Assembly: GCF_024054535.1 (NCBI RefSeq) | Contig: NZ_JAMXLV010000024.1 | Location: 62,001 to 126,000 of the forward strand | Source of the DNA: Thermococcus alcaliphilus | GTDB lineage: Archaea > Methanobacteriota_B > Thermococci > Thermococcales > Thermococcaceae | Reading direction: 5' to 3' | Length of the DNA stretch: 64,000 bases | Shown here: one piece after another, positions 1 to 64,000 of the stretch | Numbering within the stretch: the first letter of the stretch is position 1 | Layout of the letters: every line of letters begins with the position of its first letter | Translations under genes and position numbers: made by a program | Notes under the pieces: model-generated | Told to the model about the DNA's origin: nothing | What the model saw: the letters and a program-made list of their open reading frames with translations, nothing else | The model's database searches: none

Positions 1-431
1 AGCCTTCCGAGCATTAGAATCGCAAAGGCTTTTCTGTTTTTATCTCCCGTCTGGAGGATTTCAAGCAATAGAGAGGTCATTTCATTCTTGAACTTTTCCC
101 CAACCCATGGGAAGTATCTCAGTATAATCTCAAAGCTCTGCATGGCGTTTTCCTTAACATAAGGATCAGGATCGTTTATGAGCGAAAGCACGGTTATGGG
201 AAGACCTTCCTCGACATAAGGCATCATAAGCTCTTTATGCCTGACGGTCAGCTCTCCAATGAGGAGAAGCGCATCTCCCCTTATCCCCGGATTTTCCTCG
301 TTGAGAAGCTCTACTACGGCATCTACATATTTAGGGTCTTTCGCTGCAGAGCGGAGAATCCCCTCAAGATCTCCCTCCGAGAGCATCTTTATGATCTTAT
401 TCTTTTTTGAGCCGAAGGAGAATAATCCCAT
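1..431 (-). CDS. HEAT-repeat-like protein, 3' end outside window
   Basis: An open frame runs leftward from the ATG at 429-431 to the window edge, giving about 143 residues of N-terminal sequence that begins MGLFSFGSKK. It is built of paired helices with HEAT-like turns, for example 'NDPDPYVKENAMQSF' and 'EENPGIRGDALLLIGEL'. Such alpha-solenoids are protein-protein scaffolds; no catalytic motif is visible. The C-terminus is not in the window, so length and any extra domain are unknown. It is divergent from the sRNA/mazG side. Coding is near certain; the role is not known. Confidence 0.8.
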   Translation of the reverse strand, partial: MGLFSFGSKKNKIIKMLSEGDLEGILRSAAKDPKYVDAVVELLNEENPGIRGDALLLIGELTVRHKELMMPYVEEGLPITVLSLINDPDPYVKENAMQSFEIILRYFPWVGEKFKNEMTSLLLEILQTGDKNRKAFAILMLGR

Positions 432-513
432 AAGTCATCCCTAAACGATTTTATACTTTCAACCTTAAATGGGTTTTGGCTAACCTTTAAAAGGCTCCCG
501 AGAATTTAAAGTC

Positions 514-566
514 GGGCAATGAGGAGAGCGAATTGCGCTGAGTGGTGATGACAGCTCAACCCGAGC
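514..566 (+). ncRNA. candidate C/D-box sRNA upstream of mazG
   Basis: The order of boxes fits an archaeal C/D guide RNA: C-like ATGAGGA (519-525), D' CTGA (538-541), C' GTGATGA (545-551) and D-like CCGA (561-564). The spaces between C and D' and between C' and D are 12 and 9 nt, the usual guide length, and D' to C' is 3 nt. A TATA-like TTTAAAAG lies at about 486-493, roughly 25 nt before the proposed 5' end. The C and D boxes deviate by one base each from consensus (RUGAUGA, CUGA), so it could be chance or a diverged copy. The 3' end is about 20 nt before the mazG start, so they may share a transcript. Target not determined. Confidence 0.45.
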
Positions 567-585
567 CGTTAATAGGGGTGAGACC

Positions 586-876
586 ATGCACATAAGGGAG
601 TTCCAAGAGCTTATTAGGGAACTTTACTTTCACAGGGATGAGAAGAGGGGCTTGGAGAAGACGTTTCTCTGGTTTACTGAGGAAGTAGGCGAGCTAGCGG
701 AGGCGTTGAGAAAAGGGGATAAGAAAGCTATGGAAGAGGAGTTTGCCGACGTTTTAGCGTGGCTTGTGAGCTTAGCCAACATAGCTGGAATTGACGTGGA
801 GGAAGCGGCAAAGAAGAAGTATCCGGGAGTTTGCCCCTACTGTGGGAAGAATCCTTGTGAGTGTGAGAAGGAGTGA
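586..876 (+). CDS. mazG: MazG-like nucleotide pyrophosphohydrolase
   Basis: The 96-residue protein has the MazG-type metal-binding helices: EEVGELAEA at residues 32-40 and EEFADV at 51-56, whose acidic residues bind Mg and position a nucleoside triphosphate for hydrolysis to NMP and PPi. A short Cys cluster follows at the C-terminus (CPYC and CEC, residues 83-93), probably a small zinc knuckle. Length matches the single-domain archaeal MazG family, not the double-domain bacterial form. The start is supported by GGGGTGAG at 575-582. House-cleaning of aberrant nucleotides is the family role; the substrate is not known here. It converges on the remains of vapC and a TnpB element. Confidence 0.9.
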   Translation: MHIREFQELIRELYFHRDEKRGLEKTFLWFTEEVGELAEALRKGDKKAMEEEFADVLAWLVSLANIAGIDVEEAAKKKYPGVCPYCGKNPCECEKE

Positions 877-882
877 GAGCCT

Positions 883-933
883 TTATTTTTCCAAGAGTTC
901 TTCTATGGCTTTCTTGATATTCCACACTTCGAG
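883..933 (-). pseudogene. 3' remnant of the PIN toxin gene (vapC)
   Basis: Reading leftward from 933 this stretch encodes LEVWNIKKAIEELLEK and then stop. That is the usual C-terminal helix of short VapC PIN toxins, which reads something like 'E-V-W-x-I-x-x-A-I'. The main body of a PIN toxin lacking exactly this helix lies on the other side of the TnpB element, at 2303-2687. I infer that the element inserted near the last 17 codons of one gene. Direct evidence is the reading frame and its fit to the missing end. Confidence 0.7.
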
Positions 934-937
934 TGAA

Positions 938-2149
938 CTACCCCGTCCTTTTGGGCGGGGCTTCCTGCTTCATAAGGAAGACTTGCCCCGTGATAACAGC
1001 CTCATAAGGCACTACACGGGGTAGAGGTCTTCCCTCCACAGGCAATCCGGGTCGTCCCAACCCTTCATCCAAACCCTTTCTCAAAATGTTGAGCGAAGCG
1101 TTCAAATCCCTATCCATCACCAGCCCACACTTCGGACAACGGAAAACCCTCTCCAAAAGAGGTAATTCCTCCACTACAAACCCACAGCGGGAGCAAGTCC
1201 TCGAAGTGTAGGCTGGCTCAACGAAAACAACCCTCCGACCAGCTCTCTCAGCCTTGTCGGAGAGTATCCTGATGAAAGCACTGAGAGAGGAATCGAGCAG
1301 ATGGCGGTTGAAGTTTTTATGACCGTTTCCAACCATATTCTTCGGTTTTAGGTTCTCCGCCGCGATGACATCATAATTCCTGACGTAGTAGAGAGCAAGC
1401 TTGTGGAGAAAATCATTTCGCTGGTTCGTTAGCTTTTCATGAGCTTTAGCTAATTTTATCCTCTCCTTCTCCCAGTTCTTCGAACCCTTCTGCTTCCTTG
1501 AAAGCCTTCTCTGTATCCTCTTAATTTTTTCAAGGGATTTCTCAAGGAACAGCGGGTTCTCAAAAGCGTTACCATCGCTGTCAACGACGAAATGAGCGAC
1601 TCCCAAATCAACCCCAACTACTCTACCCGTTTTGGGCAACGGTTCTGGCTCCTCCTCAACCTGAAAAATAGCATACCACTTCCCGCTCTTTGTCCGCTTT
1701 ATGATTACTCCCTTGATTTTACCTTTAATTCTCCTGTGGAGCTTTATGGGAATTTCCCCAATCTTGGAAAGGTGCAGTCTCTTCTTCTCCTCGTCAAGCT
1801 TGAAACCGCTTTGGTTGTAGTTCAGCGTCTTCCAGCTATTCGGTGAGGTTTTGTATCTTAGCTTTCCTACCTTGTGCCCGTTCTTTTTTAGAGCCTTCAA
1901 GACGGTCAGGTTGTTCCAGAGTTGGTGATTCACCATTTGTAGAACTTTGGAGTAAACTTCCTTGAGTTCTGGGTTTTCCTTCTTTAATTCGACGATTAGC
2001 CTTTGAGTATCCATTCTTCCGAGCGACGGGTTTTCTCTCTTTGCTTTCAATAGCTCGTTGTAAAGCCAGCGACAAAGTTCCATATGTTGTAGCATTTTTT
2101 CTTGCTGTGCTTTTGAAGGATAAATTCTAAATTTGTAGGAGCGCATCAA
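938..2149 (-). CDS. tnpB: TnpB family RNA-guided nuclease
   Basis: The 403-residue protein has an N-terminal OrfB_IS605 helix-turn-helix region, then a split RuvC core: D181 in GVDLGV, E265 in AAENL, D346 in DRDLNAS. A four-cysteine zinc finger (CSRC 319-322, CPKC 338-341) sits before RuvC-III. All catalytic residues are intact, so it may be active. TnpB proteins are guided by an RNA (reRNA/omega RNA) from the element's right end and cut DNA next to a target motif. The last codons and stop lie inside the right-end hairpin. A TATA-like TTATAAATAC around 2215 probably drives it. Confidence 0.93.
   Translation of the reverse strand: MMRSYKFRIYPSKAQQEKMLQHMELCRWLYNELLKAKRENPSLGRMDTQRLIVELKKENPELKEVYSKVLQMVNHQLWNNLTVLKALKKNGHKVGKLRYKTSPNSWKTLNYNQSGFKLDEEKKRLHLSKIGEIPIKLHRRIKGKIKGVIIKRTKSGKWYAIFQVEEEPEPLPKTGRVVGVDLGVAHFVVDSDGNAFENPLFLEKSLEKIKRIQRRLSRKQKGSKNWEKERIKLAKAHEKLTNQRNDFLHKLALYYVRNYDVIAAENLKPKNMVGNGHKNFNRHLLDSSLSAFIRILSDKAERAGRRVVFVEPAYTSRTCSRCGFVVEELPLLERVFRCPKCGLVMDRDLNASLNILRKGLDEGLGRPGLPVEGRPLPRVVPYEAVITGQVFLMKQEAPPKRTG
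941..960 (-). repeat. right-end hairpin of the TnpB element
   Basis: CCCCGTCC, four bases, then GGGCGGGG form an 8-bp stem with one G-T type mismatch. On the tnpB strand it is at the very end of the gene, overlapping the stop codon. This is the place and shape of the IS200/IS605 right-end structure and of the 3' scaffold of the guide RNA, so the last codons of tnpB and the RNA scaffold probably share the same bases. Confidence 0.65.
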
Positions 2150-2302
2150 CTCCTCTCACCTTGACTTTTGAAGCGCACGTTCCATTTAAGGATGGCGAAT
2201 TTTTTCGCACTGTAGTATTTATAATTTTCTTACTTTAAGAAGTATTTAAAAGTTTCGGGCTTTCATCCATCCCTCTCGGAAGAGGAGTCCCCACCCGAAT
2301 AG

Positions 2303-2687
2303 GTTAAACCCCCTTCCGCAATCTTTTCAAAGTGCTTGTCGTTGGTTATTATAATTGCACCAGTTTTAAGATAAGTGGCAGCGTGAACGGCATCGGCTAC
2401 TTGATTTGGTGGAAAATAATCTAAGCATTTTAGCACTTCTTCCCTTGATGGGTTTACGATTTTAACCCTTTTCCTCAAGAATTCAAAGAAATTCACAGCA
2501 TCGAAAGCCTCAGCATATTTTCTGTACTCTGCAAGCAACACATCGTTTCCCACAAGCTCGTAATCTGAAGTAAGCAAGTGAAGTAGCAACTCGGTTGTTT
2601 TGTCCAGCCCTTCTTTACTGCGGCAATAAAAACGTTTGTATCAATCAGAAATCTTGTATTTTTTTCTGGCAATTCTGTTCCCCTCAC
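2303..2687 (-). pseudogene. vapC: PIN-domain toxin, frameshifted and truncated by TnpB element
   Basis: The N-terminus (GTG at 2687) reads MRGTELPEKNTRFLIDTNVF with the first PIN aspartate in IDTN, then the frame is lost near 2598-2604. The rest of the toxin continues in another frame (TTELLLHLL, D-A-V-H-A-A-T, and ITNDKHF with the late aspartate). The tail then runs out of the family into element sequence at about 2302, where the C-terminal helix should be; that helix survives at 883-933. So there are two lesions: a one-base deletion near an AAAAC run and an insertion. The start overlaps the antitoxin gene by 47 bp, as usual in vapBC. A sequencing error could explain the first lesion but not the second. 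Confidence 0.8.
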
Positions 2688-2901
2688 CCTCTATTTCCTT
2701 CTCCAATTTTTTGAGATTTACTTTCTCTGCTTTCTTTACGAGTTCTTGAAGCATGCTTTTTACATCAAAACGCTTTAGAATTATTGTCTCATTGTCCAGT
2801 TCTGTTATCAAAAACTCCTCCCCCTTTTTTATCCTAAGTTTTTTCCTGATTTCCTTTGGAAGCAGTATTCTACCTTTCTCATCAACTTTCGTTATTCCCA
2901 C
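2641..2901 (-). CDS. vapB: AbrB/SpoVT-type antitoxin (VapB)
   Basis: About 86 residues from a GTG at 2901, preceded by GGTGGG at 2906-2911. The N-terminal swapped-hairpin DNA-binding fold is clear: VGITKVDEKGRILLPKEIRK, then a second beta part with GEEFLITELD. The C-terminal helices (LQELVKKAEKVNLKKLEKE) would wrap the toxin. A TTG 30 nt upstream is in frame but lies inside the TATA box, so the GTG is preferred. Its toxin is now broken, so the gene is an orphan antitoxin and may only autoregulate. Promoter TATA at 2931-2940. Confidence 0.85.
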   Translation of the reverse strand: MGITKVDEKGRILLPKEIRKKLRIKKGEEFLITELDNETIILKRFDVKSMLQELVKKAEKVNLKKLEKEIEGEGNRIARKKYKISD

Positions 2902-2930
2902 TTTTCCCACCAAAATAAGTTTGAACACCA

Positions 2931-2940
2931 ATATTTAAAG
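2931..2940 (-). promoter_or_regulatory. TATA box of vapB
   Basis: On the minus strand CTTTAAATAT lies about 25 bp before position 2911, which puts transcription start right at the GGTGGG ribosome site. This spacing decides the GTG start of vapB. Confidence 0.55.
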
Positions 2941-3003
2941 GTTTCCGTTAAAAAGTTCATATATTTAAACCAAGCATTATCACGTTTTGCCCCAAGGAAA
3001 GCT

Positions 3004-3188
3004 ATGAATGGCGAAAAACCATCAAAAAGAGTGGAAGGAAAGATGGGAGCTAAGATTGAAGTGTCCCAACACCTAAAAAAGCTCAAAAAACAGAGGGAAA
3101 TCCTTGAAAAGACGTTTGGCATACTAAAAACCTCAAAAACGTGCGAGTCTTAGATACAAAAGAAGTTATGGAGCTTCTCCAAGACTAA
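3004..3188 (+). pseudogene. small antitoxin-like gene, frameshifted
   Basis: From ATG 3004, with AAGGA at 2994-2998 and a TATA-like ATATATTTAAA near 2958-2968, 49 codons run to TAG at 3151. The peptide is charged and helical (KIEVSQHLKKLKKQREILEKTF). If one base is restored near 3125-3135 the frame continues as KNLKNVRVLDTKEVMELLQD to TAA at 3186, giving about 61 residues. The helical, basic composition and size resemble archaeal RelB/VapB-type antitoxin tails, but no family is recognised. It is divergent from vapB and abuts the pilin gene tail to tail. It could be an intact 49-residue protein. Confidence 0.45.
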
Positions 3189-3550
3189 TCGCCCAAAACG
3201 TAAACTATCGCTTTGCAAGAGTCCAAGTCGTTCTCGTAGATGCACTTGTTGTAGGCGTTTTCAAGGGTGTCCGAGTATGTAAAGGTTGAGTCGTCTATGG
3301 CTTTTGTCTCCCCGTTGAACTCGCACTGACCGTTGGAGCAGGAGATGGTTTGGGTTTTGAGGGATTCCCATTGACCTCGGGCTTTTAGATGGTTGATAAG
3401 TGTCTGAGCGTTGCTCTGATAGGGTAGCTCTTTTGTCCCTTCGCTTACTTCACTCGCCTTCGAGGAAATCAGCAAGATGACAACTAGAACGACAATGACA
3501 GCAAGAGCAACCATTGTTGAATACTCAATGGAAGCTTGGGCTTTTTTCAT
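3185..3550 (-). CDS. class III signal peptide protein, type IV pilin-like
   Basis: The ATG at 3550 is preceded by GGTGAT at 3555-3560. The N-terminus MKKA-QASIEY is the class III signal (cleaved before Q, E at +5), followed by one long hydrophobic helix (about residues 10-30) that builds the pilus core. The remaining ~90 residues form a soluble head with four cysteines (SCSNGQC, NKCIYEN, DSCKAIV), likely two disulfides. The mature protein would be processed by the EppA/FlaK-type prepilin peptidase. It is the shortest of three pilins in a row and differs most from the other two. Confidence 0.85.
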   Translation of the reverse strand: MKKAQASIEYSTMVALAVIVVLVVILLISSKASEVSEGTKELPYQSNAQTLINHLKARGQWESLKTQTISCSNGQCEFNGETKAIDDSTFTYSDTLENAYNKCIYENDLDSCKAIVYVLGD

Positions 3551-3626
3551 TTGGATCACCAAAAATAATTTTAATTAATTTGGCTCACAAAAACATCAAA
3601 AAGAAAAGATAAATTCAAAAAAACTA

Positions 3627-4076
3627 TCATGGCGCTCCCAACTTAATATCATCTCCAATATCAACAATTATTTCACATGCTGTAGCGTCGTTTTCTACCA
3701 TACATTTATCGTATAAACTTCCTAAGGTGGGCGTACTGCTGATTAGTGTCGAATAGGGAGCAGCACTGTAATCTTTATCTGCTTCTGCATAAGCCACAGT
3801 ACCATTCGTATCCTTCACTAAAAGATAATCATTGGTGGAGTCGTACTCTACCGTATACTGATCATCCCATACATTTTGTGAAACGAGCTTGCTCTTTATA
3901 AGTTCCACTTGACTCTGCAATGAAGCTATATCGCTCTGTGAGCTGGCCTGTTGTGTAGATCCACTGATGTACCTAACCACAACAAATATTATTATCAAGG
4001 CTGCTGCTATCATGAAGAGGTACTCCAGCGCACCCTGACCCTTCTTCCGTTTAAACAACTTCTTCAAGTTTATCAT
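3627..4076 (-). CDS. class III signal peptide protein, type IV pilin-like
   Basis: 149 residues with a basic leader MINLKKLFKRKKG, cleavage before QGALEY, and a hydrophobic helix (LFMIAAALIIIFVVV). The head starts with a coiled-coil-prone SSQSDIASLQSQVELIKSKL and ends in a conserved-looking LYDKCMVENDATAC that matches the end of the next pilin (LYDLCLAGDENAC). GGAGGTG at 4087-4093 serves the ATG. Probably a structural pilin; the secretion operon at 16.4-22.4 kb is a plausible exporter. Confidence 0.85.
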   Translation of the reverse strand: MINLKKLFKRKKGQGALEYLFMIAAALIIIFVVVRYISGSTQQASSQSDIASLQSQVELIKSKLVSQNVWDDQYTVEYDSTNDYLLVKDTNGTVAYAEADKDYSAAPYSTLISSTPTLGSLYDKCMVENDATACEIIVDIGDDIKLGAP

Positions 4077-4127
4077 TTTCTCTACACCTCCGAAAGGATA
4101 TCTTCAAAAACAAATTACGTCAAAGAC

Positions 4128-4141
4128 ATATAAATACCTTT
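4128..4141 (-). promoter_or_regulatory. promoter of the middle pilin gene
   Basis: On the minus strand GGTATTTATATGTC sits about 52 bp upstream of the ATG at 4076, predicting a start near 4107 and a ~30-nt leader holding the GGAGGTG site. This suggests the pilins are not one simple operon. Confidence 0.5.
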
Positions 4142-4194
4142 CCCCGCAATTATGCCGATCACTTCCGCAAAATTGCAGGTGAATGCGACAAAAA

Positions 4195-4680
4195 CTATTG
4201 AGGAATCCACAACGACTCGTCGAGGGTTATTATTACCTTACAAGCGTTTTCGTCACCTGCAAGGCAGAGGTCATACAGCTCTTTCAGGGTTTTCAGCTTA
4301 TACCTATCGTCCCCATAGAGGGCTTTAACATCATCCCTGTATCTTGCATTTCTGTAGTCGAGGTAGTAGATAACCTTGTCACTCTTATCACACTTCCCAT
4401 TTGAGCCTTTGCCCTTTATGCTTATGCCGTATTCGGAGCCAACTTTGTCCTTGGAATAACTCTCCGAGAGAATGTAAAAGCAGTATTCATCGTTCCAGAG
4501 GTCTTTCACTTCTAGCTGGGATTTTGCAATCTCCGCTTGGCTCTGCAAAGAGGTAATATCACTCTGCTGGGCAACTCGACCTCCGGAATTGCTGATATAG
4601 CCCACTGCAACAAAAATTATTATCAATGCCGCAGCAACCATAAAGAGGTACTCCAATGAACCTTGACCCTTTCGGCTCAT
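4195..4680 (-). CDS. class III signal peptide protein, type IV pilin-like
   Basis: 161 residues. Very short leader MSRKG, cleavage before QGSLEY, hydrophobic helix LFMVAAALIIIFVAV, then QQSDITSLQSQAEIAKSQL, nearly the same as in the middle pilin, so these two are paralogues. The head is longer and has cysteines at positions compatible with two disulfides (FYC/CYF region, GKCDK, DLCLAG, NACKVI). The start is 3 codons before the K-G-Q motif, and the TATA at about 4704-4716 would give a very short leader. Confidence 0.85.
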   Translation of the reverse strand: MSRKGQGSLEYLFMVAAALIIIFVAVGYISNSGGRVAQQSDITSLQSQAEIAKSQLEVKDLWNDEYCFYILSESYSKDKVGSEYGISIKGKGSNGKCDKSDKVIYYLDYRNARYRDDVKALYGDDRYKLKTLKELYDLCLAGDENACKVIITLDESLWIPQ

Positions 4681-4697
4681 GCTTTGGTCATCTTTAG

Positions 4698-4716
4698 AAA
4701 AGAATAAATATTTTTC
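4698..4716. promoter_or_regulatory. shared AT box between pilin and HTH gene
   Basis: AATAAATATTTTT reads as a TATA element on both strands. It is about 30 bp before the pilin ATG (4680) on one side and about 50 bp before the regulator start (4759) on the other. Such overlap makes co-regulation or repression by the neighbouring HTH protein likely. Inference only. Confidence 0.4.
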
Positions 4717-4758
4717 TCCCCAATTTTGCCCATGAGATAAGCAAAAATGGGGATAGCG

Positions 4759-5301
4759 ATGCTGGTCTTCATAGAGTGCGAGTCATCGAGCATTGAAGGC
4801 TGTTTAAAGGAGCTTAGAGAAAAAGCCGAGACCTTAAAGAAAATCCCCGGAAGAATAGATAAAGCCAAGATAGAGCTCTCCTTCGGTGCCTTTATGAGTG
4901 TTAGAATAAGCCTAAGCATAGAGCCAGACAAAAACTATGAGAAGATGATAGTAGCCGAGTACTCATCAGGCAAGGATGTCCTCGAAAGGCTGCAAGAGAA
5001 GATGAGAGAAAAGCTAAGGAACGCCCAAATAGTTGACTTCACCTTCGGAACCTACACGATGCCCATAACCCGAAGAAAATATGCCGTAGGGATAGCGGTT
5101 GTGAACATACCCAAGGAAAGGGAGAGCTTTGAGAACCTGAGCATTAAAGAAAGGAGGGCAATCCTGAGAAAAGCCCTCGAGCTTTTTGGCTGGAATCCAA
5201 AGGTTTTGAACATCTCCGAGATAGCGAGGCTCTTCAACGTTTCGAGGGATTCAATCTACAACGACATAGAGCAGATTTTGAAGGAGTTAGAGGGTTTCTA
5301 A
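4759..5301 (+). CDS. HTH protein, possible pilin regulator
   Basis: About 180 residues. The C-terminal 30 residues form a clear helix-turn-helix (ISEIARLFNVSRDSIYNDIEQIL). The N-terminal 140 residues look like a mixed alpha/beta domain with an internal repeat: 'KIPGRIDKAKIELSFGAFMSVRISLSIE' and 'QIVDFTFGTYTMPITRRKYAVGIAVV', each followed by a helix. That domain is not recognised. The start at 4759 is preferred to the in-frame ATG at 4747 because GGGGA is at 4749-4753. It is divergent from the pilins across a shared AT box, so control of pilin genes is a natural guess but not shown. Confidence 0.75.
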   Translation: MLVFIECESSSIEGCLKELREKAETLKKIPGRIDKAKIELSFGAFMSVRISLSIEPDKNYEKMIVAEYSSGKDVLERLQEKMREKLRNAQIVDFTFGTYTMPITRRKYAVGIAVVNIPKERESFENLSIKERRAILRKALELFGWNPKVLNISEIARLFNVSRDSIYNDIEQILKELEGF

Positions 5302-5775
5302 AACCTTGGAAATAAGACTCTCGGAAATTCTGAATCCAACTTCCCTCAAGCTTTTTATTGCTTTTACTAATTCTTCTTTTGATAGGTCTCCTGTATCGTA
5401 CAAAAAGCGCAAAACCTTTAACGTTCCAAAAAATTCAATCCCAAGTTCATAAGCCTTTCTCCTAGCGATCCTATCATCCAAAACTGCAGGAATCGAATTT
5501 TCTAGAGCCAATACTATGGTTTCAGCCTCTCCCGTACCTAGCGGGTCAACTAGTAGTTTGACTTTTTCCCTATCTTGAGCTGAAACTACTTGAACTTTCT
5601 CGTTCTCTACAAGTTTTTGAAGCTCATGGCTACCCACCCTGCAAAATCCCCTACGATAGACTTCTTCATATACACCCTCAGCCACAAAGACCTCAAATCT
5701 TTCTGTGACTTTTTCAATAACTCCTGCAGAACTTAGAGCAATAACAGCGGAAGAGTCTAAGAGAATCTTTTTCAT
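5287..5775 (-). CDS. PIN-domain toxin, DUF3368 type
   Basis: 162 residues. PIN acidic residues are visible: D7 in LLDSSA, E in GTGEAETIVLA, D in VLDDRIARR. The pattern 'LGTGEAE...LDDRxAR' is diagnostic of DUF3368 PIN toxins. It ends LRFLYDTGDLSKEEL...LKSLREVGFRIS as in that family. It overlaps the upstream antitoxin gene by 4 bp, so the two are co-translated. Predicted RNase; target unknown. The 3' end overlaps the HTH gene tail to tail by 15 bp. Confidence 0.88.
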   Translation of the reverse strand: MKKILLDSSAVIALSSAGVIEKVTERFEVFVAEGVYEEVYRRGFCRVGSHELQKLVENEKVQVVSAQDREKVKLLVDPLGTGEAETIVLALENSIPAVLDDRIARRKAYELGIEFFGTLKVLRFLYDTGDLSKEELVKAIKSLREVGFRISESLISKVLETL

Positions 5776-5987
5776 AATCCCAATTCCTCCAAAGCTTCCT
5801 CATCGCTGTAGGGGAATGCAGGGATTTTCCATTTTTTCAACTCCGTTATGAAATCTTGATATGACACCCCAGCAATTTCTGCCGCTTTTTCTATAGAAAC
5901 AACACCTTCTTTGAACAATTCAATTGCATAAAGCAACCTTAAGATCTTCTTAGTTTCCTCCTCTGACTTAAAAGGGGGTAGCTTCAT
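5772..5987 (-). CDS. UPF0175-family antitoxin
   Basis: About 71 residues: a helical DNA-binding protein with RLLYAIELFKEGVVSIEKAAEIAGVS, the UPF0175 signature, followed by a toxin-binding tail (PAFPYSDEEALEELGL). The ATG at 5987 has GGAGAT just upstream; ATGs at 6002 and 5999 are in frame, but the TATA-like CTTAAATACT near 6025-6034 would put the transcript start almost on them. Neutralises the DUF3368 PIN toxin encoded directly downstream. Confidence 0.85.
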   Translation of the reverse strand: MKLPPFKSEEETKKILRLLYAIELFKEGVVSIEKAAEIAGVSYQDFITELKKWKIPAFPYSDEEALEELGL

Positions 5988-6039
5988 CCTTATCTCCATC
6001 ATGCTTCGATATTGGCCGTCCTAGTATTTAAGAGTTTGC

Positions 6040-6138
6040 CCTCAACCATTGAGGGCGAGCTTTAGAATAGAGAAGTCATTGCCGCTAAAGCTCAAATTCT
6101 CTACACCTGAAGAGTTTATGGTAATTGAAAAGAACTGA
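6040..6138 (+). pseudogene. possible 3' remnant of a nucleotidyltransferase gene
   Basis: The frame ending at TGA 6136-6138 reads RIEKSLPLKLKFSTPEEFMVIEKN. This resembles the C-terminus of small MNT-type nucleotidyltransferases ('LPLxLxxxTPEEF'). There is no credible start or N-terminal GS-x-D-x-D motif upstream, so it would be a leftover. The same bases also form a stem (GAGCTTTAG at 6058, CTAAAGCTC at about 6087), and CCCTCAACCATTGAGGG lies just before, so an RNA structure is an alternative. Weak. Confidence 0.3.
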
Positions 6139-6164
6139 CAAATCGTTTAAAAACATAAAAAAGC

Positions 6165-7385
6165 TCACTGAACAACGCTTATGGGCACTGGCGTTGCCGA
6201 GAGGATGAATATTGCGAGCACTATCAAAGCCAGAACTATTCTTTTAGGCGAAATTGGGCTGACCTCATCCAAAGCACCCGGGTTTCCAATTCTCCCCATA
6301 AGGAGAATTATGAAGCCCCAGATGAGCCACCCTGCCCAGAGAACGCTCAGTCCAATCATTGCCAAGCCTAGACCAAATGTCAAAATCGAGTGGAGCTTTT
6401 CTCCAAGGAAAGCCCTCGCTATGTGGCCACCATCAAGCTGAGCCGCCGGGATTAGGTTTAGGAAGGTCACGAGAATACCCACCCACCCAGCTATCGCCAC
6501 CGGGTGGAGGTAAATCACGTAGTCCTCGGGAATCCTAAAGATGTATCTCTCAAGGAAGAGCATTATTAGACTTTGACCAAAGGCTATTCCGCCCTCCATT
6601 TGAGCCGCAGAGATAGGTAGAGTTGGAGAAAGCCTTAACCCTATAAGCAGCACTGGAATTGCCACAACAAACCCGGCTATAGGCCCGCTTGAGCCTAGGT
6701 CTATGGCAGCGTTTCTGGTGGGTATTGGGGATTTAACCCTTATAACAGCTCCCAGTGTGCCGAGAATGTTCGGAAATGGTATGAAGTAAGGAAAAGTTGA
6801 CTTTACGCCGTGGAGGGTGGCAGCTATTTTGTGCCCCATCTCGTGGGTGCCCAAGATAGCGAGGACGCTTATTGAAAATGCAAGGGCGTTGAGGTAGATG
6901 TTTCTTATTCCTGGAAGGTTGTACTGGTCAAGAAAAGCTATATAAGAGCTTGAAAGCCAGTAGCCCGCAAAGAGGGTGCTCAAAACCGTTGCTATAAACA
7001 ACCCTATCCCAATGAGGGGGTTTTCCTCTTTAATCGGCTGTGCTGGAAAGACGAAGAGGACTACCTTTCCTTCCCTCTTTTTCAATGCAGCCCAGTAGCC
7101 AAGCTTCTCAAGCTCCTTAAGAACCCTCTCGAAGTTGGTTTCCCTTATCTCCAGAACCTCAAAAGCCATGACGTCTCCTTTAGTCTGCATCTCGCCAAGG
7201 GAATAAAACTCGCCAAGCTTTTCCATGAGGGGCTCATTAATGGGCTCTTCAACGGGCTCAATCTCAAAGCCAACAAGAACCATATCAGAGCCGCACTCCG
7301 GGCATGAATTTTCCAGTAAAGCCGCATTAGACTCTTTAACTTCCCTATGGCCGCATTTAACGCACTCGTAAATACCCCTTGCCAT
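6165..7385 (-). CDS. M50 (site-2) membrane metalloprotease with zinc ribbon
   Basis: About 406 residues from ATG 7385 (GGTGGAG upstream). N-terminal zinc ribbon: CVKC and CPEC (residues ~8-31). A soluble alpha/beta part follows, then a membrane domain with about six or seven segments. The zinc site is HEMGH near residue 181-185 and the third ligand is in NLIPAAQLDGGH. The layout matches the EGY1/S2P-like group of archaeal intramembrane proteases. Natural substrates are unknown. The ribbon suggests binding of a nucleic acid or partner. No operon partner on this strand within 40 bp except the upstream dehydratase pair. Confidence 0.92.
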   Translation of the reverse strand: MARGIYECVKCGHREVKESNAALLENSCPECGSDMVLVGFEIEPVEEPINEPLMEKLGEFYSLGEMQTKGDVMAFEVLEIRETNFERVLKELEKLGYWAALKKREGKVVLFVFPAQPIKEENPLIGIGLFIATVLSTLFAGYWLSSSYIAFLDQYNLPGIRNIYLNALAFSISVLAILGTHEMGHKIAATLHGVKSTFPYFIPFPNILGTLGAVIRVKSPIPTRNAAIDLGSSGPIAGFVVAIPVLLIGLRLSPTLPISAAQMEGGIAFGQSLIMLFLERYIFRIPEDYVIYLHPVAIAGWVGILVTFLNLIPAAQLDGGHIARAFLGEKLHSILTFGLGLAMIGLSVLWAGWLIWGFIILLMGRIGNPGALDEVSPISPKRIVLALIVLAIFILSATPVPISVVQ

Positions 7386-7427
7386 TTTCTCCACCACTTA
7401 AAAAGAATATGGAAGAAAGCTTAAAAA

Positions 7428-7820
7428 CTATTCCTCTATGGTTACCTCTCCCTTGTCTGCATCCACCTCAACGATCTGGCCGTTCTTGATCTTGCTTATG
7501 TCCACTTTATCCACCATGGGAATTTCTGCAATAATAGCCCCTGTTGCTACAATCGTCTCTGCTTCTTCAACAACTATTGCCTTAGGCGCAACACCGTTTT
7601 TCTTCAGCTGGTAAATGACGTAAGAGCCAACAGTCGAGCCTTTGCCCCTCGGGAATACAAGGATTTTGTCCTTTATGCTCTCCCCCTTAATATCGCTCTC
7701 AATGTCCTTCACTATGCCCGTTTTTGGGTCAACACCTCCTAAAAAGGATAGGGGCTTTTTTGAGACAAGAGCAACTCCCTTTGCTTTTCCCTTAGTGATT
7801 TTTCTTCCCTTAAGCTTCAT
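7428..7820 (-). CDS. phosphomevalonate dehydratase small subunit (aconitase-X swivel, DUF126)
   Basis: 130 residues of the swivelling beta/alpha domain of aconitase X: KGRKITKGKAKGVALVSKKPLSFLGGVDPKTG, then FPRGKGSTVGSYVIYQL, the signature loop that closes over the active site. It pairs with the large subunit 9 bp upstream in the same operon. In archaea this two-subunit enzyme dehydrates (R)-5-phosphomevalonate to trans-anhydromevalonate 5-phosphate, a step of the modified mevalonate pathway to isoprenoid lipids. Function is assigned from family knowledge; all expected signature residues are present. Confidence 0.9.
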   Translation of the reverse strand: MKLKGRKITKGKAKGVALVSKKPLSFLGGVDPKTGIVKDIESDIKGESIKDKILVFPRGKGSTVGSYVIYQLKKNGVAPKAIVVEEAETIVATGAIIAEIPMVDKVDISKIKNGQIVEVDADKGEVTIEE

Positions 7821-7829
7821 AATCTCACC

Positions 7830-8990
7830 TCACGGGGCATCAAGAAGTAACTTCTCCGTATTCTCAAGCCTCACCTTTAGCCCGGCTGAGGAGAAGTAAA
7901 AGCTCGCCTTTCCGCTGTTTGTGGCTATTCCCCTATACCACTTCTCAACAGGGGACACTATCAAACAGCTGTCGGCTATTATCTTTCCATTGTATCGCTC
8001 TATAATCTCGCTGTAGCCCAGAGCATCTGCGAGAGCCTTCACAGCCTTGCTTGCGGTTATTAAAAGCGGAACTTTTAGAGGCTTCTCCCTCATCTTCAAA
8101 ATTTCAGCGACCTCTTTTACTTCCTGAATCGAAGCATGGGGACAGCCTATTACTATTGCATCTATCTCTCCCCACTCTGCGTTGAACTTCTCCTTAACCT
8201 CTTCGAGTTCCTTCTCATCAACCTCAATTCTCTCGAGCTTATCCGCTATGGCATGTTTGTATTCCGGGGTCTCGCCTTCAACATGATAGAGGGCTATTGA
8301 ACCTGTCGCAGCCATCGAAGCCCCTAATTCTTTGAGGTAGTCCGTCTTTTCGGGCTTGAGGTTTTTGAAGTAGGGTATGTCGTTCTTTAGAGCTTTGCCG
8401 AGGTAGTAGCCCAAAAAGCTGTAGTCTGCAAAGTCCTTGAGCTTTGTGTTTACCTCAACAATAACTGTTGCCTTTCTGTTTTCCTCAAGGTGAAGGCCAT
8501 AATTTGGAGTCTTGCCAACGATTGCAGCTGCAAGGCTTGAGGGCCCGCCTTCCCTGTTTGTTCTCGCTCCTATTATGGAGTTTGCAAAGATAACCGCGGA
8601 GCTCTCGCTCCATGCTATATGGTCACCAAACTTCGGAAGGTTTGCACCGTAGTATGGGGTACAGGTGGAGGTAACCTCTATTCCCATAGCTTTATAGAGC
8701 TCAATGATCTCTCTCTGCTTCTCCATAAAGAGCTCGTCCCCAATACCAGCTGGATTGAGAGTAGTATAAACGCTAACCTTCGCCCCAGAATTAACGAAGT
8801 CTTTTAAAAACTCTATTCCGGCATCTCCGATGTTTTTATATGAAACCCCCGCCACTTGGGCACTTTTTATTGGAATTAACCTATCCGCATTATATATTTC
8901 TCCCAAAGCCACAAGAATCTCCATAGCCTTTTGTAATGCATAGCCGTATTCTCCGGCAAGTATTAATTCCTCCTCCTTTGTGAGGTACAT
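7830..8990 (-). CDS. phosphomevalonate dehydratase large subunit (aconitase-X catalytic, DUF521)
   Basis: 386 residues of the DUF521 fold. Cysteines placed as iron-sulfur ligands in the family are seen in TCTPYYG (about 110-116), in IGCPHAS and in DSCLIVSP. Also SESSAVIFANSIIGARTNREGGPSSLAAAIVGKTP, the substrate loop. It starts at ATG 8990 behind GGTGATG. Acts in the cytoplasm with the small subunit to make trans-anhydromevalonate phosphate. First gene of the pair; a TATA-like CCTTAAACTT lies at about 9020-9030. Confidence 0.92.
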   Translation of the reverse strand: MYLTKEEELILAGEYGYALQKAMEILVALGEIYNADRLIPIKSAQVAGVSYKNIGDAGIEFLKDFVNSGAKVSVYTTLNPAGIGDELFMEKQREIIELYKAMGIEVTSTCTPYYGANLPKFGDHIAWSESSAVIFANSIIGARTNREGGPSSLAAAIVGKTPNYGLHLEENRKATVIVEVNTKLKDFADYSFLGYYLGKALKNDIPYFKNLKPEKTDYLKELGASMAATGSIALYHVEGETPEYKHAIADKLERIEVDEKELEEVKEKFNAEWGEIDAIVIGCPHASIQEVKEVAEILKMREKPLKVPLLITASKAVKALADALGYSEIIERYNGKIIADSCLIVSPVEKWYRGIATNSGKASFYFSSAGLKVRLENTEKLLLDAP

Positions 8991-9178
8991 TTCATCACCA
9001 AGATAAAATTGGAGGGTAAGTTTAAGGGCTTTTTCATCACATGAGAAAACCTCGGCAGTTCAATCCAGAATGGTGGGATTGGAGTTAAATTCAAATAAAG
9101 GGCTAAAAAGTTAGAAATGTTTTTAGACACTTCCAATAGAGTATCCGGCATTTGAAACTCCCGAAAGAGGCACCGCAA

Positions 9179-9190
9179 ACTTTATAAACC
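9179..9190 (+). promoter_or_regulatory. promoter of initiator tRNA gene
   Basis: ACTTTATAAACC is a strong archaeal TATA box. It lies about 35 bp before the mature 5' end of the tRNA, leaving a short leader for RNase P to remove. Confidence 0.6.
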
Positions 9191-9220
9191 GACTTCTTAT
9201 TAATATGTAACGGGTCAAGC

Positions 9221-9298
9221 AGCGGGGTGGGGCAGCTAGGAGTGCCCGCCGGGCTCATAACCCGGAGGTCCGAGGTTCAAATCCTCGCCCCGCTACCA
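9221..9298 (+). tRNA. initiator tRNA-Met (CAT), CCA encoded
   Basis: The acceptor stem AGCGGGG (9221-9227) pairs with CCCCGCT (9288-9294). The anticodon loop CTCATAA is closed by three G-C pairs (GGG/CCC), and the first pair is A-U; both are initiator marks. The T loop is GTTCAAATC. The discriminator A is followed by an encoded CCA to 9298. No intron. A LAGLIDADG gene starts its 3' end only 23 bp further on. Confidence 0.95.
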
Positions 9299-9321
9299 TG
9301 CTCATTTTTGTGTATTGATGT

Positions 9322-10161
9322 TCATAAGTGTTCGTTGAATTTGTTTAATAACCATTCTCTAAGTTTATTTTGTTTCCTTGGTATTGTAAATCCAACTTCC
9401 TTGGCAAAACGTCTCACACTTTCTATGCGATATACCCTAAGCTCATAAAGGTCACTTTTGTAGGAGTATTGTTTGCCTCTGATCACAACAGGACTTCCGG
9501 CTTTCTTTGAAACCCTTATTTTTGAGTGTATTTCCAATGAAGCTAAGAGACTTTTAGAGAACTCTAATAGCTCTAAATCGTAGTTGTGCAACGAAACATA
9601 AGAAACTTTCTTAGTAGTTGGGTCTAAATAGACATAACCCTCACTGTCAAACAAACCCCGAAGGAACTCTCTGGGATATTCCTTTGCAACTTCAAACAAA
9701 GCATCTTTTGGCTGTTTCAAAAACATGTAGAGGGATTTAGTAGTACTTTCAACATACCATCTACCGACTCTTGTAGAGTCGTTCTCATAACCAACTCGGG
9801 GATTAGCCCCTATTTCTTCAAGAGCTTTGGCAAATGCCTCGGCAAATTCCCTATCCACAACTTTCAACCGAATTCTGTACTTGTATTTTTGGCCAATGCC
9901 TATTGTGGCATCTCCAAAATAAGCTCCCAAGATATAAGACAAAGCTGGAGAAGGGCTTAAATCAAGAAGCTTGATTTTATTGAAAGGTTCATGTTTTCGC
10001 TTGCACCATCTTAAAACCGTTGCTTTGGAAATTTTCACGCCTTTTTCGATAAGTACTCTTTCCACTATTTCCGAATAACTAAGTCCGTAATTCCTCAGCC
10101 CCCTGACATAATTCACAAGCTCCTCAAGTTCCTTTTGTCCAAGGTCTTTTACCCTAAGCAT
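9322..10161 (-). CDS. free-standing LAGLIDADG homing endonuclease-like protein
   Basis: 279 residues. Two LAGLIDADG helices: LSYILGAYFGDATIG at 74-88 and EFLRGLFDSEGYV at 165-177, each with the metal-binding acid (D84, D172). The first ~55 residues form a helix-turn-helix (LSYSEIVERVLIEKGVKISKATVLRWC). This monomeric two-motif form with HTH is common for archaeal intron- or intergene-encoded nucleases. The gene lies opposite to and 23 bp beyond the initiator tRNA, with no intron visible, so it may home into tRNA flanks. GGTG precedes the ATG. It could alternatively have been domesticated as a regulator. Confidence 0.88.
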   Translation of the reverse strand: MLRVKDLGQKELEELVNYVRGLRNYGLSYSEIVERVLIEKGVKISKATVLRWCKRKHEPFNKIKLLDLSPSPALSYILGAYFGDATIGIGQKYKYRIRLKVVDREFAEAFAKALEEIGANPRVGYENDSTRVGRWYVESTTKSLYMFLKQPKDALFEVAKEYPREFLRGLFDSEGYVYLDPTTKKVSYVSLHNYDLELLEFSKSLLASLEIHSKIRVSKKAGSPVVIRGKQYSYKSDLYELRVYRIESVRRFAKEVGFTIPRKQNKLREWLLNKFNEHL

Positions 10162-10278
10162 AACACCAATTAGACTTCTCTGTTTTTAAGTTTTTACGTA
10201 ATTTTCATACAACTTATTTTTGTTAAAAACTCGGGCAACCTTAATAAACCCTCTCAATTAGGTCAAAAGGGGCTTGCC

Positions 10279-11103
10279 ATGGATCTGGTAGTTCTCGGGC
10301 ATGTTGCGATTGACCACATAATCTTTCCAGACAAGAGAGAGATAGTTCTCCCGGGAGGGGCAGCTGCCGCTGTTGCAACTTCTGCCGCTCTAAGTGGAGC
10401 CAAAGTGGGGTTGGTTACAAAGGTCGGGAAGAACTTTCCCACGGAGTGGCTGAAAAACCTTGAAAGAATCCTAGACATTAAGGGAGTGCACGTTCTCGAA
10501 GGAAAGACAATGCACATATACATGATCTACCACGAAGACGGGAGCGTCGATGCGCCGGTGGAGATAGGAGTGGCAGAGAAGATGGGTGAAACAGAGATTC
10601 CGAAAGATTACCTAAACGCGAAAATATTTCACATCTCTCCAATACCACCGGAAGAGCAGCTAAAGGCGATAGAAAGACTAAAAGGCAAGAGGGTTACCCT
10701 AGATTTCAACCCGACTTACATAGAGGAATACAAGACAAAAAGAGAGCTCATGAAGGATATAGTGTCAAAAGTGGAGATAGTTTTTCCAAACGAAAGAGAG
10801 GCAAAAACGATAACCGGAGAAAAGGACATCAAAAAAGCTGCCGAAAAGCTTCACAAATGGGGAGCTAAAATTGTCGTGGTGACTATGGGAGAAAAGGGGG
10901 TTCTGCTTTATGATGGGAAAGATTTCAAAAAGTTCAATGCACTTCCAGTAGAGGAAATCGTGGATCCAACCGGAGCTGGGGATGCTTTTGCTGGCGGCTT
11001 TCTAGCTTATTATGCAAGAGAAAAAAACCTCGAAGAGTGCATAAAGCAAGGATTGATGAGGGCAAGAGAGGTGCTTAAGAAAAAAGGAAGCTGGAGCATC
11101 TAA
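10279..11103 (+). CDS. PfkB-family carbohydrate/nucleoside kinase
   Basis: 274 residues with both PfkB signatures: the N-terminal GHVAIDHI and PGGAAAAVATSAALSGAKVGLVTKVG, and the C-terminal DPTGAGDAFAGGF whose Asp is the catalytic base. The family phosphorylates sugars or nucleosides with ATP or ADP. The substrate cannot be read from sequence; Thermococcales have several such kinases (nucleoside, ribose-1-phosphate, inositol). TATA-like CCTTAATAAACC at about 10240-10251. Its stop overlaps the end of the converging membrane gene by 4 bp. Confidence 0.9.
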   Translation: MDLVVLGHVAIDHIIFPDKREIVLPGGAAAAVATSAALSGAKVGLVTKVGKNFPTEWLKNLERILDIKGVHVLEGKTMHIYMIYHEDGSVDAPVEIGVAEKMGETEIPKDYLNAKIFHISPIPPEEQLKAIERLKGKRVTLDFNPTYIEEYKTKRELMKDIVSKVEIVFPNEREAKTITGEKDIKKAAEKLHKWGAKIVVVTMGEKGVLLYDGKDFKKFNALPVEEIVDPTGAGDAFAGGFLAYYAREKNLEECIKQGLMRAREVLKKKGSWSI

Positions 11104-11513
11104 TCACTTGTGACTATCCTTGAGAATACATAGAGGGCAATTAGAATAAGAACGGCAACTGCAGTGACCTCGAACTTGGGCATGACCAAAGAGAGCCCCA
11201 TTATGAGGGCGTAGGTAGGAATGGCCAATAGAGAAGCTACGGTCAAGATTAAATAATGCTCTCTGGGAGCTTTTTCCCTATCTAAGTAAGCGGACTCAAT
11301 AAAGATTAAGGCTAAAGCCACTATTAGAACTCCCAGAGCACCTCCTATCTTGTAATATACCAGAAAGCCTATAACGGCCATCAAAAACAATGTGCCAAAG
11401 AAATACGAGAGAAACGCCAGGGGAGCAAGTGCTAAGACCGGGAGGAGCTGTTTGTAGCTAAGCAAGATGAAAAACAAGATTACAAGCGGTATCGGTGAGA
11501 ACTTTATCCTCAT
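11100..11513 (-). CDS. small polytopic membrane protein, end of MoxR operon
   Basis: 137 residues that are almost entirely hydrophobic, with about four or five membrane segments (IPLVILFFILLS, LALAPLAFLSYFFG, LFLMAVIGFLVYY, VALALIFIESAYLD, AVLILIALYVFSRI). No family recognised. It overlaps the DUF58 gene by 4 bp and is the last gene of the MoxR cluster, so it is probably part of the same envelope machine. Confidence 0.8.
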   Translation of the reverse strand: MRIKFSPIPLVILFFILLSYKQLLPVLALAPLAFLSYFFGTLFLMAVIGFLVYYKIGGALGVLIVALALIFIESAYLDREKAPREHYLILTVASLLAIPTYALIMGLSLVMPKFEVTAVAVLILIALYVFSRIVTSD

Positions 11514-12745
11514 AACTTAATCACCTCTGCAATGGCGCTTCTAAGAGGCTTTCTGGTGTCCCAATCTATTATCAGGGCATAGGCGGAAAGCTTCCTCAAG
11601 TATGCTTTCCTCTTGAGGTCTAGCATCTTAACCGCCAGTTCTTCCTCTTTGCTTCTTGGCTCGATAGCCGAATACGGGTCCGGGGAGATCACTATTATCT
11701 TGTATCCATAGTGATAAATCATCTCAAGGGCTTTTCTGCTCTCCTCGCTAACAAGGGGTGAGATGTAGATTATTTGGGCATTTGCAGGAAAGCGCGTCCT
11801 TATAAGATGTTCAACCTGATAGGCAATTAGATTGTTTTTATCCGGCCTGGCAGTGCTTAGAATGTCGACACATCTGAAGAAATGCCTTTTTCCATAATCT
11901 ACCCTAGCCCATAGGGGGACGCTCTCCGAAAGCAAAAGACCAAAGCTCGTGCCGTTTTTAAGACAGTCAAGCATAAGGGAAGCAGCAGCCCTCACAGAGT
12001 AGTCTATAACTCTGCCCCCCAAATAGCCAGCGTCCACTATTATCACAACATCAACTTTTCTCTCGCTCTCATACTCGTTGCTCATTATTTTGCCCATTTT
12101 TGCCGTTGCCTTCCAGTTTATTATCTTGAAAGGATCTCCAGGCTGATATTCCCTTATAGCATGAAACTCTACTCCTTCACCTATTCTCGGAGATGGCAAG
12201 GGGCCAACGGTTATTTTTGTACCCTTTGTGGAGTAAGGAGTGATGACATCTTCTATGAGCGGAACACCAATAAGCTCATCATACAGCTCAACCACTTTGT
12301 CCCTTTTGAAAAATCCAAATGGATCTTGGTAGCTCAAGTATATCCAGTTAAACTCATGAACCCCTCTGCGTACCCTAATCTTGTAGGAAAGCTCTCTCAC
12401 TTCATCTTTTTTTAGGGAAAGCAAAAACTCGTTCTTACCTTCAACAACCTCAAGCTCCTCTGGTGTGCCATCCACAAGCTTTAAGCTTGGAATTCTTTCG
12501 TTGGACTTTATGGTAAGTTTTATTTCCACGGTTTCTCCTTCAAGAATTCTGTCGTGAGGCAGGATTCTCTTAATCTCCACGTCAAGCCTTGGTTTAAAAA
12601 ATGCAACCGCTATGAAAAACAGCCAAAGTATCGGAAGGACAAGATATACCATATCCCAGCGAAGAGTAAAGAAAGTTATGAGTACCCCTATCCATAGGGC
12701 AAGAAGAAGCTGAAGGGCTTTTCCAGTCGGGTAGAACTCCCTCAT
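11510..12745 (-). CDS. DUF58 / von Willebrand A-like membrane protein
   Basis: About 411 residues from ATG 12745. Two N-terminal membrane segments, then a beta-rich domain (RILEGETVEIKLTIKSNE) and the DUF58 signature GVEFHAIREYQPGDPFKIINWKATAKMGKIMSNEYE, leading into a VWA-like fold with VDVVIIVDAGY. DUF58 proteins work with MoxR AAA+ ATPases in metal insertion or complex assembly in the envelope. It overlaps or abuts its neighbours on both sides. Confidence 0.92.
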   Translation of the reverse strand: MREFYPTGKALQLLLALWIGVLITFFTLRWDMVYLVLPILWLFFIAVAFFKPRLDVEIKRILPHDRILEGETVEIKLTIKSNERIPSLKLVDGTPEELEVVEGKNEFLLSLKKDEVRELSYKIRVRRGVHEFNWIYLSYQDPFGFFKRDKVVELYDELIGVPLIEDVITPYSTKGTKITVGPLPSPRIGEGVEFHAIREYQPGDPFKIINWKATAKMGKIMSNEYESERKVDVVIIVDAGYLGGRVIDYSVRAAASLMLDCLKNGTSFGLLLSESVPLWARVDYGKRHFFRCVDILSTARPDKNNLIAYQVEHLIRTRFPANAQIIYISPLVSEESRKALEMIYHYGYKIIVISPDPYSAIEPRSKEEELAVKMLDLKRKAYLRKLSAYALIIDWDTRKPLRSAIAEVIKL

Positions 12746-12750
12746 AGCTA

Positions 12751-13704
12751 TCACTCAAACTTTGGAACGGGTATTTTTTCAAGCATTCTCTCCATCACCA
12801 TCTCCTGGCTTACCCGAGTATACCAAAGCTCCCTCTTCAGTATGAGCCTATGACTTAGTGCAGGTATGGTAACTTTCTTCACGTCATCTGGGATAACGTA
12901 GTCCCTGCCTTCCAAAGCAGCGTATGCCCTCGAAAGCTTGAGCAATGCCAAGCTCCCTCTTGGAGACGCTCCAACTTCAATTTCCTTTTTGTTTTCTCTA
13001 GTTGCCCTCACTATCTCGGTTATGTATTCAAGAACGGCATCGCTCACATAAACATCCTCAACTGCCCTCTGCATCTCTACAACTTCTTCAGCGGAGGTTA
13101 TTTGGTTTATATCCACTTCTTCTTTCTTTCTCTCGATCCTCCTCTTGAGAATCTCAAGCTCCTCCTCCTTGGTCGGGTAACCCACTCTGAGCCTGACGAG
13201 GAATCTATCGAGCTGTGCCTCTGGCAGGGGATATGTTCCCTCTTGCTCAATCGGGTTTTGGGTGGCTATTACGACAAAGGGCTTCTCAAGCTGATAGGTT
13301 TTCCCCTCTATAGTTACCTGCCTCTCTTGCATAGCCTCAAGCAAAGCCGATTGAGTCTTTGGAGGCGCTCTGTTGACCTCATCGGCGAGAAGTATGTTTG
13401 TAAACACCGGCCCTTTTTTGAACTCGAATTCAAGGGTTTTCTGGTTGAAAACGCTAACTCCCAGTATGTCGGAGGGAAGTAGATCGGGTGTAAATTGAAC
13501 CCTTTTGAACTTAACTCCTAGTGCTGAGGCAAAGCTCTTTGCCATTAACGTCTTTGCCAATCCTGGTAGGTCTTCAATGAGAATGTGCCCATCGGCTAGT
13601 ATTGTTGCAAGCATAAGCTTTAGGACTTCTCTTTTTCCAACTATTGCCTTTCCAACTTCATTTAAAATCTCATTTCCTTTTTCATAAACTTCCTCTACTC
13701 TCAT
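12751..13704 (-). CDS. moxR: MoxR-family AAA+ ATPase
   Basis: About 317 residues. Lid and core motifs of MoxR: 'GKAIVGKREVLKLMLATILADGHILIEDLPGLAKTLMAKSFA' contains the Walker A variant; Walker B is LLADEVNRAPPKTQSALLEAMQERQV; sensor 1 is IATQNPIEQEGTYPLPEAQLDRF. A chaperone-like ATPase working with DUF58 proteins. The ATG at 13704 is chosen for GGAGG at 13719-13723; ATG 13710 is closer to it. The 5' end overlaps the upstream membrane gene. Confidence 0.93.
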   Translation of the reverse strand: MRVEEVYEKGNEILNEVGKAIVGKREVLKLMLATILADGHILIEDLPGLAKTLMAKSFASALGVKFKRVQFTPDLLPSDILGVSVFNQKTLEFEFKKGPVFTNILLADEVNRAPPKTQSALLEAMQERQVTIEGKTYQLEKPFVVIATQNPIEQEGTYPLPEAQLDRFLVRLRVGYPTKEEELEILKRRIERKKEEVDINQITSAEEVVEMQRAVEDVYVSDAVLEYITEIVRATRENKKEIEVGASPRGSLALLKLSRAYAALEGRDYVIPDDVKKVTIPALSHRLILKRELWYTRVSQEMVMERMLEKIPVPKFE

Positions 13705-14110
13705 TAACATCCGCCTCCACAATTTCAAGAACTTTTTCGAGATCTTCAAGGAACTTGTTCCCAGAGCCAATTATTCTAAGCTCTCTAACCTTTGTTTTTG
13801 CCTTTTCTCTGTCCTCTTCAATTATTTCATATATCTCCAAGAGGGAATCAAGAACTATTTGCTTGGCAACACTGCCCTTTTTTGCCATTTTTATAACGTC
13901 TGCAAGCCTTTCAAAGTCCTCTTTCCTCCTCCTTTTCTGTTCTCCCCTTCTTGGAATATAAGGAAGCTCAGCCTCTTCGAGTATAAAAGCCAAAAGTATT
14001 GTTCCAGCTACTAAAACAGCTATCCACCTAACCAAATACGAACCTGCAAAGATTGCAACTAAGACGAAGGGGGTAGTTAAGATCAGGGCAAGATTAAGCC
14101 TCAACTTCAT
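13682..14110 (-). CDS. membrane protein of the MoxR operon
   Basis: 142 residues: two N-terminal membrane helices (LALILTTPFVLVAIFAG, IAVLVAGTILLAFIL), then a basic cytoplasmic segment (RRGEQKRRRKEDF) and a long helical coiled-coil-like tail ending ADVNESRGSL. It overlaps the downstream MoxR gene by about 23 bp and the upstream gene by 17 bp. No named family recognised; the tail may recruit the ATPase to the membrane. Confidence 0.8.
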   Translation of the reverse strand: MKLRLNLALILTTPFVLVAIFAGSYLVRWIAVLVAGTILLAFILEEAELPYIPRRGEQKRRRKEDFERLADVIKMAKKGSVAKQIVLDSLLEIYEIIEEDREKAKTKVRELRIIGSGNKFLEDLEKVLEIVEADVNESRGSL

Positions 14111-14933
14111 TTACATCCCCCTTGATTTTCATGTAAAGCTCATAAGCCTCCTTTGCATCTTCCATAGTGACTTTCTCCGGTGCGTATTTTGCTTTTTCAA
14201 AAAGCCTCGCAAGCTTTACATATGCATCGTGCTTGTATTTTACTTTCTCTGCATGCTCCCAATGAGTCCAGCTTTCTCTGTAAGGAATGCCCAAAAGCCT
14301 AAGCCAAATTACTGCATTCTTGTAAAGCTTCACCACTATTTCGTTTGGGTCTCCTAGGAAGTCTATACCTTCTTCCTCTAATTTTTTATCAAATTGTTCA
14401 ACGATCTCTTTAAGTTTTCTCCTTTCTCTAGCCGCTCTCAAATCAAGATAAAACCTCACCACAACATAGCTGAGGGTTATTACAAGAACTCCAAAGAGAG
14501 CATATAGGTAAACGCTACCTTCTGAAGACCCTCCAAAGGGATTTTGGAAATACCTCTCGTAGAAACTAACGTGATAACTTTGATTAACGTAGTAAATCCC
14601 CTCACTTCGGTTTGCTGTCATGTTTGGGAGGGGAGTTTTGTAAACCTTGTAGAGAATGGGGAGGGCAAGTATAATGGAGCCTATTATTATAGCGAGGAAG
14701 ATGCCCCAGTTTACACCGTATTCCGGACCTTTTTTCGCAAAAGGATCCCCAACAGTTAGGAAAATCTGGATTAGTATTATGCCCCCAAGAACTATCAAAA
14801 TAGCAAAGAAAAGGCCTATTAAGTAATAGTCTTGGTTGCCCTTCTTAATCTCACCTATTTTAGCTTCAGAGCTTACTATTGCGCCCATTAGCAGGATTAT
14901 CAGCAAGTATAAGGCCATTAGTCTACGCCTCAT
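14094..14933 (-). CDS. DUF4129-like membrane protein
   Basis: 279 residues. A signal anchor at the N-terminus, two further membrane helices (LIGLFFAILIVLGGIILIQ, GIFLAIIIGSIILALPIL), an outside loop with several N-x-S/T sites, a fourth helix (LYALFGVLVITLSYVVVRFY), then a cytoplasmic helical domain. Its end (GIPYRESWTHWEHAEKV...LARLFEKAKYAPEKVT) is the DUF4129 signature usually fused to transglutaminase-like proteins. It is the first gene of the MoxR-DUF58 operon. The TATA region is shared with the divergent DUF2118 gene. Confidence 0.85.
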   Translation of the reverse strand: MRRRLMALYLLIILLMGAIVSSEAKIGEIKKGNQDYYLIGLFFAILIVLGGIILIQIFLTVGDPFAKKGPEYGVNWGIFLAIIIGSIILALPILYKVYKTPLPNMTANRSEGIYYVNQSYHVSFYERYFQNPFGGSSEGSVYLYALFGVLVITLSYVVVRFYLDLRAARERRKLKEIVEQFDKKLEEEGIDFLGDPNEIVVKLYKNAVIWLRLLGIPYRESWTHWEHAEKVKYKHDAYVKLARLFEKAKYAPEKVTMEDAKEAYELYMKIKGDVNEVEA

Positions 14934-15007
14934 AACGTACCATCACATAGAATTATGTAAAGATAGGTTTAAAAAGTTTTACAGCTTGGAAAAAGTTGGG
15001 TGAGAGT

Positions 15008-15502
15008 ATGGAAAAACTCCCGCAATTGTTCGTTGAGGCAGAGTTTGAAGAATGCTTTGAAGGAGACGAGGCAAAAGTTGATTGCATAATAATCCAAGAC
15101 AACATAGAGGTTAGACTACAAAAGGGACAAAAGCTTCCGGAGTTTATAGACGTTAAAAAAGCGAAATTTTTGCGAAAAGAAATCTACGATAGGTTTCACT
15201 TCTATGTGGACAAATACGAGCATAAAATGCTCTGTGATGCGAGAATAGTTCTCCCCGATAGAAGAACCGAGATAAGACTGTATAAAGGAGACGAACTCAT
15301 GTTGCTCCCGGTGGAAGGGTTTGTTTCCACGATAATAGCTGGGGTAGGAAACAGGGTAAGAAAAAGCGATGCTTTTGCAGCAGTAACAACTAAAAAAGGA
15401 GAAGTACACTACCTAAAGCCTCCAAAAAATGGGGTGGTGGTTTACATAGACGAGTTCACTAATAGGCCCCACTACATCTACTACATTCTCCCAGAGGAGT
15501 AA
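15008..15502 (+). CDS. DUF2118 family protein
   Basis: About 164 residues from ATG 15008 behind GGGTGAG. A beta-rich, acidic protein with a biotinyl-lipoyl-like C-terminal half: 'EGFVSTIIAGVGNRVRKSDAFAAVTTKKGEVHYLKPPKNGVVVYID'. This resembles a lipoyl/barrel-sandwich fold but lacks the usual modified lysine context. Known as DUF2118 in Thermococcales; function unknown. It is divergent from the MoxR operon and converges on a 95-residue hypothetical. Confidence 0.85.
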   Translation: MEKLPQLFVEAEFEECFEGDEAKVDCIIIQDNIEVRLQKGQKLPEFIDVKKAKFLRKEIYDRFHFYVDKYEHKMLCDARIVLPDRRTEIRLYKGDELMLLPVEGFVSTIIAGVGNRVRKSDAFAAVTTKKGEVHYLKPPKNGVVVYIDEFTNRPHYIYYILPEE

Positions 15503-15790
15503 TTAAAGACCTTCGATTATTGCCCTTACGTTTTCTTTGATTCTCATTTTTAGCGTATCCAGTTTATCCATCCCTTGGATAGTTCTGGTGTTGTTTGCAC
15601 TGGTTATTATTAACGACCATCTGTGTAGATCATGTTTCATAGGCTCATCTTGGAACATCACAAGAAACCTCGACCCTTTTGCTTCAACCTCAAGTATTTC
15701 AACGCTCCTATTACCGAGTTTTGTTGAGTATATTTCTTTCGCTTCCAACCCACCAAATTCTCTTTTAAGCATCTCTGCAAACTCTCCCAT
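15503..15790 (-). CDS. hypothetical 95-residue protein
   Basis: A small acidic/basic mixed alpha/beta protein (FAEMLKREFGGLEAKEIYSTKLGNRSVEILEVEAKGSRFLVMFQDEP). No family recognised. The start ATG 15790 has GGGTGA upstream. The strong TATA box AGTATATATACC at about 15822-15833 gives it its own promoter, which lies between the arms of a 10-bp inverted repeat shared with the divergent FKBP gene. Confidence 0.75.
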   Translation of the reverse strand: MGEFAEMLKREFGGLEAKEIYSTKLGNRSVEILEVEAKGSRFLVMFQDEPMKHDLHRWSLIITSANNTRTIQGMDKLDTLKMRIKENVRAIIEGL

Positions 15791-15808
15791 ACAAAATCAC
15801 CCATTAAC

Positions 15809-15865
15809 TTTTTGGTCAAAGTGGTATATATACTTTTCACAAACTTGTATAATGCTGACCAAAAA
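15809..15865. promoter_or_regulatory. divergent promoter with 10-bp inverted repeat
   Basis: TTTTTGGTCA (15809-15818) and its exact complement TGACCAAAAA (15856-15865) flank the TATA box of the 95-residue gene and lie upstream of the FKBP gene. Arm spacing is 37 bp. A dimeric or looping regulator could use it. A near-copy of the right arm, TGACCAAAAATGCTAT, occurs at 58615-58630 before the amino acid racemase gene. Confidence 0.45.
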
Positions 15866-15919
15866 TGTTATAAAGCTCGTGGAGGAGTTAAGCTTGAAGA
15901 AATTTAGTTGGTGAAAAGA

Positions 15920-16402
15920 ATGAAAGTTGAAAAAGGAGATTTTGTGGTTTTTAACTACATTGGAAGGTTTGAAAACGGAGAAATATTTGATACAACTTAT
16001 GAGGATATCGCCAAGGAAGCAGGCATTTATGTGGAAGACAGAACATACGGGCCCCTTGGAGCTAACGTCGGTGTTGGTGAACTTATCCCCGGAATGGATG
16101 AGGCTCTTATAGGGATGGAAATCGGAGAAAAAAAGACTATAGTAGTTCCCCCCGAGAAAGGCTACGGGATGCCAAGGGATGACTTGATAATTGAGGTCCC
16201 AATAGTGGAGTTTGAAAAAGCCGGCATAGAACCAGTAGAGGGAGCGTACATAATGACCGATAGTGGAATAGCAAAGATAACTGCAATTACTGAAGAAAAC
16301 GTCACTTTGGACTTTAACCACCCACTGGCAGGCAAGACACTAACATTTGAAGTGGAAATAGTTGATATAGAAAAGGCAAAGCCAGAATCAGATGAATCCT
16401 GA
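15920..16402 (+). CDS. FKBP-type peptidyl-prolyl isomerase (SlyD-like, short archaeal)
   Basis: About 160 residues from ATG 15920 (GGTGAAAAG upstream). FKBP core: EKGDFVVFNYIGRFENGEIFDTTYED, then GVGELIPGMDEALIGMEIGEKKTIVVPPEKGYG, with the insert-in-flap chaperone domain (PIVEFEKAGIEPVEGAYIMTDSGIAKI) and the returning strand FEVEIVDIEKA. It speeds proline isomerisation and prevents aggregation in the cytoplasm. No signal peptide. The end overlaps the last gene of the pilus operon by 15 bp, tail to tail. Confidence 0.93.
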   Translation: MKVEKGDFVVFNYIGRFENGEIFDTTYEDIAKEAGIYVEDRTYGPLGANVGVGELIPGMDEALIGMEIGEKKTIVVPPEKGYGMPRDDLIIEVPIVEFEKAGIEPVEGAYIMTDSGIAKITAITEENVTLDFNHPLAGKTLTFEVEIVDIEKAKPESDES

Positions 16403-17308
16403 TATCTGAACCCTGGTAGCCACAAGGAATATCACAACTCCCAGTATGGCCAACATTGCGCTGTACTTGAAGCCTGCAGAGAACTTTCCTTCTCTTATTA
16501 TTCCAATTCCTAACCCCGAAACTATGGCTTGAAGTGCCACAAACGCAAGAGAAACGTTTTTTATCGCTTCTAATGGCAAGTTAAGTCCCACTTCAGGAGT
16601 GTTCATACCCCCCATAATTTGGGATACAACCCCTAGGATGAATGGCCCTATGAAGCCGCTTGCAATTATAAAGAACATTGCTTGCATTCCGGTTGAGGCT
16701 TTTCTCTCCTTTTTTATTCTCAGTATTTCACGGACGTCGTTGGCAACCGCCACAAGTACATCAGCCATTGGGGCTCCTCTCTCATAAGCCTCTAGGATAA
16801 TCATTGTGGAGCGATAAATTACCGAAGATCTCTTGTTTCTTATTGCAAAAGCTCTCAGGGCTTCTATTGTTGCTCTACCCTTCTTTATCTCCTGTACTGT
16901 TCTTTTGAATTCCTCTGTTAATGCTCCAAACCTTGCAGTTGATGCCTCCTCCAAAGCTTCAGAGAAAGAAACTCCAGCTCTCAAAGAGCTCGCAAGATAG
17001 AAGAAAGCATCGGGCAAGTTTTTCTCCATGTCTTCTATCTTCTTGGTCAGCAAATAATAGGGATAAACCCATGCAATCCCTAAAAACAAACCGAGGAACA
17101 CCGGGAGAGCATAGATCTTAACAGGGGACAGTATGAAAACTATTATCCCGACCAACCCTGCCAGCAATAAAGATACCAACAAAAATTCAAGCGCTAAAAA
17201 TGATATTCCCGCCGAGTATAGGAAGAGCTCGTACCTCCTAACCCACCTCTGGGGAAGTAGTTTTTCAAGAGCCTTTGCAAGAGGTCGGAGGAATTTAATT
17301 TCAGCCAA
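16388..17308 (-). CDS. TadC/FlaJ-like pilus assembly membrane protein
   Basis: 306 residues from TTG 17308 (GAGGTGAT upstream). Membrane pairs at the N- and C-termini flank a cytoplasmic T2SF domain with LPDAFFYLASSLRAGVSFSEALEEAS and RAFAIRNKRSSVIYRSTMIILEAYERGAPMADVL. This is the archaeal inner-membrane platform subunit. A second copy is encoded directly upstream, as in archaeal type IV pili where two TadC-like proteins form the platform. It is the last gene of the operon. Confidence 0.9.
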   Translation of the reverse strand: MAEIKFLRPLAKALEKLLPQRWVRRYELFLYSAGISFLALEFLLVSLLLAGLVGIIVFILSPVKIYALPVFLGLFLGIAWVYPYYLLTKKIEDMEKNLPDAFFYLASSLRAGVSFSEALEEASTARFGALTEEFKRTVQEIKKGRATIEALRAFAIRNKRSSVIYRSTMIILEAYERGAPMADVLVAVANDVREILRIKKERKASTGMQAMFFIIASGFIGPFILGVVSQIMGGMNTPEVGLNLPLEAIKNVSLAFVALQAIVSGLGIGIIREGKFSAGFKYSAMLAILGVVIFLVATRVQISGFI

Positions 17309-17314
17309 ATTTAA

Positions 17315-18376
17315 TCACCTCGGCTCACTACGTTTTATCATAAACACAACGAGGGTTGAAATAGCTGGGAACCCAAAGAGCAGAATAACAGCTAACCCTT
17401 GGACGGGCATTACTAACGCCCTAGTCATTAATGAAGCAGCCAGTATCGCCACAACGAATAGCGTTGGCATTATTATGGTTATGAACATATAGACAAAGGC
17501 GACACCGTTTACCTTTTGGATGTATTCCACAAGCTTCATTCTGTATTCAAAGGAAAAGTCTTCGGCAAGTTTGTAGAGAATATCCGCCAAGTTTCCACCG
17601 AATTTTGTGGCCCTAAGGATCTGTTTTACAACTCTACTAACGTTTTCGGACGCCATCCTCTCCTCAAACCTCATTAGTGCATCTTCAAAGGACGTTCCTC
17701 CGTGCATGTCTCTTATCATAAGGTCAAATTCCTCGGATATGGGACCATAATCCGCATTGGCAACCGATACCATTGCCTCAGCTATACCAACTCCAGCACT
17801 CAAAAGCGATGCCATGTGTCTCAAAACATATGGAAGGGCTTTTTCTACCTCTACAACCCTTCTTCGCCAGACTATTCTTGGATAGTTTCTCATATACAGG
17901 AACCCACCAATAAAGCCCAGTATCCCAAGCATCAGGGAGATGTCAACAGGCATGAGGAGAAGAACGCCCATTAAAAAAGCAAAAATTGCAGTGAAAATGG
18001 AAACACCCAGCATCAATGCAACGAACTGCTCTTTACTCATTTTAATGTTAGCCCTCACGAGATCATAGTCGAGTCCCTTTAGAGACTTTGTAAATGATTC
18101 AACCGGACCTCTAAAGTGCCTAAGCATAAATTCTGAGAATCTATGGGTGAAAGATTCCTCTAGCTCTCTTTTTCTCCATTCGACAATCTCTTCAAGTTCT
18201 TTTTCGTATTTTTCTTCTCTTTCCTGAGAGACTTCCTCTTGAAGTTTTTTCAGGAGTTGAAGTCTCTCTTGGAGCGTTAGGGTTTTAGGAATTCTTGAAA
18301 TAGGGCGTTCGCTAACCTCTATAGTTTTTTCACCCAGCCTTTCAATGAATTTAAGTATTTTCTCTTTTATCCCCAA
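17315..18376 (-). CDS. TadC/FlaJ-like pilus assembly membrane protein
   Basis: 353 residues from TTG 18376. An N-terminal ~100-residue cytoplasmic helical part (RLQLLKKLQEEVSQEREEKYEKELEEIVEWRKREL), membrane helices, then the T2SF domain (LPYVLRHMASLLSAGVGIAEAMVSVAN; SEEFDLMIRDMHGGTSFEDALMRFEERM) and C-terminal membrane helices. Platform protein that couples the ATPase to pilin insertion. It lies 6 bp upstream of its paralogue and 11 bp downstream of the ATPase. Confidence 0.9.
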   Translation of the reverse strand: MGIKEKILKFIERLGEKTIEVSERPISRIPKTLTLQERLQLLKKLQEEVSQEREEKYEKELEEIVEWRKRELEESFTHRFSEFMLRHFRGPVESFTKSLKGLDYDLVRANIKMSKEQFVALMLGVSIFTAIFAFLMGVLLLMPVDISLMLGILGFIGGFLYMRNYPRIVWRRRVVEVEKALPYVLRHMASLLSAGVGIAEAMVSVANADYGPISEEFDLMIRDMHGGTSFEDALMRFEERMASENVSRVVKQILRATKFGGNLADILYKLAEDFSFEYRMKLVEYIQKVNGVAFVYMFITIIMPTLFVVAILAASLMTRALVMPVQGLAVILLFGFPAISTLVVFMIKRSEPR

Positions 18377-18387
18377 ATCTTCTCACC

Positions 18388-20157
18388 CTAGATGACTGTT
18401 CTAACTTTTTCAGTTAGCTCAATTGAGGCATCCCTCTCTATTCTTCTCAGCAACTCTTCATGATCAATGTAGAATTCTCTAATGTAGTGTCCAACCTCTT
18501 CTATACTCCTTATTCCTTTCTCTACCATCCACTGGAGGACAACTTCTCTCTTCACTCTCTCCTCTAGGAGCTCATCCATTGTTAAACCTGTATGCTCAGC
18601 AAGCTGGTTCATGACCCTACTTGGCACTCCCGTGTGGTAAAGCTCATCCTTTGCTGGATTGTACTTATAGATAGTGTTCAGCTGGACGCTTTCCCTCTCT
18701 ATTCCGGAAACCTCAGCTATCTCGGTGATCCTTCTTATTGTTCCTTTCTTTCTGTTGTTGAACCTTACCTGCATTATGATGACATCCAAAGCAGGAATCA
18801 TGATTCTTGGAACGTTCATAGGTGGACTCTCAAGCCTTACTATTGTTTCTCTAGCTGAGTTAGAGTGAATTGTACCCATACAACCATCGTGTCCCGTGTT
18901 CATTGCCGTGAACATCGTTCTTGCCTCAGGACCTCTGACCTCACCGACGATAATTCTATCTGGACGCATTCTTAGGGTGTTCTTAACTAGATCATCCATG
19001 GTTATTTCTCCCTTTCCTTCTATGTTTGGAGGCCTTGTTTCAAGCCTTACCCAGTGCTCAATTGGTAACTGAAGTTCTGCGGTATCTTCAATACTTATAA
19101 CACGCTCACTTGGAGGAATGAACATTGCCAATGCGTTAAGAGTGGTAGTTTTACCCGAACCAGTACCTCCGGCAACGAGGACGTTCGCAGGCTTAACTCC
19201 AAGACCGTCAACAAAAACCCAGAGCAGAGATGCTATTTCTAAATTAAAGGTGCCATACTTCAAGAGATCAATTATCGTAAGGGGATCTTTTTTGAATTTT
19301 CTTATGGTTAACGTAGGTCCATCTAAGCTAACGGGTCTAATAGTCGCGTTTACTCTACTTCCATCAGGCAAACGGGCATCTAAGAGCGGGGTTTGCTGAT
19401 CAATTCTTCTTCCAACCTGCCTTGCTATGCGTTCAATAATGTTTAATATCTCCCTCTCGTCCTCAAAAACGATGTTAGTTTTGCACATGTAAAACTTTCT
19501 GTGCCACACGTATACTGGTCTTCTCGTTCCTATTACCATAACTTCTTCCAGGTTATCGTCTCTAACAAGGGGATCGAGTTTTCCGTAACCTATCATGTTC
19601 TGGACAACCAGATTTACGAGAATATCCATCCTTGCCTCGGAGATAGCCGGAGCAAGTTCACGCATTATGTTTTTTACAGCCCTTCCAAATATTCTTCTTC
19701 TCTCCTCCGGATCGGGAATGCTCTCGGGGTCTATTTGTATCTCTGCAATTGCCCTATCCCTAACGATTTTCACGAGTTTTTCTTCCTCTTCACTCAATTT
19801 TGGAAGGCGTATTTCATAAATTGGGATCGGTTCTCCCTTAACTCTAAGGATCCTCACATTTCCATATACATCAAGAACCTTCACTTCCTCTCCATAATAT
19901 GTAGGAAGGGGAACTCTTGGTGAGCCTCTTGTGGACTTCAAAATCTCCTCTAAGCTACTCCCTCCTCTGCTCTCAGCAGATAAGGATCTTGAAGGAGTTT
20001 TAATTTCTGGCACAATGGGGGATAGTTCTTCCTTGGCCTTAGGTTTTTCTTCTTCTCTTCGTCCTTCTTTTATTATATCTTCTAAAGGAGCCGCTTCTTC
20101 ACTTAAGATCTCTTCTATCCATGATAAGCCTGAACGTTTTTTCTTTTTCTCCTCCAA
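18388..20157 (-). CDS. type II/IV secretion (TadA/VirB11-like) ATPase
   Basis: About 589 residues. The first ~90 are low-complexity and charged (Ser/Pro-rich), then the hexameric motor: Walker A AGGTGSGKTT, Asp box SIEDTAELQLP, Walker B RPDRIIVGEVRG, His box TGHDGCMGTIHSNS. It powers pilus growth or export. TTG at 20157 is preferred for spacing from GGGTGA; GTG 20163 is in frame. The start overlaps the upstream gene by 59 bp, so translation is coupled. Confidence 0.93.
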   Translation of the reverse strand: MEEKKKKRSGLSWIEEILSEEAAPLEDIIKEGRREEEKPKAKEELSPIVPEIKTPSRSLSAESRGGSSLEEILKSTRGSPRVPLPTYYGEEVKVLDVYGNVRILRVKGEPIPIYEIRLPKLSEEEEKLVKIVRDRAIAEIQIDPESIPDPEERRRIFGRAVKNIMRELAPAISEARMDILVNLVVQNMIGYGKLDPLVRDDNLEEVMVIGTRRPVYVWHRKFYMCKTNIVFEDEREILNIIERIARQVGRRIDQQTPLLDARLPDGSRVNATIRPVSLDGPTLTIRKFKKDPLTIIDLLKYGTFNLEIASLLWVFVDGLGVKPANVLVAGGTGSGKTTTLNALAMFIPPSERVISIEDTAELQLPIEHWVRLETRPPNIEGKGEITMDDLVKNTLRMRPDRIIVGEVRGPEARTMFTAMNTGHDGCMGTIHSNSARETIVRLESPPMNVPRIMIPALDVIIMQVRFNNRKKGTIRRITEIAEVSGIERESVQLNTIYKYNPAKDELYHTGVPSRVMNQLAEHTGLTMDELLEERVKREVVLQWMVEKGIRSIEEVGHYIREFYIDHEELLRRIERDASIELTEKVRTVI

Positions 20158-20995
20158 ATTCACTCACCCTCATGAGGTTTTCCCATTTGACGTTATAGGT
20201 GATTTCAAGCTTATTACCTAAAAACACTATCCAAACCGGATAATCAAATTTTAGCTCAGGTTTTTTAGATGTCTTAACTAACTCTGGTTCTCCTTTACTC
20301 CCTGAAAGTAAACCAGTTCCAGAGGAAACAACTATCCTAGAAGAAAGTTCTGAGAGAGCATCTGAGCTTTCTTCAGATGTTCTGTCCAAATACCTAGGCA
20401 TGTACTCCCTAACGTATTGAGCGTATTGAGAAAGAACCGTATCAACATATTCACTGTATTTCATTGTGTACTCTGGGGTGAAGTCGCTCATTTCAGCCCC
20501 TTCAAAGAGTACCGGCACTCCTATGGCAATGTACTTTGAATTTTCGGGTGATGGATTTTCTATCGTTACTTCAACCCTTCCGCCGTACTTGAGCACCTTC
20601 ACATAACCATCCGAAATAAAGAATGTATCAACTGCATAATACTTCTGAGGATAGAGGATTAACTGAGGATAGATAGGGCTGTAAAATATGTTTGGACCTT
20701 CCACTCCGCTTATTGTGCCTGTGGATAAAGGTTCGTTAATCTTTACATTCACCTGAAGTGTCTCATATGGGGCAATCCAAAATCCCAAGTTGTTAACGAT
20801 TCCAATATCTTCACCCTTCCTAAACAAAGTGTAGTTATAATCAGGATTTATTAAAACAAATTTGTAAAACGGGCCCGCATTCACCAAGGTAACGTTTAGA
20901 TCGACCGTGGCGGATGCACTAACACTCTCTTGTGCATTAACTAAACCCGAAACTAGCAAAACAAGGAAAAAGAGTGGAAGCGTCTTCCTTAGCAT
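20099..20995 (-). CDS. secreted/anchored beta-rich protein of the pilus operon
   Basis: About 298 residues from ATG 20995 with GGGTGA upstream. The N-terminus is a signal peptide (LPLFFLVLLVSGLVNAQE). The rest is beta-rich and soluble (SVSASATVDLNVTLVNAGPFYKFVLINPDYNYTLF) with no further clear membrane helix, so it is probably outside the cell. No family recognised. Its position between a membrane coiled-coil protein and the ATPase, with overlaps on both sides, argues for a structural role in the pilus machine. Confidence 0.8.
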   Translation of the reverse strand: MLRKTLPLFFLVLLVSGLVNAQESVSASATVDLNVTLVNAGPFYKFVLINPDYNYTLFRKGEDIGIVNNLGFWIAPYETLQVNVKINEPLSTGTISGVEGPNIFYSPIYPQLILYPQKYYAVDTFFISDGYVKVLKYGGRVEVTIENPSPENSKYIAIGVPVLFEGAEMSDFTPEYTMKYSEYVDTVLSQYAQYVREYMPRYLDRTSEESSDALSELSSRIVVSSGTGLLSGSKGEPELVKTSKKPELKFDYPVWIVFLGNKLEITYNVKWENLMRVSEFGGEKEKTFRLIMDRRDLK

Positions 20996-21000
20996 TCCAG

Positions 21001-22404
21001 TCACCCAGCAATCTTTGTTATGTAGAGGGCATCTCTATATTTCAGTATATCCTCAACGAATTCTGCTGGGACTTCAACTATCACCAAGACCTTAGCAGTA
21101 GGTTCCGTAGCCAATAACCCAGTGCTTTGTTCGAGGTCAAACACCTTCCACTTGTACCTTGCGAGCTGCTCCTTAACTTCATCTGCCGCAGCTATCTTGT
21201 TGGCTGCAATGGCCTTTAATATCTCGTTTAGTGCAACATTGTACGTGTAGGATGCACTTATCGTCTGTGAACTTGATTGGGTTGTGGAGTGGCTTTCATC
21301 TTTATTCTGCTGGTATGAAATTGATTGATCTCCTGGGGCATAGCTCTCTGAGTATTGGTCTGAGTAGGAAGTTTCTGAAGAGGTTGCTATGTTCTTAGTT
21401 TCTTGCTGTGACTCTGATACTGCAATTACACCGGAATCTGTTAGGAAGAGAACCATGTTCACATATCCTTCATCCGCTATCTTTTGAACGGATGTTGAAT
21501 TTATTTGGGCGAAAATCTTTATTTTGTCACCTGATGAGAGGAAGGCACCATTAACGTTCTCTCTTGGCAAAACTAAAGCGACTTGCACCATTTCAGCTTT
21601 CTCTATTGTGTACTGGAGAAGCTCAGTGAAGTCCGTAACTTTGCTGAGCATGTACTTCGCTTCTGCTTTCGTGTATATGCTCTTTTCCGCTCCTTTCTTG
21701 AGGATCACCTTTTGGGTGGGAGTGGTGTCTATGAGGTAATAATAATATTTCCTCCAGAGCTCAAGCAGATACGGATTGGGATCAATTAAAGATACTTCAT
21801 CTTTTGTTTTTGCAGAATTAACTTTCTCCTTTAATTGGTTTAGAGTTTGAATAGCCTCACTCTTTATATCTTCCGGGAGAGGCTGAGAAAGAAGGAGTTC
21901 AAAAGATTGCTCTATTTGTGATAACTTTGTGCTCTTTGCCTGTTGAAGCTCCTTCTGAAGACGTTCTTGCTCCAATTGAGCTTTTCTTTGCTCTGCTATC
22001 GCCTTGACATTTATCTTCTCAAGTTCCTCTATACTTTTTGCTTGGTTAATTTGCTGTATTAATTGCGCTTTCATGGTATCATTTTCAAGCTCACCAGTGA
22101 AATACTGGTTAACCTCTTTAATTTTCGCAAGTTTGGCTTCTTGAAGCTGTTTTGCAGCACGATTTTGATAGGTTGTGTACACCCCTATGATAACAGCAAT
22201 GAGAATGACAGCTATAATAGATGCACCTATAATTATCCTTTTACGTCTCTCCCTTTCCCTAAGCCTTCCCAATCTTGAAGGCTTTCTGGGAGGGGAAGCT
22301 CTTGGGACAGGAGCAGCAGGGGCTGCTTTCTCCTCTTTCTCCTCAACAGAAACTCTACCCAACTCCCTTAAACGCCTTATTTTTTCTTCAATATCTTCCG
22401 CCAC
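21001..22404 (-). CDS. single-span coiled-coil protein of the pilus operon
   Basis: About 467 residues from GTG 22404 (GGTGGTG upstream). N-terminal ~50 residues cytoplasmic and Ala/Pro/Arg-rich, one membrane helix (IIIGASIIAVILIAVIIGVYTTY), then a long coiled-coil with repeated QLQEAKLAKIKEVN / AQLEQERLQKELQQAK pattern, and a beta-rich C-terminal domain. A Ser/Gln-rich stretch (SQQETKNIATSSETSYSDQYSESY) is in the middle. First gene of the operon. It could be a scaffold across the pseudo-periplasmic space. No family recognised. Confidence 0.85.
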   Translation of the reverse strand: MAEDIEEKIRRLRELGRVSVEEKEEKAAPAAPVPRASPPRKPSRLGRLRERERRKRIIIGASIIAVILIAVIIGVYTTYQNRAAKQLQEAKLAKIKEVNQYFTGELENDTMKAQLIQQINQAKSIEELEKINVKAIAEQRKAQLEQERLQKELQQAKSTKLSQIEQSFELLLSQPLPEDIKSEAIQTLNQLKEKVNSAKTKDEVSLIDPNPYLLELWRKYYYYLIDTTPTQKVILKKGAEKSIYTKAEAKYMLSKVTDFTELLQYTIEKAEMVQVALVLPRENVNGAFLSSGDKIKIFAQINSTSVQKIADEGYVNMVLFLTDSGVIAVSESQQETKNIATSSETSYSDQYSESYAPGDQSISYQQNKDESHSTTQSSSQTISASYTYNVALNEILKAIAANKIAAADEVKEQLARYKWKVFDLEQSTGLLATEPTAKVLVIVEVPAEFVEDILKYRDALYITKIAG

Positions 22405-22789
22405 GGTCAGCACCACCGGATAATATTTAACTTCTCTTAAACTAAGAGTCCTAGTAAATATTTTAGGCTTCATCCCTTATTTACCTTTTGGTGGTGGATG
22501 GTGGAAAAGCTAATAATAAAAGCTGTAGAGATTAAAGGAAGGTGCCCGGTATTCAAGGTCGGGGATAAGGTAGTTATAGAAGGACCAAAAGTCAACTTAA
22601 AAGAGACTGATGCAATCTGCACCCATGCATTTGCGTCTTTCCTCCCCTACATAGTGGCACTGCGAAAAGGAATTAAGGCTTCAGAGATAGGACTTGGGAA
22701 AGGAGAAAAAGCCTATGTGCAGTGCCTCGACCCCGGACCCCCGTACACGGATGGAGGAACGGTAATATTTGAAATAACGGTGATACGGA

Positions 22790-24957
<2,168 letters not shown>

Positions 24958-25015
24958 ATCTCAGTAGTCTATATATCTATATAGTTTTTAGACAATACTA
25001 TATTTTATTGCGACA

Positions 25016-25029
25016 ATCTTTATATTATC
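25016..25029 (+). promoter_or_regulatory. promoter of pstS
   Basis: ATCTTTATATTATC is a TATA box about 40 bp before ATG 25060. Just upstream are two more AT palindromes (TCTATATATCTATATAG at 24967-24983, and ACTATATTTT near 24999), possible operators for phosphate control. Confidence 0.5.
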
Positions 25030-25059
25030 TAAGGCTTCTCCCTTTAACGGGTGAAGCAA

Positions 25060-26196
25060 ATGAGACGAATATTAGCAACTCTCTTGGTTTTAGTAATAGC
25101 AGTTTCTTTATTCGCCAGCGGATGTATAAGCTCAAATGGGCAGGATCAAACCCCAACTCAAAGCAACTCCAACCCCGAAAAAAGCCTTGTGACAATACGC
25201 ACAACTGGGGCAACATTTCCCCAATATCAAGTTCAGAAGTGGATCGAGGCCTACATGAAGACTAACCCCAATGTAAAGATCGAATATGAAGGTGGCGGAA
25301 GCGGTCACGGACAAGATGCTTTCCTTAAGGGTATAACACATATTGGAAGAACTGATCCGCCGGTTAAGGAATCAACTTGGAAGAAGTTCCTTGAAACTGG
25401 CGATCAACCCTTGCAATTCCCATGGATAGTGGGGGCAGTTGTGATTGCTTATAACGTGCCCGGTGTTGATGAACTTAAACTCGATGGTGAAACCCTTGCA
25501 AAGATATTCATGGGCGAAATAGAGTACTGGGATGATCCAGCAATAAAGTCCCTGAACCCCAACGTACAGCTCCCCAACAAGAAGATAATTGTCATTCATA
25601 GAAGTGATTCAAGTGGGACCACCGCCGTGTTCACTACCTACCTAACCCTCGTAAGTAAGGAATGGGCCGAGAAAGTTGGAGCTGGAAAGACTGTTGACTG
25701 GCCAGTTGATAAGCTCGGAAGGGGAATTGGTGGAAAAGGTAATCCTGGAGTTGTTCAAGCCCTAAAGAGCACGGAATATAGCATAGCTTATACTGAGCTC
25801 TCCTTCGCTATAGAAGAGAACCTTAAAGTTGTAGCACTTAAAAACAAAGCTGGAAACTTCGTAAAACCAACCGATGAAACCATAAAAGCAGCAGTGGCAG
25901 CAGTTAAGTCTTTTATCCCCGATCCTACGGAGGGATACAAAGAAGACCCTGCTCAGCTCATGAATGCTCCTGGAGAGAATGCCTACCCAATAATAGCATT
26001 TACTCACGCTCTCGTCTGGCAGAACAAAGGTGGAAAGCACTACACCAAGGAAGAAGCTGAAGCAATAAAAGACTTTTTGAGATGGGTTCTTACTGAAGGC
26101 CAAAAGCCCGAGAACATTGCCCCAGGTTATGTAGGCCTTCCACCGGAAGTTGCTCAGATCGGCTTAAAGGCAATTGAGATGATCCAAACCGGCTGA
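25060..26196 (+). CDS. pstS: phosphate ABC transporter, substrate-binding lipoprotein
   Basis: About 378 residues. Signal peptide with lipobox LFASGC (Cys becomes lipid-anchored), a Ser/Thr/Pro linker, then the phosphate-binding fold: RTTGATFPQYQVQKWIEAY, EYEGGGSGHGQDAF, HRSDSSGTTAVFTTYL with the anion-binding serines. ATG 25060 is preferred over GTG 25051 because GGGTGA lies at 25049-25054. Binds phosphate outside the membrane and hands it to PstCA. First gene of the operon. Confidence 0.94.
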   Translation: MRRILATLLVLVIAVSLFASGCISSNGQDQTPTQSNSNPEKSLVTIRTTGATFPQYQVQKWIEAYMKTNPNVKIEYEGGGSGHGQDAFLKGITHIGRTDPPVKESTWKKFLETGDQPLQFPWIVGAVVIAYNVPGVDELKLDGETLAKIFMGEIEYWDDPAIKSLNPNVQLPNKKIIVIHRSDSSGTTAVFTTYLTLVSKEWAEKVGAGKTVDWPVDKLGRGIGGKGNPGVVQALKSTEYSIAYTELSFAIEENLKVVALKNKAGNFVKPTDETIKAAVAAVKSFIPDPTEGYKEDPAQLMNAPGENAYPIIAFTHALVWQNKGGKHYTKEEAEAIKDFLRWVLTEGQKPENIAPGYVGLPPEVAQIGLKAIEMIQTG

Positions 26197-26213
26197 TTCC
26201 TTTTCCTTTTTTG
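26197..26213 (+). terminator. T-rich leaky stop after pstS
   Basis: TTCCTTTTCCTTTTTT directly follows the pstS stop. Archaeal RNA polymerase stops at such T runs. Placed inside the operon it could cut most transcripts after pstS and give excess binding protein. Confidence 0.35.
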
Positions 26214-26222
26214 GTGATATCA

Positions 26223-26996
26223 ATGAGAGTGGGAGTAAACACATACATTGTGCAGGAGATAAGTGGAAAAGGATTTCCCATTGACGAGCTCAAAGTCGAA
26301 GTCTTAGAGCTTAACTTCGATGACACACCAGTATTAACCAAAAAAGGCATCAATTGGGAAATTTTAAAGAAGTTATCTGGTCTTGACGTAGAATTCACCC
26401 TCCATGCACCCACAGTGGATGGAAAGAACATTAATATTGACTTAGGACGCTACAGTAGAATGAATATTATAACAATGAAGAATGTCTTCAAAGTAGCCAA
26501 CAGACTTAATGCAAAAATTGTTGTTTTACATGGAGGTAACATAAAAGAAAGCTACCACCGGGCGTTTATTAATACGCGGAAACAGATAATGGAAATAGCA
26601 AGCATGGCGGAGGATTACGACGTTAGGTTGCTTATTGAAAACCTTACCGATGTAAGCATTGGAACATTTCCACATGAACTGCTTTCTCTTATGGGGAACA
26701 ATGTCTCGATGTGTTTAGATATAGGCCATGCCTTTCTCACAGCAATAAAGTGGGGCCTTCCTCTCGATGAGTTTATTTTACTGTCTCCATACGTAGAAGA
26801 GCTTCACGTTCATGACAACCACGGCAACTTTGATGAACACCTACTCCCGGGAGAGGGAATGATTGGATGGAATTATGTTGAGAAGTTTATTAAAAGTACA
26901 CGCCCAAAATACCTAATTCTTGAAATTAAGCAGTTCTCCAGCATGGAGGCTGTTATCAATGCAATTCAGCGGGTTAAGAAAAATATAAGGGGGTGA
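26223..26996 (+). CDS. TIM-barrel sugar isomerase/AP endonuclease-2 family protein
   Basis: About 257 residues from ATG 26223 with GGTGAT upstream. Pattern of the xylose isomerase-like barrel: FTLHAPTVDG, KIVVLHGGNI, LIENLTD, MCLDIGHAF, EELHVHDNHGNFDEHLLPGEG. Metal ligands E, D, H and E of the family are present (IENL, LDIGH, HVHDNHG, ILEIK). It sits between pstS and pstC with 5 bp to pstC. It may be a phosphorylated-sugar enzyme or DNA repair endonuclease IV-like. The link to phosphate uptake is inferred from position only. Confidence 0.85.
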   Translation: MRVGVNTYIVQEISGKGFPIDELKVEVLELNFDDTPVLTKKGINWEILKKLSGLDVEFTLHAPTVDGKNINIDLGRYSRMNIITMKNVFKVANRLNAKIVVLHGGNIKESYHRAFINTRKQIMEIASMAEDYDVRLLIENLTDVSIGTFPHELLSLMGNNVSMCLDIGHAFLTAIKWGLPLDEFILLSPYVEELHVHDNHGNFDEHLLPGEGMIGWNYVEKFIKSTRPKYLILEIKQFSSMEAVINAIQRVKKNIRG

Positions 26997-27000
26997 TCCA

Positions 27001-27918
27001 ATGAGAATGGATGGATTCAAAGCAATTGCAATAGTGGCAGTTTTTGTTGTGTTTGCTGTTTTTGCAGGGATGCTTGTTATTTACTTCACAAACGCAGTTC
27101 CTGCATTTCACAGATTTGGTATAGATGTCTATCTCAAAAATATCTGGAATGCTGCTGAAGAGCCCTCAAGAGAAGCATATGGAATAGCTGCGGCCATATG
27201 GGGGAGTTTTTACACATCGCTAATTGCTGTGTTAATAGCATTGCCTCTCTCAATATCATACTCAATTTTTGTCGTCGACTATGCGCCAAAGCGATTGAAA
27301 AATGTCATAATTATACTCTCAGACGTTATGGCAGGACTACCAACTATAATTTACGGTATATGGGGAGCTTTTGTGTTGGTTCCTCTTTTGAGAGATTATG
27401 TTATGCAGTTCCTTTATGATCATCTTTCATTTATACCACTCTTCTCTTATCCCCCAATTACCGGCTACAGCTATCTTTCAGCAGGTATCCTTCTTGCCAT
27501 CATGGTTACTCCTTTTGCATCTGCCATAATCAGAGAGGCTTATGAGATGATACCTTATACCTACCGGGAAGCCGCTTATGCGCTTGGGGCAACAAAATAT
27601 GAAGCCACAAAACTTTTAATAGGCTACATAAAGCCTGCCATTCTTTCTGGCTTTATTCTCGCCTTTGGAAGAGCCATTGGAGAAACGGTAGCAGTTTCTC
27701 TTGTAATAGGCAATACGTTTAATCTAACTTGGAAGCTCTTCGCACCAGGATATACAATTTCGTCCTTAATAGCTAACCAGTTTGGAAACGCATTCATCTA
27801 TGAGTATATGACTCCAGTTCTTTATGCCGCCGGACTCGCCCTCTTCATCATAGGTCTCGGAATCAACATTATCGGATTAAGATTCATAAGGAGGTGGGAG
27901 GAGAATGTCAAGCTCTAA
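27001..27918 (+). CDS. pstC: phosphate ABC transporter permease PstC
   Basis: 305 residues with six membrane helices. The coupling loop that docks PstB is YREAAYALGATKYEATKLLIGYIKPAILSGFILAFGRAIGETVAVSLVIG. The N-terminal helix GFKAIAIVAVFVVFAVFAGMLVIYF is typical of PstC. Heterodimer with PstA. Overlaps pstA by 14 bp. Confidence 0.94.
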   Translation: MRMDGFKAIAIVAVFVVFAVFAGMLVIYFTNAVPAFHRFGIDVYLKNIWNAAEEPSREAYGIAAAIWGSFYTSLIAVLIALPLSISYSIFVVDYAPKRLKNVIIILSDVMAGLPTIIYGIWGAFVLVPLLRDYVMQFLYDHLSFIPLFSYPPITGYSYLSAGILLAIMVTPFASAIIREAYEMIPYTYREAAYALGATKYEATKLLIGYIKPAILSGFILAFGRAIGETVAVSLVIGNTFNLTWKLFAPGYTISSLIANQFGNAFIYEYMTPVLYAAGLALFIIGLGINIIGLRFIRRWEENVKL

Positions 27919-28738
27919 AGTGAGAAAACAGAAAGAGAGGATTTTCTTAATAGGAATAGGAAGCCTCACATTCCTCGCACTACTTCCTCTCTTTCACATA
28001 ATAGCTACAGTCTTTAGGAATGGATTACCTGTTATTATCAAGGAGGGTCTAAACTTCCTTACTGGAACATTTTCTAATGGTGGGATTGGGCCAGCGATTA
28101 TAGGAACATTCACACTAACATTCCTCGCTTCCCTGTTGGGACTTCCAATAGCCTTTCTGGTTGGCCTCTATGCCTATGAATTCCCAAGAAGCACAATAGG
28201 TAGATGGACAAAGATGCTCCTCCAGATAATGATTGAGTTTCCAACAATATTAGTTGGAGTTTTCGTTATGCAGGTTCTTGTCGTACCAATGGGAACTTAC
28301 TCGGCATTTGCTGGTGCCTTGGCCTTAGCAATAATTTTAATGCCCTATGTTGCTATCTATACTCACGAAGCGATGCGTGAGATTCCTTTCACTTATCGTG
28401 AAGCAGGATACTCTCTCGGGCTCACAAGAATCAAGGTACTCCTCAAGATTCTGGCACCAATGGCAAAGCGTGGAATTTTTACAGGGGTTCTAATAGGTGT
28501 TGCCAAAGTCGCAGGAGAGACTGCGCCATTACTATTCACTGCGGGTGGCCTCTATGAGAGTTATCCATCCTCAGTAACCAAGCCCATTGGCTCAATATCT
28601 CTCCTCATATACCAGCTTGTTCAGAGTCCAAGTCCAGCAGATCATGAAATGGCCTGGGGAGCCTCTTTAATCCTGCTTATTGTTTTCCTTGGAATATTCA
28701 TCCCAATAAGACTTAGCTTAAAGGAGGTGAAACTATGA
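27905..28738 (+). CDS. pstA: phosphate ABC transporter permease PstA
   Basis: 277 residues with six membrane helices; coupling loop [51 protein letters not shown] matches PstA. Forms the channel with PstC. GGAGG in the 3' end of pstC serves as ribosome site. Overlaps pstB by 4 bp. Confidence 0.94.
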
Positions 28739-29496
28739 GGTTTGCTATAGAAACGGTTAACCTTCATATCTACTATGGCCCTAACCATGTGATAAAGGGA
28801 GTAAATCTCCAAATTCCAGAGAAGGGTGTTTTTGCCCTAATGGGTCCCAGTGGATGTGGAAAATCAACTATGCTGAGAACATTCAATAGGCTTATAGAAC
28901 TTAACGAAGAGGCTAGGATTGAGGGAGAAGTGAAGCTCTTCGGGAAGAATATTTATTCCTCTGATGTCGATCCTATAGAGGTCAGAAAGCAGGTTGGTAT
29001 GGTATTTCAGTATCCAAATCCATTTCCCCACCTCACTATATATGATAACGTTGCAATAGGGTTGAAACTAAATAGGCTTGTATCCTCAAAAGAAGAGATG
29101 GATAAGAGAGTGGAATGGGCTCTAAAGAAAGCCGCACTTTGGGATGAAGTAAAAGACAGACTAAAGGATTATCCTTCAAGCCTTTCTGGAGGACAAAGGC
29201 AGAGATTGGTAATAGCAAGGGCATTAGCTATGAAACCAAAAATACTTCTAATGGATGAACCTACTGCCAACATTGATCCAGTGGGAACATCAAAGATAGA
29301 AGAACTGCTTTTTGAACTCAGAAAAGATTATACAATCGTTTTAGTTACACATTCACCCGCTCAAGCTGCTAGAATTAGTAATTACGTAGGGTTCTTGTAT
29401 TTGGGTGAATTGATAGAAGTAGGACCAACAAGGAAGGTGTTTGAAAACCCAGAGCATGAGCTAACTGAGCAGTATGTTACGGGGGTGTTGGGATGA
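28735..29496 (+). CDS. pstB: phosphate ABC transporter ATPase
   Basis: 253 residues. Walker [10 protein letters not shown] (about 37-45), Q-loop [10 protein letters not shown], signature LSGGQRQRL, Walker [14 protein letters not shown], switch His in [12 protein letters not shown]. The ending [21 protein letters not shown] is typical of PstB. Drives uptake by ATP hydrolysis on the inner side of the membrane. Overlaps phoU by 4 bp. Confidence 0.96.
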
Positions 29497-30095
29497 GAAA
29501 GCTCTTAGAGTTGGGGCTAAAACAGATGGAAAAACTTCTTCAAGAAATGGGAGAAACAACAATAGAATGTGCCAATTCTATTGAGAAAATTTTAGATGGA
29601 GAATGGGACAACATAGAAGACAAATCAAGCAAGTTACACATTTTGAGAGAAGAAATAATAGATATAGCCACAGAGCTTCTCGTACGATACCAACCGGTGG
29701 CTTCTGATCTTAGGTACATACAGGCATCTATAGATGTAAGTTACGACCTTTACAGAATTTCAAGATATGCAATGGAGATAGAGAGGACAATAAAAATAAC
29801 AAATCCTAATTGTGAGTTCCGAGATGTTAAGAATGCTCTCAAAACCGTTAATGAGATGATTAAAACAGCCGTGGAAGCGTTTTTGTCCAAAGATGAGCTC
29901 TTGGTAGGAAAGCTCATAGAGATGGATACAAAAATAGACAGAATGTACATAGACTCAATAAAGGCACTAAAGGAACAACCAGATCTTTGCAAAGCAGTTG
30001 AGGCTCTGATAATCAGGCACTTAGAAAGAATAAGTGACCACGCCAAATATATTGGTGGGGCAACTATCTATGTAAAAAATGGAAAGAGGATTTAA
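29493..30095 (+). CDS. phoU: PhoU-family phosphate regulator
   Basis: 200 residues, all helical. Two PhoU three-helix bundles with metal-binding E/D pattern: [42 protein letters not shown] and [15 protein letters not shown]...[27 protein letters not shown]. PhoU restrains the Pst transporter when phosphate is enough. Last gene of the operon; a T-rich stretch follows. Confidence 0.94.
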
Positions 30096-30114
30096 TTTAC
30101 TCTTTTTATTTTAA
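30096..30114. terminator. T/A-rich stop between converging genes
   Basis: TTTACTCTTTTTATTTTAAC separates phoU from the converging FAH-family gene. It is T-rich on the plus strand and can end the pst transcript. Confidence 0.35.
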
Positions 30115-30792
30115 CTAACACAGAATACTTCTCTCAGCAAGCACCTCCTCCCTCAAAGTTCCAATTCCCTCTATCCACGCCTCAACAACATCGCCATGTC
30201 TCAGAGGTCCAACGCCTTCAGGGGTTCCAGTTGCAATTATATCGCCTTTCTCAAGGGTCATTATACTTGAAACGTACTCTATTATCTCATCTATCTTGAA
30301 TATCATCTTGCTCGTCCTTGAGAGCTGCCTTATTTCGCCGTTAACCTTGAGGCCAATTTCAAGGTCGTCAACGTTTATTTCCCTCTTATCAACTATTCTT
30401 GGCCCTATAGGCGCAAATGTATCAAATCCCTTTGCCACAGTCCATGGAAGACCTTTTTTCTTTGCTTCCCACTGGAGATCTCGGGCGGTTATATCCATTA
30501 AGATGGTATAGCCAAGAACGTAGTCCATGGCTTTCGCCTTTGGAATGTTCTTACCTCTCTTTCCAATTATCACAGCAAGCTCTACTTCGTGATCAACGTG
30601 ATTACTCTTTCTCGGCAAGATTATCGTTTGACCGGGCCCTATAAGTGCGGAAGGAGGTTTTAAGAAGATTACCGGTTCTTCGGGAACTTCGTGCCCAAGT
30701 TCCCTTGCATGTTCAGCGTAATTTCTTCCAAGACAGATTATTTTGCTCGGCTTAACCTCGTAAAAGCCATCTCTAAAGGGTAAACGAATCAT
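30115..30792 (-). CDS. fumarylacetoacetate hydrolase family protein
   Basis: 225 residues, single FAH domain: KIICLGRNYAEHARELGHEVPEEPVIFLKPPSALIGPG, metal ligands in DHEVELAVIIGK (E-x-E), ARDLQWEAKKKGLPWTVAKGFDTFAPIGP, and ending GDIIATGTPEGVGPLRHGDVVE. The family acts on 3-oxo or acylpyruvate acids, or as oxaloacetate decarboxylase/tautomerase. Exact substrate unknown. GGTGATC upstream of the ATG. Confidence 0.92.
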   Translation of the reverse strand: MIRLPFRDGFYEVKPSKIICLGRNYAEHARELGHEVPEEPVIFLKPPSALIGPGQTIILPRKSNHVDHEVELAVIIGKRGKNIPKAKAMDYVLGYTILMDITARDLQWEAKKKGLPWTVAKGFDTFAPIGPRIVDKREINVDDLEIGLKVNGEIRQLSRTSKMIFKIDEIIEYVSSIMTLEKGDIIATGTPEGVGPLRHGDVVEAWIEGIGTLREEVLAERSILC

Positions 30793-30876
30793 GTGATCAC
30801 CAAGTAAAATTACAATTTTGGAGCTTATAAACTCTGAGGATATAGAACGCTAACCAAAAATTTGAAGAATTGGGAG

Positions 30877-32028
30877 CTATCTCCTCAAAGGCTCCGGAAT
30901 GGCTTTGTCCCATTGCTCTCTTGCCAGTTCTCCAGTGTACTTGAACTTCTCAACAAGCTTTTTAGCCTCTTCCCTCTTCTTCTGGTGTTCTCTCAAGAAG
31001 TTTTGGACCTTTTCTATGAGATAGCGCTTGCATTGGCCGCATAAGAGTTCTCCATTCTTGCATGCGTGATATCTCTCAACTAGGGCTTTGTCATCAGGTT
31101 CAAAGAATATTTCGAGCCATTTGAACACAACACACTTATCCGGCTCTCCCCCAAGCTCCCTCTGCTCCTTTGCTGTAGCTCTTCCTCCTGTGAGTGCGTA
31201 TTTCCATATTTTTCTACCAGCTTCTTCAGGATCATCTGTTAGGTAAATAGCAGTTTCTGGCTTTGAGGCGCTCATTTTACCTCCAAGACCCATCAAACCT
31301 GGAACGAACTTTGAGTGCAAGGCAGCTGCTTTGTAATATCCCAAACTCTCGGCAAAATCCCTCTGTATTCTCCAGTAGGGATCTTGGTCTATAGCTGCAG
31401 GAATAAGGGAACGTTTTTTCTCAAAGAAAGTAGGCGCAGCTTGGATTGCCGGGTAGAATATCATTCCGATTTTGCTCTGATCGTTAAACCCAAAAACGGC
31501 TTTTGCCATTGAATAGGTGACTTTCTTTGCTATTGGAATCGCCATCTCGTAGATTTTGGTGAACTCACTATCCTGAAAGATGAACGTCTTATCCGGGTCA
31601 AAGCCTACTGCAATTATGTCGAGGATGTTTTCATATGCCCACCTTTTGGTGTCGTCGAAGGTTAAATTTGGTTTGAAGAGGAACTTTTCATCATCCGTTA
31701 TTTGAATATACAGGTTAACTCCAAAATTCTCCTGGAGCCATTTTGTCGCAAAGAACGGAATTATATGGCCTATATGCATTGGCCCGCTGGGCCCTCTTCC
31801 GGTGTAAAGGAAAAAGCCTCTGCCCTCTTCGTAGTCTTTAAGAACCAAGTCATAGTCCCTATGGGAGAAGAAAAACTTCCTCTTAAAGTACATTGGAAGC
31901 TCGCTTTTGGTAAGTTCTTTGGTCTTTTCAAGCAACTCTTCGGTAAGTGGCGTCGTTCCGAATTCCTTGATAAGCTTGTCGTAGTCTACTACACCCTTCA
32001 CTTCCCATGGAGTTACTTCAAATTCCAT
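30877..32028 (-). CDS. trpS: tryptophanyl-tRNA synthetase
   Basis: About 383 residues from ATG 32028 with GGAGGTG 7 nt upstream. Class I motifs: MHIGHI (HIGH) and GGKMSASKP (KMSKS). The archaeal/eukaryal type is shown by the N-terminal extension (VTPWEVKGVVDYDKLIKEFGTTPLT) and the C-terminal Cys pair (CGQCKRYL). Charges tRNA-Trp with tryptophan. Single gene with own promoter; no paralogue in the window. Confidence 0.97.
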   Translation of the reverse strand: MEFEVTPWEVKGVVDYDKLIKEFGTTPLTEELLEKTKELTKSELPMYFKRKFFFSHRDYDLVLKDYEEGRGFFLYTGRGPSGPMHIGHIIPFFATKWLQENFGVNLYIQITDDEKFLFKPNLTFDDTKRWAYENILDIIAVGFDPDKTFIFQDSEFTKIYEMAIPIAKKVTYSMAKAVFGFNDQSKIGMIFYPAIQAAPTFFEKKRSLIPAAIDQDPYWRIQRDFAESLGYYKAAALHSKFVPGLMGLGGKMSASKPETAIYLTDDPEEAGRKIWKYALTGGRATAKEQRELGGEPDKCVVFKWLEIFFEPDDKALVERYHACKNGELLCGQCKRYLIEKVQNFLREHQKKREEAKKLVEKFKYTGELAREQWDKAIPEPLRR

Positions 32029-32031
32029 CCA

Positions 32032-32318
32032 GAACACCTCCAAAGATTAAACTAGCCAAAAAAGGACTAAAGTTACTGTCACCAAAGCCAAAAGCAATCA
32101 CCGTGCATGGTTTAAAAGTGGAAAATAAAAATATAAAGTTTTCCATGCGGTTCACGATACCGTCAGGACAAGACCTATTTTTCTGTACTGAATTTGGTGA
32201 ACATCTCGGTGATGCTACTAAATTGCTTCAGGAGATGGTGTCACAATTATCCTCTACAATTACAATATTCAGTAAATCTTCTGATGTTCCCTCTTCCCAA
32301 GTAGAAAAAGATTTTTAG
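32032..32318 (+). CDS. possible small protein, opposite and between trpS and solenoid gene
   Basis: An open frame of about 95 codons on the plus strand reads like protein in its second half (FTIPSGQDLFFCTEFGEHLGDATKLLQEMVSQLSS), with plausible codon use. There is no convincing start or ribosome site; GTG 32103 and ATG 32146 are candidates. The end overlaps the converging 355-residue gene by 50 bp. It may be a decayed gene or a chance frame. No family recognised. Confidence 0.25.
32105..32148. repeat. inverted repeat upstream of trpS
   Basis: GCATGG (32105-32110) pairs with CCATGC (32143-32148), and inside these TGGAAAA (32119-32125) pairs with TTTTCCA (32139-32145) around an AT-rich centre with AAATATAAAG. 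The two pairings are alternatives. Could be an operator or the promoter core of the small plus-strand frame. Confidence 0.35.
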
Positions 32319-33336
32319 AAAGTTTTAGTAGGTCACTTGAGTTTCTTTTTTTCGCCTCTTCAAGGAGCTCAAAGGCCAAAAATTTCAGAAGCCTTCCTAG
32401 TTTGTAAGGGGTTGTATCCTTAAAAAACTCCCTTAGAAACTTTTCATCAATCCCGTCAATTAGCAAAATTGAATATGCAATGCTTAATTTGAGTGCCGGG
32501 TTAAAGATTCTAAAGGCGTATTTCTTTGCTTTCTCAATGTCGTTTCTCTTTAAATAAAATTTTACAAGCTCAGCTGCTAAATAGTCTGCACATTCTAGTC
32601 TCTCTAAAATCTCCTTTGCTTTTTCGATATCCCCACGATCAATGTAAGTTATACCAATTTCCTCTAAAAGGTAAGAAGCACAAGCATCTTCAACTCCTTT
32701 AGCAAGTTTTTCTGCCTCATGAAGTTGGCCAGTAAGAATTAGCCTCTCAATGTAATTGGAAATGTGCTTTAAATCTTGATCTTCTTTTTTCTTTAATTTA
32801 GCTTTCTTGCGTTTTTTAAAATTCTCAAAGACAAAAATTTGTAATTTTGTCTCCCCCTTTATTCTATGTATCTCTGTACCAATAAAAAACCTTCCGTCTT
32901 TATACCTAATATTCCCAGGGAGAGGCATTAAATATTGAAGCTCCTCCTCCCCAAGATTAAATTCGCTTAATTTAACTTCTTTTGCACTACTCTCCATTAT
33001 TGCTTTCGCAAGTGCGTTGCTTATTCCTCTAAACGCTTTTTTTCTAAAGTAATCGTTATTTATTAACTTTGCAGCTTCTACTGCCTCTTTAAACTTCCTT
33101 ACCTTTGCAAGTTCGTATGAAAGAAACAACAGAGTCTCACTTTTTAATGTCTCTATTTCTATTTTCTTTGCAATTTTTATGGCTCTTTTAGGATCCTTGA
33201 TAACAAGGCTCTCAGCAACCCATTTGAATGCGTATCCCCTCCAGTAGGGGTCAGATATCTGCTCTGCAAGAGCATGGGCTTCTTCTATTTGCTTATGAGC
33301 CAGTAACTTTCTGATTTGTAGGAGTACCTCCTTCAT
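32269..33336 (-). CDS. alpha-solenoid (TPR-like) repeat protein
   Basis: 355 residues of repeated helix pairs: IEEAHALAEQISDPYWRGYAFKWVAESLV, PKRAIKIAKKIE...KSETLLFLSYELAKV, KEAVEAAKLINNDYFRKKAFRGISNALAK. A charged insert (KLKKKEDQDLKHISNY) breaks the series at about 190. Relatives are Thermococcales-specific, and a shorter one is encoded at 54443-54913. Probable scaffold. No enzyme motif. Confidence 0.85.
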   Translation of the reverse strand: MKEVLLQIRKLLAHKQIEEAHALAEQISDPYWRGYAFKWVAESLVIKDPKRAIKIAKKIEIETLKSETLLFLSYELAKVRKFKEAVEAAKLINNDYFRKKAFRGISNALAKAIMESSAKEVKLSEFNLGEEELQYLMPLPGNIRYKDGRFFIGTEIHRIKGETKLQIFVFENFKKRKKAKLKKKEDQDLKHISNYIERLILTGQLHEAEKLAKGVEDACASYLLEEIGITYIDRGDIEKAKEILERLECADYLAAELVKFYLKRNDIEKAKKYAFRIFNPALKLSIAYSILLIDGIDEKFLREFFKDTTPYKLGRLLKFLAFELLEEAKKRNSSDLLKLSKNLFLLGKREHQKIY

Positions 33337-33380
33337 AAAACTCTCCTCAAGAATATATAAGGTTAAAAACGTTAAAAAGT

Positions 33381-34766
33381 TTACATAATCTCCCAGAGAT
33401 ACTGCCCATATTTAACCAAGGCATATACTGCGTCAACACCATCCTCAACGGTTTCAAAAACCGGCACTCCCGTTTTTTCTATCCTTCTTGCCATCTTCTC
33501 CGGGAACTCACCACCGGGGGCAATAAAGACTATTGGCTTACCATACTTCTGCATTTCACCAACTTTTTCCACGATGCCTTCATCCAAAGCCGGGCTCTGG
33601 AAGAGTGCTATTACAACGAGAACATCAACGTTCTCATCCTCCAAAGCATAGCGCATGGCAATTTCATACCTGCTAGAGGGGGCATCCCCAATTATGTCAA
33701 TGGGATTCTTGTAGCTCATATGCTCAGGGAGTTTCCCTTCCTCTATTGCCCTGGCGAATTTTTCTTTGGTCTCTTCGCTAAGCTCGGCCATTTTTAATCC
33801 TGCCTCAAGAACTCCATCACTCATCATTACCCCAGCTCCGCCACCGTTTGTAACTATTGCAATCCTATCCCCCTTTGCTGGCTTCTGCATTGCTAGTGCC
33901 TTTGCGTAGTTAAACAGTTGCCTCATGCTCCTCGCTTCTAAAACGCCAGTCTGCTCAAAAGCGGCTTTATAAATGGCATAGCTTCCCGCCAAGCTTCCGG
34001 TATGGGATGCTGCGGCTTTGGCTCCGGCTTCCGTTCTCCCGCTCTTAAGAATCACAACGGGCTTCTTTTTTGTTGCATCTCTAGCAGCTTTTAGGAACTT
34101 CCGGCCATCCTTAACTCCCTCAAGATACGCCGTAATGACCTTAGTGGCATCATCATCCTTCAAATACTCCATGAAGTCGCTCTCATCAAGGTCTGCCATA
34201 TTTCCTAGGCTTATGAATTTACTCATTCCTACCTCATGCCTCGCAGCCCAGTCGAGAATAGCGGCTCCAAAGGCACCACTCTGGCTCATGAACGCTATTC
34301 CACCAAATCCTGGTCTAGCCTGCCGCTCCGGAGGATTAAAAGTACAATCGAACCCATTTTCAATGTTTGTAATTCCTAGACAGTTTGGCCCAACAACTCT
34401 TATGCCCCATCTTCTTGCCACTTCAACGAGCTTCTCCTCAAGTTCTACATTTCCGGCTTCTTTAAAGCCTGCAGAAATAACAACGGCTCCTTTTACTCCC
34501 TTTTGACCACATTCCTCAAGCACCTGAGGCACGAACTTTCCAGGAATCGCTATAACAGCTACATCAACTTCTTCGGGTATCTCCAAAACGCTCTTATACG
34601 CTTTAAGCCCCATGACTTCGGTTTCTTTAACGTTTACTGGATAAATCTTGCCCTTGAAACCAAAGTTTATGAGGTTTTTCATTATAGCGTTCCCAATTTT
34701 TCCCTCTTTGTTCGATGCTCCAATGACAGCGACACTTTTTGGATAGAACAGGAAGTCCAAATTCAT
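33381..34766 (-). CDS. acdA: ADP-forming acyl-CoA synthetase alpha subunit
   Basis: 461 residues: CoA-binding domain (YPKSVAVIGASNKEGKIGNAIMKNL), succinyl-CoA ligase-like domains with GPNCLGITN and SQSGAFGAAILDWA, and the phosphohistidine in AAASHTGSLAGS. In Thermococcales it works with a separate beta subunit to turn acetyl-CoA and other acyl-CoAs into acid plus ATP, the main energy step of peptide and sugar fermentation. Which isozyme (I, II or later) cannot be decided. GGAGGGG precedes the ATG; TATA AATTTTATAAATG near 34820-34832. Confidence 0.94.
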   Translation of the reverse strand: MNLDFLFYPKSVAVIGASNKEGKIGNAIMKNLINFGFKGKIYPVNVKETEVMGLKAYKSVLEIPEEVDVAVIAIPGKFVPQVLEECGQKGVKGAVVISAGFKEAGNVELEEKLVEVARRWGIRVVGPNCLGITNIENGFDCTFNPPERQARPGFGGIAFMSQSGAFGAAILDWAARHEVGMSKFISLGNMADLDESDFMEYLKDDDATKVITAYLEGVKDGRKFLKAARDATKKKPVVILKSGRTEAGAKAAASHTGSLAGSYAIYKAAFEQTGVLEARSMRQLFNYAKALAMQKPAKGDRIAIVTNGGGAGVMMSDGVLEAGLKMAELSEETKEKFARAIEEGKLPEHMSYKNPIDIIGDAPSSRYEIAMRYALEDENVDVLVVIALFQSPALDEGIVEKVGEMQKYGKPIVFIAPGGEFPEKMARRIEKTGVPVFETVEDGVDAVYALVKYGQYLWEIM

Positions 34767-34904
34767 ACCATCCCCTCCACAATAATGATCATGCTTGTTG
34801 TTCGATGTGGGGATTTTACATTTATAAAATTTTCCAGGTTTAGGGAAAAGGTTATATGCTGGAACGCTTAAATTTTTGTTAGAACGTTAAAATTGGTGGG
34901 AGCG

Positions 34905-35486
34905 ATGAAAAAGAAGGTTAAACTAATCACAGACCCAGAAGTAATAAAGTTAATGCTAGAAGATACGAGAAGGCAGATATTGAGATTGCTCAGAAACAGG
35001 GAGATGACGATTTCACAGCTTAGTGAAATTCTTGGAAAAACACCACAGACAATCTATCACCACATCGAAAAGCTAAAGGAAGCCGGTCTAGTGGAGGTAA
35101 AAAGAACCGAAATGAAAGGAAACTTGGTGGAAAAATACTACGGAAGGACTGCGGATGTATTTTACATAAACCTCTACCTCGGAGATGAGGAGCTTAGGTA
35201 TCTGGCCAGATCAAGGTTAAAGACAAAGCTCGATGTTTTCAAAGCCCTCGGGTATGAGTTCGATGAGGAGGAACTCTTAAACATAATGGACAAACTCTTG
35301 GAGAAGGAGCATTCGTACACAGCGAAAATTTCTGCAGAAATAGAGGAAAAGGAAGAAGCTCTCAAGGAATTTTCAAATGAGGACATAATCCATGCCATTG
35401 ATTGGCTTACCATGGCAGAGCTTGGAAGGGATGAGGAGGCAATAGAGCTCTTGAGAAAGCTTGGAGAAATACTTAAAAAGGAGTAA
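34905..35486 (+). CDS. ArsR-like winged-helix regulator
   Basis: About 193 residues from ATG 34905 (GGTGGG upstream). N-terminal winged helix: VIKLMLEDTRRQILRLLRNREMTISQLSEILGKTPQTIYHHIEKLKEAGLVEVKRTE. The C-terminal half is helical and acidic and may sense a ligand or make dimers. It forms a cluster with a DUF211 gene and a second HTH of the same type. AACGCTTAAAATT-like sites repeat twice (34864 and 34884) before the start and may be its own operator. Confidence 0.9.
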   Translation: MKKKVKLITDPEVIKLMLEDTRRQILRLLRNREMTISQLSEILGKTPQTIYHHIEKLKEAGLVEVKRTEMKGNLVEKYYGRTADVFYINLYLGDEELRYLARSRLKTKLDVFKALGYEFDEEELLNIMDKLLEKEHSYTAKISAEIEEKEEALKEFSNEDIIHAIDWLTMAELGRDEEAIELLRKLGEILKKE

Positions 35487-35510
35487 ATTCAAATGGAAAC
35501 GGGATAGAAA

Positions 35511-35816
35511 ATGGCAAAAGGCATTAGACTTCTCGTGTTAGATGTGCTTAAACCTCACCAGCCCATGGTTACTGAACTGGCTTTGGGGTTGAGTGAGCTG
35601 AAGGGAGTAGATGGTGTTAATATTACCCTCGTGGAGATAGATAAAGAAACGGAAAACGTAAAGATAACCATCGTCGGAGATAATTTGGATTATGAAGAGA
35701 TTGTAAGAACTATAGAAGAGTTTGGTGGGGTCGTGCACAGCATTGATATGGTTGCTGCAGGAAAGAAGATTATTGAGGAAAGCGAGACCCCCCAAGATAG
35801 GCTAGAAGAATTTTAA
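35511..35816 (+). CDS. DUF211 family protein
   Basis: 101 residues of a ferredoxin-like fold: GIRLLVLDVLKPHQPMVTELALGLSELKGVDGVNITLVEIDKETENVKITIVGD. Known as DUF211, common in archaea; some form metal-binding rings. Function is unsettled. It lies between two paralogous winged-helix genes, 24 bp and 13 bp away, so the three are probably one operon. Confidence 0.9.
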   Translation: MAKGIRLLVLDVLKPHQPMVTELALGLSELKGVDGVNITLVEIDKETENVKITIVGDNLDYEEIVRTIEEFGGVVHSIDMVAAGKKIIEESETPQDRLEEF

Positions 35817-35829
35817 GAGTAGAGGATTT

Positions 35830-36390
35830 ATGAAAGAGGTACTGATTGTTACTGATCCCGAGAAAATTAAGCTACTAGGGGATAGAACAAGGCTTGAGAT
35901 AGTTAACCTTCTTAGAGAACGCCCCATGTCTGTTTCCGAACTTAGTGTTATGCTAAAAAAGAGCCCCTCAACGATATATCGACACATAAACCTTCTTGAA
36001 AAAGCGGGATTTGTAGAAGAAGTTGGGAGAGATGGAAACGAAACCCTTTATCGAAGAAGTGCAAGGATATTTTTGATTGCACCTTATCAAGAAGGAGAGA
36101 TAACAACACCAACAATGAAGGCCATCCATCGTCAGGAGGCAGAAACGCTCTATAATCTATTCAAGAATGCCGGATTTGAGATTGACGATAAAAAGATTTT
36201 CATAGAGGTTCTTGAAAGATTCCTGACAACAACAGAGAGGCTTTCAAGAGATTTAATCAAGCGACTGGAGGGTTTTGATCTAAACCCAATAGAATTCATC
36301 CACCTCATGAACCTTCTAGTATTGATAAATTCCCCAAAGCTTCAAGAGGAAGCAAAAGAATTAAGAAAACTCCTAAAATTGGAGGATTAG
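35830..36390 (+). CDS. ArsR-like winged-helix regulator, paralogue
   Basis: 186 residues. Same build as the gene at 34905: KIKLLGDRTRLEIVNLLRERPMSVSELSVMLKKSPSTIYRHINLLEKAGFVEEVGRDGNE, then a helical half. AGAGGA is upstream. The pair flanking DUF211 may form heterodimers. Its 3' end overlaps the converging nnr gene by 4 bp. Confidence 0.9.
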   Translation: MKEVLIVTDPEKIKLLGDRTRLEIVNLLRERPMSVSELSVMLKKSPSTIYRHINLLEKAGFVEEVGRDGNETLYRRSARIFLIAPYQEGEITTPTMKAIHRQEAETLYNLFKNAGFEIDDKKIFIEVLERFLTTTERLSRDLIKRLEGFDLNPIEFIHLMNLLVLINSPKLQEEAKELRKLLKLED

Positions 36391-37829
36391 AATTCAAGAA
36401 CCCATTTGATAGCAAATGGAACTTTTTTAGCCACGTCCAAAGCGGTGAAGTTTTCTCCCATTTCATCTTTTACCGTATCCCCTGCAAGACCATTGAGAAA
36501 AGCACCAACACTCGCCGCTCTTAAAGGCTCGTTGCCCAGTGCGAGCAAAGCCCCAACTATTCCAGCGAGCACATCTCCAGTTCCTCCAGTCGTCATGCCC
36601 CTGTTTCCGGTTTTATTGTACTTCCAGATTTTGCCATCGCTTATTATATCGTAAACCCCTTTGAGCAAGATAGTGCCACCCACTGCATTGGCTTTTTCCA
36701 TTACAAGCTTTGCTTTCTCTTCAAGGCTCCCTTCGGGCTTTTCTCCAAACAGTATCCTGAATTCACCAGCGTGAGGCGTCAAGACGAATTTCTTACCCTT
36801 AAGAACGTCCAAATCCTCGGCTACAGCCTTTAGGGCGTCTGCATCTATCACGACCGGTTTCTCACACCAGCGGAGGAACTCAACTACGAAGTCCTTCGTC
36901 TCTGCTTTTTCCCCAATTCCTGGGCCTAAGATAACTGCATCAACACCATTAGCAATCGTCAGAACGTCCTCAACGTCTTCCTTTGTGAAGTTTTTGCCAT
37001 CAAAGGGGCGCAAAATTATGTTGGGATCATTTATTCTTCTGGCGGAGTATTCAGGCATTGCTAAATACACCAGGTCCACTATGTAACTTGCAACTTTTGC
37101 TGCCAAATATGGGGCTCCAAAGTAGTCCTCGCTTCCCCCAATTACAAGGAGTTTCCCGTTCTGCCCCTTGTGCTCGCCTTTCTTTTGTAAGGCAAATTTT
37201 GCATCTCCCGGACCTACAAGATGATAAAGTTCTTTAGGATATCCAATCTTTGCTACAACCCTTTTAAAGTCCCTATATTCTTCTTTGTCCCATTGAAAAG
37301 TTACTGCAAAGTCGCACTTAACATGAACACCGCTTGGATAGCCGCTCGGCAGGTCAACGCTCACTATCTTTGCCTTTCCAGCGTACTCGTTTATCTTTTC
37401 AATGGCACTCCTTATTGGCTCTCTTGGCTCTCCTCTGGTTCCAGCACCAAGGAGTGCATCCACTATAACATCAAAACCTTCAAGGCTTAGCTCCTTTATC
37501 TGGCTCGAATCCTTGAGAACTTTGATTGTGATAAAATCGAGCTTTTTTAGGATTTCCCAGTTCTGCTTTGCCTCTTCACTTCTAATTTTTGCCTCATCTC
37601 CTATTAAGAAAAGCGTTACGTCGTTTTCAAAGCTGAGATGCCGAGCGGCAACGAATCCATCTCCCCCATTGTTACCAGTTCCAGAAAAGACTGCTATTTT
37701 TAAGCCCTTACCAAACTTCTCTTCTATAGCCCTTGCAACGCCAGCACCAGCATTCTCCATGAGCTGAAATGGAGATATACCAAGCCACTTGGCATTTATA
37801 TCCCAGATGTAAACGTCCTCAATGCGCAT
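36387..37829 (-). CDS. nnr: bifunctional NAD(P)H-hydrate epimerase/dehydratase
   Basis: About 480 residues from ATG 37829 (GGTGGTG upstream). N-terminal YjeF_N epimerase: GTGNNGGDGFVAARHL and DALLGAGTRG. C-terminal kinase-like ADP-dependent dehydratase: GGSEDYFGAPYLAAKVA, VLTPHAGEFRILFG, TGGTGDVLAGIVGALLALG. Repairs damaged NAD(P)H hydrates that form at high temperature. Full length for the fused form. Confidence 0.95.
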   Translation of the reverse strand: MRIEDVYIWDINAKWLGISPFQLMENAGAGVARAIEEKFGKGLKIAVFSGTGNNGGDGFVAARHLSFENDVTLFLIGDEAKIRSEEAKQNWEILKKLDFITIKVLKDSSQIKELSLEGFDVIVDALLGAGTRGEPREPIRSAIEKINEYAGKAKIVSVDLPSGYPSGVHVKCDFAVTFQWDKEEYRDFKRVVAKIGYPKELYHLVGPGDAKFALQKKGEHKGQNGKLLVIGGSEDYFGAPYLAAKVASYIVDLVYLAMPEYSARRINDPNIILRPFDGKNFTKEDVEDVLTIANGVDAVILGPGIGEKAETKDFVVEFLRWCEKPVVIDADALKAVAEDLDVLKGKKFVLTPHAGEFRILFGEKPEGSLEEKAKLVMEKANAVGGTILLKGVYDIISDGKIWKYNKTGNRGMTTGGTGDVLAGIVGALLALGNEPLRAASVGAFLNGLAGDTVKDEMGENFTALDVAKKVPFAIKWVLEF

Positions 37830-37874
37830 GAGCACCACCAAGAAATATTGAATACAAAGAACAAAAAACTTACT

Positions 37875-38216
37875 CTAAAAAATCTCCCCGAGTTCTGTTA
37901 TTGTTGCCACCCACAGCACATAGAGGACAACAAACAAGAGCAGATAGCTCAAGAAGATCCTCAACCTTTGGTTTCTTATTTTCTTAAGCCCAAAAATCTC
38001 AAAGCCAGCATAGGAGTGAACAAGGAGCAAAACGGTGAAGCCGTATCTTATGAGCCGATACGAATGAAGCGTTGGGGCATTCTGGTATGAGACTAAGCCA
38101 AAAGTAAATGTCGAGATGGTTCTAGGGCTTACAATCCCATATCCCGTGATAACAAGGATCAAAGAAAAAATAAAAAGCGGAACCGCCGTAAGTTCCACGA
38201 TCCTGAATGTCCTCAT
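37875..38216 (-). CDS. small membrane protein, partner of the oxidoreductase
   Basis: 113 residues, three membrane helices (VPLFIFSLILVITGYGIV, TVLLLVHSYAGFEIFG, LLLFVVLYVLWVATI). H in LLVHSYAG and another in TLHSYRLIRYG could bind heme b. It overlaps the molybdopterin protein gene by 4 bp and resembles the YedZ-like role in a YedYZ pair in position, though not in length. It probably moves electrons between membrane and the outer enzyme. Inference. Confidence 0.78.
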   Translation of the reverse strand: MRTFRIVELTAVPLFIFSLILVITGYGIVSPRTISTFTFGLVSYQNAPTLHSYRLIRYGFTVLLLVHSYAGFEIFGLKKIRNQRLRIFLSYLLLFVVLYVLWVATITELGEIF

Positions 38217-38833
38217 GGCTTTTCACCGATATATGCATCATCCGGATAGCCTTCACTCTCGTAAGTTCCCAAGAAGTTGTAATCCACAACCTCTATTTTC
38301 ACAAGGTACTTTATCCACTTGTACCCCCACATTCCAGGGGCTATAAGACGTGGTTCGATGGGTTTGTTGTTGAACTCATAGGCAATTATGAGCTCATCGT
38401 TTGTAAGTGCTTCCTCAAGGGTAAGATCGGTTGTGAACCCATCCCTTGCGTAGAATGCCACTTTTATTGCTCCATCTTTTACTCCTGCTTGCTCTAGAAT
38501 ATAAGACAACTTAACTCCCTTCCATAACCCTTGTTTTCTAGCCTTTCCAGGATAGGCAACGCAATAAAGCTCAGAAAAAACCGCTGTTTGCGGCATCTCC
38601 TTAAGTTGTGAGAGAGTTATGTTCATAGGCTTTTCAACTAATCCAGTAACTTCGATCACCCATTCCTCAGAAGCATTCAAAACTTCGGGGCTGGATGAGC
38701 TTACCTCTGAAAAATTTTCGGTTTTGGGAGAGGCAGTTGAAGAGGGAGTAGTATTAATGCTGTTCCATCTTGCCACTGTAAATACTACCAAAAAAGCAAG
38801 AAAAATTGCACTTATGAAGAGTTTTTTCTTCAA
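38213..38833 (-). CDS. small molybdopterin-type (YedY/sulfite oxidase-like) oxidoreductase
   Basis: About 206 residues from TTG 38833 with GGTGG. An N-terminal anchor helix (LFISAIFLAFLVVFTVA) without a twin-arginine, then Ser/Thr-rich linker, then the sulfite-oxidase core: EWVIEVTGLVEKPMNITLSQLKEMP, LYCVAYPGKARKQGLWKGVKLSYIL with the conserved Mo-ligand-like Cys, YARDGFTTDLTLEEAL, APGMWGYKWIKYLVKIEV. The core is shorter than bacterial MsrP. Substrate unknown. Confidence 0.85.
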   Translation of the reverse strand: MKKKLFISAIFLAFLVVFTVARWNSINTTPSSTASPKTENFSEVSSSSPEVLNASEEWVIEVTGLVEKPMNITLSQLKEMPQTAVFSELYCVAYPGKARKQGLWKGVKLSYILEQAGVKDGAIKVAFYARDGFTTDLTLEEALTNDELIIAYEFNNKPIEPRLIAPGMWGYKWIKYLVKIEVVDYNFLGTYESEGYPDDAYIGEKP

Positions 38834-38934
38834 AGGGTCCACCGTTCTTTGATAAGGGAAAGAAAGTTATAATCTTAACTGGACATTATTGGGAAGTCGG
38901 AATTTGACCAATGCAACAGTGAAAAGGATATCCT

Positions 38935-39324
38935 CTACGCTCTGCCAAGAGAGCTGTGGACATGTTTTAAAACCAGTATAAACCCAACTAGTGCACTCAA
39001 ATACCAAGGAAGAACGAAGAGTGTTAATCCCAGTGAAGTTCCGCTTAAAGCGGCATAAGGCAACTCAAAAACGAGTGCCATGATAAAATAAGCAAAGAGA
39101 AGTTTTACCGGAAAGAACCCCTTCCGCAGTATCATTATGAGATAAACTTCCAGAGCACCCATGAGGAGGATGTAGCCGGGGATGGTGAACCTCGGCAGGG
39201 GTAGCTTCATGAGAAGGGGAGCGTTGTAAAAGAGCACTATTCCAAGAGCATCCATCGCCGAGATAAACCGAAAAGCAAGCCGGAATATTAGTAAGAGGGT
39301 GAGGCAGGTTCTATCCAGATCCAT
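38935..39324 (-). CDS. polytopic membrane protein
   Basis: About 129 residues from ATG 39324 (GGAGGTG upstream), four membrane helices (LLLIFRLAFRFISAMDALGIVLFY, YILLMGALEVYLIMIL, LLFAYFIMALVFELPYAA, LFVLPWYLSALVGFILVL). No family recognised. It overlaps the upstream membrane gene by 14 bp; the two together may form one complex. Confidence 0.78.
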   Translation of the reverse strand: MDLDRTCLTLLLIFRLAFRFISAMDALGIVLFYNAPLLMKLPLPRFTIPGYILLMGALEVYLIMILRKGFFPVKLLFAYFIMALVFELPYAALSGTSLGLTLFVLPWYLSALVGFILVLKHVHSSLGRA

Positions 39325-39652
39325 GAGGTACACCTCCGGAGCTCTTTCCCAAAAACCAGAGAATTATACTCCCTCCAATCCCTATCAAAGGCAGAGAATA
39401 AAGAGCCTTGAAACCGATATTGATATCCAGCAAGAGAAGGAGAATAAAACATAGCAGAGAGACAGGGATTCCCTTATTTTCATTCAAGAAAAGTTCATAA
39501 ACACTGTAAAAGGGAAGCACCGCAGAAACCAAGTATAGAACTGTCTGCCAGAGGGAAAGAGCCGTAAGGAGAGGAAAAATCACCCAGATAATCATAACAT
39601 GGCAAAGGAGAAGTAAAGATAAAAGAATCTTTAAAGGGGTTCTCAGCTCCAT
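39311..39652 (-). CDS. polytopic membrane protein
   Basis: About 113 residues from ATG 39652 (GGTGG upstream). Four hydrophobic helices (LLSLLLLCHVMIIWVIFPLL, TVLYLVSAVLPFYSVYELF, VSLLCFILLLLLDINIGF, LPLIGIGGSIILWFLG). No family recognised. First of a two-gene membrane pair. Confidence 0.75.
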   Translation of the reverse strand: MELRTPLKILLSLLLLCHVMIIWVIFPLLTALSLWQTVLYLVSAVLPFYSVYELFLNENKGIPVSLLCFILLLLLDINIGFKALYSLPLIGIGGSIILWFLGKSSGGVPHGSG

Positions 39653-39668
39653 GCAAAATACCACCATT

Positions 39669-40229
39669 TTAAATAAGCTTCAAAGCCCTCTCATAGTCCT
39701 TCTTAGAGTACAGCACCAGATAAACTTCCTTAACGCTTTTCGCCTCTTCCGAAAACTCCTTTACCGTCTCGGCAAAAGTTTTCACAACCTCTTCAAAGGG
39801 ACACCCATAGATGCCAGCACTTATAGCCGGAAAGGCTATGCTCTTGACCCCCAACTCTTCCGCCTTCCTCAGCGCCCCGAGAATAGCCTTCTTGAGCTTT
39901 TCCTTCTTATCCTCATCCCATTTACCACCACAGTAAGGCCCAACGGTGTGGATGACGTACTTTATGCCGTACTGCTCCATTTTCATTGCTGGAGTTACAA
40001 CAACTTCCCCATGCTCGATCCAGTCCCTTCCAATCTGTTCTTTCATGGCTTCTTTGCTTATTCTTATGTATTCTCTAACATCCCCAGCAGCCGCTTTTGC
40101 TATTGCGTAAGCAACTCCCCCACCATGTTCAAGATATTTGTTCGCAGCATTGACGATTGCCTCAGCCGGAAAGCGGGTTATATCTCCCTGAGCAACTTTA
40201 AATGTGAGAAACCCAAAATTCAGCTCCAT
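39669..40229 (-). CDS. macrodomain ADP-ribose binding/hydrolysing protein
   Basis: About 186 residues from ATG 40229. Signature: VAQGDITRFPAEAIVNAANKYLEHGGGVAYAIAKAAG, VIHTVGPYCGG, SIAFPAISAGIYGCPFEEV. Single macrodomain of the Af1521/MacroD type. Binds ADP-ribose or hydrolyses O-acetyl-ADP-ribose or ADP-ribosyl esters. Cytoplasmic. 16 bp after the membrane pair's upstream end. Confidence 0.94.
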   Translation of the reverse strand: MELNFGFLTFKVAQGDITRFPAEAIVNAANKYLEHGGGVAYAIAKAAAGDVREYIRISKEAMKEQIGRDWIEHGEVVVTPAMKMEQYGIKYVIHTVGPYCGGKWDEDKKEKLKKAILGALRKAEELGVKSIAFPAISAGIYGCPFEEVVKTFAETVKEFSEEAKSVKEVYLVLYSKKDYERALKLI

Positions 40230-40270
40230 AATGCCCACCGCATAAAAATACGCACCAAAAAGATAAAAGG

Positions 40271-41545
40271 TTAGCGAAGCTCATCAACTATCTTCTGAAC
40301 CTTATCCAAAACTTTTTCCTCATCAATGGTCAAAACTTCTCCGTCGAGCATGACTATTTCCCCGTTTATTATGGTTGTCTCAACATCGTTCCCATTGGCG
40401 GAATACACTATATGGGAAATTACGTTGGTTATCGGCCTTAGGTGAGGCTTATTAAAATCAATAACGACGATATCTGCAAGTGCCCCTTCCTTTATGGATC
40501 CAGCACCCAAATTGAGGCCTTTCGCTCCGTTTTGGGTAGCCATCTTAAAAACTGTTCTTGCATCGGCAAGGGTTGGATTTAGATTGTGAACCTTGTGAAG
40601 GAGAGAAACTAGTTTCATCTCCTCTATCATGTCCAAGTTGTTGTTGCTTGCAGCTCCATCCGTGCCCAGCGCTATGTTAACTCCAGCTCTAAGGAGTTGC
40701 TCCAAGGGCATTACCCCACTGCCAAGCTTCATGTTGCTTGCAGGATTATGAACTATCGTAACTTTCCTTTTGGCTAGAATTTCAATCTCCTTGTCGGTTA
40801 GCCACACTCCATGGGCCGCTATGATATCGCTTTTCAAGAAACCTAACTCGTCCAAAAACTCTACCGGAGTTTTACCGTATTTTTCCTTTATCTGCTTTAC
40901 CTCATCTCTTGTCTCGTTTATGTGTATCGTTATCATCCTTCCGGTTTCATCGGCTTTTTCCCTGACCCATTTCAAAAGCTCTGGAGAGCACGTGTAAGGG
41001 GCATGGGGCCCAAAGAGGAACTCTATCCTTGGAGAGCCCATCTTTTCGATAAACTCCAAGAGTTTGAGAGTTTCTCGGATCTCAACGTTTCTCTTCTCCT
41101 CATCCCCAAGATCCACCATGCCGTAGCTCAGATAAGCTCTTATTCCAGCCTCCTCAGAGGCCTTTGCAACCCCTTCCATGTGGAAATACATGTCAACAAA
41201 AGCTGTTGTTCCACTCTTTATCATCTCAATGATTCCAAGGAGGGCGCCCCAGTATATGTGTTCCGGCTTAAGTTTTCTTTCCATTGGCCAGACGTAGTTT
41301 TGAAGCCATTCCATAAGGGGCAGGTCATCGGCAAGACCCCTCAGGAGAACCATTGGGGAGTGAGTGTGAGCGTTCACAAATCCGGGAGAAATAACTCTTC
41401 CTTTAGCGTCAATCACAACATCCGCTCCGAGATTGAGGTTTTTCCCAACTTTGGAAATTCTGTTCCCTTCAATGTAAACATCGGCCTTGATAACGTCAAG
41501 GTTCTCACCATAGATCACATAGCCATTTTTTATGAGAATGCTCAT
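40271..41545 (-). CDS. mtaD: 5'-methylthioadenosine/S-adenosylhomocysteine deaminase
   Basis: 424 residues of an amidohydrolase. Metal site FVNAHTHSP (HxH), GPHAPYTCSPELL, HINETRDEV, IAAHGVWL, LGTDGAASNNNLD. The combination matches MTA/SAH deaminases (MtaD), which convert the adenine moiety to hypoxanthine. The neighbouring MTA phosphorylase gene (40 bp upstream) supports the assignment: both salvage the by-product of polyamine synthesis and methylation. Confidence 0.9.
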   Translation of the reverse strand: MSILIKNGYVIYGENLDVIKADVYIEGNRISKVGKNLNLGADVVIDAKGRVISPGFVNAHTHSPMVLLRGLADDLPLMEWLQNYVWPMERKLKPEHIYWGALLGIIEMIKSGTTAFVDMYFHMEGVAKASEEAGIRAYLSYGMVDLGDEEKRNVEIRETLKLLEFIEKMGSPRIEFLFGPHAPYTCSPELLKWVREKADETGRMITIHINETRDEVKQIKEKYGKTPVEFLDELGFLKSDIIAAHGVWLTDKEIEILAKRKVTIVHNPASNMKLGSGVMPLEQLLRAGVNIALGTDGAASNNNLDMIEEMKLVSLLHKVHNLNPTLADARTVFKMATQNGAKGLNLGAGSIKEGALADIVVIDFNKPHLRPITNVISHIVYSANGNDVETTIINGEIVMLDGEVLTIDEEKVLDKVQKIVDELR

Positions 41546-41593
41546 GGAATCACCTGCAAAATGTAGAAGAGAGGATTAATAAAATTGTTGGAT

Positions 41594-42367
41594 TCAAACG
41601 AACATCGTCTTGAGGACATCAGCACAGCCACACTTTCTCTCCTCTGGAATCTTTGGAATTCCTGCCTTTAAGAGCTTCCTAATTTTTTCATTGTTTTCCT
41701 GCATGACTTTGAGCACTTCTTGAGCATCCACTGGCTTCTCAGCCCAGACATCGTAGTCCGTAATTGCTGCAATGTTGACGTAGCACATTCCGAGCTCCCT
41801 AGCAAGATTTACCTCCGGCACAAGGGTCATTCCAATTATGTGAGCGAATTGTCTGAACATCATCGATTCCGCTCTCGTGGAGAACCTCGGGCCTTCAATA
41901 CATACATAAGTTCCTTTTTCGTGCACTGGGATGTTTAGCTCTTTGGCAGTTTCGTAGAAGATCTTCCTCATCTCCGGGCAAAATGGATCGGCCATTGAAA
42001 CATGGGCAACCCTTGGGCCGTTGTAGAAGGTGTAGTCCCTTTTTTTGGTGAAGTCTATAAATTGGTCGGTTATAACGATGTCTCCGGGCTTGTACTCTTC
42101 TCTAAGAGAACCAACCGCAGTAATTCCTATTATTCTCTCGACGCCAAGCTCCTTAAGTGCCCATATGTTTGCCCTATAGGGAACTTCATGTGGAGGGAAC
42201 TCGTGGTTTTTCCCGTGCCTTGGGATGAAAGCAACCTCAACTCCCTCAATCTCCCCTATTTCCACTGGGGCTGATGGCCTGCCATAGGGAGTGTGCACCT
42301 TTATTGCTTCTCTTGGCTCAAATACCCCATAAACTCCGGAACCGCCAATAATTCCTATCTTCGGCAT
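41594..42367 (-). CDS. mtnP: 5'-methylthioadenosine phosphorylase
   Basis: About 257 residues from ATG 42367 (GGTGATG upstream). PNP family: [86 protein letters not shown]. Splits MTA with phosphate into adenine and methylthioribose phosphate. CGCADV near the end adds a Cys pair typical of the hyperthermophile enzymes, which form stabilising disulfides. Confidence 0.94.
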
Positions 42368-42472
42368 TGGCATCACCAGTGAAAGTTTTCAAGCTGGAAA
42401 TATTTAAGTTTAGTGTGGCTTGGGTGTCAAAAGGAGAAAAAGTTATATTTTTGATCGCAAAGTTAACGCAAG

Positions 42473-43387
42473 GTGTACAATTTGATCAGCAGGGAAGAGT
42501 TGGAGTTTCTAATAAACCTGCTGGACAAATACCCGCTCGAAAGCATTAACAGCATAGCCAAAAAAGAAAACATCAGCTATGCAAAGCTCAAAAAGCTCTT
42601 TGACAAATATTACGGACCATCCAAAAGCGTCACTGTATCTGCCTCCATAAGCATAGCCAAACTCGGCCTCATGAGCTACGTGGCATTTCTATCGGTTCCA
42701 AGGGAGAACATAAAACTCACAATCACCAAAATGTACCGCAACCCCTTTATTCCCGTTGCAGTCCCGTTTTTCGGTTTTATAAATGGAGTCTCTACAGTAA
42801 TGTATATCCCTCTAGAGCAGAGGGACAAAATAGACGAACTGCTGTCAAGGTATTCCCCAAATTATGAATACTACGAGGCATATGCTTATCCTCCAAGGAA
42901 AGTGGAGTTTGGGAAGTGGGAGTTTAGCTATGACTACGCCCTCTTGCTCGATATCTTAAAAAGAGATGCAAGAACACCGATGAAGGAAATAGAAGAAGCC
43001 TTAGGAAAAAAGAGACCAACAATAAGGTACATGATAAACAGGCTCAAGGAGCTAGGAATACTTAGAGGCTTTATGACGGTGGTAAATGAAGAAGCCTACA
43101 ACAGGGGATTCTGTGGAATAGCAAGATCTCTCAACGAAGAATTTTTAGATAAGTTCAAAGAGCATGAGATAATGATCGGTGTAATAAAGCCTGCGGGCTA
43201 TCTCATAGAATGGTACTTCTCAAGTGAAGAGGACATATACCAAAAAATTCTCGAATTTAGTAAGTACGTTGATAGGTTTGGCATATACTATTTCGACATG
43301 TTTGATTTCGGGATAAGAGGATTTTCGTTTTCCAAAGCAGTGAAAAAAGATGGAAAAGGATACCACTCTATTCTGGATTTTGATTAA
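42473..43387 (+). CDS. Lrp-like DNA-binding protein with two HTH parts
   Basis: 304 residues with an N-terminal HTH (INSIAKKENISYAKLKKLFDKYYG), a sensing domain (KSVTVSASISIAKLGLMSYVAFLSVP), a second HTH in the middle (DARTPMKEIEEALGKKRPTIRYMINRLKELGIL) and another sensing-like C-terminal part. Two tandem Lrp/AsnC-like units. GTG 42473 or TTG 42482 (GGTG upstream) may be the start; the TATA GTTATATTTT near 42447 predicts transcription start at about 42473. It converges on the SPASM gene and overlaps it by 20 bp. Confidence 0.85.
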   Translation: MYNLISREELEFLINLLDKYPLESINSIAKKENISYAKLKKLFDKYYGPSKSVTVSASISIAKLGLMSYVAFLSVPRENIKLTITKMYRNPFIPVAVPFFGFINGVSTVMYIPLEQRDKIDELLSRYSPNYEYYEAYAYPPRKVEFGKWEFSYDYALLLDILKRDARTPMKEIEEALGKKRPTIRYMINRLKELGILRGFMTVVNEEAYNRGFCGIARSLNEEFLDKFKEHEIMIGVIKPAGYLIEWYFSSEEDIYQKILEFSKYVDRFGIYYFDMFDFGIRGFSFSKAVKKDGKGYHSILDFD

Positions 43388-44321
43388 CTTTAATCCCCAA
43401 AAATTCACAGTATTCTATGCCATGGATATCTCCAGATGCTTGATATTCAAGCGCCCTGCAGTCGTGACATGTGTATTTAAAGGGGCACGAGCGACAGAGA
43501 GTTATATTATCTTTGGTAAGTGTCCAAAACTGATTCAGAACTTTTCTTCTAGGCAGGTACCAGAGTTTATCTTTTCTTATGTTGCCAACCACGAAATTCC
43601 TCAGCAAGGGGCAGGGAGTTATGTAACCATCTGCAGCTATAGCGATCGTACCAGCCAAGCAACTGTGGTACTTGTTTGGAGAGGAAGGCAAGAGCTTCTT
43701 AACCTCAAACAGGTTAAAATCAACGTTTTTTAGTGAGCCCGGAAAAAGAACATCCACATAAACTTCTCCAGGAAACTCAACTTTTTGCTGAAGAAGCTCA
43801 GTGTATTCCTTATACCTTGCCATTATCAGTGCTCCATGAGCCCATTTTAGATGTTCCAACTCCGAGAGAGTATCTTCCGAATACTCCATCTCCACTATCA
43901 CCTTTAAGCCTTCCACCGGATCAAGGGCATCGATGTCTTCAATTCTAATCGTGGCAAAAACATCTCCAGAAAACTCTGCTAGGGCGTGCTTTGTAACTTC
44001 TATTAACTCTTCAACTTCGTCATAGTTAACCAAGTATATCTCCTGACCGCCCAGTCTTGTAAACTCTTTAACCACCCTTTCAATTTCTTCCATCCCTATT
44101 TTTTCGTCTCTCAAGATAAACCTGTTGTTTCCTATGCAGCCGAGAGAACGGGGAATACCATAAATCTCCGAGAATTTTCCTTTTCCACTGCCGAGGCTTA
44201 GAATAATCCTCTCCAGTTTTCCATTATGGGGTTTATAGCTCCACGGCGGCTTTGCCACACTTGCAATCTTTAATCTATTGACACTAAACTTCCAATGATC
44301 GCTACTATCCATGCCAACCAC
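43368..44321 (-). CDS. SPASM-domain protein, radical SAM-like without CX3CX2C
   Basis: 317 residues. The C-terminus has a SPASM/twitch-like cysteine set: CLAGTIAIAADGYITPCPLL, then LCRSCPFKYTCHDCRALEYQ and IEYCEF. The middle follows the radical-SAM barrel style (GGQEIYLVNYDEVEELIEVTKHA), but where the CX3CX2C motif should be there is only GCIGNN, so the SAM cluster site seems lost. Perhaps a partner or electron carrier for peptide modification, or a dead relative. Reads to 44321 with several in-frame upstream starts. Confidence 0.8.
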   Translation of the reverse strand: MVGMDSSDHWKFSVNRLKIASVAKPPWSYKPHNGKLERIILSLGSGKGKFSEIYGIPRSLGCIGNNRFILRDEKIGMEEIERVVKEFTRLGGQEIYLVNYDEVEELIEVTKHALAEFSGDVFATIRIEDIDALDPVEGLKVIVEMEYSEDTLSELEHLKWAHGALIMARYKEYTELLQQKVEFPGEVYVDVLFPGSLKNVDFNLFEVKKLLPSSPNKYHSCLAGTIAIAADGYITPCPLLRNFVVGNIRKDKLWYLPRRKVLNQFWTLTKDNITLCRSCPFKYTCHDCRALEYQASGDIHGIEYCEFLGIKVNQNPE

Positions 44322-44465
44322 CGTGAAAGGGTCGCATTTATGGTTGATATACTTTTTCTATTCATATTTTATTAACCACTAAAAAAAGTAACACAAATCT
44401 GTACACTAACAACGGCAAAAGATTTAATAACATTTAATTACTAAATTGTTGTGGGAGGTGAGAGA

Positions 44466-45188
44466 ATGCAAAAGCCGGTTGAGCTGATACTTCCAAAAAT
44501 TGAAAGGCCCATTTTTATTGAAGGATACCCCGGGATTGGGCTTGTAGGGCATATAGCCGCTAATTTTATAGCAAAAGAACTCAACATGGAAATGATAGGC
44601 TACGTGGAGAGCCCGTTTTTACCACCAATGTCTCTAATTCTGGAAGGCAAACCAAATCCGCCGTTAAGATTCTACGGGAAGGACAACATTATCATTGCTG
44701 TTGCAGATATATACATTCCTCCAACCTTAGTAAACGAGATAGCAAAAGAAATCGTTGGCTACCTAAAAGAAAACAACGCTGAGAAGGTAATTTCACTTGG
44801 CGGCATGGGGATTGGCTTTTTCAAAGAACAAATGGAAGTCTGGGGCGTAGGTGGGAGTGAAGAGGAGAACAAGGATTTGGAAAAATTGGGGGTCAAGATA
44901 CTGAAATACGGCTCCATAATGGGGATGAGCGGAAAGCTGTTGTGGGAAGCGAGTAAAGAAAGACTCAAAGCATATGCCCTTTTGGGAGAGACCTTCGGTG
45001 ATAGACCTGATCCAAGGGCAGCGGCAAATGTAATTGAGATACTCAAAAACCTCGCCCCAATAGAGATTTCAACGGAGCCTTTACTCAAGGAAGCACAGAT
45101 GATAGAGGAGCAGCTAAGAAAAATGCACGAACAAATGGAGTCCGCTAGAAGAAGGGCCGAAAAAGAATATGAAAGCGTTTATCTGTGA
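44466..45188 (+). CDS. PAC2 / proteasome assembly chaperone family protein
   Basis: About 240 residues from ATG 44466 (GGTGAGAG upstream). KPVELILPKIERPIFIEGYPGIGLVGHIAANFIAKEL, MIGYVESPFLPPMSLILEGKPNPPLRFYGKDNIIIAVADIYIPP, and VISLGGMGIG: the PAC2 family signature. C-terminal charged coiled-coil (MIEEQLRKMHEQMESARRRAEKEY). Possibly a proteasome-maturation or other chaperone. TATA GATTTAATAAC near 44420. Followed closely by DUF473. Confidence 0.9.
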   Translation: MQKPVELILPKIERPIFIEGYPGIGLVGHIAANFIAKELNMEMIGYVESPFLPPMSLILEGKPNPPLRFYGKDNIIIAVADIYIPPTLVNEIAKEIVGYLKENNAEKVISLGGMGIGFFKEQMEVWGVGGSEEENKDLEKLGVKILKYGSIMGMSGKLLWEASKERLKAYALLGETFGDRPDPRAAANVIEILKNLAPIEISTEPLLKEAQMIEEQLRKMHEQMESARRRAEKEYESVYL

Positions 45189-45197
45189 GGTGAGAGT

Positions 45198-45578
45198 ATG
45201 GAACTCCTTGTACTTGGTGGGATAGCCCGGAGAACCCTTGATCAACTTTTAAGAAACCCTTATAGAACAGTAGAGGTGAGGAGTGCAAGAAACGTTATTG
45301 TTACTCGAAAATTAAAGCCAGGAGAAAGGGTATTCTTAACCTATGAAACCCCTCAAGACATAACCCGCGGAACAGAGGGGATAATAGCGGAAGTGTTAAA
45401 GATAGAAGAGATGGAACAGAGGATACCTTGGGAAGAGAGCGATGAGCGAGAAGTTACCGTGTGCAGAATACAGCTAAGGCTTGTGGGACTGGGGAAGGTA
45501 ATTGAAGTTTCAAGCGAAGACAACGTAATGAAGGTAAAAGTTAGAGAAATGCTTCCACAGGAAATGGCAATGGGTTAG
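45198..45578 (+). CDS. DUF473 family protein
   Basis: 126 residues: MELLVLGGIARRTLDQLLRNPYRTVEVRSARNVIVTRKLKPGERVFLTYETPQDITRGTEGIIAEVL is a beta-rich archaeal protein known as DUF473. Function unknown; PUA-like fold is possible. GGTGAGAG before ATG 45198. Same operon as the PAC2 gene (9 bp). Overlaps nucS tail to tail by 4 bp. Confidence 0.88.
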   Translation: MELLVLGGIARRTLDQLLRNPYRTVEVRSARNVIVTRKLKPGERVFLTYETPQDITRGTEGIIAEVLKIEEMEQRIPWEESDEREVTVCRIQLRLVGLGKVIEVSSEDNVMKVKVREMLPQEMAMG

Positions 45579-46327
45579 TCAAAAAGAGTTTTTTGCCTTC
45601 CCCTTTTGGATTTTCCCCTTTTTGGAGGGGTCAGCTTTCTAAACTCCAATCCTTCTTTTTCCAGAAGTTTTTTGGCACCGGAAGTTAGAGACGGAGCAAC
45701 CAAAATGCCGCGCACTTTTTCATGCTCTTCCTTCATAGCCTCGACATATCTCTTTAGCTGGCTGACAGCATGTAAATCAGCCCTCCTGCGCTTGAGCTCA
45801 AGGATAACAATGTTTCCCTCTTTGTCCACTCCAAGAACGTCCACGATTCCATGCTTTATGGGCTTCTCCTTGAATAGCGGTTTAAAGCCGTCTTCAATAA
45901 GCGAAGGGTTCTCAAAGATTAGATCCGCCATTTCAGCTTCACTACCCGTTAATGCTAACTCCTCATAGTCTTCCGCCTGAAAATAGGATATAAGGTAAAC
46001 ATGGAGGAGTTCCACTTCAAGAATCTCCCGAGGCTTTCGCCGGATGCTCCTTAGGAATATCTTGTCTTCTTTTACTTCAAGCCCGACAGAGCTCCCAGGG
46101 GGTTGCCAATTGACAGGCTCTCGCTTTTCCTTTTGGTGAATTAAAAAGGAGCCATCAGGCTTTATTAATATAACTCTATCACCTGGGCCGAGTTCACTCT
46201 TGGCCCTCCCATCGTAAAAAACTCTACAATGGGCAAAAATATTTACTATAGCCTCTTTTGAAAGGGCCCGGTTGAAAATATTCACGATCTCTTCGTAAGT
46301 TGGGTTCAGCTTTGCCTCTACTTTCAT
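45575..46327 (-). CDS. nucS: NucS/EndoMS mismatch endonuclease
   Basis: 250 residues. N-terminal DNA-binding half (IVNIFAHCRVFYDGRAKSELGPGDRVILIKPDGSFLIHQ) and RecB-like C-terminal nuclease: EAEMADLIFENPSLIEDGF, GIVDVLGVDKEGNIVILELKRRRADLHAVSQLKRYV, with D and E-x-K active site. Ends QKTLFD, a PCNA-binding box. Cuts both strands at mismatches in the non-canonical archaeal mismatch repair. Own TATA near 46345-46355. Downstream of radA by 45 bp. Confidence 0.96.
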   Translation of the reverse strand: MKVEAKLNPTYEEIVNIFNRALSKEAIVNIFAHCRVFYDGRAKSELGPGDRVILIKPDGSFLIHQKEKREPVNWQPPGSSVGLEVKEDKIFLRSIRRKPREILEVELLHVYLISYFQAEDYEELALTGSEAEMADLIFENPSLIEDGFKPLFKEKPIKHGIVDVLGVDKEGNIVILELKRRRADLHAVSQLKRYVEAMKEEHEKVRGILVAPSLTSGAKKLLEKEGLEFRKLTPPKRGKSKRGRQKTLFD

Positions 46328-46372
46328 GGATCCTCAAAGGAAATTTAAAAAAGGGTTTAAAAGGTTAAAGGG

Positions 46373-47440
46373 CTAATCCTCAATTCCTTTTTCAGTGATC
46401 CTAAACGCCGCTTCTCCTTCAGGTAGATGTGGGGAGTCTATAAGTCTTGCAACCCTCTTTCCAGCCTTTCCTTTCCTTAAATAAACTCTAACAGTGGCGG
46501 AGTGTGCTAAGATATGACCGCCTATTGGTCTTGTTGGATCGCCAAAGAATGCATCGGGTCTCGCTTGAACCTGGTTGGTAACGAATACTGCTATATCGTA
46601 AAGGTTGGCCAAACGATGGAGGTCAGCTAAGTGCTTGGCGAGCTTTTGTTGCCTCTCTGCTAATGTCCCCCTCCCCACGTATTCGGATCTAAAGTGTCCT
46701 GTGAGAGAATCCACGACAAGAAGTTTAACCGGCCTGTCGCTTGCAGCCTTTTGTTTAATGATTTCCTCCGCTTTTTCTACAAGGAGCATTTGATGGTTGG
46801 AGTTAAATGCCCTAGCAACGTAAATGTTCTTTAATACTTCCTCTGGATCCATACCCCTGTTTTCTGCTATTTGCTTTATTCTTTCTGGCCTAAATGTATT
46901 CTCGGTATCAATCCAAATCACACTCCCATTCAAGCCACCCTCTTCTGGGGGCTTTTGGACGAGAACAGCCAATGTATGGGCTAATTGAGTCTTTCCCGAG
47001 CCAAATTCTCCAAATACCTCTGAAATGGCTTGTGTTTCAATTCCACCGCCGAGAAGCTTATCCAAGGACTTGCTTCCGGTAGTAATCTTGCCCACAACAG
47101 CTCTCTTTTTTAAATACTCGTCGGCACGCATAAAGGTCCCGATATTGGCAGCTTCTCTCGCGGCTTGAATGATCTTTAGAGCAGCCCCTTCACTTATTCC
47201 AGCAAGCTCTTTTAGTTCCAAAGGAGATGCAACTGCTATTGCTTCCAAACTATCATAACCTGCCTCCCTAAGCTTTTCAGCAGTTGCAGGTCCAACTCCG
47301 GGGAGATCTTCCAAGCTTCTTATTTCCTTCTTTTTGGTTGCTTCTTTATTTGCTTCAATTGACAATTCTTCAAGATCGTCGAGCTCTTCAAACTCTTCAA
47401 GCTCTTTAATTTCATCCTCAACTTTCTTTTTTCTCGCCAT
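46373..47440 (-). CDS. radA: RadA recombinase
   Basis: About 355 residues from ATG 47440 (GGGTGAT upstream). Charged N-tail, helix-hairpin-helix ([43 protein letters not shown]), polymerisation motif [13 protein letters not shown], Walker [16 protein letters not shown], Walker [13 protein letters not shown]1/L2 region [24 protein letters not shown]. No intein, unlike some relatives. Catalyses strand exchange on single-stranded DNA. Confidence 0.97.
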
Positions 47441-47482
47441 AGTTATCACCCATAAGCATGATTCTACATAGTAGTGGATTCA

Positions 47483-47497
47483 AAGTGCTTATATATT
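47483..47497 (-). promoter_or_regulatory. promoter of radA
   Basis: AAAAATATATAAGCA on the minus strand lies about 50 bp before ATG 47440, placing the start of transcription near 47465. The palindrome array begins about 100 bp further upstream. Confidence 0.55.
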
Positions 47498-47593
47498 TTT
47501 CCCATGCCCGAAAAAAGGACTTAAAAGCTGAAAATTACAAAACCATTGATTAGTAAAGCTAGAATACAAAAATAAAGGCCCTAAGTTTGAGAT

Positions 47594-47614
47594 TTCCAGT
47601 GGAAATGAAACTCT
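47594..47614 (+). repeat. 21-bp repeat, copy 1 (palindrome TTCCAGTGGAA)
   Basis: Palindromic core at 47594-47604 followed by ATGAAACTCT. It overlaps the stop codon of the channel remnant. Matches the copy at 49605-49625 at all 21 positions on the opposite strand. Confidence 0.7.
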
Positions 47615-47738
47615 ACTTTGCAGACTTGATAACCAACAGCTTTGCACCTTCTGGAATCGGCTCATCAAGAGGTGGCACGAGGTGAATTTCTTCTTTTGCA
47701 TAACCAAGGAGGAACAAACCGTTTCCTCCTGCACCTAT
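47613..47738 (-). pseudogene. 3' remnant of a potassium channel/RCK-like gene
   Basis: Reading leftward from about 47738 the frame gives GAGGNGLFLLGYAKEEIHLVPPLDEPIPEGAKLLVIKSAK and stop (47613-47615). The second half looks like the end of a TrkA-C/RCK domain ('P.....L.EG.KLLVI'). It lies in a different frame inside the tail of tnpB. The matching N-terminal remnant is at 49284-49427. The pore and most of the RCK domain are missing between them, so the locus suffered a deletion as well as an insertion. Confidence 0.6.
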
Positions 47739-49047
47739 TTTGTTGCAGTCCTTGACTAATTATCACTAACGAGTTCTTGTGGTGCAGGAGGTTAGCCTCA
47801 AGAGAGAGCATCACAGGACTCACCGAGTCCTCAACTCTCCCGTCATTGACCTTCGGGCTGAACGGAAACAGCCCCAAAAGGTTTTGAACAGCAACAAAAT
47901 CCCTATCAGCCTTGAAACCACAAATTGGACACTTGAGAACCCTCCGACGCAGAGCGTCGTCATCAGGCTTTACACGAAAAGCACCACAATGCGGACAAAC
48001 CTGAGAAGAATAAAAAGGATTAACGAACACGACAGAAACACCATATTCAACAGCCTTCTCAAAGACAAACCTCTGGAACCCATTCATACTAATATTGTGA
48101 AGTGTATCCCTTAGCCTCTTCTCGTTCTTCCTTCTCTTTCCTGTAATCCTCTGGTTGAAGTTCTTGGGGACAGCCTCAAGGACAATGGTAGTGTTCAACT
48201 CTTTGGCAATTTCAACGAGCCTCTTTGCTAATTTCCTCTGCAAGTCAATCCTCTTGTTCATCTTCCGCCCACCAAACTTCTTGAGGAGTTTCTTACACTT
48301 CCTCGAAGGAGTCTTCCTCTTCCAACCAACCAAGTGAGATTCCTGAATACTTTTCCTCACGCCAGAATAAAACCTAGTCATTCTACCTAAATCCGTCCTA
48401 ACTTGAATCAAAAACTCTTGAGTGCCAAAGGAAACATTATCAGCATTGTAATCTACGCTCAGGAAATTTCCAGTTGGTTTAAGTTCATCAAACTCTTTTT
48501 CGAAGACAAAATACGCAAGAACTTTCCTCTCTTTCTCAACAACACGGAGTTTAACACCCGGTTTAATCTTCCAACCTTCATTGAGATACTTGAAGAAGAG
48601 TTTGTGCGGTTTTAAGGGAAGTTTTATCCTGCCCCCCTTAGTAGTTAGACCTATGATGAGAATCCTCTTCCCGTCCTTGAGGGCATTGAATTGCGGGAAC
48701 CTCCTGTAATCCCACAGAGTGTCGTCCAGCCAGAGAGAGACCCGTTTGATGACTGGTTTTTCTGTCCTAGTCTTCCCCTTCTTTTTCAGTTCGAGGAAAC
48801 TCTTTGCTCTTGTCACTGCATCCTGACAGACCGTGTAGTAATAGTGGGTTGGAAGATCGTACTCCTCCTTGAGTTTCTCGTAGAAGAGTTTCCTAAGTTT
48901 CAGGTGACTCCTCACTCTGCTCTCGACTGCATACTCGGTTAGGGACTCTAAAATCCTCGAGTATTCAGCATAAACTTCCTTTATTGTCCCAAACTTTTTT
49001 CTCGTGAGTGGGTAACTTTCAAGGACAATTGTTCGGGTTAGTTTCAT
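47665..49047 (-). CDS. tnpB: TnpB family RNA-guided nuclease
   Basis: 460 residues, different subfamily from the first copy. RuvC residues: D199 in SVDYNAD, E291 in VLEAVPKN, D381 in ADRDFVAVQN; zinc finger CPHC 351-354 and CPIC 373-376. About 30 extra residues at the C-terminus (LQQNRCRRKRFVPPWL) come from reading into the interrupted host gene; the natural end is probably near LLHHKNSLV. The ATG overlaps the stop of a 51-codon upstream gene. Catalytic set intact. Confidence 0.93.
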   Translation of the reverse strand: MKLTRTIVLESYPLTRKKFGTIKEVYAEYSRILESLTEYAVESRVRSHLKLRKLFYEKLKEEYDLPTHYYYTVCQDAVTRAKSFLELKKKGKTRTEKPVIKRVSLWLDDTLWDYRRFPQFNALKDGKRILIIGLTTKGGRIKLPLKPHKLFFKYLNEGWKIKPGVKLRVVEKERKVLAYFVFEKEFDELKPTGNFLSVDYNADNVSFGTQEFLIQVRTDLGRMTRFYSGVRKSIQESHLVGWKRKTPSRKCKKLLKKFGGRKMNKRIDLQRKLAKRLVEIAKELNTTIVLEAVPKNFNQRITGKRRKNEKRLRDTLHNISMNGFQRFVFEKAVEYGVSVVFVNPFYSSQVCPHCGAFRVKPDDDALRRRVLKCPICGFKADRDFVAVQNLLGLFPFSPKVNDGRVEDSVSPVMLSLEANLLHHKNSLVIISQGLQQNRCRRKRFVPPWLCKRRNSPRATS

Positions 49048-49283
49048 CCACTCTCAACCTCCCTGAGGAGTTTTTTAAATTCTTGCCTGCGAAGGTAGTT
49101 TACTCTATTCCAGACTTTGGAGCTGGTTAGGATTAACTCTTTGAGGGTTCTTTCTTGCTCTTTTGAGGGCTGGAGTTTTAGGGTTACTGTTCGCTTCATT
49201 TCAAGGTGTGGTATGTTTTTTAGGCTTTAAAATAGTTTTGCTTTCCTGTTTTCAGGCTAATTTTCAATTACTGCATCCCCGCC
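47739..49283 (-). mobile_element. second solo TnpB element, inside the channel gene
   Basis: Boundaries are estimated from where the channel remnants stop: near 47738 and near 49283-49296. No tnpA is present. Contents are a 51-codon gene and tnpB. The left end holds a GC hairpin (49277-49296). Target and ends are uncertain by tens of bases because the middle of the host gene is lost. Confidence 0.6.
49044..49199 (-). CDS. 51-residue TnpB N-terminal-like peptide
   Basis: ATG 49199 to TGA 49044, with TGA overlapping the tnpB ATG as ATGA. The peptide reads MKRTVTLKLQPSKEQ...SKVWNRVNYLRRQEF, the usual N-terminal helix region of TnpB proteins (compare YKFRIYPSKAQQEKML in the first element). tnpB downstream has its own different N-terminus. 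So this is either a leftover of another TnpB or a small coupled partner protein. Confidence 0.6.
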   Translation of the reverse strand: MKRTVTLKLQPSKEQERTLKELILTSSKVWNRVNYLRRQEFKKLLREVESG

Positions 49284-49296
49284 CTAAAGGGCGAGG
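49277..49296 (-). repeat. GC hairpin at the left side of the second TnpB element
   Basis: CCCCGCCC, TAAA, GGGCGAGG: an 8-bp stem with one mismatch, nearly the same as the right-end hairpin of the first element. Here it lies on the 5' side of tnpB, next to the channel remnant. It may belong to an older, lost neighbour element. Confidence 0.5.
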
Positions 49297-49427
49297 CTTT
49301 CAAAAGAAAAAAATAAGGCCAAGATTATCGCAAGCAAAACCACAGCTAAGGCAAGAGCGAATATTTTGCTCCTTTTTAGCTTTATCCTTATCTTCAAAAG
49401 CCTTCTAACTAACGGAACGGGTATCAT
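49284..49427 (-). pseudogene. 5' remnant of a potassium channel-like gene
   Basis: ATG 49427 starts MIPVPLVRRLLKIRIKLKRS, then one hydrophobic helix (IFALALAVVLLAIILALFFSF), then the frame enters the element hairpin and stops at 49284. A short basic leader followed by the first membrane helix is how two-helix archaeal K+ channels with an RCK domain begin. The 3' remnant at 47613-47738 fits the end of such a protein. Confidence 0.55.
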
Positions 49428-49467
49428 TGCATTAGAAGTTAAGGTCTAACCTTAAAAAGCTTCACTT

Positions 49468-49488
49468 TTCCAGTGGAAATAAAACACC
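49468..49488 (+). repeat. 21-bp repeat, copy 2
   Basis: Exact palindrome core TTCCAGTGGAA, flank ATAAAACACC; 18 of 21 match the consensus. 68 bp from copy 3 in the same direction. Confidence 0.65.
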
Positions 49489-49535
49489 ACAATTTTGGAT
49501 AATAACGATTGAGTTAATACATCAATGTTCAAAAG

Positions 49536-49556
49536 TTCCAGTGGAAATAAAGCTCT
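49536..49556 (+). repeat. 21-bp repeat, copy 3
   Basis: Exact core TTCCAGTGGAA with flank ATAAAGCTCT; 19 of 21 match the consensus. Confidence 0.7.
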
Positions 49557-49604
49557 TTTTCCATGCCCATCTAAGCGTTCATAAAATTATCTAACAAACC
49601 CCTC

Positions 49605-49625
49605 AGAGTTTCATTTCCACTGGAA
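49605..49625 (-). repeat. 21-bp repeat, copy 4, inverted
   Basis: Exact 21-bp match to copy 1 on the opposite strand; centre at 49620. Confidence 0.7.
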
Positions 49626-49877
49626 CCTTGTTTTGAAAAATGGACGGATTTTGCGAATGAAGAAAATGCAAAAAGCATTTAAAAAGGCATTTAGCATTTA
49701 CAAATATTAATTTGTTCACGATGCTTAAATGATAAACGAAGGATAGTTATTATCTTTACCATTTATTTATGTCATATTTGAACAATGTTCATAGATAAGT
49801 ATATATGTCCAAAAACACAGAAATAATGGGAGTGTTTACACCAATTTAATAACAAAGGAGTTGGTGTTTTGCGCCGC

Positions 49878-49898
49878 TTCCACAGGAAATACAACTCT
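49878..49898 (+). repeat. 21-bp repeat, copy 5, diverged
   Basis: TTCCACAGGAA core with flank ATACAACTCT; 17 of 21 match. Located at the start of the frame open from 49869. Confidence 0.5.
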
Positions 49899-50099
49899 GG
49901 GGGGCTAAGCTACTGTTTAACAATTAACTTTTTGGTAAACATTTTCGTTGAATCCGATGTATATCTAAGACCATCACTGTTCTTATTTTGGAGTACATCT
50001 CTGTTCATTATCTTCTCCATAGGAAACAAGAAATGGATTGCTCAGTGTTTGTTAATTGTAAAATTCCCACGTGGCTTTTGTATTCTTCATGGGCATTGC

Positions 50100-50110
50100 T
50101 TCCATTGGAA
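50100..50110. repeat. palindrome TTCCATTGGAA
   Basis: Exact core; flank not conserved. 35 bp before the YbjN-like start. A further near-copy TTCCTGTGGAA is at 50152-50162 inside the gene. Confidence 0.55.
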
Positions 50111-50113
50111 GAG

Positions 50114-50124
50114 TGAGTTTAAAT
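50114..50124 (+). promoter_or_regulatory. TATA box predicting a leaderless start
   Basis: AGTTTAAATAC lies about 26 bp before ATG 50145, so the mRNA may begin at the ATG itself. No ribosome site precedes this ATG. Confidence 0.45.
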
Positions 50125-50144
50125 ACTTCAAAGTTCAACTTCAT

Positions 50145-50753
50145 ATGGTGGTTCCTGTGGAAGTACTCAAATGGTTGGAAGAAGGACATGACAATGCGAG
50201 GGATATAGTGGACCTTCCTTGGAAAGTGACAAAAAAAGCAGAAGGGGTTTATTTGGCAGAATACCCCAAAATCCCCTTTGTTCTCAACATAGTAATAACT
50301 GATGAGTTCGTTCACCTCATAGTTCCTCTCGGATTGGAAACAGTCGCCTTAGAACTGCCGGAGCGCTTGAAAGTTTACCATACCCTCTTGATGCTGAACG
50401 ATAGGCTAAATCTGATAAAGTTCTGCATAACTGGGATGAATGAGGAGATAACCTTGAGGGTTGATTTGGACAGGAAAACTCTTGGAAAAGGGGAATTTAA
50501 CGATGCTCTTACAAGTCTCTTGATAGGTTTGAATCAGGTTATAGCTGCCTTGGGGCTTGAAGAAGAGTTCGCTAGGGCAGTTTTTGAGAGAGTTGCAATG
50601 ATGGTGCTGGAAAGACTTGAAAAGGGTGCCAAAAAAGAAGAAATTCTGAACTTTTTGGTAGTTAAGGTTGGGATGGATCCAAGAGATGCCGAGGAATTCT
50701 TGGAGAAGATAATTGAGACTAAAAGCCCAAAAGAGGATATTGGTTACTTTTAA
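50145..50753 (+). CDS. YbjN/Tir-chaperone-like protein
   Basis: About 202 residues. The middle (KIPFVLNIVITDEFVHLIVPLGLETVALELPERLKVYHTLLMLNDRLNLIKFCITGMNEEITLRVDLDRK) has the alternating pattern of YbjN-like folds (related to type III secretion chaperones), which bind partner proteins. The last 40 residues form a helical tail (KEEILNFLVVKVGMDPRDAEEFLEKI). The start at 50145 is given by the TATA spacing; the frame is open to 49869. Stop abuts the stop of the converging PIN gene (50753/50754). Confidence 0.65.
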   Translation: MVVPVEVLKWLEEGHDNARDIVDLPWKVTKKAEGVYLAEYPKIPFVLNIVITDEFVHLIVPLGLETVALELPERLKVYHTLLMLNDRLNLIKFCITGMNEEITLRVDLDRKTLGKGEFNDALTSLLIGLNQVIAALGLEEEFARAVFERVAMMVLERLEKGAKKEEILNFLVVKVGMDPRDAEEFLEKIIETKSPKEDIGYF

Positions 50754-51752
50754 CTACCTTTCAATTTTTAATTCCATCAGCCTTCTGCACAAGCTCCAGT
50801 GGAAATGAAACTCTTGATGTATGTCCTTCTTAAAGACCAACTTCAATTCGTTTAGCCCAGTTTTTCCCCTAAATTCGCCAAACAAAAGCACGTTGTTCAT
50901 TTCTATAACACCAAAAACTGCCGCCAAATTGAAGATTAGGGTCCTCAGCTGGTAACCGGTTGCGTAGTGTTCGCTTAGCTCTTCGTGGGGATATTCAAAG
51001 AGAAAATATTCAACTCCTTCAATTTTTGCTATGTCAGTCATTGCGATATCTGCCGTTAAGAGAACTACGAGTGCTGGGGTGTTTTTATCGAATTCCTTCA
51101 AGGTCTTTATTATTAGTTCGTCGTTTGTGTTTGCCTTTTCATCAATGCTTTTTACCTCTATTATTTTGTCTTTTATCTTTTCGTATTCTTTTAGGGCTAT
51201 GTATGCAGCTTTCCTTGATTTCTTCATCCTCCTGTTGCTGAATTCTTGGAGCAAATACGAATTGTGGAGAATTTTCCTCAGCTCTTTTAATTGTGCTGGT
51301 TTGTACTTGAAGTTCATTGAGTTTTCTATTTCCTTCTTTACTAAATCTACTATTGCTATCTGGATTCCCTCTACTCCCTTGAGCTTGGATAAAAACGCAT
51401 GGTACAATAGGTTGGTATCCGGGGCAAAGATTATTCTTTTCGTGAGGCTCTTATATGCATTAAGCTTCTCTTGGAACTCATTAATGTTTGCGTAGTTTAC
51501 GATTCCACTGGAAAGGAAGCACTCATAAAAGTCTCTGTATGTGGGAAGATCATATAGATACCTTTCTTTTCCTCGAAGTACTTTATGAAATTCGTCTTCT
51601 TTGGCTAACACTCTTATTTTGTACCCCTCTCTGTAGGGAAACGCCTCTAAAAGCGGAATGTTGTAGAGGGGGCTGCTCACTCTTATTTTGCCTCTCATCT
51701 GGATTAAGTTGATGAGTATCTGAAGTTCAGGCTTCTCTATAATCTTTTCCAT
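50754..51752 (-). CDS. PIN-domain nuclease paired with a CARF-like protein
   Basis: 332 residues. The first ~105 residues are an unrecognised alpha/beta region. Then a PIN domain: D112 in FAPDTN, E141 in KKEIEN, D211 in NDELII, D235 in LTADIAMTDIA, so the acidic site is complete. A ~95-residue C-terminal part follows. The gene overlaps the CARF-like gene by 16 bp, with GGAGGG upstream of its ATG: co-translated. It carries palindrome copies at 50794 (inside codons for HFHW) and 51503. It is not a VapC in length or context. Confidence 0.85.
   Translation of the reverse strand: MEKIIEKPELQILINLIQMRGKIRVSSPLYNIPLLEAFPYREGYKIRVLAKEDEFHKVLRGKERYLYDLPTYRDFYECFLSSGIVNYANINEFQEKLNAYKSLTKRIIFAPDTNLLYHAFLSKLKGVEGIQIAIVDLVKKEIENSMNFKYKPAQLKELRKILHNSYLLQEFSNRRMKKSRKAAYIALKEYEKIKDKIIEVKSIDEKANTNDELIIKTLKEFDKNTPALVVLLTADIAMTDIAKIEGVEYFLFEYPHEELSEHYATGYQLRTLIFNLAAVFGVIEMNNVLLFGEFRGKTGLNELKLVFKKDIHQEFHFHWSLCRRLMELKIER
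50794..50814 (+). repeat. 21-bp repeat, copy 6, inside PIN gene
   Basis: CTCCAGTGGAA core with flank ATGAAACTCT; 20 of 21 match copy 1. On the coding strand it encodes part of the PIN protein C-terminus (residues about 314-320). Confidence 0.65.
51503..51513. repeat. palindrome TTCCACTGGAA inside PIN gene
   Basis: Exact core; falls near codons 80-83 of the PIN protein. Confidence 0.55.
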
Positions 51753-52216
51753 CTTCTGCCCTCCATAAAGTCCTTTAGTTTTTGGATATGCAGAGGGATC
51801 ATCATGTAAGGCCTATTTGCATATTCCAAGTCTCTAAGTGAGAGGTAGAAGAGGTGTTCCACTTCCAGTGGAAGTGCATGGATAGCAGCTCCAGCCACTA
51901 AGGCTTTCCTTCCAGAGGTTATGTCAACAGAAACCTCATACCTTTCTTCTTTCAGCTTTTTGAGGAGTTCTCCTATCTTCTCATCCGCCTCAAGAAAGTT
52001 GTCTTCCTCTATTACCACCCATTCTATCTCCGGAGAAAAGTCGTATTCACTGGAAATTATATTCAGGGCTTCAACGGCTTTGGGAAGTTTTTCAGAATAG
52101 ATATCTTCCAGAAAGATGTAAATCTTGTCCGGCCTATAGCCCTGCATAACCACAGCATAATAGGAGTTTATCATGGCCCACGTTGACCTTCCGAGCATTG
52201 TGATGTATGCCTTCAT
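51737..52216 (-). CDS. CARF-like domain protein
   Basis: About 159 residues from ATG 52216. Pattern of a CARF (CRISPR-associated Rossmann fold) domain: beta-1 turn MLGRS (7-11) followed by a helix, and strand plus turn VDITSGRKALVAGAAIHA (97-114), the place where cyclic oligoadenylate binds ('D-x-T-x-G-x-K'). No effector domain in the same chain. The next gene is a PIN nuclease, so the two may form a split CARF effector. It carries a palindrome at 51863-51873. No cas gene or CRISPR array lies in the window. Ligand binding is inference. Confidence 0.7.
   Translation of the reverse strand: MKAYITMLGRSTWAMINSYYAVVMQGYRPDKIYIFLEDIYSEKLPKAVEALNIISSEYDFSPEIEWVVIEEDNFLEADEKIGELLKKLKEERYEVSVDITSGRKALVAGAAIHALPLEVEHLFYLSLRDLEYANRPYMMIPLHIQKLKDFMEGRRWKRL
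51863..51873. repeat. palindrome TTCCAGTGGAA inside CARF-like gene
   Basis: Exact core; extends to CTTCCAGTGGAAG, a 13-bp palindrome around one base. A weaker relative, TTCACTGGAA, is at 52046-52055. Confidence 0.6.
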
Positions 52217-52226
52217 AGGCTCCACT

Positions 52227-52688
52227 TTAATCTATAAGAATGAGCCCATACAAAACACTTTCGGAGAAGTTGAGCTTGACTATTTTTGAGAGCTCTATCC
52301 CCACGGCATCTATTGATGGTCTTACCTTGCTTGGCATTTTGCACTCTCCACTTCTTTCGAATTCACACTCTTCACAGAGGTTGCAGTTTCCCGGAAATAG
52401 TGCTGTTGCATAGAACTTCCCGCTTTTGAACAGCTCTTCTTCTCTCTTCAGGATATAATCCAACACCTTCCTCTTTTCTTCTTCAAAATTCTCGAAATTG
52501 ATCTCAAACTTTATCAAAAGTGCTCGCTTATAATGTTTTACCAGCTCCTTTGTTTCCCTCCATGAAGGAGCATAAGGTGGGCAGGAAGGGCTTTTTCCAT
52601 AGACTGGGCAACTTCTGCACTTCCACACTGGTCTTGGTGAAACAATAATTTCCCCTGCAGCTATCTCTTTCTCCCAGATTACCCTCAT
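52227..52688 (-). CDS. DUF2284 metal-binding protein
   Basis: About 154 residues from ATG 52688. Cysteine-rich ends: WKCRSCPVYGKSPSCPPYAPSW at 23-44 and CNLCEECEFERSGEC near the middle-to-end, the DUF2284 signature, likely an iron-sulfur or zinc site. It lies 10 bp before the CARF-like gene on the same strand and 31 bp after the SDR gene, so these may be one transcript. Function unknown. Confidence 0.88.
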   Translation of the reverse strand: MRVIWEKEIAAGEIIVSPRPVWKCRSCPVYGKSPSCPPYAPSWRETKELVKHYKRALLIKFEINFENFEEEKRKVLDYILKREEELFKSGKFYATALFPGNCNLCEECEFERSGECKMPSKVRPSIDAVGIELSKIVKLNFSESVLYGLILID

Positions 52689-52719
52689 AAAGGAAAAATT
52701 GAAAAATCCCAATAAAAAT

Positions 52720-53442
52720 TTAATCCATCAAGCGGCCTCCGTTAACATCAACGACTTCCCCAGTTATGTGGTCATTTTCTAGCAGAAAAATAACCGCATG
52801 AGCTATATCTTCTGGCTTGGCTATCTCCCCGGTTAATGAAAGTTTTCTTAACCTTTCTCTCATTTCTTCATTTATCATATCAGTTGCGACAGGTCCTGGG
52901 GCAACAGCATTTACTAAAATATTCGGTGCCAAGTGCCTCGCGAGATTAAAAGTGAGTGCTATCAACCCTCCTTTTGATGCTGCATAGTGGGCTCCTACAG
53001 TTCCCCCATCTTTGCCGGTTATTGAGGCTATGTTAACTATTTTGCCTTTCTTCATGTATTTGAGAACTTCTTGCGTAACTATGAAGGCTCCCTTTAAGTT
53101 AACTCCCAAAACTCTGTCCCACTCTTCATCACTTATCTCCATTGGGTTTATTGTCTTTCCAAGGATTCCGGCATTGTTGATTAGGATGTCAATTCTTCCA
53201 AACTTCTGGATAGTTTTTTCCACCATCTCTCTGACCTCTTCTCTATTGCTAACGTCTGTCCTGACTACAAGGGTTTCTACACCATAAGCTCTGCACATTT
53301 CTTCGGTTTTCTTTGCGTTTTCTTCATCCCTTGCATAGTTTATGACCACGTTGCACCCCTTCTTTGCCAAAGCAACTGCAATTGCCCTTCCTATTCCCCG
53401 AGAGGCCCCGGTCACTAAAGCCACTTTTCCTTTCAGCTCCAT
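52720..53442 (-). CDS. short-chain dehydrogenase/reductase (FabG-like)
   Basis: About 240 residues from ATG 53442 (GGTGATC upstream). NAD(P) site TGASRGIGRAIA, NNAG, catalytic S-Y-K: SITGKDGGTVGAHYAASKGGL, and ending GEVVDVNGGRLMD. Annotated in relatives as 3-oxoacyl-ACP reductase, though Thermococcales lack bacterial fatty-acid synthesis, so the true substrate is another ketone or alcohol. First gene of the possible SDR-DUF2284-CARF-PIN transcript. Confidence 0.93.
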   Translation of the reverse strand: MELKGKVALVTGASRGIGRAIAVALAKKGCNVVINYARDEENAKKTEEMCRAYGVETLVVRTDVSNREEVREMVEKTIQKFGRIDILINNAGILGKTINPMEISDEEWDRVLGVNLKGAFIVTQEVLKYMKKGKIVNIASITGKDGGTVGAHYAASKGGLIALTFNLARHLAPNILVNAVAPGPVATDMINEEMRERLRKLSLTGEIAKPEDIAHAVIFLLENDHITGEVVDVNGGRLMD

Positions 53443-53542
53443 GTCGATCACCAAAATAGATTTGGGAAATTACCATAAAAGCTTTATCAAGTAAAGAAAT
53501 AATGCCGAAATGCTTTTACGTTCTTAATCATAATATTGAAAC

Positions 53543-54079
53543 ATGAAAACTATTCCTTTGCTCCTTGGGGTTTTGGTTCTAACTGCAGGATGCATTGGAG
53601 GAGGTGAAAAGATGGATTTGAAAGTTAGCTCCATTTTTAGAAATAATGAGTTCATCCCCTCGAAGTACACCTGTGAAGGGGCTGATGTCAGCCCACCACT
53701 AAGACTCGAAGGATTGAGCGACAAGGCTGTAAGCATAGCGATAATAGTTGATGATCCAGACGCTCCAATTGGCACTTTTACCCACTGGGTGGCTTGGAAT
53801 ATCCCTCCTACTGGGGAGATATCAGAGAACATTCCAAAAGAAGAGATTGTGGAAAGTCCAATAAAAGTCATTCAAGGAAAGAACGATTTTGGGAGAATTG
53901 GCTACAACGGTCCCTGCCCTCCGAGGGGACATGGCGTACACCATTATCACTTCAAGGTCTACGTTCTCGATACAACCCTCGACCTAAAACCTGGGGCAGG
54001 CAAGAGGGATTTAGAAAAGGCCATGGAAGGGCACGTAGTTCAATTTGGGGAGTTGGTTGGCCTTTATGAGAGAAGGTGA
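53543..54079 (+). CDS. PEBP-family (YbhB/YbcL) lipoprotein
   Basis: 178 residues. Short lipoprotein signal with lipobox VLTAGC, then the PEBP fold: FIPSKYTCEGADVSPPL, DDPDAPIGTFTHWVAWNIPP, YNGPCPPRGHGVHHYHFKVYVLD. The ligand pocket DPD-AP and GPCPP-H is intact. Family members bind phosphate-bearing ligands or inhibit enzymes. Anchored outside the membrane. Stop abuts the end of the converging SemiSWEET gene. Confidence 0.92.
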   Translation: MKTIPLLLGVLVLTAGCIGGGEKMDLKVSSIFRNNEFIPSKYTCEGADVSPPLRLEGLSDKAVSIAIIVDDPDAPIGTFTHWVAWNIPPTGEISENIPKEEIVESPIKVIQGKNDFGRIGYNGPCPPRGHGVHHYHFKVYVLDTTLDLKPGAGKRDLEKAMEGHVVQFGELVGLYERR

Positions 54080-54325
54080 TTATTTGTATCTTAGCTTAAC
54101 GTAGAGATTGACACCACTCTGGAGAGCTGCCAAGGAGTTTAAAGTTAGGAATACCCAGTCCCCTATTAGATATGAATAGATTGCAAGCAGTGTTGATGCT
54201 GTAACGTACACCAAAACGAACTCCAAATTCAGCGGACATTTCTTGTTTTTGATTGTTTCCCATGTTTGGGGGACCCAAGAGCTCACGAGAAGAAGCATGC
54301 CTATGAGTCCCACGAGTTCCTTCAT
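54080..54325 (-). CDS. SemiSWEET/PQ-loop small transporter
   Basis: About 81 residues from ATG 54325 (GAGGTGAT upstream). One triple-helix bundle with PQ motif: GLIGMLLLVSSWVPQTWETIKNKKCPLNLEFVLVYVTASTLLAIYSYLIGDWVFLTLNSLAALQSGVNL. Such half-transporters dimerise to pass sugars. In this length SemiSWEETs are mostly bacterial; the archaeal copy is modestly unusual. Substrate unknown. Confidence 0.88.
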   Translation of the reverse strand: MKELVGLIGMLLLVSSWVPQTWETIKNKKCPLNLEFVLVYVTASTLLAIYSYLIGDWVFLTLNSLAALQSGVNLYVKLRYK

Positions 54326-54355
54326 TTTATCACCTCGCTTATTCTCTTGCACCAA

Positions 54356-54466
54356 GGAGCTAATAACGTGGTTTTAAAAAAGATTGTGGACTATTACAGG
54401 TGTATTTCGGAAAAAGAAAAGCACGGAATAATCAAAAGAATGTCAATGCTTCAATTCGGAGGCTAG
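54356..54466 (+). pseudogene. possible 3' gene remnant
   Basis: The plus-strand frame ending at TAG 54466 reads NVVLKKIVDYYRCISEKEKHGIIKRMSML, which looks like the helical end of a protein. No start is seen, and the DNA upstream belongs to the SemiSWEET gene on the other strand. It overlaps the next gene's end. Weak. Confidence 0.2.
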
Positions 54467-54913
54467 TTTTGAAGTCGCCCATGTTTTGACATCGTCATCA
54501 AGAATATCGTTAATAATCTTAAACGCTTCCTGAATCTTCCCCTGTCTTGCGAGGGCTAATGCCACCTCAGCCTGTATTTTTGACCTGTTAGATATGTCCT
54601 TTATAAATCCGGCTATTTTTAGGGCTTCATCCAGTTTGTTGAGCTCAAGAAACTCAAAAGCCAAGCTCATTAGGGCTTTAGTGATACTTTCATCGTTTTC
54701 AATTTCAAGTATTGCCTCTATTGTCCTGTTAAGGGCTTCAATGTAGTCCTTTCCTTGCTTTGCCATTTCAACTGTCACCATTGACATTGATTTTGCCCTT
54801 ATTCCCTTGTCGGGAATAGACTCTGCAATTTGAAGTGCGTTCTCGAAGTCCCCCCGCTTTATGAGTTTTGACACAGTTTCATAAAGAGCCCGTGATTGGT
54901 ACCATTCCTGCAT
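54443..54913 (-). CDS. helical repeat protein, short relative of the 355-residue solenoid
   Basis: About 156 residues from ATG 54913 (GGTG upstream). Helix pairs: ISKLIKRGDFENALQIAESIPDKGIRAKSMSMVTVEMAKQG type, and LNKLDEALKIAGFIKDISNRSKIQAEVALALARQGKIQEAFKIINDIL. Same style as the protein at 32269-33336. Scaffold role guessed. Confidence 0.8.
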   Translation of the reverse strand: MQEWYQSRALYETVSKLIKRGDFENALQIAESIPDKGIRAKSMSMVTVEMAKQGKDYIEALNRTIEAILEIENDESITKALMSLAFEFLELNKLDEALKIAGFIKDISNRSKIQAEVALALARQGKIQEAFKIINDILDDDVKTWATSKLASELKH

Positions 54914-54956
54914 GCAAACACCAAATAGATTTTGCATTTGGAAAATTTAAGCTTTC

Positions 54957-55682
54957 CTACATCCCAAGGATAACGTATATTCCAAGAAGTATCAACACTG
55001 CTCCAGCGATCATTGAAAGCTCCCTGGACTTTTGAACTATTCTCTGTGAGATTGATTTGCTCTCCGTTATGCTTCCGACTGTAAAGAGGATTATAAGCAG
55101 TGGGAGAACAAAGATAATGTTGTAAAGTGCCAGAAGAACCAATGTTAAAGCTTTTCCCACTTTGGATATGAGGATTGCATATGCCAGATAAGTTCCAGAG
55201 GAACAGGGGAGGAGTGTGAACGATATTATGACGCCAAGGGAGAAAGCTCCAAAGATAGTCGCTTCCCTGCTGAATATGTTCTTCCTTACCTCTTTCTTCT
55301 TTACTATCCTACTTTTCTCTAGGTAGCCAGTTACGAATGTGTAAGCGCCAAAGGCTATTGAAACCACTCCCGCGACCCATACCGGAATCGTCTTGGTGAG
55401 TATCACCAATCCCACTCCGAGGAGGTAATAGGAGATGTAAATTGCAGCAACAAACGCCAGCCCTACAGCATATATCCTCCTTTTGGAAATATTCTCTTTG
55501 AGGGAGAGGGCTATGAGGAGCATCGTGTAAATGACGAACGTACAGGGGTTTATCGAATCCGCACCGGCAAGTGCTAAAAGGGGATAGATTAGATTTCTTA
55601 AGCCAAGAAGGGACAATATGCCAGCTGTTAGTCCAATTGAAGATAAAATTATTAAAAAGAGGATCTTGATTTCAGATCTCAC
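54957..55682 (-). CDS. CcdA/DsbD-type thiol-disulfide membrane protein
   Basis: About 241 residues from GTG 55682 (GGTGAG upstream; an in-frame TTG at 55712 would add 10 residues). Six to seven membrane helices. Conserved pair: GADSINPCTFVIYTMLL in one half and FTLLPCSSGTYLAYAILI in the other, the two cysteines that shuttle reducing equivalents across the membrane. Its partner thioredoxin-like lipoprotein is encoded just upstream with an overlap of about 11 bp. Confidence 0.92.
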   Translation of the reverse strand: MRSEIKILFLIILSSIGLTAGILSLLGLRNLIYPLLALAGADSINPCTFVIYTMLLIALSLKENISKRRIYAVGLAFVAAIYISYYLLGVGLVILTKTIPVWVAGVVSIAFGAYTFVTGYLEKSRIVKKKEVRKNIFSREATIFGAFSLGVIISFTLLPCSSGTYLAYAILISKVGKALTLVLLALYNIIFVLPLLIILFTVGSITESKSISQRIVQKSRELSMIAGAVLILLGIYVILGM

Positions 55683-56211
55683 TCGGCTCACCATTGGTGA
55701 AAATATATTCAAGCTTATTAATGATTTCGGTCTTGTTCTCTGGGATGAGGTAGGTTTTATCGGTTATAAAAAGCACTCCTTTGGCTTTTTTAGCTTCTTC
55801 AACGAGGTCATCCGCGTATTCAACCGGAAACTCCCCGTTTACTATTGCATATAGCTTCCCATCGTAGAATATCCCTATTACTGGGACGCCAGTTACTCCG
55901 AGGATTTGGTAGAGCTGCTCAAACATCTTTCCGTTGTAGTCATTTCCCTGCAGCTCATAGTATGTTAAAGCTTCTTTTCCGAAAAATTTTGGTATTTCTT
56001 CTTTCATTTTCTTACAGTGAGGGCACGTTGCCAGTCCGTACATGTAAAAGTGGAATTTTGCTTTGTCCAGTGTAAAGGTTTCCGTTGTTGTGTTGGAAGA
56101 AGATGGGGTGTTTGTTCTGTCTATGGGTGAGGTAGTGGATTGATTGCTTGAGATGCACATGCTGGTGAGCACTACCAGTACAAGTAGCAACACTCCTAAA
56201 GCTTTTTTCAT
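55672..56211 (-). CDS. thioredoxin-fold lipoprotein
   Basis: About 179 residues from ATG 56211 (GGTGACT upstream). Signal peptide with lipobox-like LTSMCISS, Ser/Thr-rich linker, then thioredoxin fold with CPHC in YGLATCPHCKKMKEEI and cis-Pro in GVTGVPVIGIF. Receives electrons from the CcdA-like protein and keeps outer thiols reduced. Translationally coupled to it. Confidence 0.93.
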   Translation of the reverse strand: MKKALGVLLLVLVVLTSMCISSNQSTTSPIDRTNTPSSSNTTTETFTLDKAKFHFYMYGLATCPHCKKMKEEIPKFFGKEALTYYELQGNDYNGKMFEQLYQILGVTGVPVIGIFYDGKLYAIVNGEFPVEYADDLVEEAKKAKGVLFITDKTYLIPENKTEIINKLEYIFTNGEPSEI

Positions 56212-56324
56212 CAAAGTCACCTAATTCAATGGTATACTTTGTGGGTTATAAATGTTTAGGAATGTAGATTTTTTAGCACGTAGCTTTTTAAGAACTTCTA
56301 GAATAAGTTTGTGGTGGTGAGAGG

Positions 56325-56849
56325 ATGAAGGATGTTGAGAGAGCTCTCCAGACTTTTTATTCAATGAAGCTGAGAGATATAATGCCATCAATAACCTCAA
56401 TGCCCATTGTTACTGTTGATTCCCCCATCGTTGACGTGCTTAAGTTGCTTAGAACGAGACATCATGTGTGGGTCGTGAACAACAAGGATGAGATGAAACT
56501 TGAAGGAGTTATAAGGTATCTCGATGTCATGTGTATTCTCCTTCCCCCAGAAAACACAAAGGCAAGGCTGGGCAACATAAGTGCAGTTTTTAAATCCATT
56601 CTAGGAGGGGCGGAAAAAGCGGCTGATGTCATGGAGCGCAATGTGATGACAATAGACGAAGATGCCACAGTTCTGGATGCCCTTACAAGGATGAGGAGGT
56701 ACAAAGTGCAAATCTTGGCGATTGTCGATGAAAACAACACTCTGAAGGGAGAAATAAGCCTTAGGTTGCTCATTGACGAGTTCCTAAGACTGATGAAGGT
56801 AGGTGGTGTGCAATGGCTCCAGAGTGGATCCTCTTCACCCTCGGAGTAG
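56325..56849 (+). CDS. CBS-domain protein linked to an antiporter
   Basis: 174 residues with two CBS repeats: LRDIMPSITSMPIVTVDSPIVDVLKLLRTRHHVWVVNN and VMERNVMTIDEDATVLDALTRMRRYKVQILAIVDENNTLKGEISLRLLIDEF. CBS pairs bind adenine nucleotides. The gene overlaps the antiporter gene by 37 bp, so it probably reports energy state to the transporter. GGTGGTGAG before the ATG. Confidence 0.92.
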   Translation: MKDVERALQTFYSMKLRDIMPSITSMPIVTVDSPIVDVLKLLRTRHHVWVVNNKDEMKLEGVIRYLDVMCILLPPENTKARLGNISAVFKSILGGAEKAADVMERNVMTIDEDATVLDALTRMRRYKVQILAIVDENNTLKGEISLRLLIDEFLRLMKVGGVQWLQSGSSSPSE

Positions 56850-58081
56850 CCCTTATCTTTGGAAAGATTGGAGATCATTTAATGGAGCGCTTTGAGCTTC
56901 CCGGAGTTTTGGGCGAGATACTGATGGGTATGATATTGGGAAATCTGATATATTTTGGTCTGATAAAGCCCGAATACCTTACCCTTCATTCAGATGAAAC
57001 CTTTGAATTTCTTGCTCGCTTGGGCATAATTTTTCTTCTCTTCTTGGGCGGTCTTGACACAGATGTTGAGATGCTCAAAAAGACCGGTGCTGTTGCAACT
57101 GTTTCTACCCTCATGGGAGTTTTTGTCCCTCTGGTTCTTGGGTACTTTGGACTCAAGCTAATGGGATATCCTTCTAGGGAGGCATTTGCTGGGGGAGTTC
57201 TACTAACGGCAACCAGCATAGGAATAACTGTTAGGGTAATGATGGATCTCGGGGTTTTGAGGAGCGATGTCGGAGCGGCTTCTTTGAGTGCGAGCGTTAT
57301 GGATGACTTCCTCGGGATAGCTTTGATTATCTTCGCAGTTGGTACTGGAAGCATTCTAGGGTTAATAAGCAAGATGGCTGTCTTCTTCATCATCACGGGT
57401 TTGGTTGCATGGTATACGATAGAAAAGTACATTCGCTTTTCAGAATGGCTACATGTGGAAAAAGGAGTCCTTGGCATGGTGCTCGCTTTGATGTTTCTCT
57501 TCTCTGCTTTGGCGGAGCACTGGTTTGATGCTGCCATAGAAGGGGCTTTTATGGCCGGCCTAGTTTTATCAAAACTTCCAGAGGGCAAAAGGATAATGGA
57601 AGACGTGAGGGCAATAGCCTATGGGTTTTTGGTCCCTGTATTCTTCGTGTACACCGGGGCGATGCTTGATTTAAGGGTTTTCACCAGCTTTGAAGCCCTT
57701 TCCCTTGCAGGGGTTTTAACCACAATTGCAGTTATTGGAAAAGTTCTCGGCAGAGGAATAGGAGCTATGATTATGGGGTGGAGCGCTAAAAAGTCCCTCC
57801 AGATGGGTATTGGTTCAATCCCGAGGACTGAAGTGGCGCTTGTTGACCTTATGGTGGCAATTCACGGAGGCGCAATCCCAGAAAGCGATGCCCCAAAGTT
57901 CATTGCAGCCACGCTGATTTTCATAACTGTTTCTGTTTTAATAACTCCACCGTTACTCAAGTGGGCGTTTAAAGAGGAAGTTGAGGCTATGAAGCAAGGA
58001 AAAGCCGAGAAGAGAGTAGAAGCAGTGCAAGAAACAAAGAGGAGGATCTCACTATTGAAGAGACCAAGGAGGAATCGCTAA
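56813..58081 (+). CDS. cation:proton antiporter (CPA2, NapA/KefB-like)
   Basis: 422 residues, 12 or 13 membrane helices. Family motifs: ELPGVLGEILMGMILGN, LFLLFLGGLDTDVEMLKKTG, ATSIGITVRVMMDLG, SASVMDDFLGIALIIF with the D-D that binds ion and proton, and GSIPRTEVALVDLMVA. Cytoplasmic tail of ~50 charged residues. Exchanges Na+ or K+ for H+. The overlapping CBS gene likely controls it. Confidence 0.93.
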   Translation: MAPEWILFTLGVALIFGKIGDHLMERFELPGVLGEILMGMILGNLIYFGLIKPEYLTLHSDETFEFLARLGIIFLLFLGGLDTDVEMLKKTGAVATVSTLMGVFVPLVLGYFGLKLMGYPSREAFAGGVLLTATSIGITVRVMMDLGVLRSDVGAASLSASVMDDFLGIALIIFAVGTGSILGLISKMAVFFIITGLVAWYTIEKYIRFSEWLHVEKGVLGMVLALMFLFSALAEHWFDAAIEGAFMAGLVLSKLPEGKRIMEDVRAIAYGFLVPVFFVYTGAMLDLRVFTSFEALSLAGVLTTIAVIGKVLGRGIGAMIMGWSAKKSLQMGIGSIPRTEVALVDLMVAIHGGAIPESDAPKFIAATLIFITVSVLITPPLLKWAFKEEVEAMKQGKAEKRVEAVQETKRRISLLKRPRRNR

Positions 58082-58527
58082 AATACCCTTGCATATCCCC
58101 ATTTTTTAACACTTGTTAAGATTGAGGTTTCCGTGCTCTTTATTCCTTCGATTTTTCCCAGCTTTTCTATTAGAAAGCTCTCAAGTTCTTGGAGATCCTT
58201 CACAGTTACCTGCATTAATACGTCGTGTGCTCCGGTGGCTATTCCTAAAACATCAACTTCCGGAAGTTTGGAAAGCTCTTCAACGGCTTTTTTGATTTTG
58301 TTGGGCTCGATGTCAACGGCTATAAATGCCACTATGTTGTAGCCTGCTTTGAAGGGGTTTATTAAGGCGGCGAACTTTCTTATTACTCCTTCTTCAATGA
58401 GCTTTTTTACCCTAAGTCTTATGGTTGATTCGGGTATTCCTATTCTCCTGGCTATCTCGGAATAGCTCATCCTCCCATCTTCTTGAAGCAACCTTAGGAT
58501 GTTTTTATCTGTTTCATCCAATTTCAT
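58078..58527 (-). CDS. Lrp/AsnC family regulator
   Basis: About 149 residues from ATG 58527 (GGGTGG upstream). HTH: DETDKNILRLLQEDGRMSYSEIARRIGIPESTIRLRVKKLIEEGVI; RAM ligand domain: AFIAVDIEPNKIKKAVEELSKLPEVDVLGIATGAHDVLMQVTVKDLQELE. Responds to amino acids in the family. Divergent from an amino acid racemase/aminotransferase gene, so local control of amino acid metabolism is likely. Stop overlaps the antiporter gene by 4 bp. Confidence 0.94.
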   Translation of the reverse strand: MKLDETDKNILRLLQEDGRMSYSEIARRIGIPESTIRLRVKKLIEEGVIRKFAALINPFKAGYNIVAFIAVDIEPNKIKKAVEELSKLPEVDVLGIATGAHDVLMQVTVKDLQELESFLIEKLGKIEGIKSTETSILTSVKKWGYARVF

Positions 58528-58664
58528 TTTGTCCACCCAATTAGTATTTTGTTTAAATATTATGCTGCTGAATTTTAAATGTTTTGTGGTATTTTTGTTA
58601 GATTCAGCAAAATTTGACCAAAAATGCTATTAATTTCAAACGCATATTTAACTCGGTGGGAGAA

Positions 58665-59996
58665 TTGAGAAAGGAGGAAGTTATAGAGCGATATTCACGA
58701 ATCTTTCCGAAGGCTTCCCGTGTAACCTATGCCCCAATAGTTGCGGTCAAAGCTAAAAACGCAAAGGTATGGGACATTGAGGGGAGGGAGTACATAGACT
58801 TTTTAAGCGATGCCGCTGTTCAAAACGTTGGTCACAACAACGAGAGGGTTGTTAAGGCAATAAAAGAACAGGCTGAGAGGCTTATTCACTTCACTTTCAT
58901 CTACGGTTTTACACTTGAGCCCCTTCTACTTGCGGAAAAGCTTGCTGAAATTTCTCCAATTGAAGAGCCAAAAATAGCCTTTGGTTTAAGCGGAAGTGAT
59001 GCAAACGATGGGGCAATAAAGTTTGCTCGAGCTTATACCAAAAGGAGAACCCTTCTAAGCTATCTTAAGAGTTATTATGGCTCAACTTACGGTGCATCAA
59101 GCATAACAGGTCTTGACTTTCACGTGAGAGCGTTAGTGGGGGAGCTTAGCGACGTTCACTACATTCCTTATCCAGATTGCTACAGATGTCCCTTTGGAAA
59201 AGAAAAAAACTCGTGTAAAATGGAGTGTGTCGAGTATATCAAGGCGAAGTTTGAGGGAGAAGTTTATGCAGATGGTGTTGCCGCTTTGTTTGCCGAACCG
59301 ATTCAAGGCGATGCCGGGATGGTCGTACCTCCAGAGGATTACTTCAAGAGGGTCAAAAGAATCCTCGATGAGCATGGGATTCTTTTAGCTGTAGATGAAG
59401 TTCAGAGTGGTCTTGGGAGAACTGGGAAATGGTTTGCCATAGAGCATTTTGGAGTTAAGCCGGACATAATAACCGTGGCAAAGCCCCTTGGTGGTGGTTT
59501 GCCAATAAGTGCCGTAATTGGAAGGGCTGAGATCATGGATTCTCTTCCCCCTCTAGGGCACGCCTTTACCTTAATCGGAAATCCCGTAGCGAGCAGGGCA
59601 GCTCTTGCTGTCATTGAGGAGATCGAAGAAAAAGATCTCTTGAAGAGGGCGGAAAAGCTTGGAAGCTATACTATGAAACGACTGGGAAAGATGAAAGAGG
59701 AGTATGAGCTAATTGGCGATGTGAGAGGAAAAGGCATTATGATAGGAGTTGATTTAGTTAAGGACAGGGAGACCAAGGAGAGGGCATATGATGAAGCTAA
59801 GAAGGTCGTCTGGAGGGCTTATGAGCTTGGATTGATCGTTGCTTTCCTACAAGGGAACGTCCTGAGAATACAACCCCCACTAACGATTGAGAAAGAGACC
59901 CTCGATGAGGGCCTTGATAAGCTTGAAAGAGCAATAGCCGACGTTGAAGAGGGTAAAGTTGGGGATGAAGCTTTGAAGTTTGTTCACGGCTGGTAG
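58665..59996 (+). CDS. class III aminotransferase-fold enzyme, likely amino acid racemase
   Basis: About 443 residues from TTG 58665 (GGTGGGAG upstream; open frame to 58614). PLP fold type I class [80 protein letters not shown] with the Schiff-base Lys. Cys cluster [17 protein letters not shown] is a mark of the Thermococcales enzymes, some of which are broad amino acid racemases rather than aminotransferases. Activity inferred from that recall. Confidence 0.88.
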
Positions 59997-60027
59997 CTTT
60001 TCTTTTTCTATTTACTGCTCTTTTTTG
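59997..60027 (+). terminator. T-rich terminator after racemase gene
   Basis: CTTTTCTTTTTCTATTT and then CTCTTTTTT follow the stop codon at once; repeated T runs are the archaeal stop signal. The next promoter (ATTTATAAAATGC) starts at about 60056. Confidence 0.45.
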
Positions 60028-60104
60028 GACATTGGAGCACTTTTTGCTTCCCAAAAATTTATAAAATGCTTTTCTTTCGGCGGGAGAGTAGCAAGGTGAG
60101 GAAG

Positions 60105-61415
60105 ATGAAGAAAAAAGTGGCCACAAGCATGCAGGCGAGAAAGGCATCCCTAATAGCCCAGAACACCCAAATGCCTAGGTGGTTCTACGCTTTCGTGCCG
60201 TTTAAAATAGCCACAGGTGGCTCTTCTCAAGTTGTTCCCCTCTATGCTATGCATCTCGGTGCTGGGGCAGGAGAGATAGGACTATTGAACGCACTCTCGA
60301 CCTTTGCCTCCACTGTAGGGACGATATTCTGGGGCAGACTGAGCGATAAAACGCTTAAAAGAAAAGCCTTTATTCTAATGGGTCTTTTAAGTACTTCAAT
60401 CTTTCTAAGCCTGTTGGCGTTTGCAGGGAGCTTTTGGGACCTTCTATTAATCAACGCGGTCTATTCATTTTTCCTAGCTTCCACTGTTTCGATACCAATT
60501 GTTCTCCTCTTTAGAAACGTGAGAAAGACAAGATGGGACGAGGCTGTAGGGAAGTTCAACAAAATCGGTGGCTGGGCGTGGGTTGTGGGGCTTTTAGTAG
60601 GCTTCACGCTCATTAGATTTTTAAGTTTTAAGGAACTCTTCATCCTCTTTGCTGTAGTAAACGTTCCGGGGTTTGTTATAGCTTTGAAAACGATCAGAGA
60701 AGCTCCGGTTTATCTCCATAGGGCCAACATAAAGCCCCTTGTGACCCAGGTTATTCAGAAGGGTCGTTATCTTCCGAACTTTATCATTCACTTACCCACA
60801 AAGTTGAGGGTTTCCTCAAAGTTCAGTGGCTTTTATCTCTCTTCCCTCTTTTTCTGGGTGTCATCTGGTATGTATGCCACTCAACTTCCGGTATTTTTAA
60901 TAAAGAGCGGACTTACGGGTCAAGAGGTCTTCGGATTGGCGCTCTTAAACTCTTCAACTTCGGCGATGCTCTATCAGAGAGTTGGGCTAAAGCTTAAATC
61001 CAAGAATCCAGCCTTAGCATTAATGCAAGGATACCTCTTTAGAAGCATTGGGGTTCTCTTATTGCTGCTTCCCTTTAACGTTCCTTATGCTTTACTCATC
61101 TCAGCCGCTGGAAGCTACGTTCTCTGGGGCTACTCTTGGTCTTACATAAGCGTTTCATCAACTTCCCTCATAGGAAGGATGAGTTCTCCAAAAGAACAAG
61201 GGAGTGTTTTGGCAACTGCAAACTTAATAAACTCCAGCGGATTTGTTTTAGGAAGCTTAGCCGGAGGTTTTGTGGCATCACAAATGGATTTTACCTTAAA
61301 CTTTGCCGTGGCATCTTCAATGAGCTTTTTGGCGGTGGTTCCGCTTTTCAGCATAATAGGTCTTTCATTTGTGTCCCCATTCTCAGTTCTTCCACAAATA
61401 AGGAGGAAAAATTAA
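60105..61415 (+). CDS. MFS transporter
   Basis: About 436 residues from ATG 60105 with AAGGTGAGG upstream; the ATG at 60066 overlaps the TATA box and is rejected. Twelve membrane helices; loop 2-3 motif WGRLSDKTLKRKAFI (the MFS G-x-x-x-D-R-x-G-R-R type). Substrate unknown; relatives are called drug or sugar efflux proteins. 3' end overlaps the converging helicase gene by 4 bp. Confidence 0.92.
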   Translation: MKKKVATSMQARKASLIAQNTQMPRWFYAFVPFKIATGGSSQVVPLYAMHLGAGAGEIGLLNALSTFASTVGTIFWGRLSDKTLKRKAFILMGLLSTSIFLSLLAFAGSFWDLLLINAVYSFFLASTVSIPIVLLFRNVRKTRWDEAVGKFNKIGGWAWVVGLLVGFTLIRFLSFKELFILFAVVNVPGFVIALKTIREAPVYLHRANIKPLVTQVIQKGRYLPNFIIHLPTKLRVSSKFSGFYLSSLFFWVSSGMYATQLPVFLIKSGLTGQEVFGLALLNSSTSAMLYQRVGLKLKSKNPALALMQGYLFRSIGVLLLLLPFNVPYALLISAAGSYVLWGYSWSYISVSSTSLIGRMSSPKEQGSVLATANLINSSGFVLGSLAGGFVASQMDFTLNFAVASSMSFLAVVPLFSIIGLSFVSPFSVLPQIRRKN

Positions 61416-63382
61416 TGTATCTCTGCATTCCCGAGCCTTATGTACCTCCCATGCCTTTTCACGAACTCCAAAAAGCGTTTATACGTTGGATGGGCACTTA
61501 GGGTTTCGCTGTCGCCAATTGCAATCAGCTTTCTCTTTGCCCTTGTTAGGGCAACGTTAAGCCTTCTCAGATCAGTTAAAAACCCCAATTCGCCCTCCGT
61601 ATTTGACCTCACAAAAGACAACACTATAACTTCTTTCTCCCTTCCTTGGTAGCCATCAACCGTGTGAACTTCGATTTCTTCTCCTACTAGGGAGCGTATC
61701 AAATCCACCTGGTCGTCGTAGGGGGTAATGATCCCTATCCACTCTTCTTTAACTCCCATTCTCAAAAGCTTCTCCGCTATCTCTTTAACTAAGAGCGCCT
61801 CAAGCGGATTTTCTCTTGAGGTGGAGCCTTTCCTCTGCCTCTCCCACTTGTCTCTTCTCTCCGCTGTATCGACAAAAACGAGCGACTCTTCTCTTTTCAG
61901 AATTGAGTCCCAGGGCTCTCCGAAAAACGGTTCCCTTACTTTCAGATCGGCTAAAGTTATGTTCTTCACGCTTTCATCCGCTTTTATTTTGCCATTGTAG
62001 AACTCTCTGCTCGGAAACTCCATGAGCTTCTCGTTCATTCTGTACTGTATTTCGAGCATCTTCGCTTTTTCTGGGTAAAGCTGAATAAGCCTTTCAAAAA
62101 GCGTCTCGCTGAGTTCCTTTGCCTCTTCGCTTAGAATTGTTGGGGGTAGCTGCTTATGATCTCCCGCAAGGACGAAGCGTTTTGCCTTTGCGATTGGAAT
62201 TAAAACACTCGGAATCGTCGCTTGGGATGCTTCATCTATTATCGCAACATCGAACTTCACATCCTTTATGAACTCAAGGGCTGCAGAGGAGTTTGTGCTC
62301 AAGATTACATCCGCTTTGTCGAGTATTTCTCTGATTATCTCTTCCTCTATCTTTCCGGCAAACTTGTAGAGCTTCTGCACTTCTTCGTTTAGCACTATCC
62401 ATTGAGCCATCTCCTTAACGTCCTTTGCGGGGACTCCCCTTGCTCCTCTGCCCTTCTCGGCCAGCTTTAGGATCTGCTTGTTGGTTAGCCCTCTTCTAAG
62501 GCTTGGCGTGGGTTTCTTGTGTTGATCCCTCATCATGGCCAGTCTCTCTGCTTTATTTCTAAGCTCTCTGACCCTTCTGTATCGCTCGTGGCTTTCGACC
62601 TGAAATGCAAGGGTTGATTCCTTCAGGTGCTTTGAGACTCTCGAAGGGTGGCCTAGGCGAACGAGCTTAACCTTCCCCCAGAGCCTCTCCACGAGATTGT
62701 CAACTGCGACGTTGCTCTCAGCTGTTGCGAGAACTTTGCTTCCTCTCTTGACTTCTTGGAGAATGAGCTCTGCAAGAGTTCTCGTCTTTCCAGTTCCAAA
62801 GGGGCCATGGATTAAGAAGAAGTCCTCACTACCAAGGGCGAGACTTATAGCTTTTCTCTGCGTGGGGTTGAGGTTTTTATCGAAAGGTTCAAATTCTTGC
62901 GGGATGCTCTTCAAGGGGTTTTCTTGTTTTAGGATGAGCTTCAAAGCTTTAACGCCATTTTCGCTGAGGTTTTTTAGGTTCTCTATCTGCCTTCTAAAGG
63001 TTACATCGTTTGCATAGAGGTCTATTCTAACGTTTCTCAAAGCCCAGGAGGGAACTGATTCCAAGGCGACAACAATAAACCTGTTCCCCTTTTCAACAAC
63101 GGTTCCAACAAGGTCACTCATTAGAGGATTTCCTCGGCTTATGAGGACTAAATCCCCAACGCTTATCTCTGTTCTAAATGGCTCCTTTCTTCCGTATTTG
63201 ACGAGCTTAAAACCGAATTCCTCGCCGATTATCTTTCCATTGAGATTCAAAATAGCCCTACCAAGCTTTTCTCTCTCGTAACCCCTAAGCCTGCGCATCT
63301 CTTCGCGCATTGCCTCTATCTCGGCCTCTCGCTCAAGCTCGACAAGCTCGATTAGTTTTGCAATGTAACTTTTGATGTGCAT
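61412..63382 (-). CDS. SF1 helicase of the UPF1/DNA2/IGHMBP2 group
   Basis: About 656 residues from ATG 63382 (GGTGAG upstream). Order: N-terminal beta-barrel (ISVGDLVLISRGNPLMSDLVGTVVEKGNRFIVV), Walker A FLIHGPFGTGKTRTLAELI, motif Ic DEASQATIPSVLIPIAKAKRFVLAGDHKQLPPTI, motif III-IV LEIQYRMNEKLMEFPS, motif V-VI TVDGYQGREKEVIVLSFVRSN, NVALTRAKRKLIAIGD. 5'-to-3' helicase on DNA or RNA. Archaeal members are thought to aid replication or RNA turnover. Full length. Confidence 0.93.
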   Translation of the reverse strand: MHIKSYIAKLIELVELEREAEIEAMREEMRRLRGYEREKLGRAILNLNGKIIGEEFGFKLVKYGRKEPFRTEISVGDLVLISRGNPLMSDLVGTVVEKGNRFIVVALESVPSWALRNVRIDLYANDVTFRRQIENLKNLSENGVKALKLILKQENPLKSIPQEFEPFDKNLNPTQRKAISLALGSEDFFLIHGPFGTGKTRTLAELILQEVKRGSKVLATAESNVAVDNLVERLWGKVKLVRLGHPSRVSKHLKESTLAFQVESHERYRRVRELRNKAERLAMMRDQHKKPTPSLRRGLTNKQILKLAEKGRGARGVPAKDVKEMAQWIVLNEEVQKLYKFAGKIEEEIIREILDKADVILSTNSSAALEFIKDVKFDVAIIDEASQATIPSVLIPIAKAKRFVLAGDHKQLPPTILSEEAKELSETLFERLIQLYPEKAKMLEIQYRMNEKLMEFPSREFYNGKIKADESVKNITLADLKVREPFFGEPWDSILKREESLVFVDTAERRDKWERQRKGSTSRENPLEALLVKEIAEKLLRMGVKEEWIGIITPYDDQVDLIRSLVGEEIEVHTVDGYQGREKEVIVLSFVRSNTEGELGFLTDLRRLNVALTRAKRKLIAIGDSETLSAHPTYKRFLEFVKRHGRYIRLGNAEIH

Positions 63383-63397
63383 GAGGCTCACCAGAAT

Positions 63398-63793
63398 TTA
63401 AGAAAGTTTAAGTTTTTTGATTACGCTTTCTCTCACTTTCTCTGCAATTAAAACTGCTTCTTGAGCATCCTCTAAATCTGGCTCATAAAACCCAGGATAT
63501 CTGGATTCTACGGCATAATATGTGAGCTTTTCAATTTTCACATCTCGAAGTTTCTCAAAATCTTTGTCTATGCTTATACATAACTCCAATAAATCACTTA
63601 TGTCGTGGGTTTTTCTAAATTCAACTTGATGAAAAATCAAAAACGCTTTAAGGTATTTTTCAACGGCTTGCTGGGCGTGAAAGCATATTATCCATGGAAT
63701 TCTCTTTCGAAAGCGTAACATCTCCCTTGCAACTAATAGGTCATCTTCTGCTTTTTTAATCCATCTTTTGACCTCTTCGAGGATTTCCTCCAT
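63398..63793 (-). CDS. HEPN-domain toxin (MNT-HEPN pair)
   Basis: 131 residues, all helical. RWIKKAEDDLLVAREMLRFRKRIPWIICFHAQQAVEKYLKAFLIFHQVEFRKTHDISDLLELCISIDKDFEKLRDVKIEKLTYYAVESRYPG is the HEPN core; Y-x-x-E-S-R-Y-P-G is the late signature. The R-x4-x-H RNase motif is not exact, but family members often vary. The antitoxin MNT gene overlaps it by 61 bp upstream. Membrane absent. Confidence 0.9.
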   Translation of the reverse strand: MEEILEEVKRWIKKAEDDLLVAREMLRFRKRIPWIICFHAQQAVEKYLKAFLIFHQVEFRKTHDISDLLELCISIDKDFEKLRDVKIEKLTYYAVESRYPGFYEPDLEDAQEAVLIAEKVRESVIKKLKLS

Positions 63794-64000
63794 ATTATTT
63801 TACCCTCCTTGTTGGCGTAGTATGCTACGTTTCCAACTACTCTCCTCTTTTTTTCAAATATTGATTTTGGAATAATGATGATATCGGCTGGGATTTTATT
63901 TTTAGTCAATTCTCTTTTAATTTCAATATATAAATCCCAGAAAAGAGGCTTTTTGAGGGGAGTTGTTGTAATAATCACTATATCCCAGTCACTCTTGTGT
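63733..64000 (-). CDS. MNT-family nucleotidyltransferase antitoxin, 5' end outside window
   Basis: The frame is open to the window edge and begins in the middle of the protein with HKSDWDIVIITTTP. The S-D-W-D-I-V-I is the second half of the G-S-x-x-x-x-D-x-D nucleotide-binding motif. Then the middle (YIEIKRELTKNKIPADIIII) and a C-terminal part (VVGNVAYYANKEGKIIWRK). MNT antitoxins AMPylate or shield HEPN toxins. The basic tail after IIWRK lies over the HEPN start, in another frame. Confidence 0.85.
   Translation of the reverse strand, partial: HKSDWDIVIITTTPLKKPLFWDLYIEIKRELTKNKIPADIIIIPKSIFEKKRRVVGNVAYYANKEGKIIWRKSSKRSKDGLKKQKMTY

Follow-up and report, generated by a model that had tools for sequence, protein, structure and literature searches.

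How a type IV filament crosses an archaeal envelope that lacks an outer membrane is, to our knowledge, poorly understood. The locus described here raises this question in a concrete form. In a 64,000-nucleotide stretch of the Thermococcus alcaliphilus genome (hereafter the window, with positions counted from its first letter), the genes of a pilus motor are accompanied by genes for two envelope proteins that an earlier note on the sequence had described as unrecognised. What would such proteins contribute to a pilus?

A conserved pilus operon

The list of open reading frames in the window includes five on the minus strand at positions 16388-22473:

21001..22473, minus strand: DUF515 protein, an RcpC/CpaB-related single-span stalk protein (Pfam DUF515, E 3.5e-130)
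20099..21004, minus strand: beta301, a putatively exported beta-rich protein of 301 aa (present in 92/94 Thermococcaceae genomes)
18388..20163, minus strand: pilus assembly ATPase of the VirB11/TadA type, without intein, 591 aa (Pfam T2SSE, E 4.6e-50)
17315..18376, minus strand: platform protein 1 (TadC-like), 353 aa, with a single T2SSF domain (Pfam E 2.8e-17)
16388..17308, minus strand: platform protein 2 (TadC-like), 306 aa, with a single T2SSF domain (Pfam E 9.6e-23)

The five-gene operon that the earlier note had placed here is real and conserved, and its reading as a pilus operon is supported. The order of the genes for DUF515, the ATPase and both platforms is kept in 20/20 Thermococcaceae loci read, which argues against a chance grouping, and the beta301 gene is included in the operon in 18 of these 20. 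The two TadC-like proteins and the single ATPase were also correctly recognised, T2SSF occurring once in each of the former and T2SSE in the latter. As far as sequence goes, this comparison shows a single conserved operon made up of the genes for the ATPase, the two platforms, DUF515 and beta301. Two details call for qualification. The overlaps said to join the genes exist among the first three of the five (4 nt between the DUF515 and beta301 genes, 65 nt between those for beta301 and the ATPase), whereas the last two junctions are gaps (11 nt between the ATPase and platform 1 genes, 6 nt between the platform genes). The DUF515 gene has two candidate starts: the GTG at 22404 gives the 467 residues stated in the note, the first ATG 490. 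A scan with a sigma-70 promoter model, which is bacterial and ill-suited to an archaeon, found 10 matches where 12.6 were expected and hence no excess.

Across the family, DUF515 is present in 92/94 Thermococcaceae genomes and beta301 adjoins it in 88/94; in the two genomes without DUF515, pieces of beta301 are found at contig ends.

Relationship to known filament systems

With its ATPase and two single-domain TadC platforms, the operon fits a motor locus of the EppA-dependent (Epd, clade 1) type; the clade relationships of the ATPase are those of published trees (PMC4858521, PMC6668835). No pilin or peptidase gene lies within the operon, as the earlier note had stated, and pilins and the peptidase EppA are encoded elsewhere in the genome. 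Such a separation is not unusual for the Epd type, because Methanococcus maripaludis likewise has its ATPase gene and pair of platform genes (mmp0038-0040) at a distance from eppA and the pilins (PMC4187195). In the source genome, the EppA gene is located on another contig (PF06819, E 5.4e-30; G000:C18:81817), and possible substrates are encoded in the window about 12 kb from the operon:

3185..4680, minus strand: three class III signal-peptide (pilin-type) genes, possible substrates, outside the operon (PF04021; Q+1 and E+5 read)

For the gene at 3185-3562, PF04021 scores below the cut-off. Both here and at two further loci of the same genome (L043 and L045), class III pilins were read that have Q+1 and an acidic residue at +5, and a genome combining EppA with pilins of this kind is a further likeness to the Epd pilus of M. 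maripaludis. The Thermococcus locus also contains DUF515 and beta301, which may set it apart.

The operon ATPase is 48-57% identical to the methanogen ATPase, compared to 34% identity with the archaellum ATPase of its own genome, where the operon and archaellum enzymes are the two ATPases of this type. A separate archaellum-type operon, with gene names assigned by reading, is found on contig C20 (L046), and the operon studied here is accordingly not the archaellum of the source genome.

The Tad/Flp pilus (TadA, TadB, TadC, RcpC/CpaB), for which PMC6668835 proposes descent from an archaeal system of the Epd kind, also has an ATPase, two one-domain platforms and a single-span protein to which DUF515 is related. 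However, the Thermococcus operon contains no secretin gene, and the peptidase found is EppA.

A well-supported link between the DUF515 outer domain and RcpC/CpaB

In bacteria, RcpC/CpaB assembles into a ring of twelve subunits by which Tad pili are guided across the cell envelope. The coiled-coil protein that the earlier note took for unrecognised belongs to Pfam DUF515 and has an outer domain related to RcpC/CpaB, whereas the beta-rich protein is indeed without a known family; the note had named a clear relationship of both proteins to Tad, Ups or Aap components as what would refute it, and such homology was found for the former and not for the latter.

Homology of the DUF515 outer domain to RcpC/CpaB is well supported. 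The DUF515 alignment (A1) started from proteins longer than 340 aa (104/105 kept), of which 54 passed an 85% identity filter; the very long methanogen proteins L099, L113 and L115 were removed by hand, which left the window protein and 51/54 others, L057 being represented by its 366-residue piece. Compared to the CpaB profile, DUF515 scored 36.3; no column shuffle out of 60 exceeded 16.9, and the reversed profile reached 19.7. The hhalign probabilities are low (29% and 20%, across 30-34 columns). When the AlphaFold model of DUF515 was used as the query, RcpC of Pseudomonas aeruginosa (PDB 9GZR) ranked first both in VIA-align, where its D2 domain superposes on the outer domain (Z 9.1, 3.2 Å over 85 aligned residues at only 13% identity; Z 5.4 for the next-best match to the same domain), and in Foldseek (probability 0.93, E 0.25), with every non-RcpC chain among the 50 Foldseek matches listed at a probability of 0.14 or less. 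The model is that of a monomer and comprises 419 residues, a length that may blur the match of the outer domain (residues 253-490). The Pfam RcpC family (PF16976) matches 30/52 DUF515 family members at E <= 1 (best 1.1e-8), and in a detailed scan of ten proteins it was listed for eight, above the cut-off for one (35.4 vs 28.8 bits). The Pfam link runs via the methanogen members; among the Thermococcal members viewed singly (the window protein, L026 and L060), PF16976 had no match. Searches of PDB sequences yielded chance-level matches only (best E 0.16 for DUF515, 52 rows; 0.22 for methanogen DUF515, 24 rows; 0.57 for beta301, 37 rows), and 9gzr was not among the matches for any of these three sets.

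As read from the sequence, a single hydrophobic span is followed by a helical stalk that carries the outer domain related to RcpC:

22168..22236, minus strand: membrane span, residues 80-102 of 490 (hydrophobic stretch read by eye in the sequence)
22003..22146, minus strand: stalk unit 1, common to methanogens (hhalign 98.4%)
21775..21948, minus strand: stalk unit 2, a duplicate of unit 1 in Thermococci (hhalign 97.4%, E 1.2e-11)
21004..21600, minus strand: RcpC D2-like outer domain, model residues 221-419, discontinuous (VIA-align rank 1, 9gzr)
21238..21417, minus strand: Ser/Gln-rich segment of 60 residues, probable beta-hairpin (conserved length, period-2 Ser, Pro-Gly turn)

The N-terminal span, a trait shared with P. 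aeruginosa RcpC and Caulobacter CpaB, is the one long hydrophobic stretch of the window protein. Stalk units 1 and 2, of which methanogens have one and Thermococci both, align with a score of 52.7 (hhalign), the maximum of 40 shuffles being 14.8. Differences from the Tad system are the long helical stalk of DUF515 and its internal segment; in RcpC/CpaB a C-terminal beta-hairpin follows D2, whereas the DUF515 protein ends at its last strand and the probable hairpin is inserted within the domain. For these last two reasons, we file DUF515 not as a member of the RcpC/CpaB family but as a relative that may work like RcpC.

No literature tying DUF515 or Thermococci to RcpC was found in a search that mostly did not extend to subscription papers, and the available part of PMC5898192 does not mention DUF515. 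The methanogen half of the link is already in print, in a table of PMC11915815 where protein OG0001177 of pseudomurein-containing methanogens is labelled RcpC/CpaB by InterProScan. OG0001177 probably represents the methanogen DUF515 branch, having the same MreB-like and sortase E neighbours, but the accessible portion of that paper mentions neither DUF515 nor Thermococci nor the motor operon.

The Ser/Gln-rich segment and beta301

The segment inserted in the Thermococci is, judging by its residue pattern, probably a beta-hairpin. It spans 58-64 residues in 90/92 DUF515-bearing genomes and 20 residues in the other two; Ser recurs on alternate residues, with none of 5000 permutations showing as strong a period of two; and a Pro-Gly turn lies at the middle, so that the hairpin arms would measure 27 and 30 residues. 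Beta301 is present in each of the 90 genomes that have the 58-64-residue segment and absent from both with the short one. Because these two are close relatives (DUF515 85% identical), the shortening and the loss of beta301 were probably one event. The low-complexity composition of the segment, its pLDDT below 50 in the AlphaFold model and the kinship of the two loss genomes would also suit a flexible or glycosylated linker without a hairpin, lost together with beta301 by a single accident, but the near-constant length, the Ser period and the central Pro-Gly make this reading rather unlikely.

For beta301 itself, we found a signal-like N-terminus and a predicted model rich in beta-structure. 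The window protein matches nothing in Pfam or PHROGs at E <= 0.1 and has a single chance-level NCBIfam row (E 0.037, far below its cut-off). Scanned singly against Pfam, 37 beta301-set proteins gave scattered matches with no family (best E 0.0088), and PF16976 was listed for none of them. The model likewise received no assignment from VIA-align (best Z 4.7) or from the 50 Foldseek matches listed (best E 0.16; probability at most 0.54, for a cupin-like chain). A comparison with CpaB (score 21.6, reversed 11.8) was taken as noise. The beta301 alignment (A2) comprised the window protein, 35/51 beta301 proteins left by an 88% filter, and L068; a beta301 scan of further genome contigs identified 3 loci.

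Methanogen counterparts and alternative explanations

A single such ATPase was found in 78/80 methanogen genomes; the ATPase occurs without DUF515 in three of the 80 and DUF515 without the ATPase in two. In 0/18 methanogen loci do ATPase or platform genes lie within 4.5 kb of DUF515, the neighbours of which are cell-shape and surface genes (MreB-like, ExbB/ExbD-like and sortase-like). In 7/20 loci read, DUF515 is followed by a gene for an exported protein resembling beta301, and a profile of five of these proteins, with the split L105 copy left out, remotely matches beta301 (E 3.6e-5; 42.6 vs at most 24.3 in 40 shuffles).

The location of methanogen DUF515 away from the pilus motor, together with the two genomes that have it without the ATPase, is what would be expected if DUF515 were a general scaffold of the envelope or of cell shape that has an RcpC/SAF-like domain, anchors wall or S-layer processes rather than guiding the filament, and joined a pilus operon only in Thermococcaceae. 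We consider this distinctly unlikely given that DUF515 is fixed in the motor operon in all 20 Thermococcaceae loci, that its best match is a pilus ring protein, and that the sister families, with DUF515 in 0/21 genomes, have ATPases at most 35-42% identical among the matches listed. ArlF/ArlG is the stator-like S-layer clamp of the archaellum, and the adjacency of an exported beta-rich partner to a membrane-anchored protein could point to a similar clamp, with DUF515 and beta301 holding the platform rather than encircling the filament; the match of the DUF515 domain is to a ring, however, which renders this explanation highly improbable. Least credible is a pseudopilus for protein export or DNA uptake: such machines belong to the same family and M. 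maripaludis transformation requires pili (PMC10133366), but the genome encodes EppA and several EppA-type pilins, and the corresponding M. maripaludis system produces surface pili (PMC4187195).

A model of the motor and its guide ring

We favour, as the likely explanation, that the operon encodes the envelope-embedded motor of an Epd (clade 1) type IV pilus equipped with an RcpC-like guide ring and an envelope partner. Under this model, the ATPase and platforms would push pilins, encoded elsewhere and processed by EppA, into a filament; the outer domains of DUF515 would oligomerise into a ring round it, by analogy with RcpC, at a height above the membrane set by the one stalk unit of methanogens or the two of Thermococci; and the hairpins and beta301 would contact the envelope on its outer face, which is presumably the S-layer. 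In bacteria, the place of that contact would belong to the secretin together with the RcpC hairpin, or else to the bridge protein CpaI; the archaeal machine would have a guide ring but no secretin.

An RcpC relative fixed in the motor operon of Thermococcaceae provides a candidate guide ring on the archaeal side of the Epd-Tad split. Its presence in archaea agrees with the proposal that Tad is of archaeal origin and suggests that the guide ring may predate the outer-membrane pore that it serves in bacteria. In a bolder version, which we regard as unlikely, 12 DUF515 hairpins (if the protein is dodecameric like RcpC), each with Ser on one face, would form a 24-strand tube lined by Ser and collared by beta301, in which the pilus would traverse the pseudo-periplasm and S-layer. 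The bacterial secretin would then be younger than the guide ring and would have replaced the tube once an Epd-like system, transferred to bacteria, had given rise to Tad. DUF515 and beta301 are two named genes open to deletion in a tractable archaeon. Further afield, DUF515 was matched in Methanocaldococcus jannaschii, the positive control, and, at E <= 1e-15, in 5 of 151 genomes of a methanogen phylum, all of one genus.

Operon layout and conservation

The operon extends from 22473 to 16388 on the minus strand of the window and consists of five genes, in order of transcription:

gene 1, minus strand: single-span protein of 467-490 residues depending on the start codon, Pfam DUF515 (E 3.5e-130)
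gene 2, minus strand: beta301, 301 residues, beta-rich, signal-like N-terminus
gene 3, minus strand: ATPase, 591 residues, Pfam T2SSE
gene 4, minus strand: platform protein 1, single T2SSF domain (Pfam)
gene 5, minus strand: platform protein 2, single T2SSF domain (Pfam)

Genes 1 and 2 overlap by 4 nt and genes 2 and 3 by 65 nt, with gaps of 11 and 6 nt at the last two junctions. At its 3' side the operon runs into the end of a convergent gene (15908-16402); its start lies 24 or 93 nt, by the start codon chosen, from a divergent gene at 22498.

In 20 loci of 18-20 kb each from other Thermococcaceae genomes, the order DUF515, ATPase, platform 1, platform 2 is universally kept, and beta301 separates DUF515 from the ATPase in 18 of them. 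DUF515 and beta301 are each present in 92 of the 94 Thermococcaceae genomes, DUF515 being found in none of the 21 sister-family genomes, and the two adjoin on the same strand of a single contig in 88 of the 94. The six exceptions are two genomes without beta301 (G041, G094), two assemblies that lack DUF515 and have fragments of beta301 at the end of a contig (G057, G086) and two with the genes on separate contigs (G090, G106). DUF515 is split over two frames in L055 (8912-10325) and L057 (9089-10520), the remaining operon genes being open, which may reflect gene decay, a sequencing error or a protein made in two pieces. In-frame stops were also seen in other copies, three in L178 (genome G091) and one in L190 (G090).

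Relationship to the Epd pilus

The T. alcaliphilus genome encodes two ATPases of this type, the window copy and a copy in an archaellum-type operon (L046, gene names assigned by reading the sequence), which are 34% identical. The methanogen counterpart shows 48-57% identity and is present as a single copy in 78 of the 80 genomes of one class, the gene content of which fits Methanobacteria; in the sister families, 15 of 21 genomes have a match, and the ATPases are 35-42% identical among the matches listed. EppA is encoded in the T. alcaliphilus genome (PF06819, E 5.4e-30), with a 64-residue pilin-like gene immediately upstream. On contig C22, pilin-like genes adjoin FtsZ-like and cyclase-like genes (names by reading), the same association that Makarova et al. 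describe from clade 1 loci in Thermococci (PMC4858521). The window itself contains three class III signal-peptide genes at 3185-4680, with the motifs KGQ-GSLEYLF, KGQ-GALEYLF and KAQ-ASIEYST; Q at +1 and E at +5 follow the pattern given for EppA substrates (Q+1, acidic +5; PMC4187195). As with the window operon, the M. maripaludis motor genes mmp0038-0040 (ATPase, platforms) are separate from eppA and the pilins, and are needed for piliation according to unpublished data mentioned in the same source (PMC4187195); a transposon screen for transformation also lists epdJ, K and L (PMC10133366). Taking into account the ATPase relationship, EppA, the pilin motifs and the M. maripaludis-like separation of loci, the operon fits, judging by sequence, the motor locus of an Epd (clade 1) pilus, the EppA-dependent archaeal type IV pilus.

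In 15 of the 20 loci (L048-L067), a large, intein-sized in-frame insertion takes the ATPase frame beyond 800 residues, and matches are interrupted near query residue 329, which agrees with an intein that has been reported in this group of ATPases (PMC4390880); the window ATPase is without the insertion. Genome G114 has, in addition to its operon copy, a tandem pair of ATPase matches (C29:1674-4646; 61% and 58% identical, each within an open frame of 1097 residues), perhaps a double ATPase. Divergent from the three pilin-type genes is a gene with weak helix-turn-helix matches (4747-5301), a possible regulator.

DUF515 as a candidate RcpC-like ring protein

Three lines of evidence, each moderate alone, connect DUF515 to RcpC/CpaB, the ring protein of the bacterial Tad pilus. 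First, when 52 DUF515 proteins were scanned one by one, the Pfam family PF16976 matched 30 at E <= 1 (best 1.1e-8); in a detailed scan of ten it is listed for eight, of which only L076 is over the cut-off (35.4 vs 28.8 bits) and seven are below, and it is unlisted for both Thermococcal proteins among the ten and for the window protein. Second, against a profile of nine CpaB proteins from annotated plasmids, the DUF515 profile scores 36.3 (E 6e-4, probability only 29%) and the methanogen DUF515 profile 33.9 (E 1.2e-3, 20%), compared to 19.7 and 19.1 for the respective reversed profiles and maxima of 16.9 and 20.4 in 60 column shuffles each; the alignment is short (30-34 columns, around GAFLSSGDKIKIF in the window protein). 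Third, the AlphaFold model of the window protein (419 residues, pLDDT 77, pTM 0.61) consists of a helical stalk (2-179) followed by an alpha/beta domain (184-419), and its top match in VIA-align is P. aeruginosa RcpC (9gzr; Z 9.1, 3.2 A, 85 residues, 13% identity, onto RcpC residues 126-236). The second VIA-align row is within 1 of the top (Z 8.3), but rows 2 and 3 align to the stalk, and the next-best match to the outer domain has Z 5.4. The first-ranked Foldseek match is likewise 9gzr (probability 0.93, E 0.25), with a second RcpC chain at 0.38 and any other chain among the best 50 matches at 0.14 or below. Together with the place of the gene in a TadA-TadB-TadC-like operon, these observations make it very probable that the outer domain of DUF515 is homologous to RcpC/CpaB. 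The methanogen half of this link is already published, as an annotation of a probable member of that branch (OG0001177, PMC11915815); our literature search found no work linking DUF515, Thermococci or the motor operon to RcpC.

RcpC is described as a secretin-binding dodecamer whose pore measures ~5 nm and whose anchor is a single membrane span; removal of its C-terminal hairpin abolishes function and leaves secretin-domain co-purification intact (PMC12307814). DUF515, in contrast, stops at the domain end and has no such hairpin. Its stalk consists of a unit of ~50 residues, present once in methanogens and twice in Thermococci; units 1 and 2 match each other (hhalign 97.4%, E 1.2e-11, score 52.7 vs a maximum of 14.8 in 40 shuffles), and the methanogen profile matches unit 1 at 98.4% and unit 2 at 95%.

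Ser/Gln-rich segment and beta301

The Thermococcal proteins carry a Ser/Gln-rich insertion between strands of the outer domain (residues 353-412 of 490). Across the 101 sequences from all 92 DUF515-bearing Thermococcaceae genomes, the insertion is 60 residues long in 91, 61 in 5, 64 in 2 and 58 in 1; in the G041 and G094 copies it has 20. Among the first 32 distinct length-60 segments, positions 28-29 are Pro-Gly (P 30/32, G 32/32), and Ser recurs at every second position (first arm 0.60 vs 0.23, second arm 0.60 vs 0.12). None of 5000 permutations of column order equalled this alternation, a count that is no strict probability because the sequences are related. Ser pairs are in excess at lags 2, 4 and 6 (393, 364, 341; expected 265, 244, 224) and short at lags 1, 3 and 5 (219, 194, 201; expected 274, 255, 234). 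The contrast is kept in 70 distinct segments (0.56 vs 0.26 and 0.60 vs 0.12; P 58/70, G 67/70). The segment looks like a long beta-hairpin with one Ser face, as suggested by the residue pattern, since the model has strands at the segment ends and pLDDT <50 inside.

All 90 genomes with a segment of 58-64 residues have beta301. The two with the 20-residue segment, both rated 99% complete, are without it; their DUF515 proteins are 85% identical, so that a single shared loss is likely, and the link between segment and beta301 is suggestive rather than a statistic. Modelled as beta-rich (pLDDT 68), beta301 has no assignable relative by PDB sequence search, Pfam, VIA-align or Foldseek, nor any PHROG match, and its sole NCBIfam row is at chance level.

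In methanogens, an exported protein of 306-334 residues is encoded next after DUF515 in 7 of 20 loci (split in L105). A five-protein profile of it matches beta301 (E 3.6e-5, 71%, 184 columns including the signal peptide; score 42.6 vs a maximum of 24.3 in 40 shuffles), as does the L068 protein (E 1.4e-4, 52%, 35 columns), pointing to a remote relationship. Within 4.5 kb of DUF515, ATPase or platform genes are found in none of 18 methanogen loci (G116 class), so the DUF515/beta301 pair apparently occurs together away from motor genes. The neighbours instead include MreB-like, ExbB/ExbD-like, archaetidylserine synthase/decarboxylase-like (lipid-head), RNase HII-like and sortase-like genes (L069, L100-L117; names by reading). 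Across the 80 genomes, DUF515 is present in 77 and the ATPase in 78, with the ATPase alone in G179, G186 and G188 and DUF515 alone in G126 and G173. Three methanogen DUF515 proteins (L112, L113, L115) have 661-735 residues, with long N-terminal extensions.

Possible mechanism and origin

As far as sequence comparison indicates, this is a known kind of pilus (Epd) with a newly recognized RcpC-like ring candidate and a partner, beta301, of no assigned family. DUF515 would form a ring that guides the pilus, with the stalk acting as a spacer; the Ser/Gln segment would touch beta301, and contact would be made with the S-layer. For Caulobacter, a prediction places the CpaB hairpin against the CpaI beta-sandwich, and CpaI in turn bridges to the secretin (PMC13170226); by analogy, beta301 could be a CpaI-like bridging part. 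A bolder reading, in which the hairpins form a Ser-lined tube that substitutes for the secretin, appears improbable.

In the scheme of Denise et al., Tad descends from an archaeal system of Epd-like type that gained a secretin (PMC6668835), and their main text mentions RcpC a single time, as an accessory of the Tad model (PMC6668835). Should DUF515 be the archaeal counterpart, the ring would have arrived with the system and the secretin would have been added outside it; transfer may instead have run the opposite way.

Elsewhere in the window, MoxR-type AAA ATPase, DUF58 and DUF4129 genes lie on one strand at 11100-14933, and several of the 20 Thermococcaceae loci likewise have relatives of DUF4129 and MoxR next to the pilus operon. 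The window also contains an IS605 OrfB-type transposase gene (938-2149) and a stand-alone LAGLIDADG gene (9322-10161).

What the first reader, a model, noticed from the sequence alone, without database searches (positions are those of the whole stretch)
47594..52055. Clustered palindrome TTCCANTGGAA and a 21-bp directional repeat around a CARF-PIN locus
Seen by eye: seven exact copies of TTCCANTGGAA (47594, 49468, 49536, 49605, 50100, 51503, 51863) and at least three one- or two-base variants (49878, 50152, 50794) within 4.3 kb. A ten-base-specified site is expected about once per Mb. Six copies extend on one side to ATGAAACTCT, making a directional 21-bp unit with 17-21 matches. Copies lie in intergenic DNA, over a stop codon, and inside the PIN and CARF-like genes. 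Placement in both coding and non-coding DNA argues against plain promoter operators. Options: a protein binding site array, a recognition site for the PIN nuclease, a miniature mobile repeat, or relics of a CRISPR-like array (copies 2 and 3 are 68 bp apart).
Basis: seen in the sequence. Interest (0 to 1): 0.82.

Follow-up and report, generated by a model that had tools for sequence, protein, structure and literature searches.

The report
Archaeal replication origin separated from cdc6
The clustered palindromes are the predicted initiator-protein binding sites of the chromosome's replication origin in a Thermococcus-type archaeon; in this group an ancient rearrangement took the origin away from its initiator gene, and the outlying binding sites then vanished from the old neighbour gene and appeared inside the new neighbours, the CARF and PIN genes.

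Summary
In detail: seven exact TTCCANTGGAA sites and good variants lie in 4.3 kb, against 8 more exact sites in the other ~1.9 Mb. They are not a CARF-PIN device. A 21-column profile built only from origins of other Thermococcaceae genera finds 8 sites here and none of similar strength in the rest of the window. The layout (two divergent full ORBs with G-strings, 263 bp apart, flanking 70% A+T DNA, between radA and ORF4) is that of the Thermococcales oriC, an experimentally mapped origin type. What is unusual: in this genus cdc6 and dp1 lie hundreds of kb away or on another contig. Elsewhere TIP49 abuts PIN and oriC-ORF4 abuts cdc6; here oriC-ORF4 abuts PIN and TIP49 abuts cdc6, which one inversion can explain. 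dp1 carries ORBs in 29 of 30 outgroup loci but 0 of 11 here; PIN/CARF carry none in 19 outgroup loci but do in 11 of 11 here. The strong PIN site coincides with a Leu/Ile-to-Trp change and is the gene's most conserved stretch at third codon positions. So outlying ORBs follow the origin, not the gene. Initiator binding and origin activity were not tested.

The parts
46373..47449 (-). radA (Rad51/RadA recombinase), the ancestral neighbour of oriC
   Evidence: Pfam Rad51 2.8e-95; beside oriC in most other genera
47594..47614 (+). mini-ORB, 37.3 bits, between radA and the K+ channel remnant
47613..49428 (-). remnant of a TrkA-type K+ channel gene (about 47613-47724 and 49313-49428) interrupted by a TnpB element; intact gene in relatives. 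Bounds approximate
   Evidence: relatives' ORFs compared with the window sequence
47665..49047 (-). TnpB of an IS200/IS605-type element
   Evidence: NCBIfam guided_TnpB 3.7e-35; Pfam TNB domain
49468..49488 (+). mini-ORB, 30.7 bits
49536..49556 (+). mini-ORB, 30.2 bits
49599..49625 (-). full ORB with G-string (ACTCTGAGGGG), inner pair, left
   Evidence: 37.3 bits; G000 has one forward and one reverse full-ORB match
49626..49877 (.). candidate DNA unwinding element, 70.2% A+T (window 57.4%)
49878..49904 (+). full ORB with G-string (ACTCTGGGGGG), inner pair, right, divergent to the first, 263 bp away
   Evidence: 23.0 bits
50100..50110 (.). weak palindrome upstream of ORF4; scores 16-23 bits at this place in two relatives
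50145..50753 (+). ORF4, 202 aa, no known family; lies between oriC and cdc6 in other genera
50754..51752 (-). PIN-domain gene, new neighbour of oriC in this genus
   Evidence: Pfam PIN_4 2.9e-7; PADLOC CARF_m1 CARF_PIN 9.9e-17; synteny
50794..50814 (+). strong ORB inside the 3' part of PIN (codons 313-320), 36.2 bits
   Evidence: 31-37 bits in 11 of 11 genomes of the genus; codon test
51503..51523 (+). weaker ORB in PIN, 17.5 bits, present in part of the genus
51737..52225 (-). CARF gene (CARF_m1 family)
   Evidence: PADLOC PDLC01971 4e-77
51853..51873 (-). ORB inside CARF, 22.7 bits
   Evidence: present in most of the genus

Best explanation
The repeats are origin recognition boxes (ORBs and mini-ORBs), the binding sites of the initiator Orc1/Cdc6, and 47594 to about 51873 is the chromosomal origin (oriC) of this archaeon. 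By homology, Orc1/Cdc6 binds the two divergent full ORBs either side of the A+T-rich stretch 49626-49877, melts it and recruits MCM. In the ancestor of this genus an inversion with ends between ORF4 and cdc6 and between TIP49 and PIN took the origin away from cdc6-dp1-dp2 and put it beside PIN-CARF. The outlying ORBs that other genera keep inside dp1 were then lost, and ORBs arose inside PIN and CARF instead. The outlying ORBs are thus part of the origin (extra initiator loading or titration sites) and not regulators of the genes that hold them. Shown: sequence, layout, synteny, distribution, conservation, skew. Inferred: binding, melting, initiation, the single inversion and the purpose of the outlying sites.
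For: Profile from other genera's origins finds 8 sites here, none elsewhere in the window. Divergent full-ORB pair 263 bp apart around 70% A+T DNA, as in relatives. Shared order radA-oriC-ORF4. Marker-frequency peaks of T. barophilus and T. kodakarensis reported at 1,671,000 and 1,712,000 (PMC11005403) agree with cdc6/ORB coordinates in G086 and G024. In complete relative G078 the cluster ranks 13-16 of 185 candidate origins by skew, cdc6 95-111. cdc6 is Orc1-1-like, 6e-117 to 2qby_A. Junctions TIP49|PIN and ORF4|cdc6 in other genera, ORF4|PIN and TIP49|cdc6 in this genus. dp1 ORBs 29/30 outgroup loci, 0/11 here; PIN/CARF ORBs 0/19 outgroup loci, 11/11 here. Leu/Ile to Trp and third-position conservation at the PIN ORB.
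Against: No adjacency to cdc6, the usual mark of archaeal origins. The skew minimum in G078 is about 140 kb wide with the cluster at its edge, and the G077 curve is ragged. Gain in PIN and loss in dp1 are each one event on one branch, and the codon test rests on 4 codons in related genomes. Origins of Thermococcales can be dispensable, so the sites could be partly relict.
Confidence: 0.9

Rival explanations
1. The cluster is a decaying or silent remnant of the ancestral origin; replication in this genus starts at many sites by recombination or near cdc6.
For: T. kodakarensis grows without cdc6 and origin (PMC5663688) and T. barophilus without oriC (PMC11005403). The initiator gene has moved away.
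Against: ORB pair, spacing and G-strings are kept across the genus; new near-perfect ORBs were gained and kept; skew favours the cluster over cdc6.
Confidence: 0.07
2. Transcriptional operators of a regulator that controls PIN, CARF, ORF4 and neighbours.
For: Palindromic sites, some upstream of genes (50100 before ORF4); Cdc6 itself may regulate genes.
Against: Best sites are inside coding sequence or in the A+T-rich flank; outgroup PIN/CARF/TIP49 loci lack sites in PIN and CARF; the profile comes from origins.
Confidence: 0.02
3. A PIN-nuclease target, miniature mobile repeat or CRISPR-like relic tied to CARF-PIN.
For: Clustering near a CARF-PIN pair; copies 2 and 3 are 68 bp apart.
Against: Genus g3 has no close PIN orthologue but has the ORBs. 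Sites sit at matching positions in different genomes and are rare elsewhere. Spacing is irregular, and Rfam finds only a tRNA in the window.
Confidence: 0.01

Closest known systems
Thermococcales oriC (P. abyssi, P. furiosus, T. kodakarensis, T. barophilus)
   Same: ORB sequence, divergent full-ORB pair around A+T-rich DNA, extra mini-ORBs, radA and ORF4 neighbours, outlying ORBs in a coding gene.
   Different: cdc6-dp1-dp2 are not adjacent; outlying ORBs lie in PIN and CARF and not in dp1.
Haloarcula hispanica oriC2 with downstream ORB cluster (titration model, PMC4010727)
   Same: Extra ORBs outside the origin core, proposed to tune initiation by titrating Cdc6.
   Different: The haloarchaeal origin stays linked to its initiator gene; no relocation of outlying sites is described there.
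ORBs inside dp1 of Thermococcales (Matsunaga 2007, cited in PMC2643942)
   Same: Coding-sequence ORBs 1-4 kb from oriC.
   Different: They were read as a possible link between Cdc6 and DP1; here they follow the origin when dp1 is moved away.

Membership tests
Thermococcales oriC (ORB-type archaeal origin) | ORB and mini-ORB repeats | tested here: met
   8 sites by an independent profile
Thermococcales oriC (ORB-type archaeal origin) | A+T-rich unwinding region flanked by full ORBs | tested here: met
   49626-49877, 70.2% A+T, between divergent full ORBs. Melting not tested
Thermococcales oriC (ORB-type archaeal origin) | Orthologous position beside radA and ORF4 | tested here: met
Thermococcales oriC (ORB-type archaeal origin) | Adjacent cdc6/orc1 gene (usual, not mechanistically required) | tested here: not met
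   cdc6 is on contig C21 and far away in all complete genomes of the genus. I therefore call it an orthologous variant, not a canonical oriC
Thermococcales oriC (ORB-type archaeal origin) | Nucleotide-skew inflection | tested here: inconclusive
   G078: at the edge of a broad minimum, much better than cdc6; G077 ragged
Thermococcales oriC (ORB-type archaeal origin) | Orc1/Cdc6 binding and replication initiation in vivo | not testable with these tools
   Only an Orc1-1-like cdc6 gene in the genome is shown
CRISPR array or relic | Regularly spaced repeats with unique spacers, cas genes near | tested here: not met
   Irregular spacing; no Rfam CRISPR family match
CARF-PIN associated element | Repeats travel with the CARF-PIN pair | tested here: not met
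   0 of 19 outgroup PIN/CARF loci have a site of 13 bits or more in either gene

The most novel reading that the evidence does not exclude
A natural experiment on origin anatomy: after an inversion uncoupled oriC from cdc6-dp1-dp2 in one Thermococcus genus, the outlying ORBs were lost from dp1 and arose anew in the genes now beside the origin, overriding a conserved residue of PIN. Outlying coding ORBs would then be a selected part of the archaeal origin whatever gene holds them, and linkage to the initiator gene is dispensable.
Probability: 0.65. Interest if true: 0.72.

Novelty: new variant of a known kind. Interest (0 to 1): 0.6.

Why it matters
Archaeal origins are usually located by their initiator gene. 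In this genus that would put the origin hundreds of kb from where the ORBs lie; at least one deposited genome (G075) begins beside TIP49-cdc6. The case also separates two readings of the ORBs inside dp1: they follow the origin and not the gene. That makes the role of outlying initiator sites testable by simple recoding, in an order where use of oriC varies with growth phase and oriC has proved dispensable.

Tried and rejected
CRISPR relic, PIN target site and mobile repeat: rejected on comparative data. I first considered that the origin might be split, half at radA and half at cdc6: rejected, because near cdc6 there are only palindromes without the full extension and no full ORB. Local GC skew of the 64-kb window is too noisy to place an origin, so half of two complete relatives was fetched instead. 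ORF4 was first read in the wrong frame in a script (query); its hits came from nearly identical DNA, and it was re-identified from proper reading frames. The 2007 ChIP-chip paper is not held, and I could not read the supplements of other papers. Paper searches found nothing on uncoupling of oriC from cdc6 in Thermococcales; the library lacks most subscription journals.

Full report
OBSERVATION. The window holds 16 matches with up to one mismatch against 4.5 expected; no shuffle of 100 reaches 16. The genome of 1.89 Mb in 25 contigs has 15 exact sites, 7 of them in these 4.3 kb.

WHAT THE MOTIF IS. TTCCAGTGGAAATGAAACTCT, followed at two copies by a run of G, looked like the archaeal origin recognition box. 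To test this I built a 21-column profile only from origin loci of other genera of the family (46 distinct sequences) and scanned the window. It found eight sites of 17.5 to 37.3 bits, at 47594, 49468, 49536, 49605-49625, 49878, 50794, 51503 and 51853-51873. Nothing reached 14 bits in the other 57 kb. A search of 94 Thermococcaceae genomes for the full box with G-string gives typically one forward and one reverse match per genome, and in the listed genomes the pair lies near cdc6 and, outside g3, near radA. In the window the pair is 49599-49625 (-) and 49878-49904 (+), divergent, 263 bp apart, with 70.2% A+T between them. The order radA, K+ channel, ORB pair, ORF4 is the same in other genera. 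Published marker-frequency peaks for T. barophilus (1,671,000) and T. kodakarensis (1,712,000) (PMC11005403) agree with cdc6 and ORB coordinates in G086 and G024.

WHERE cdc6 IS. The only cdc6 of this genome is on another contig (C21:189077-190369), followed by dp1 and dp2 and preceded by TIP49. It is Orc1-1-like (6e-117 to 2qby_A). In the window's genus (g1, 13 genomes) radA and PIN are a few kb apart wherever both are found on one contig, and cdc6 is hundreds of kb away in the complete genomes (0.35 Mb in G078, 0.62 Mb in G077) or on another contig. In g2, g4, g5 and g6 radA, oriC and cdc6 are together where contigs allow a judgement; in g3 oriC and cdc6 are together and radA has moved. In g4-g6 the 3' ends of TIP49 and PIN mostly abut or lie close (not in g2); in g1 TIP49 abuts cdc6 and ORF4 abuts PIN. 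Starting from the orientation in G013, one inversion gives exactly the orientation in G077; which orientation the real ancestor had is not known. The genus is one clade (support 95), nested among genera with the other arrangement in a midpoint-rooted tree.

THE OUTLYING ORBs. Other genera carry 1-4 ORBs inside dp1 in 29 of 30 loci (L024 and L158 are the same assembly). In g1 dp1 has none in 11 of 11. At codon level two of the dp1 ORBs of outgroups mostly encode an ISTG-type peptide in a variable, gappy stretch of the protein, and that stretch has no such sequence in g1. Conversely PIN and CARF have no site of 13 bits or more in 19 outgroup loci, while all 11 g1 genomes examined have a PIN site of 31-37 bits and most a weaker CARF site. 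The PIN site reads TTC CAC TGG on the coding strand, Phe-His-Trp. All ten aligned g1 proteins have Trp, all 19 outgroup proteins have Leu or Ile, and the outgroup DNA there scores at most 4.7 bits. Codons 313-319 are the least variable seven-codon window of the gene at third positions; columns with an invariant amino acid and a degenerate codon are identical in 10 of 10 genomes in 4 of 4 cases inside the ORB against 22 of 193 elsewhere. By contrast, palindromes about 115-165 bp upstream of cdc6, often a tandem pair 18 bp apart, occur in many genera and stayed with cdc6 in g1. That would fit autoregulation and serves as an internal contrast.

IS IT THE ORIGIN IN USE? I fetched half of two complete g1 genomes. 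In G078 cumulative GC and GGGT skew have one maximum (0.80-0.88 Mb) and one broad minimum from 1.78 Mb through zero to 0.08 Mb. The ORB cluster (1.784 Mb) is at its edge, rank 13-16 of 185 candidate origins; cdc6 (1.435 Mb) ranks 95-111. In G077 the GGGT curve is ragged; the cluster at 975 kb is nearly as low as the minimum at 1.2 Mb, and cdc6 at 1.594 Mb is well up the slope. This favours the cluster over cdc6 but is not proof. Of the sites of 18 bits or more in the sampled 1.06 Mb of G077, 7 of 8 are in the cluster.

MECHANISM. By homology, Orc1/Cdc6 binds the ORB pair, melts the A+T-rich stretch and recruits MCM. The outlying sites probably add loading or titration capacity; which of the two is open. 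Their gain and loss with the position of the origin argues that they serve the origin. Limits: gain in PIN and loss in dp1 are single events on one branch, and the genomes are related, so the independent evidence is the later conservation within the genus.

LITERATURE. Reviews and the T. barophilus paper describe the Thermococcales oriC as an intergenic ORB region close to radA and cdc6. The dp1 ORBs were reported in 2007 and taken to suggest a link between Cdc6 and DP1 (PMC2643942). I found no report of uncoupling in the T. litoralis/T. sibiricus group, within an open-access library that lacks most subscription journals.

Noticed in passing
47613-49428 (TnpB 47665-49047): An IS200/IS605-type TnpB element sits inside the remnant of a TrkA-type K+ channel gene next to oriC; relatives have the intact gene, a shorter remnant, or only about 84 bp between the flanking ORBs.
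   Followed up: partly
46373-47449 and L120-L128: radA of this genome has no insertion, while in several close relatives (G077, G074, G085, G084, G076) the matches span about 2.5 kb in one frame with a break at the same place, as an intein would give.
   Followed up: no
G000:C21:188930-188970 (upstream of cdc6) and the same place in L130-L159: Palindromes, often in tandem 18 bp apart, recur about 115-185 bp upstream of cdc6 in many genera; they look like an autoregulatory Cdc6 site that stayed with the gene.
   Followed up: partly
G000:C21:187400; L105, L108, L111: A weak ORB-like palindrome recurs upstream of TIP49 in part of g1 and of g5.
   Followed up: no
L010:12985, L016:13043, L018:16784, L011:13065: Several g4-type genomes have another strong ORB some 3 kb (more where genes are inserted) beyond the start of radA, on the far side of the origin, so outlying ORBs may flank oriC on both sides.
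   Followed up: no
50754-52225: The CARF_m1 gene and its PIN partner are widespread: PIN hits in 84 of 94 genomes, with only weak hits or none in g3. Function unknown. In G076 the PIN gene is interrupted.
   Followed up: partly
G075:C1:140-2917 and G002:C1:643-1737: Two deposited genomes start beside cdc6, perhaps on the assumption that it marks the origin; in G075 the ORB cluster is about 0.5 Mb away.
   Followed up: no
G074, G079, G001, G087, G086, G030, G093: Second, divergent cdc6-like genes, possibly from plasmids; G000 has none above the family cut-off.
   Followed up: no
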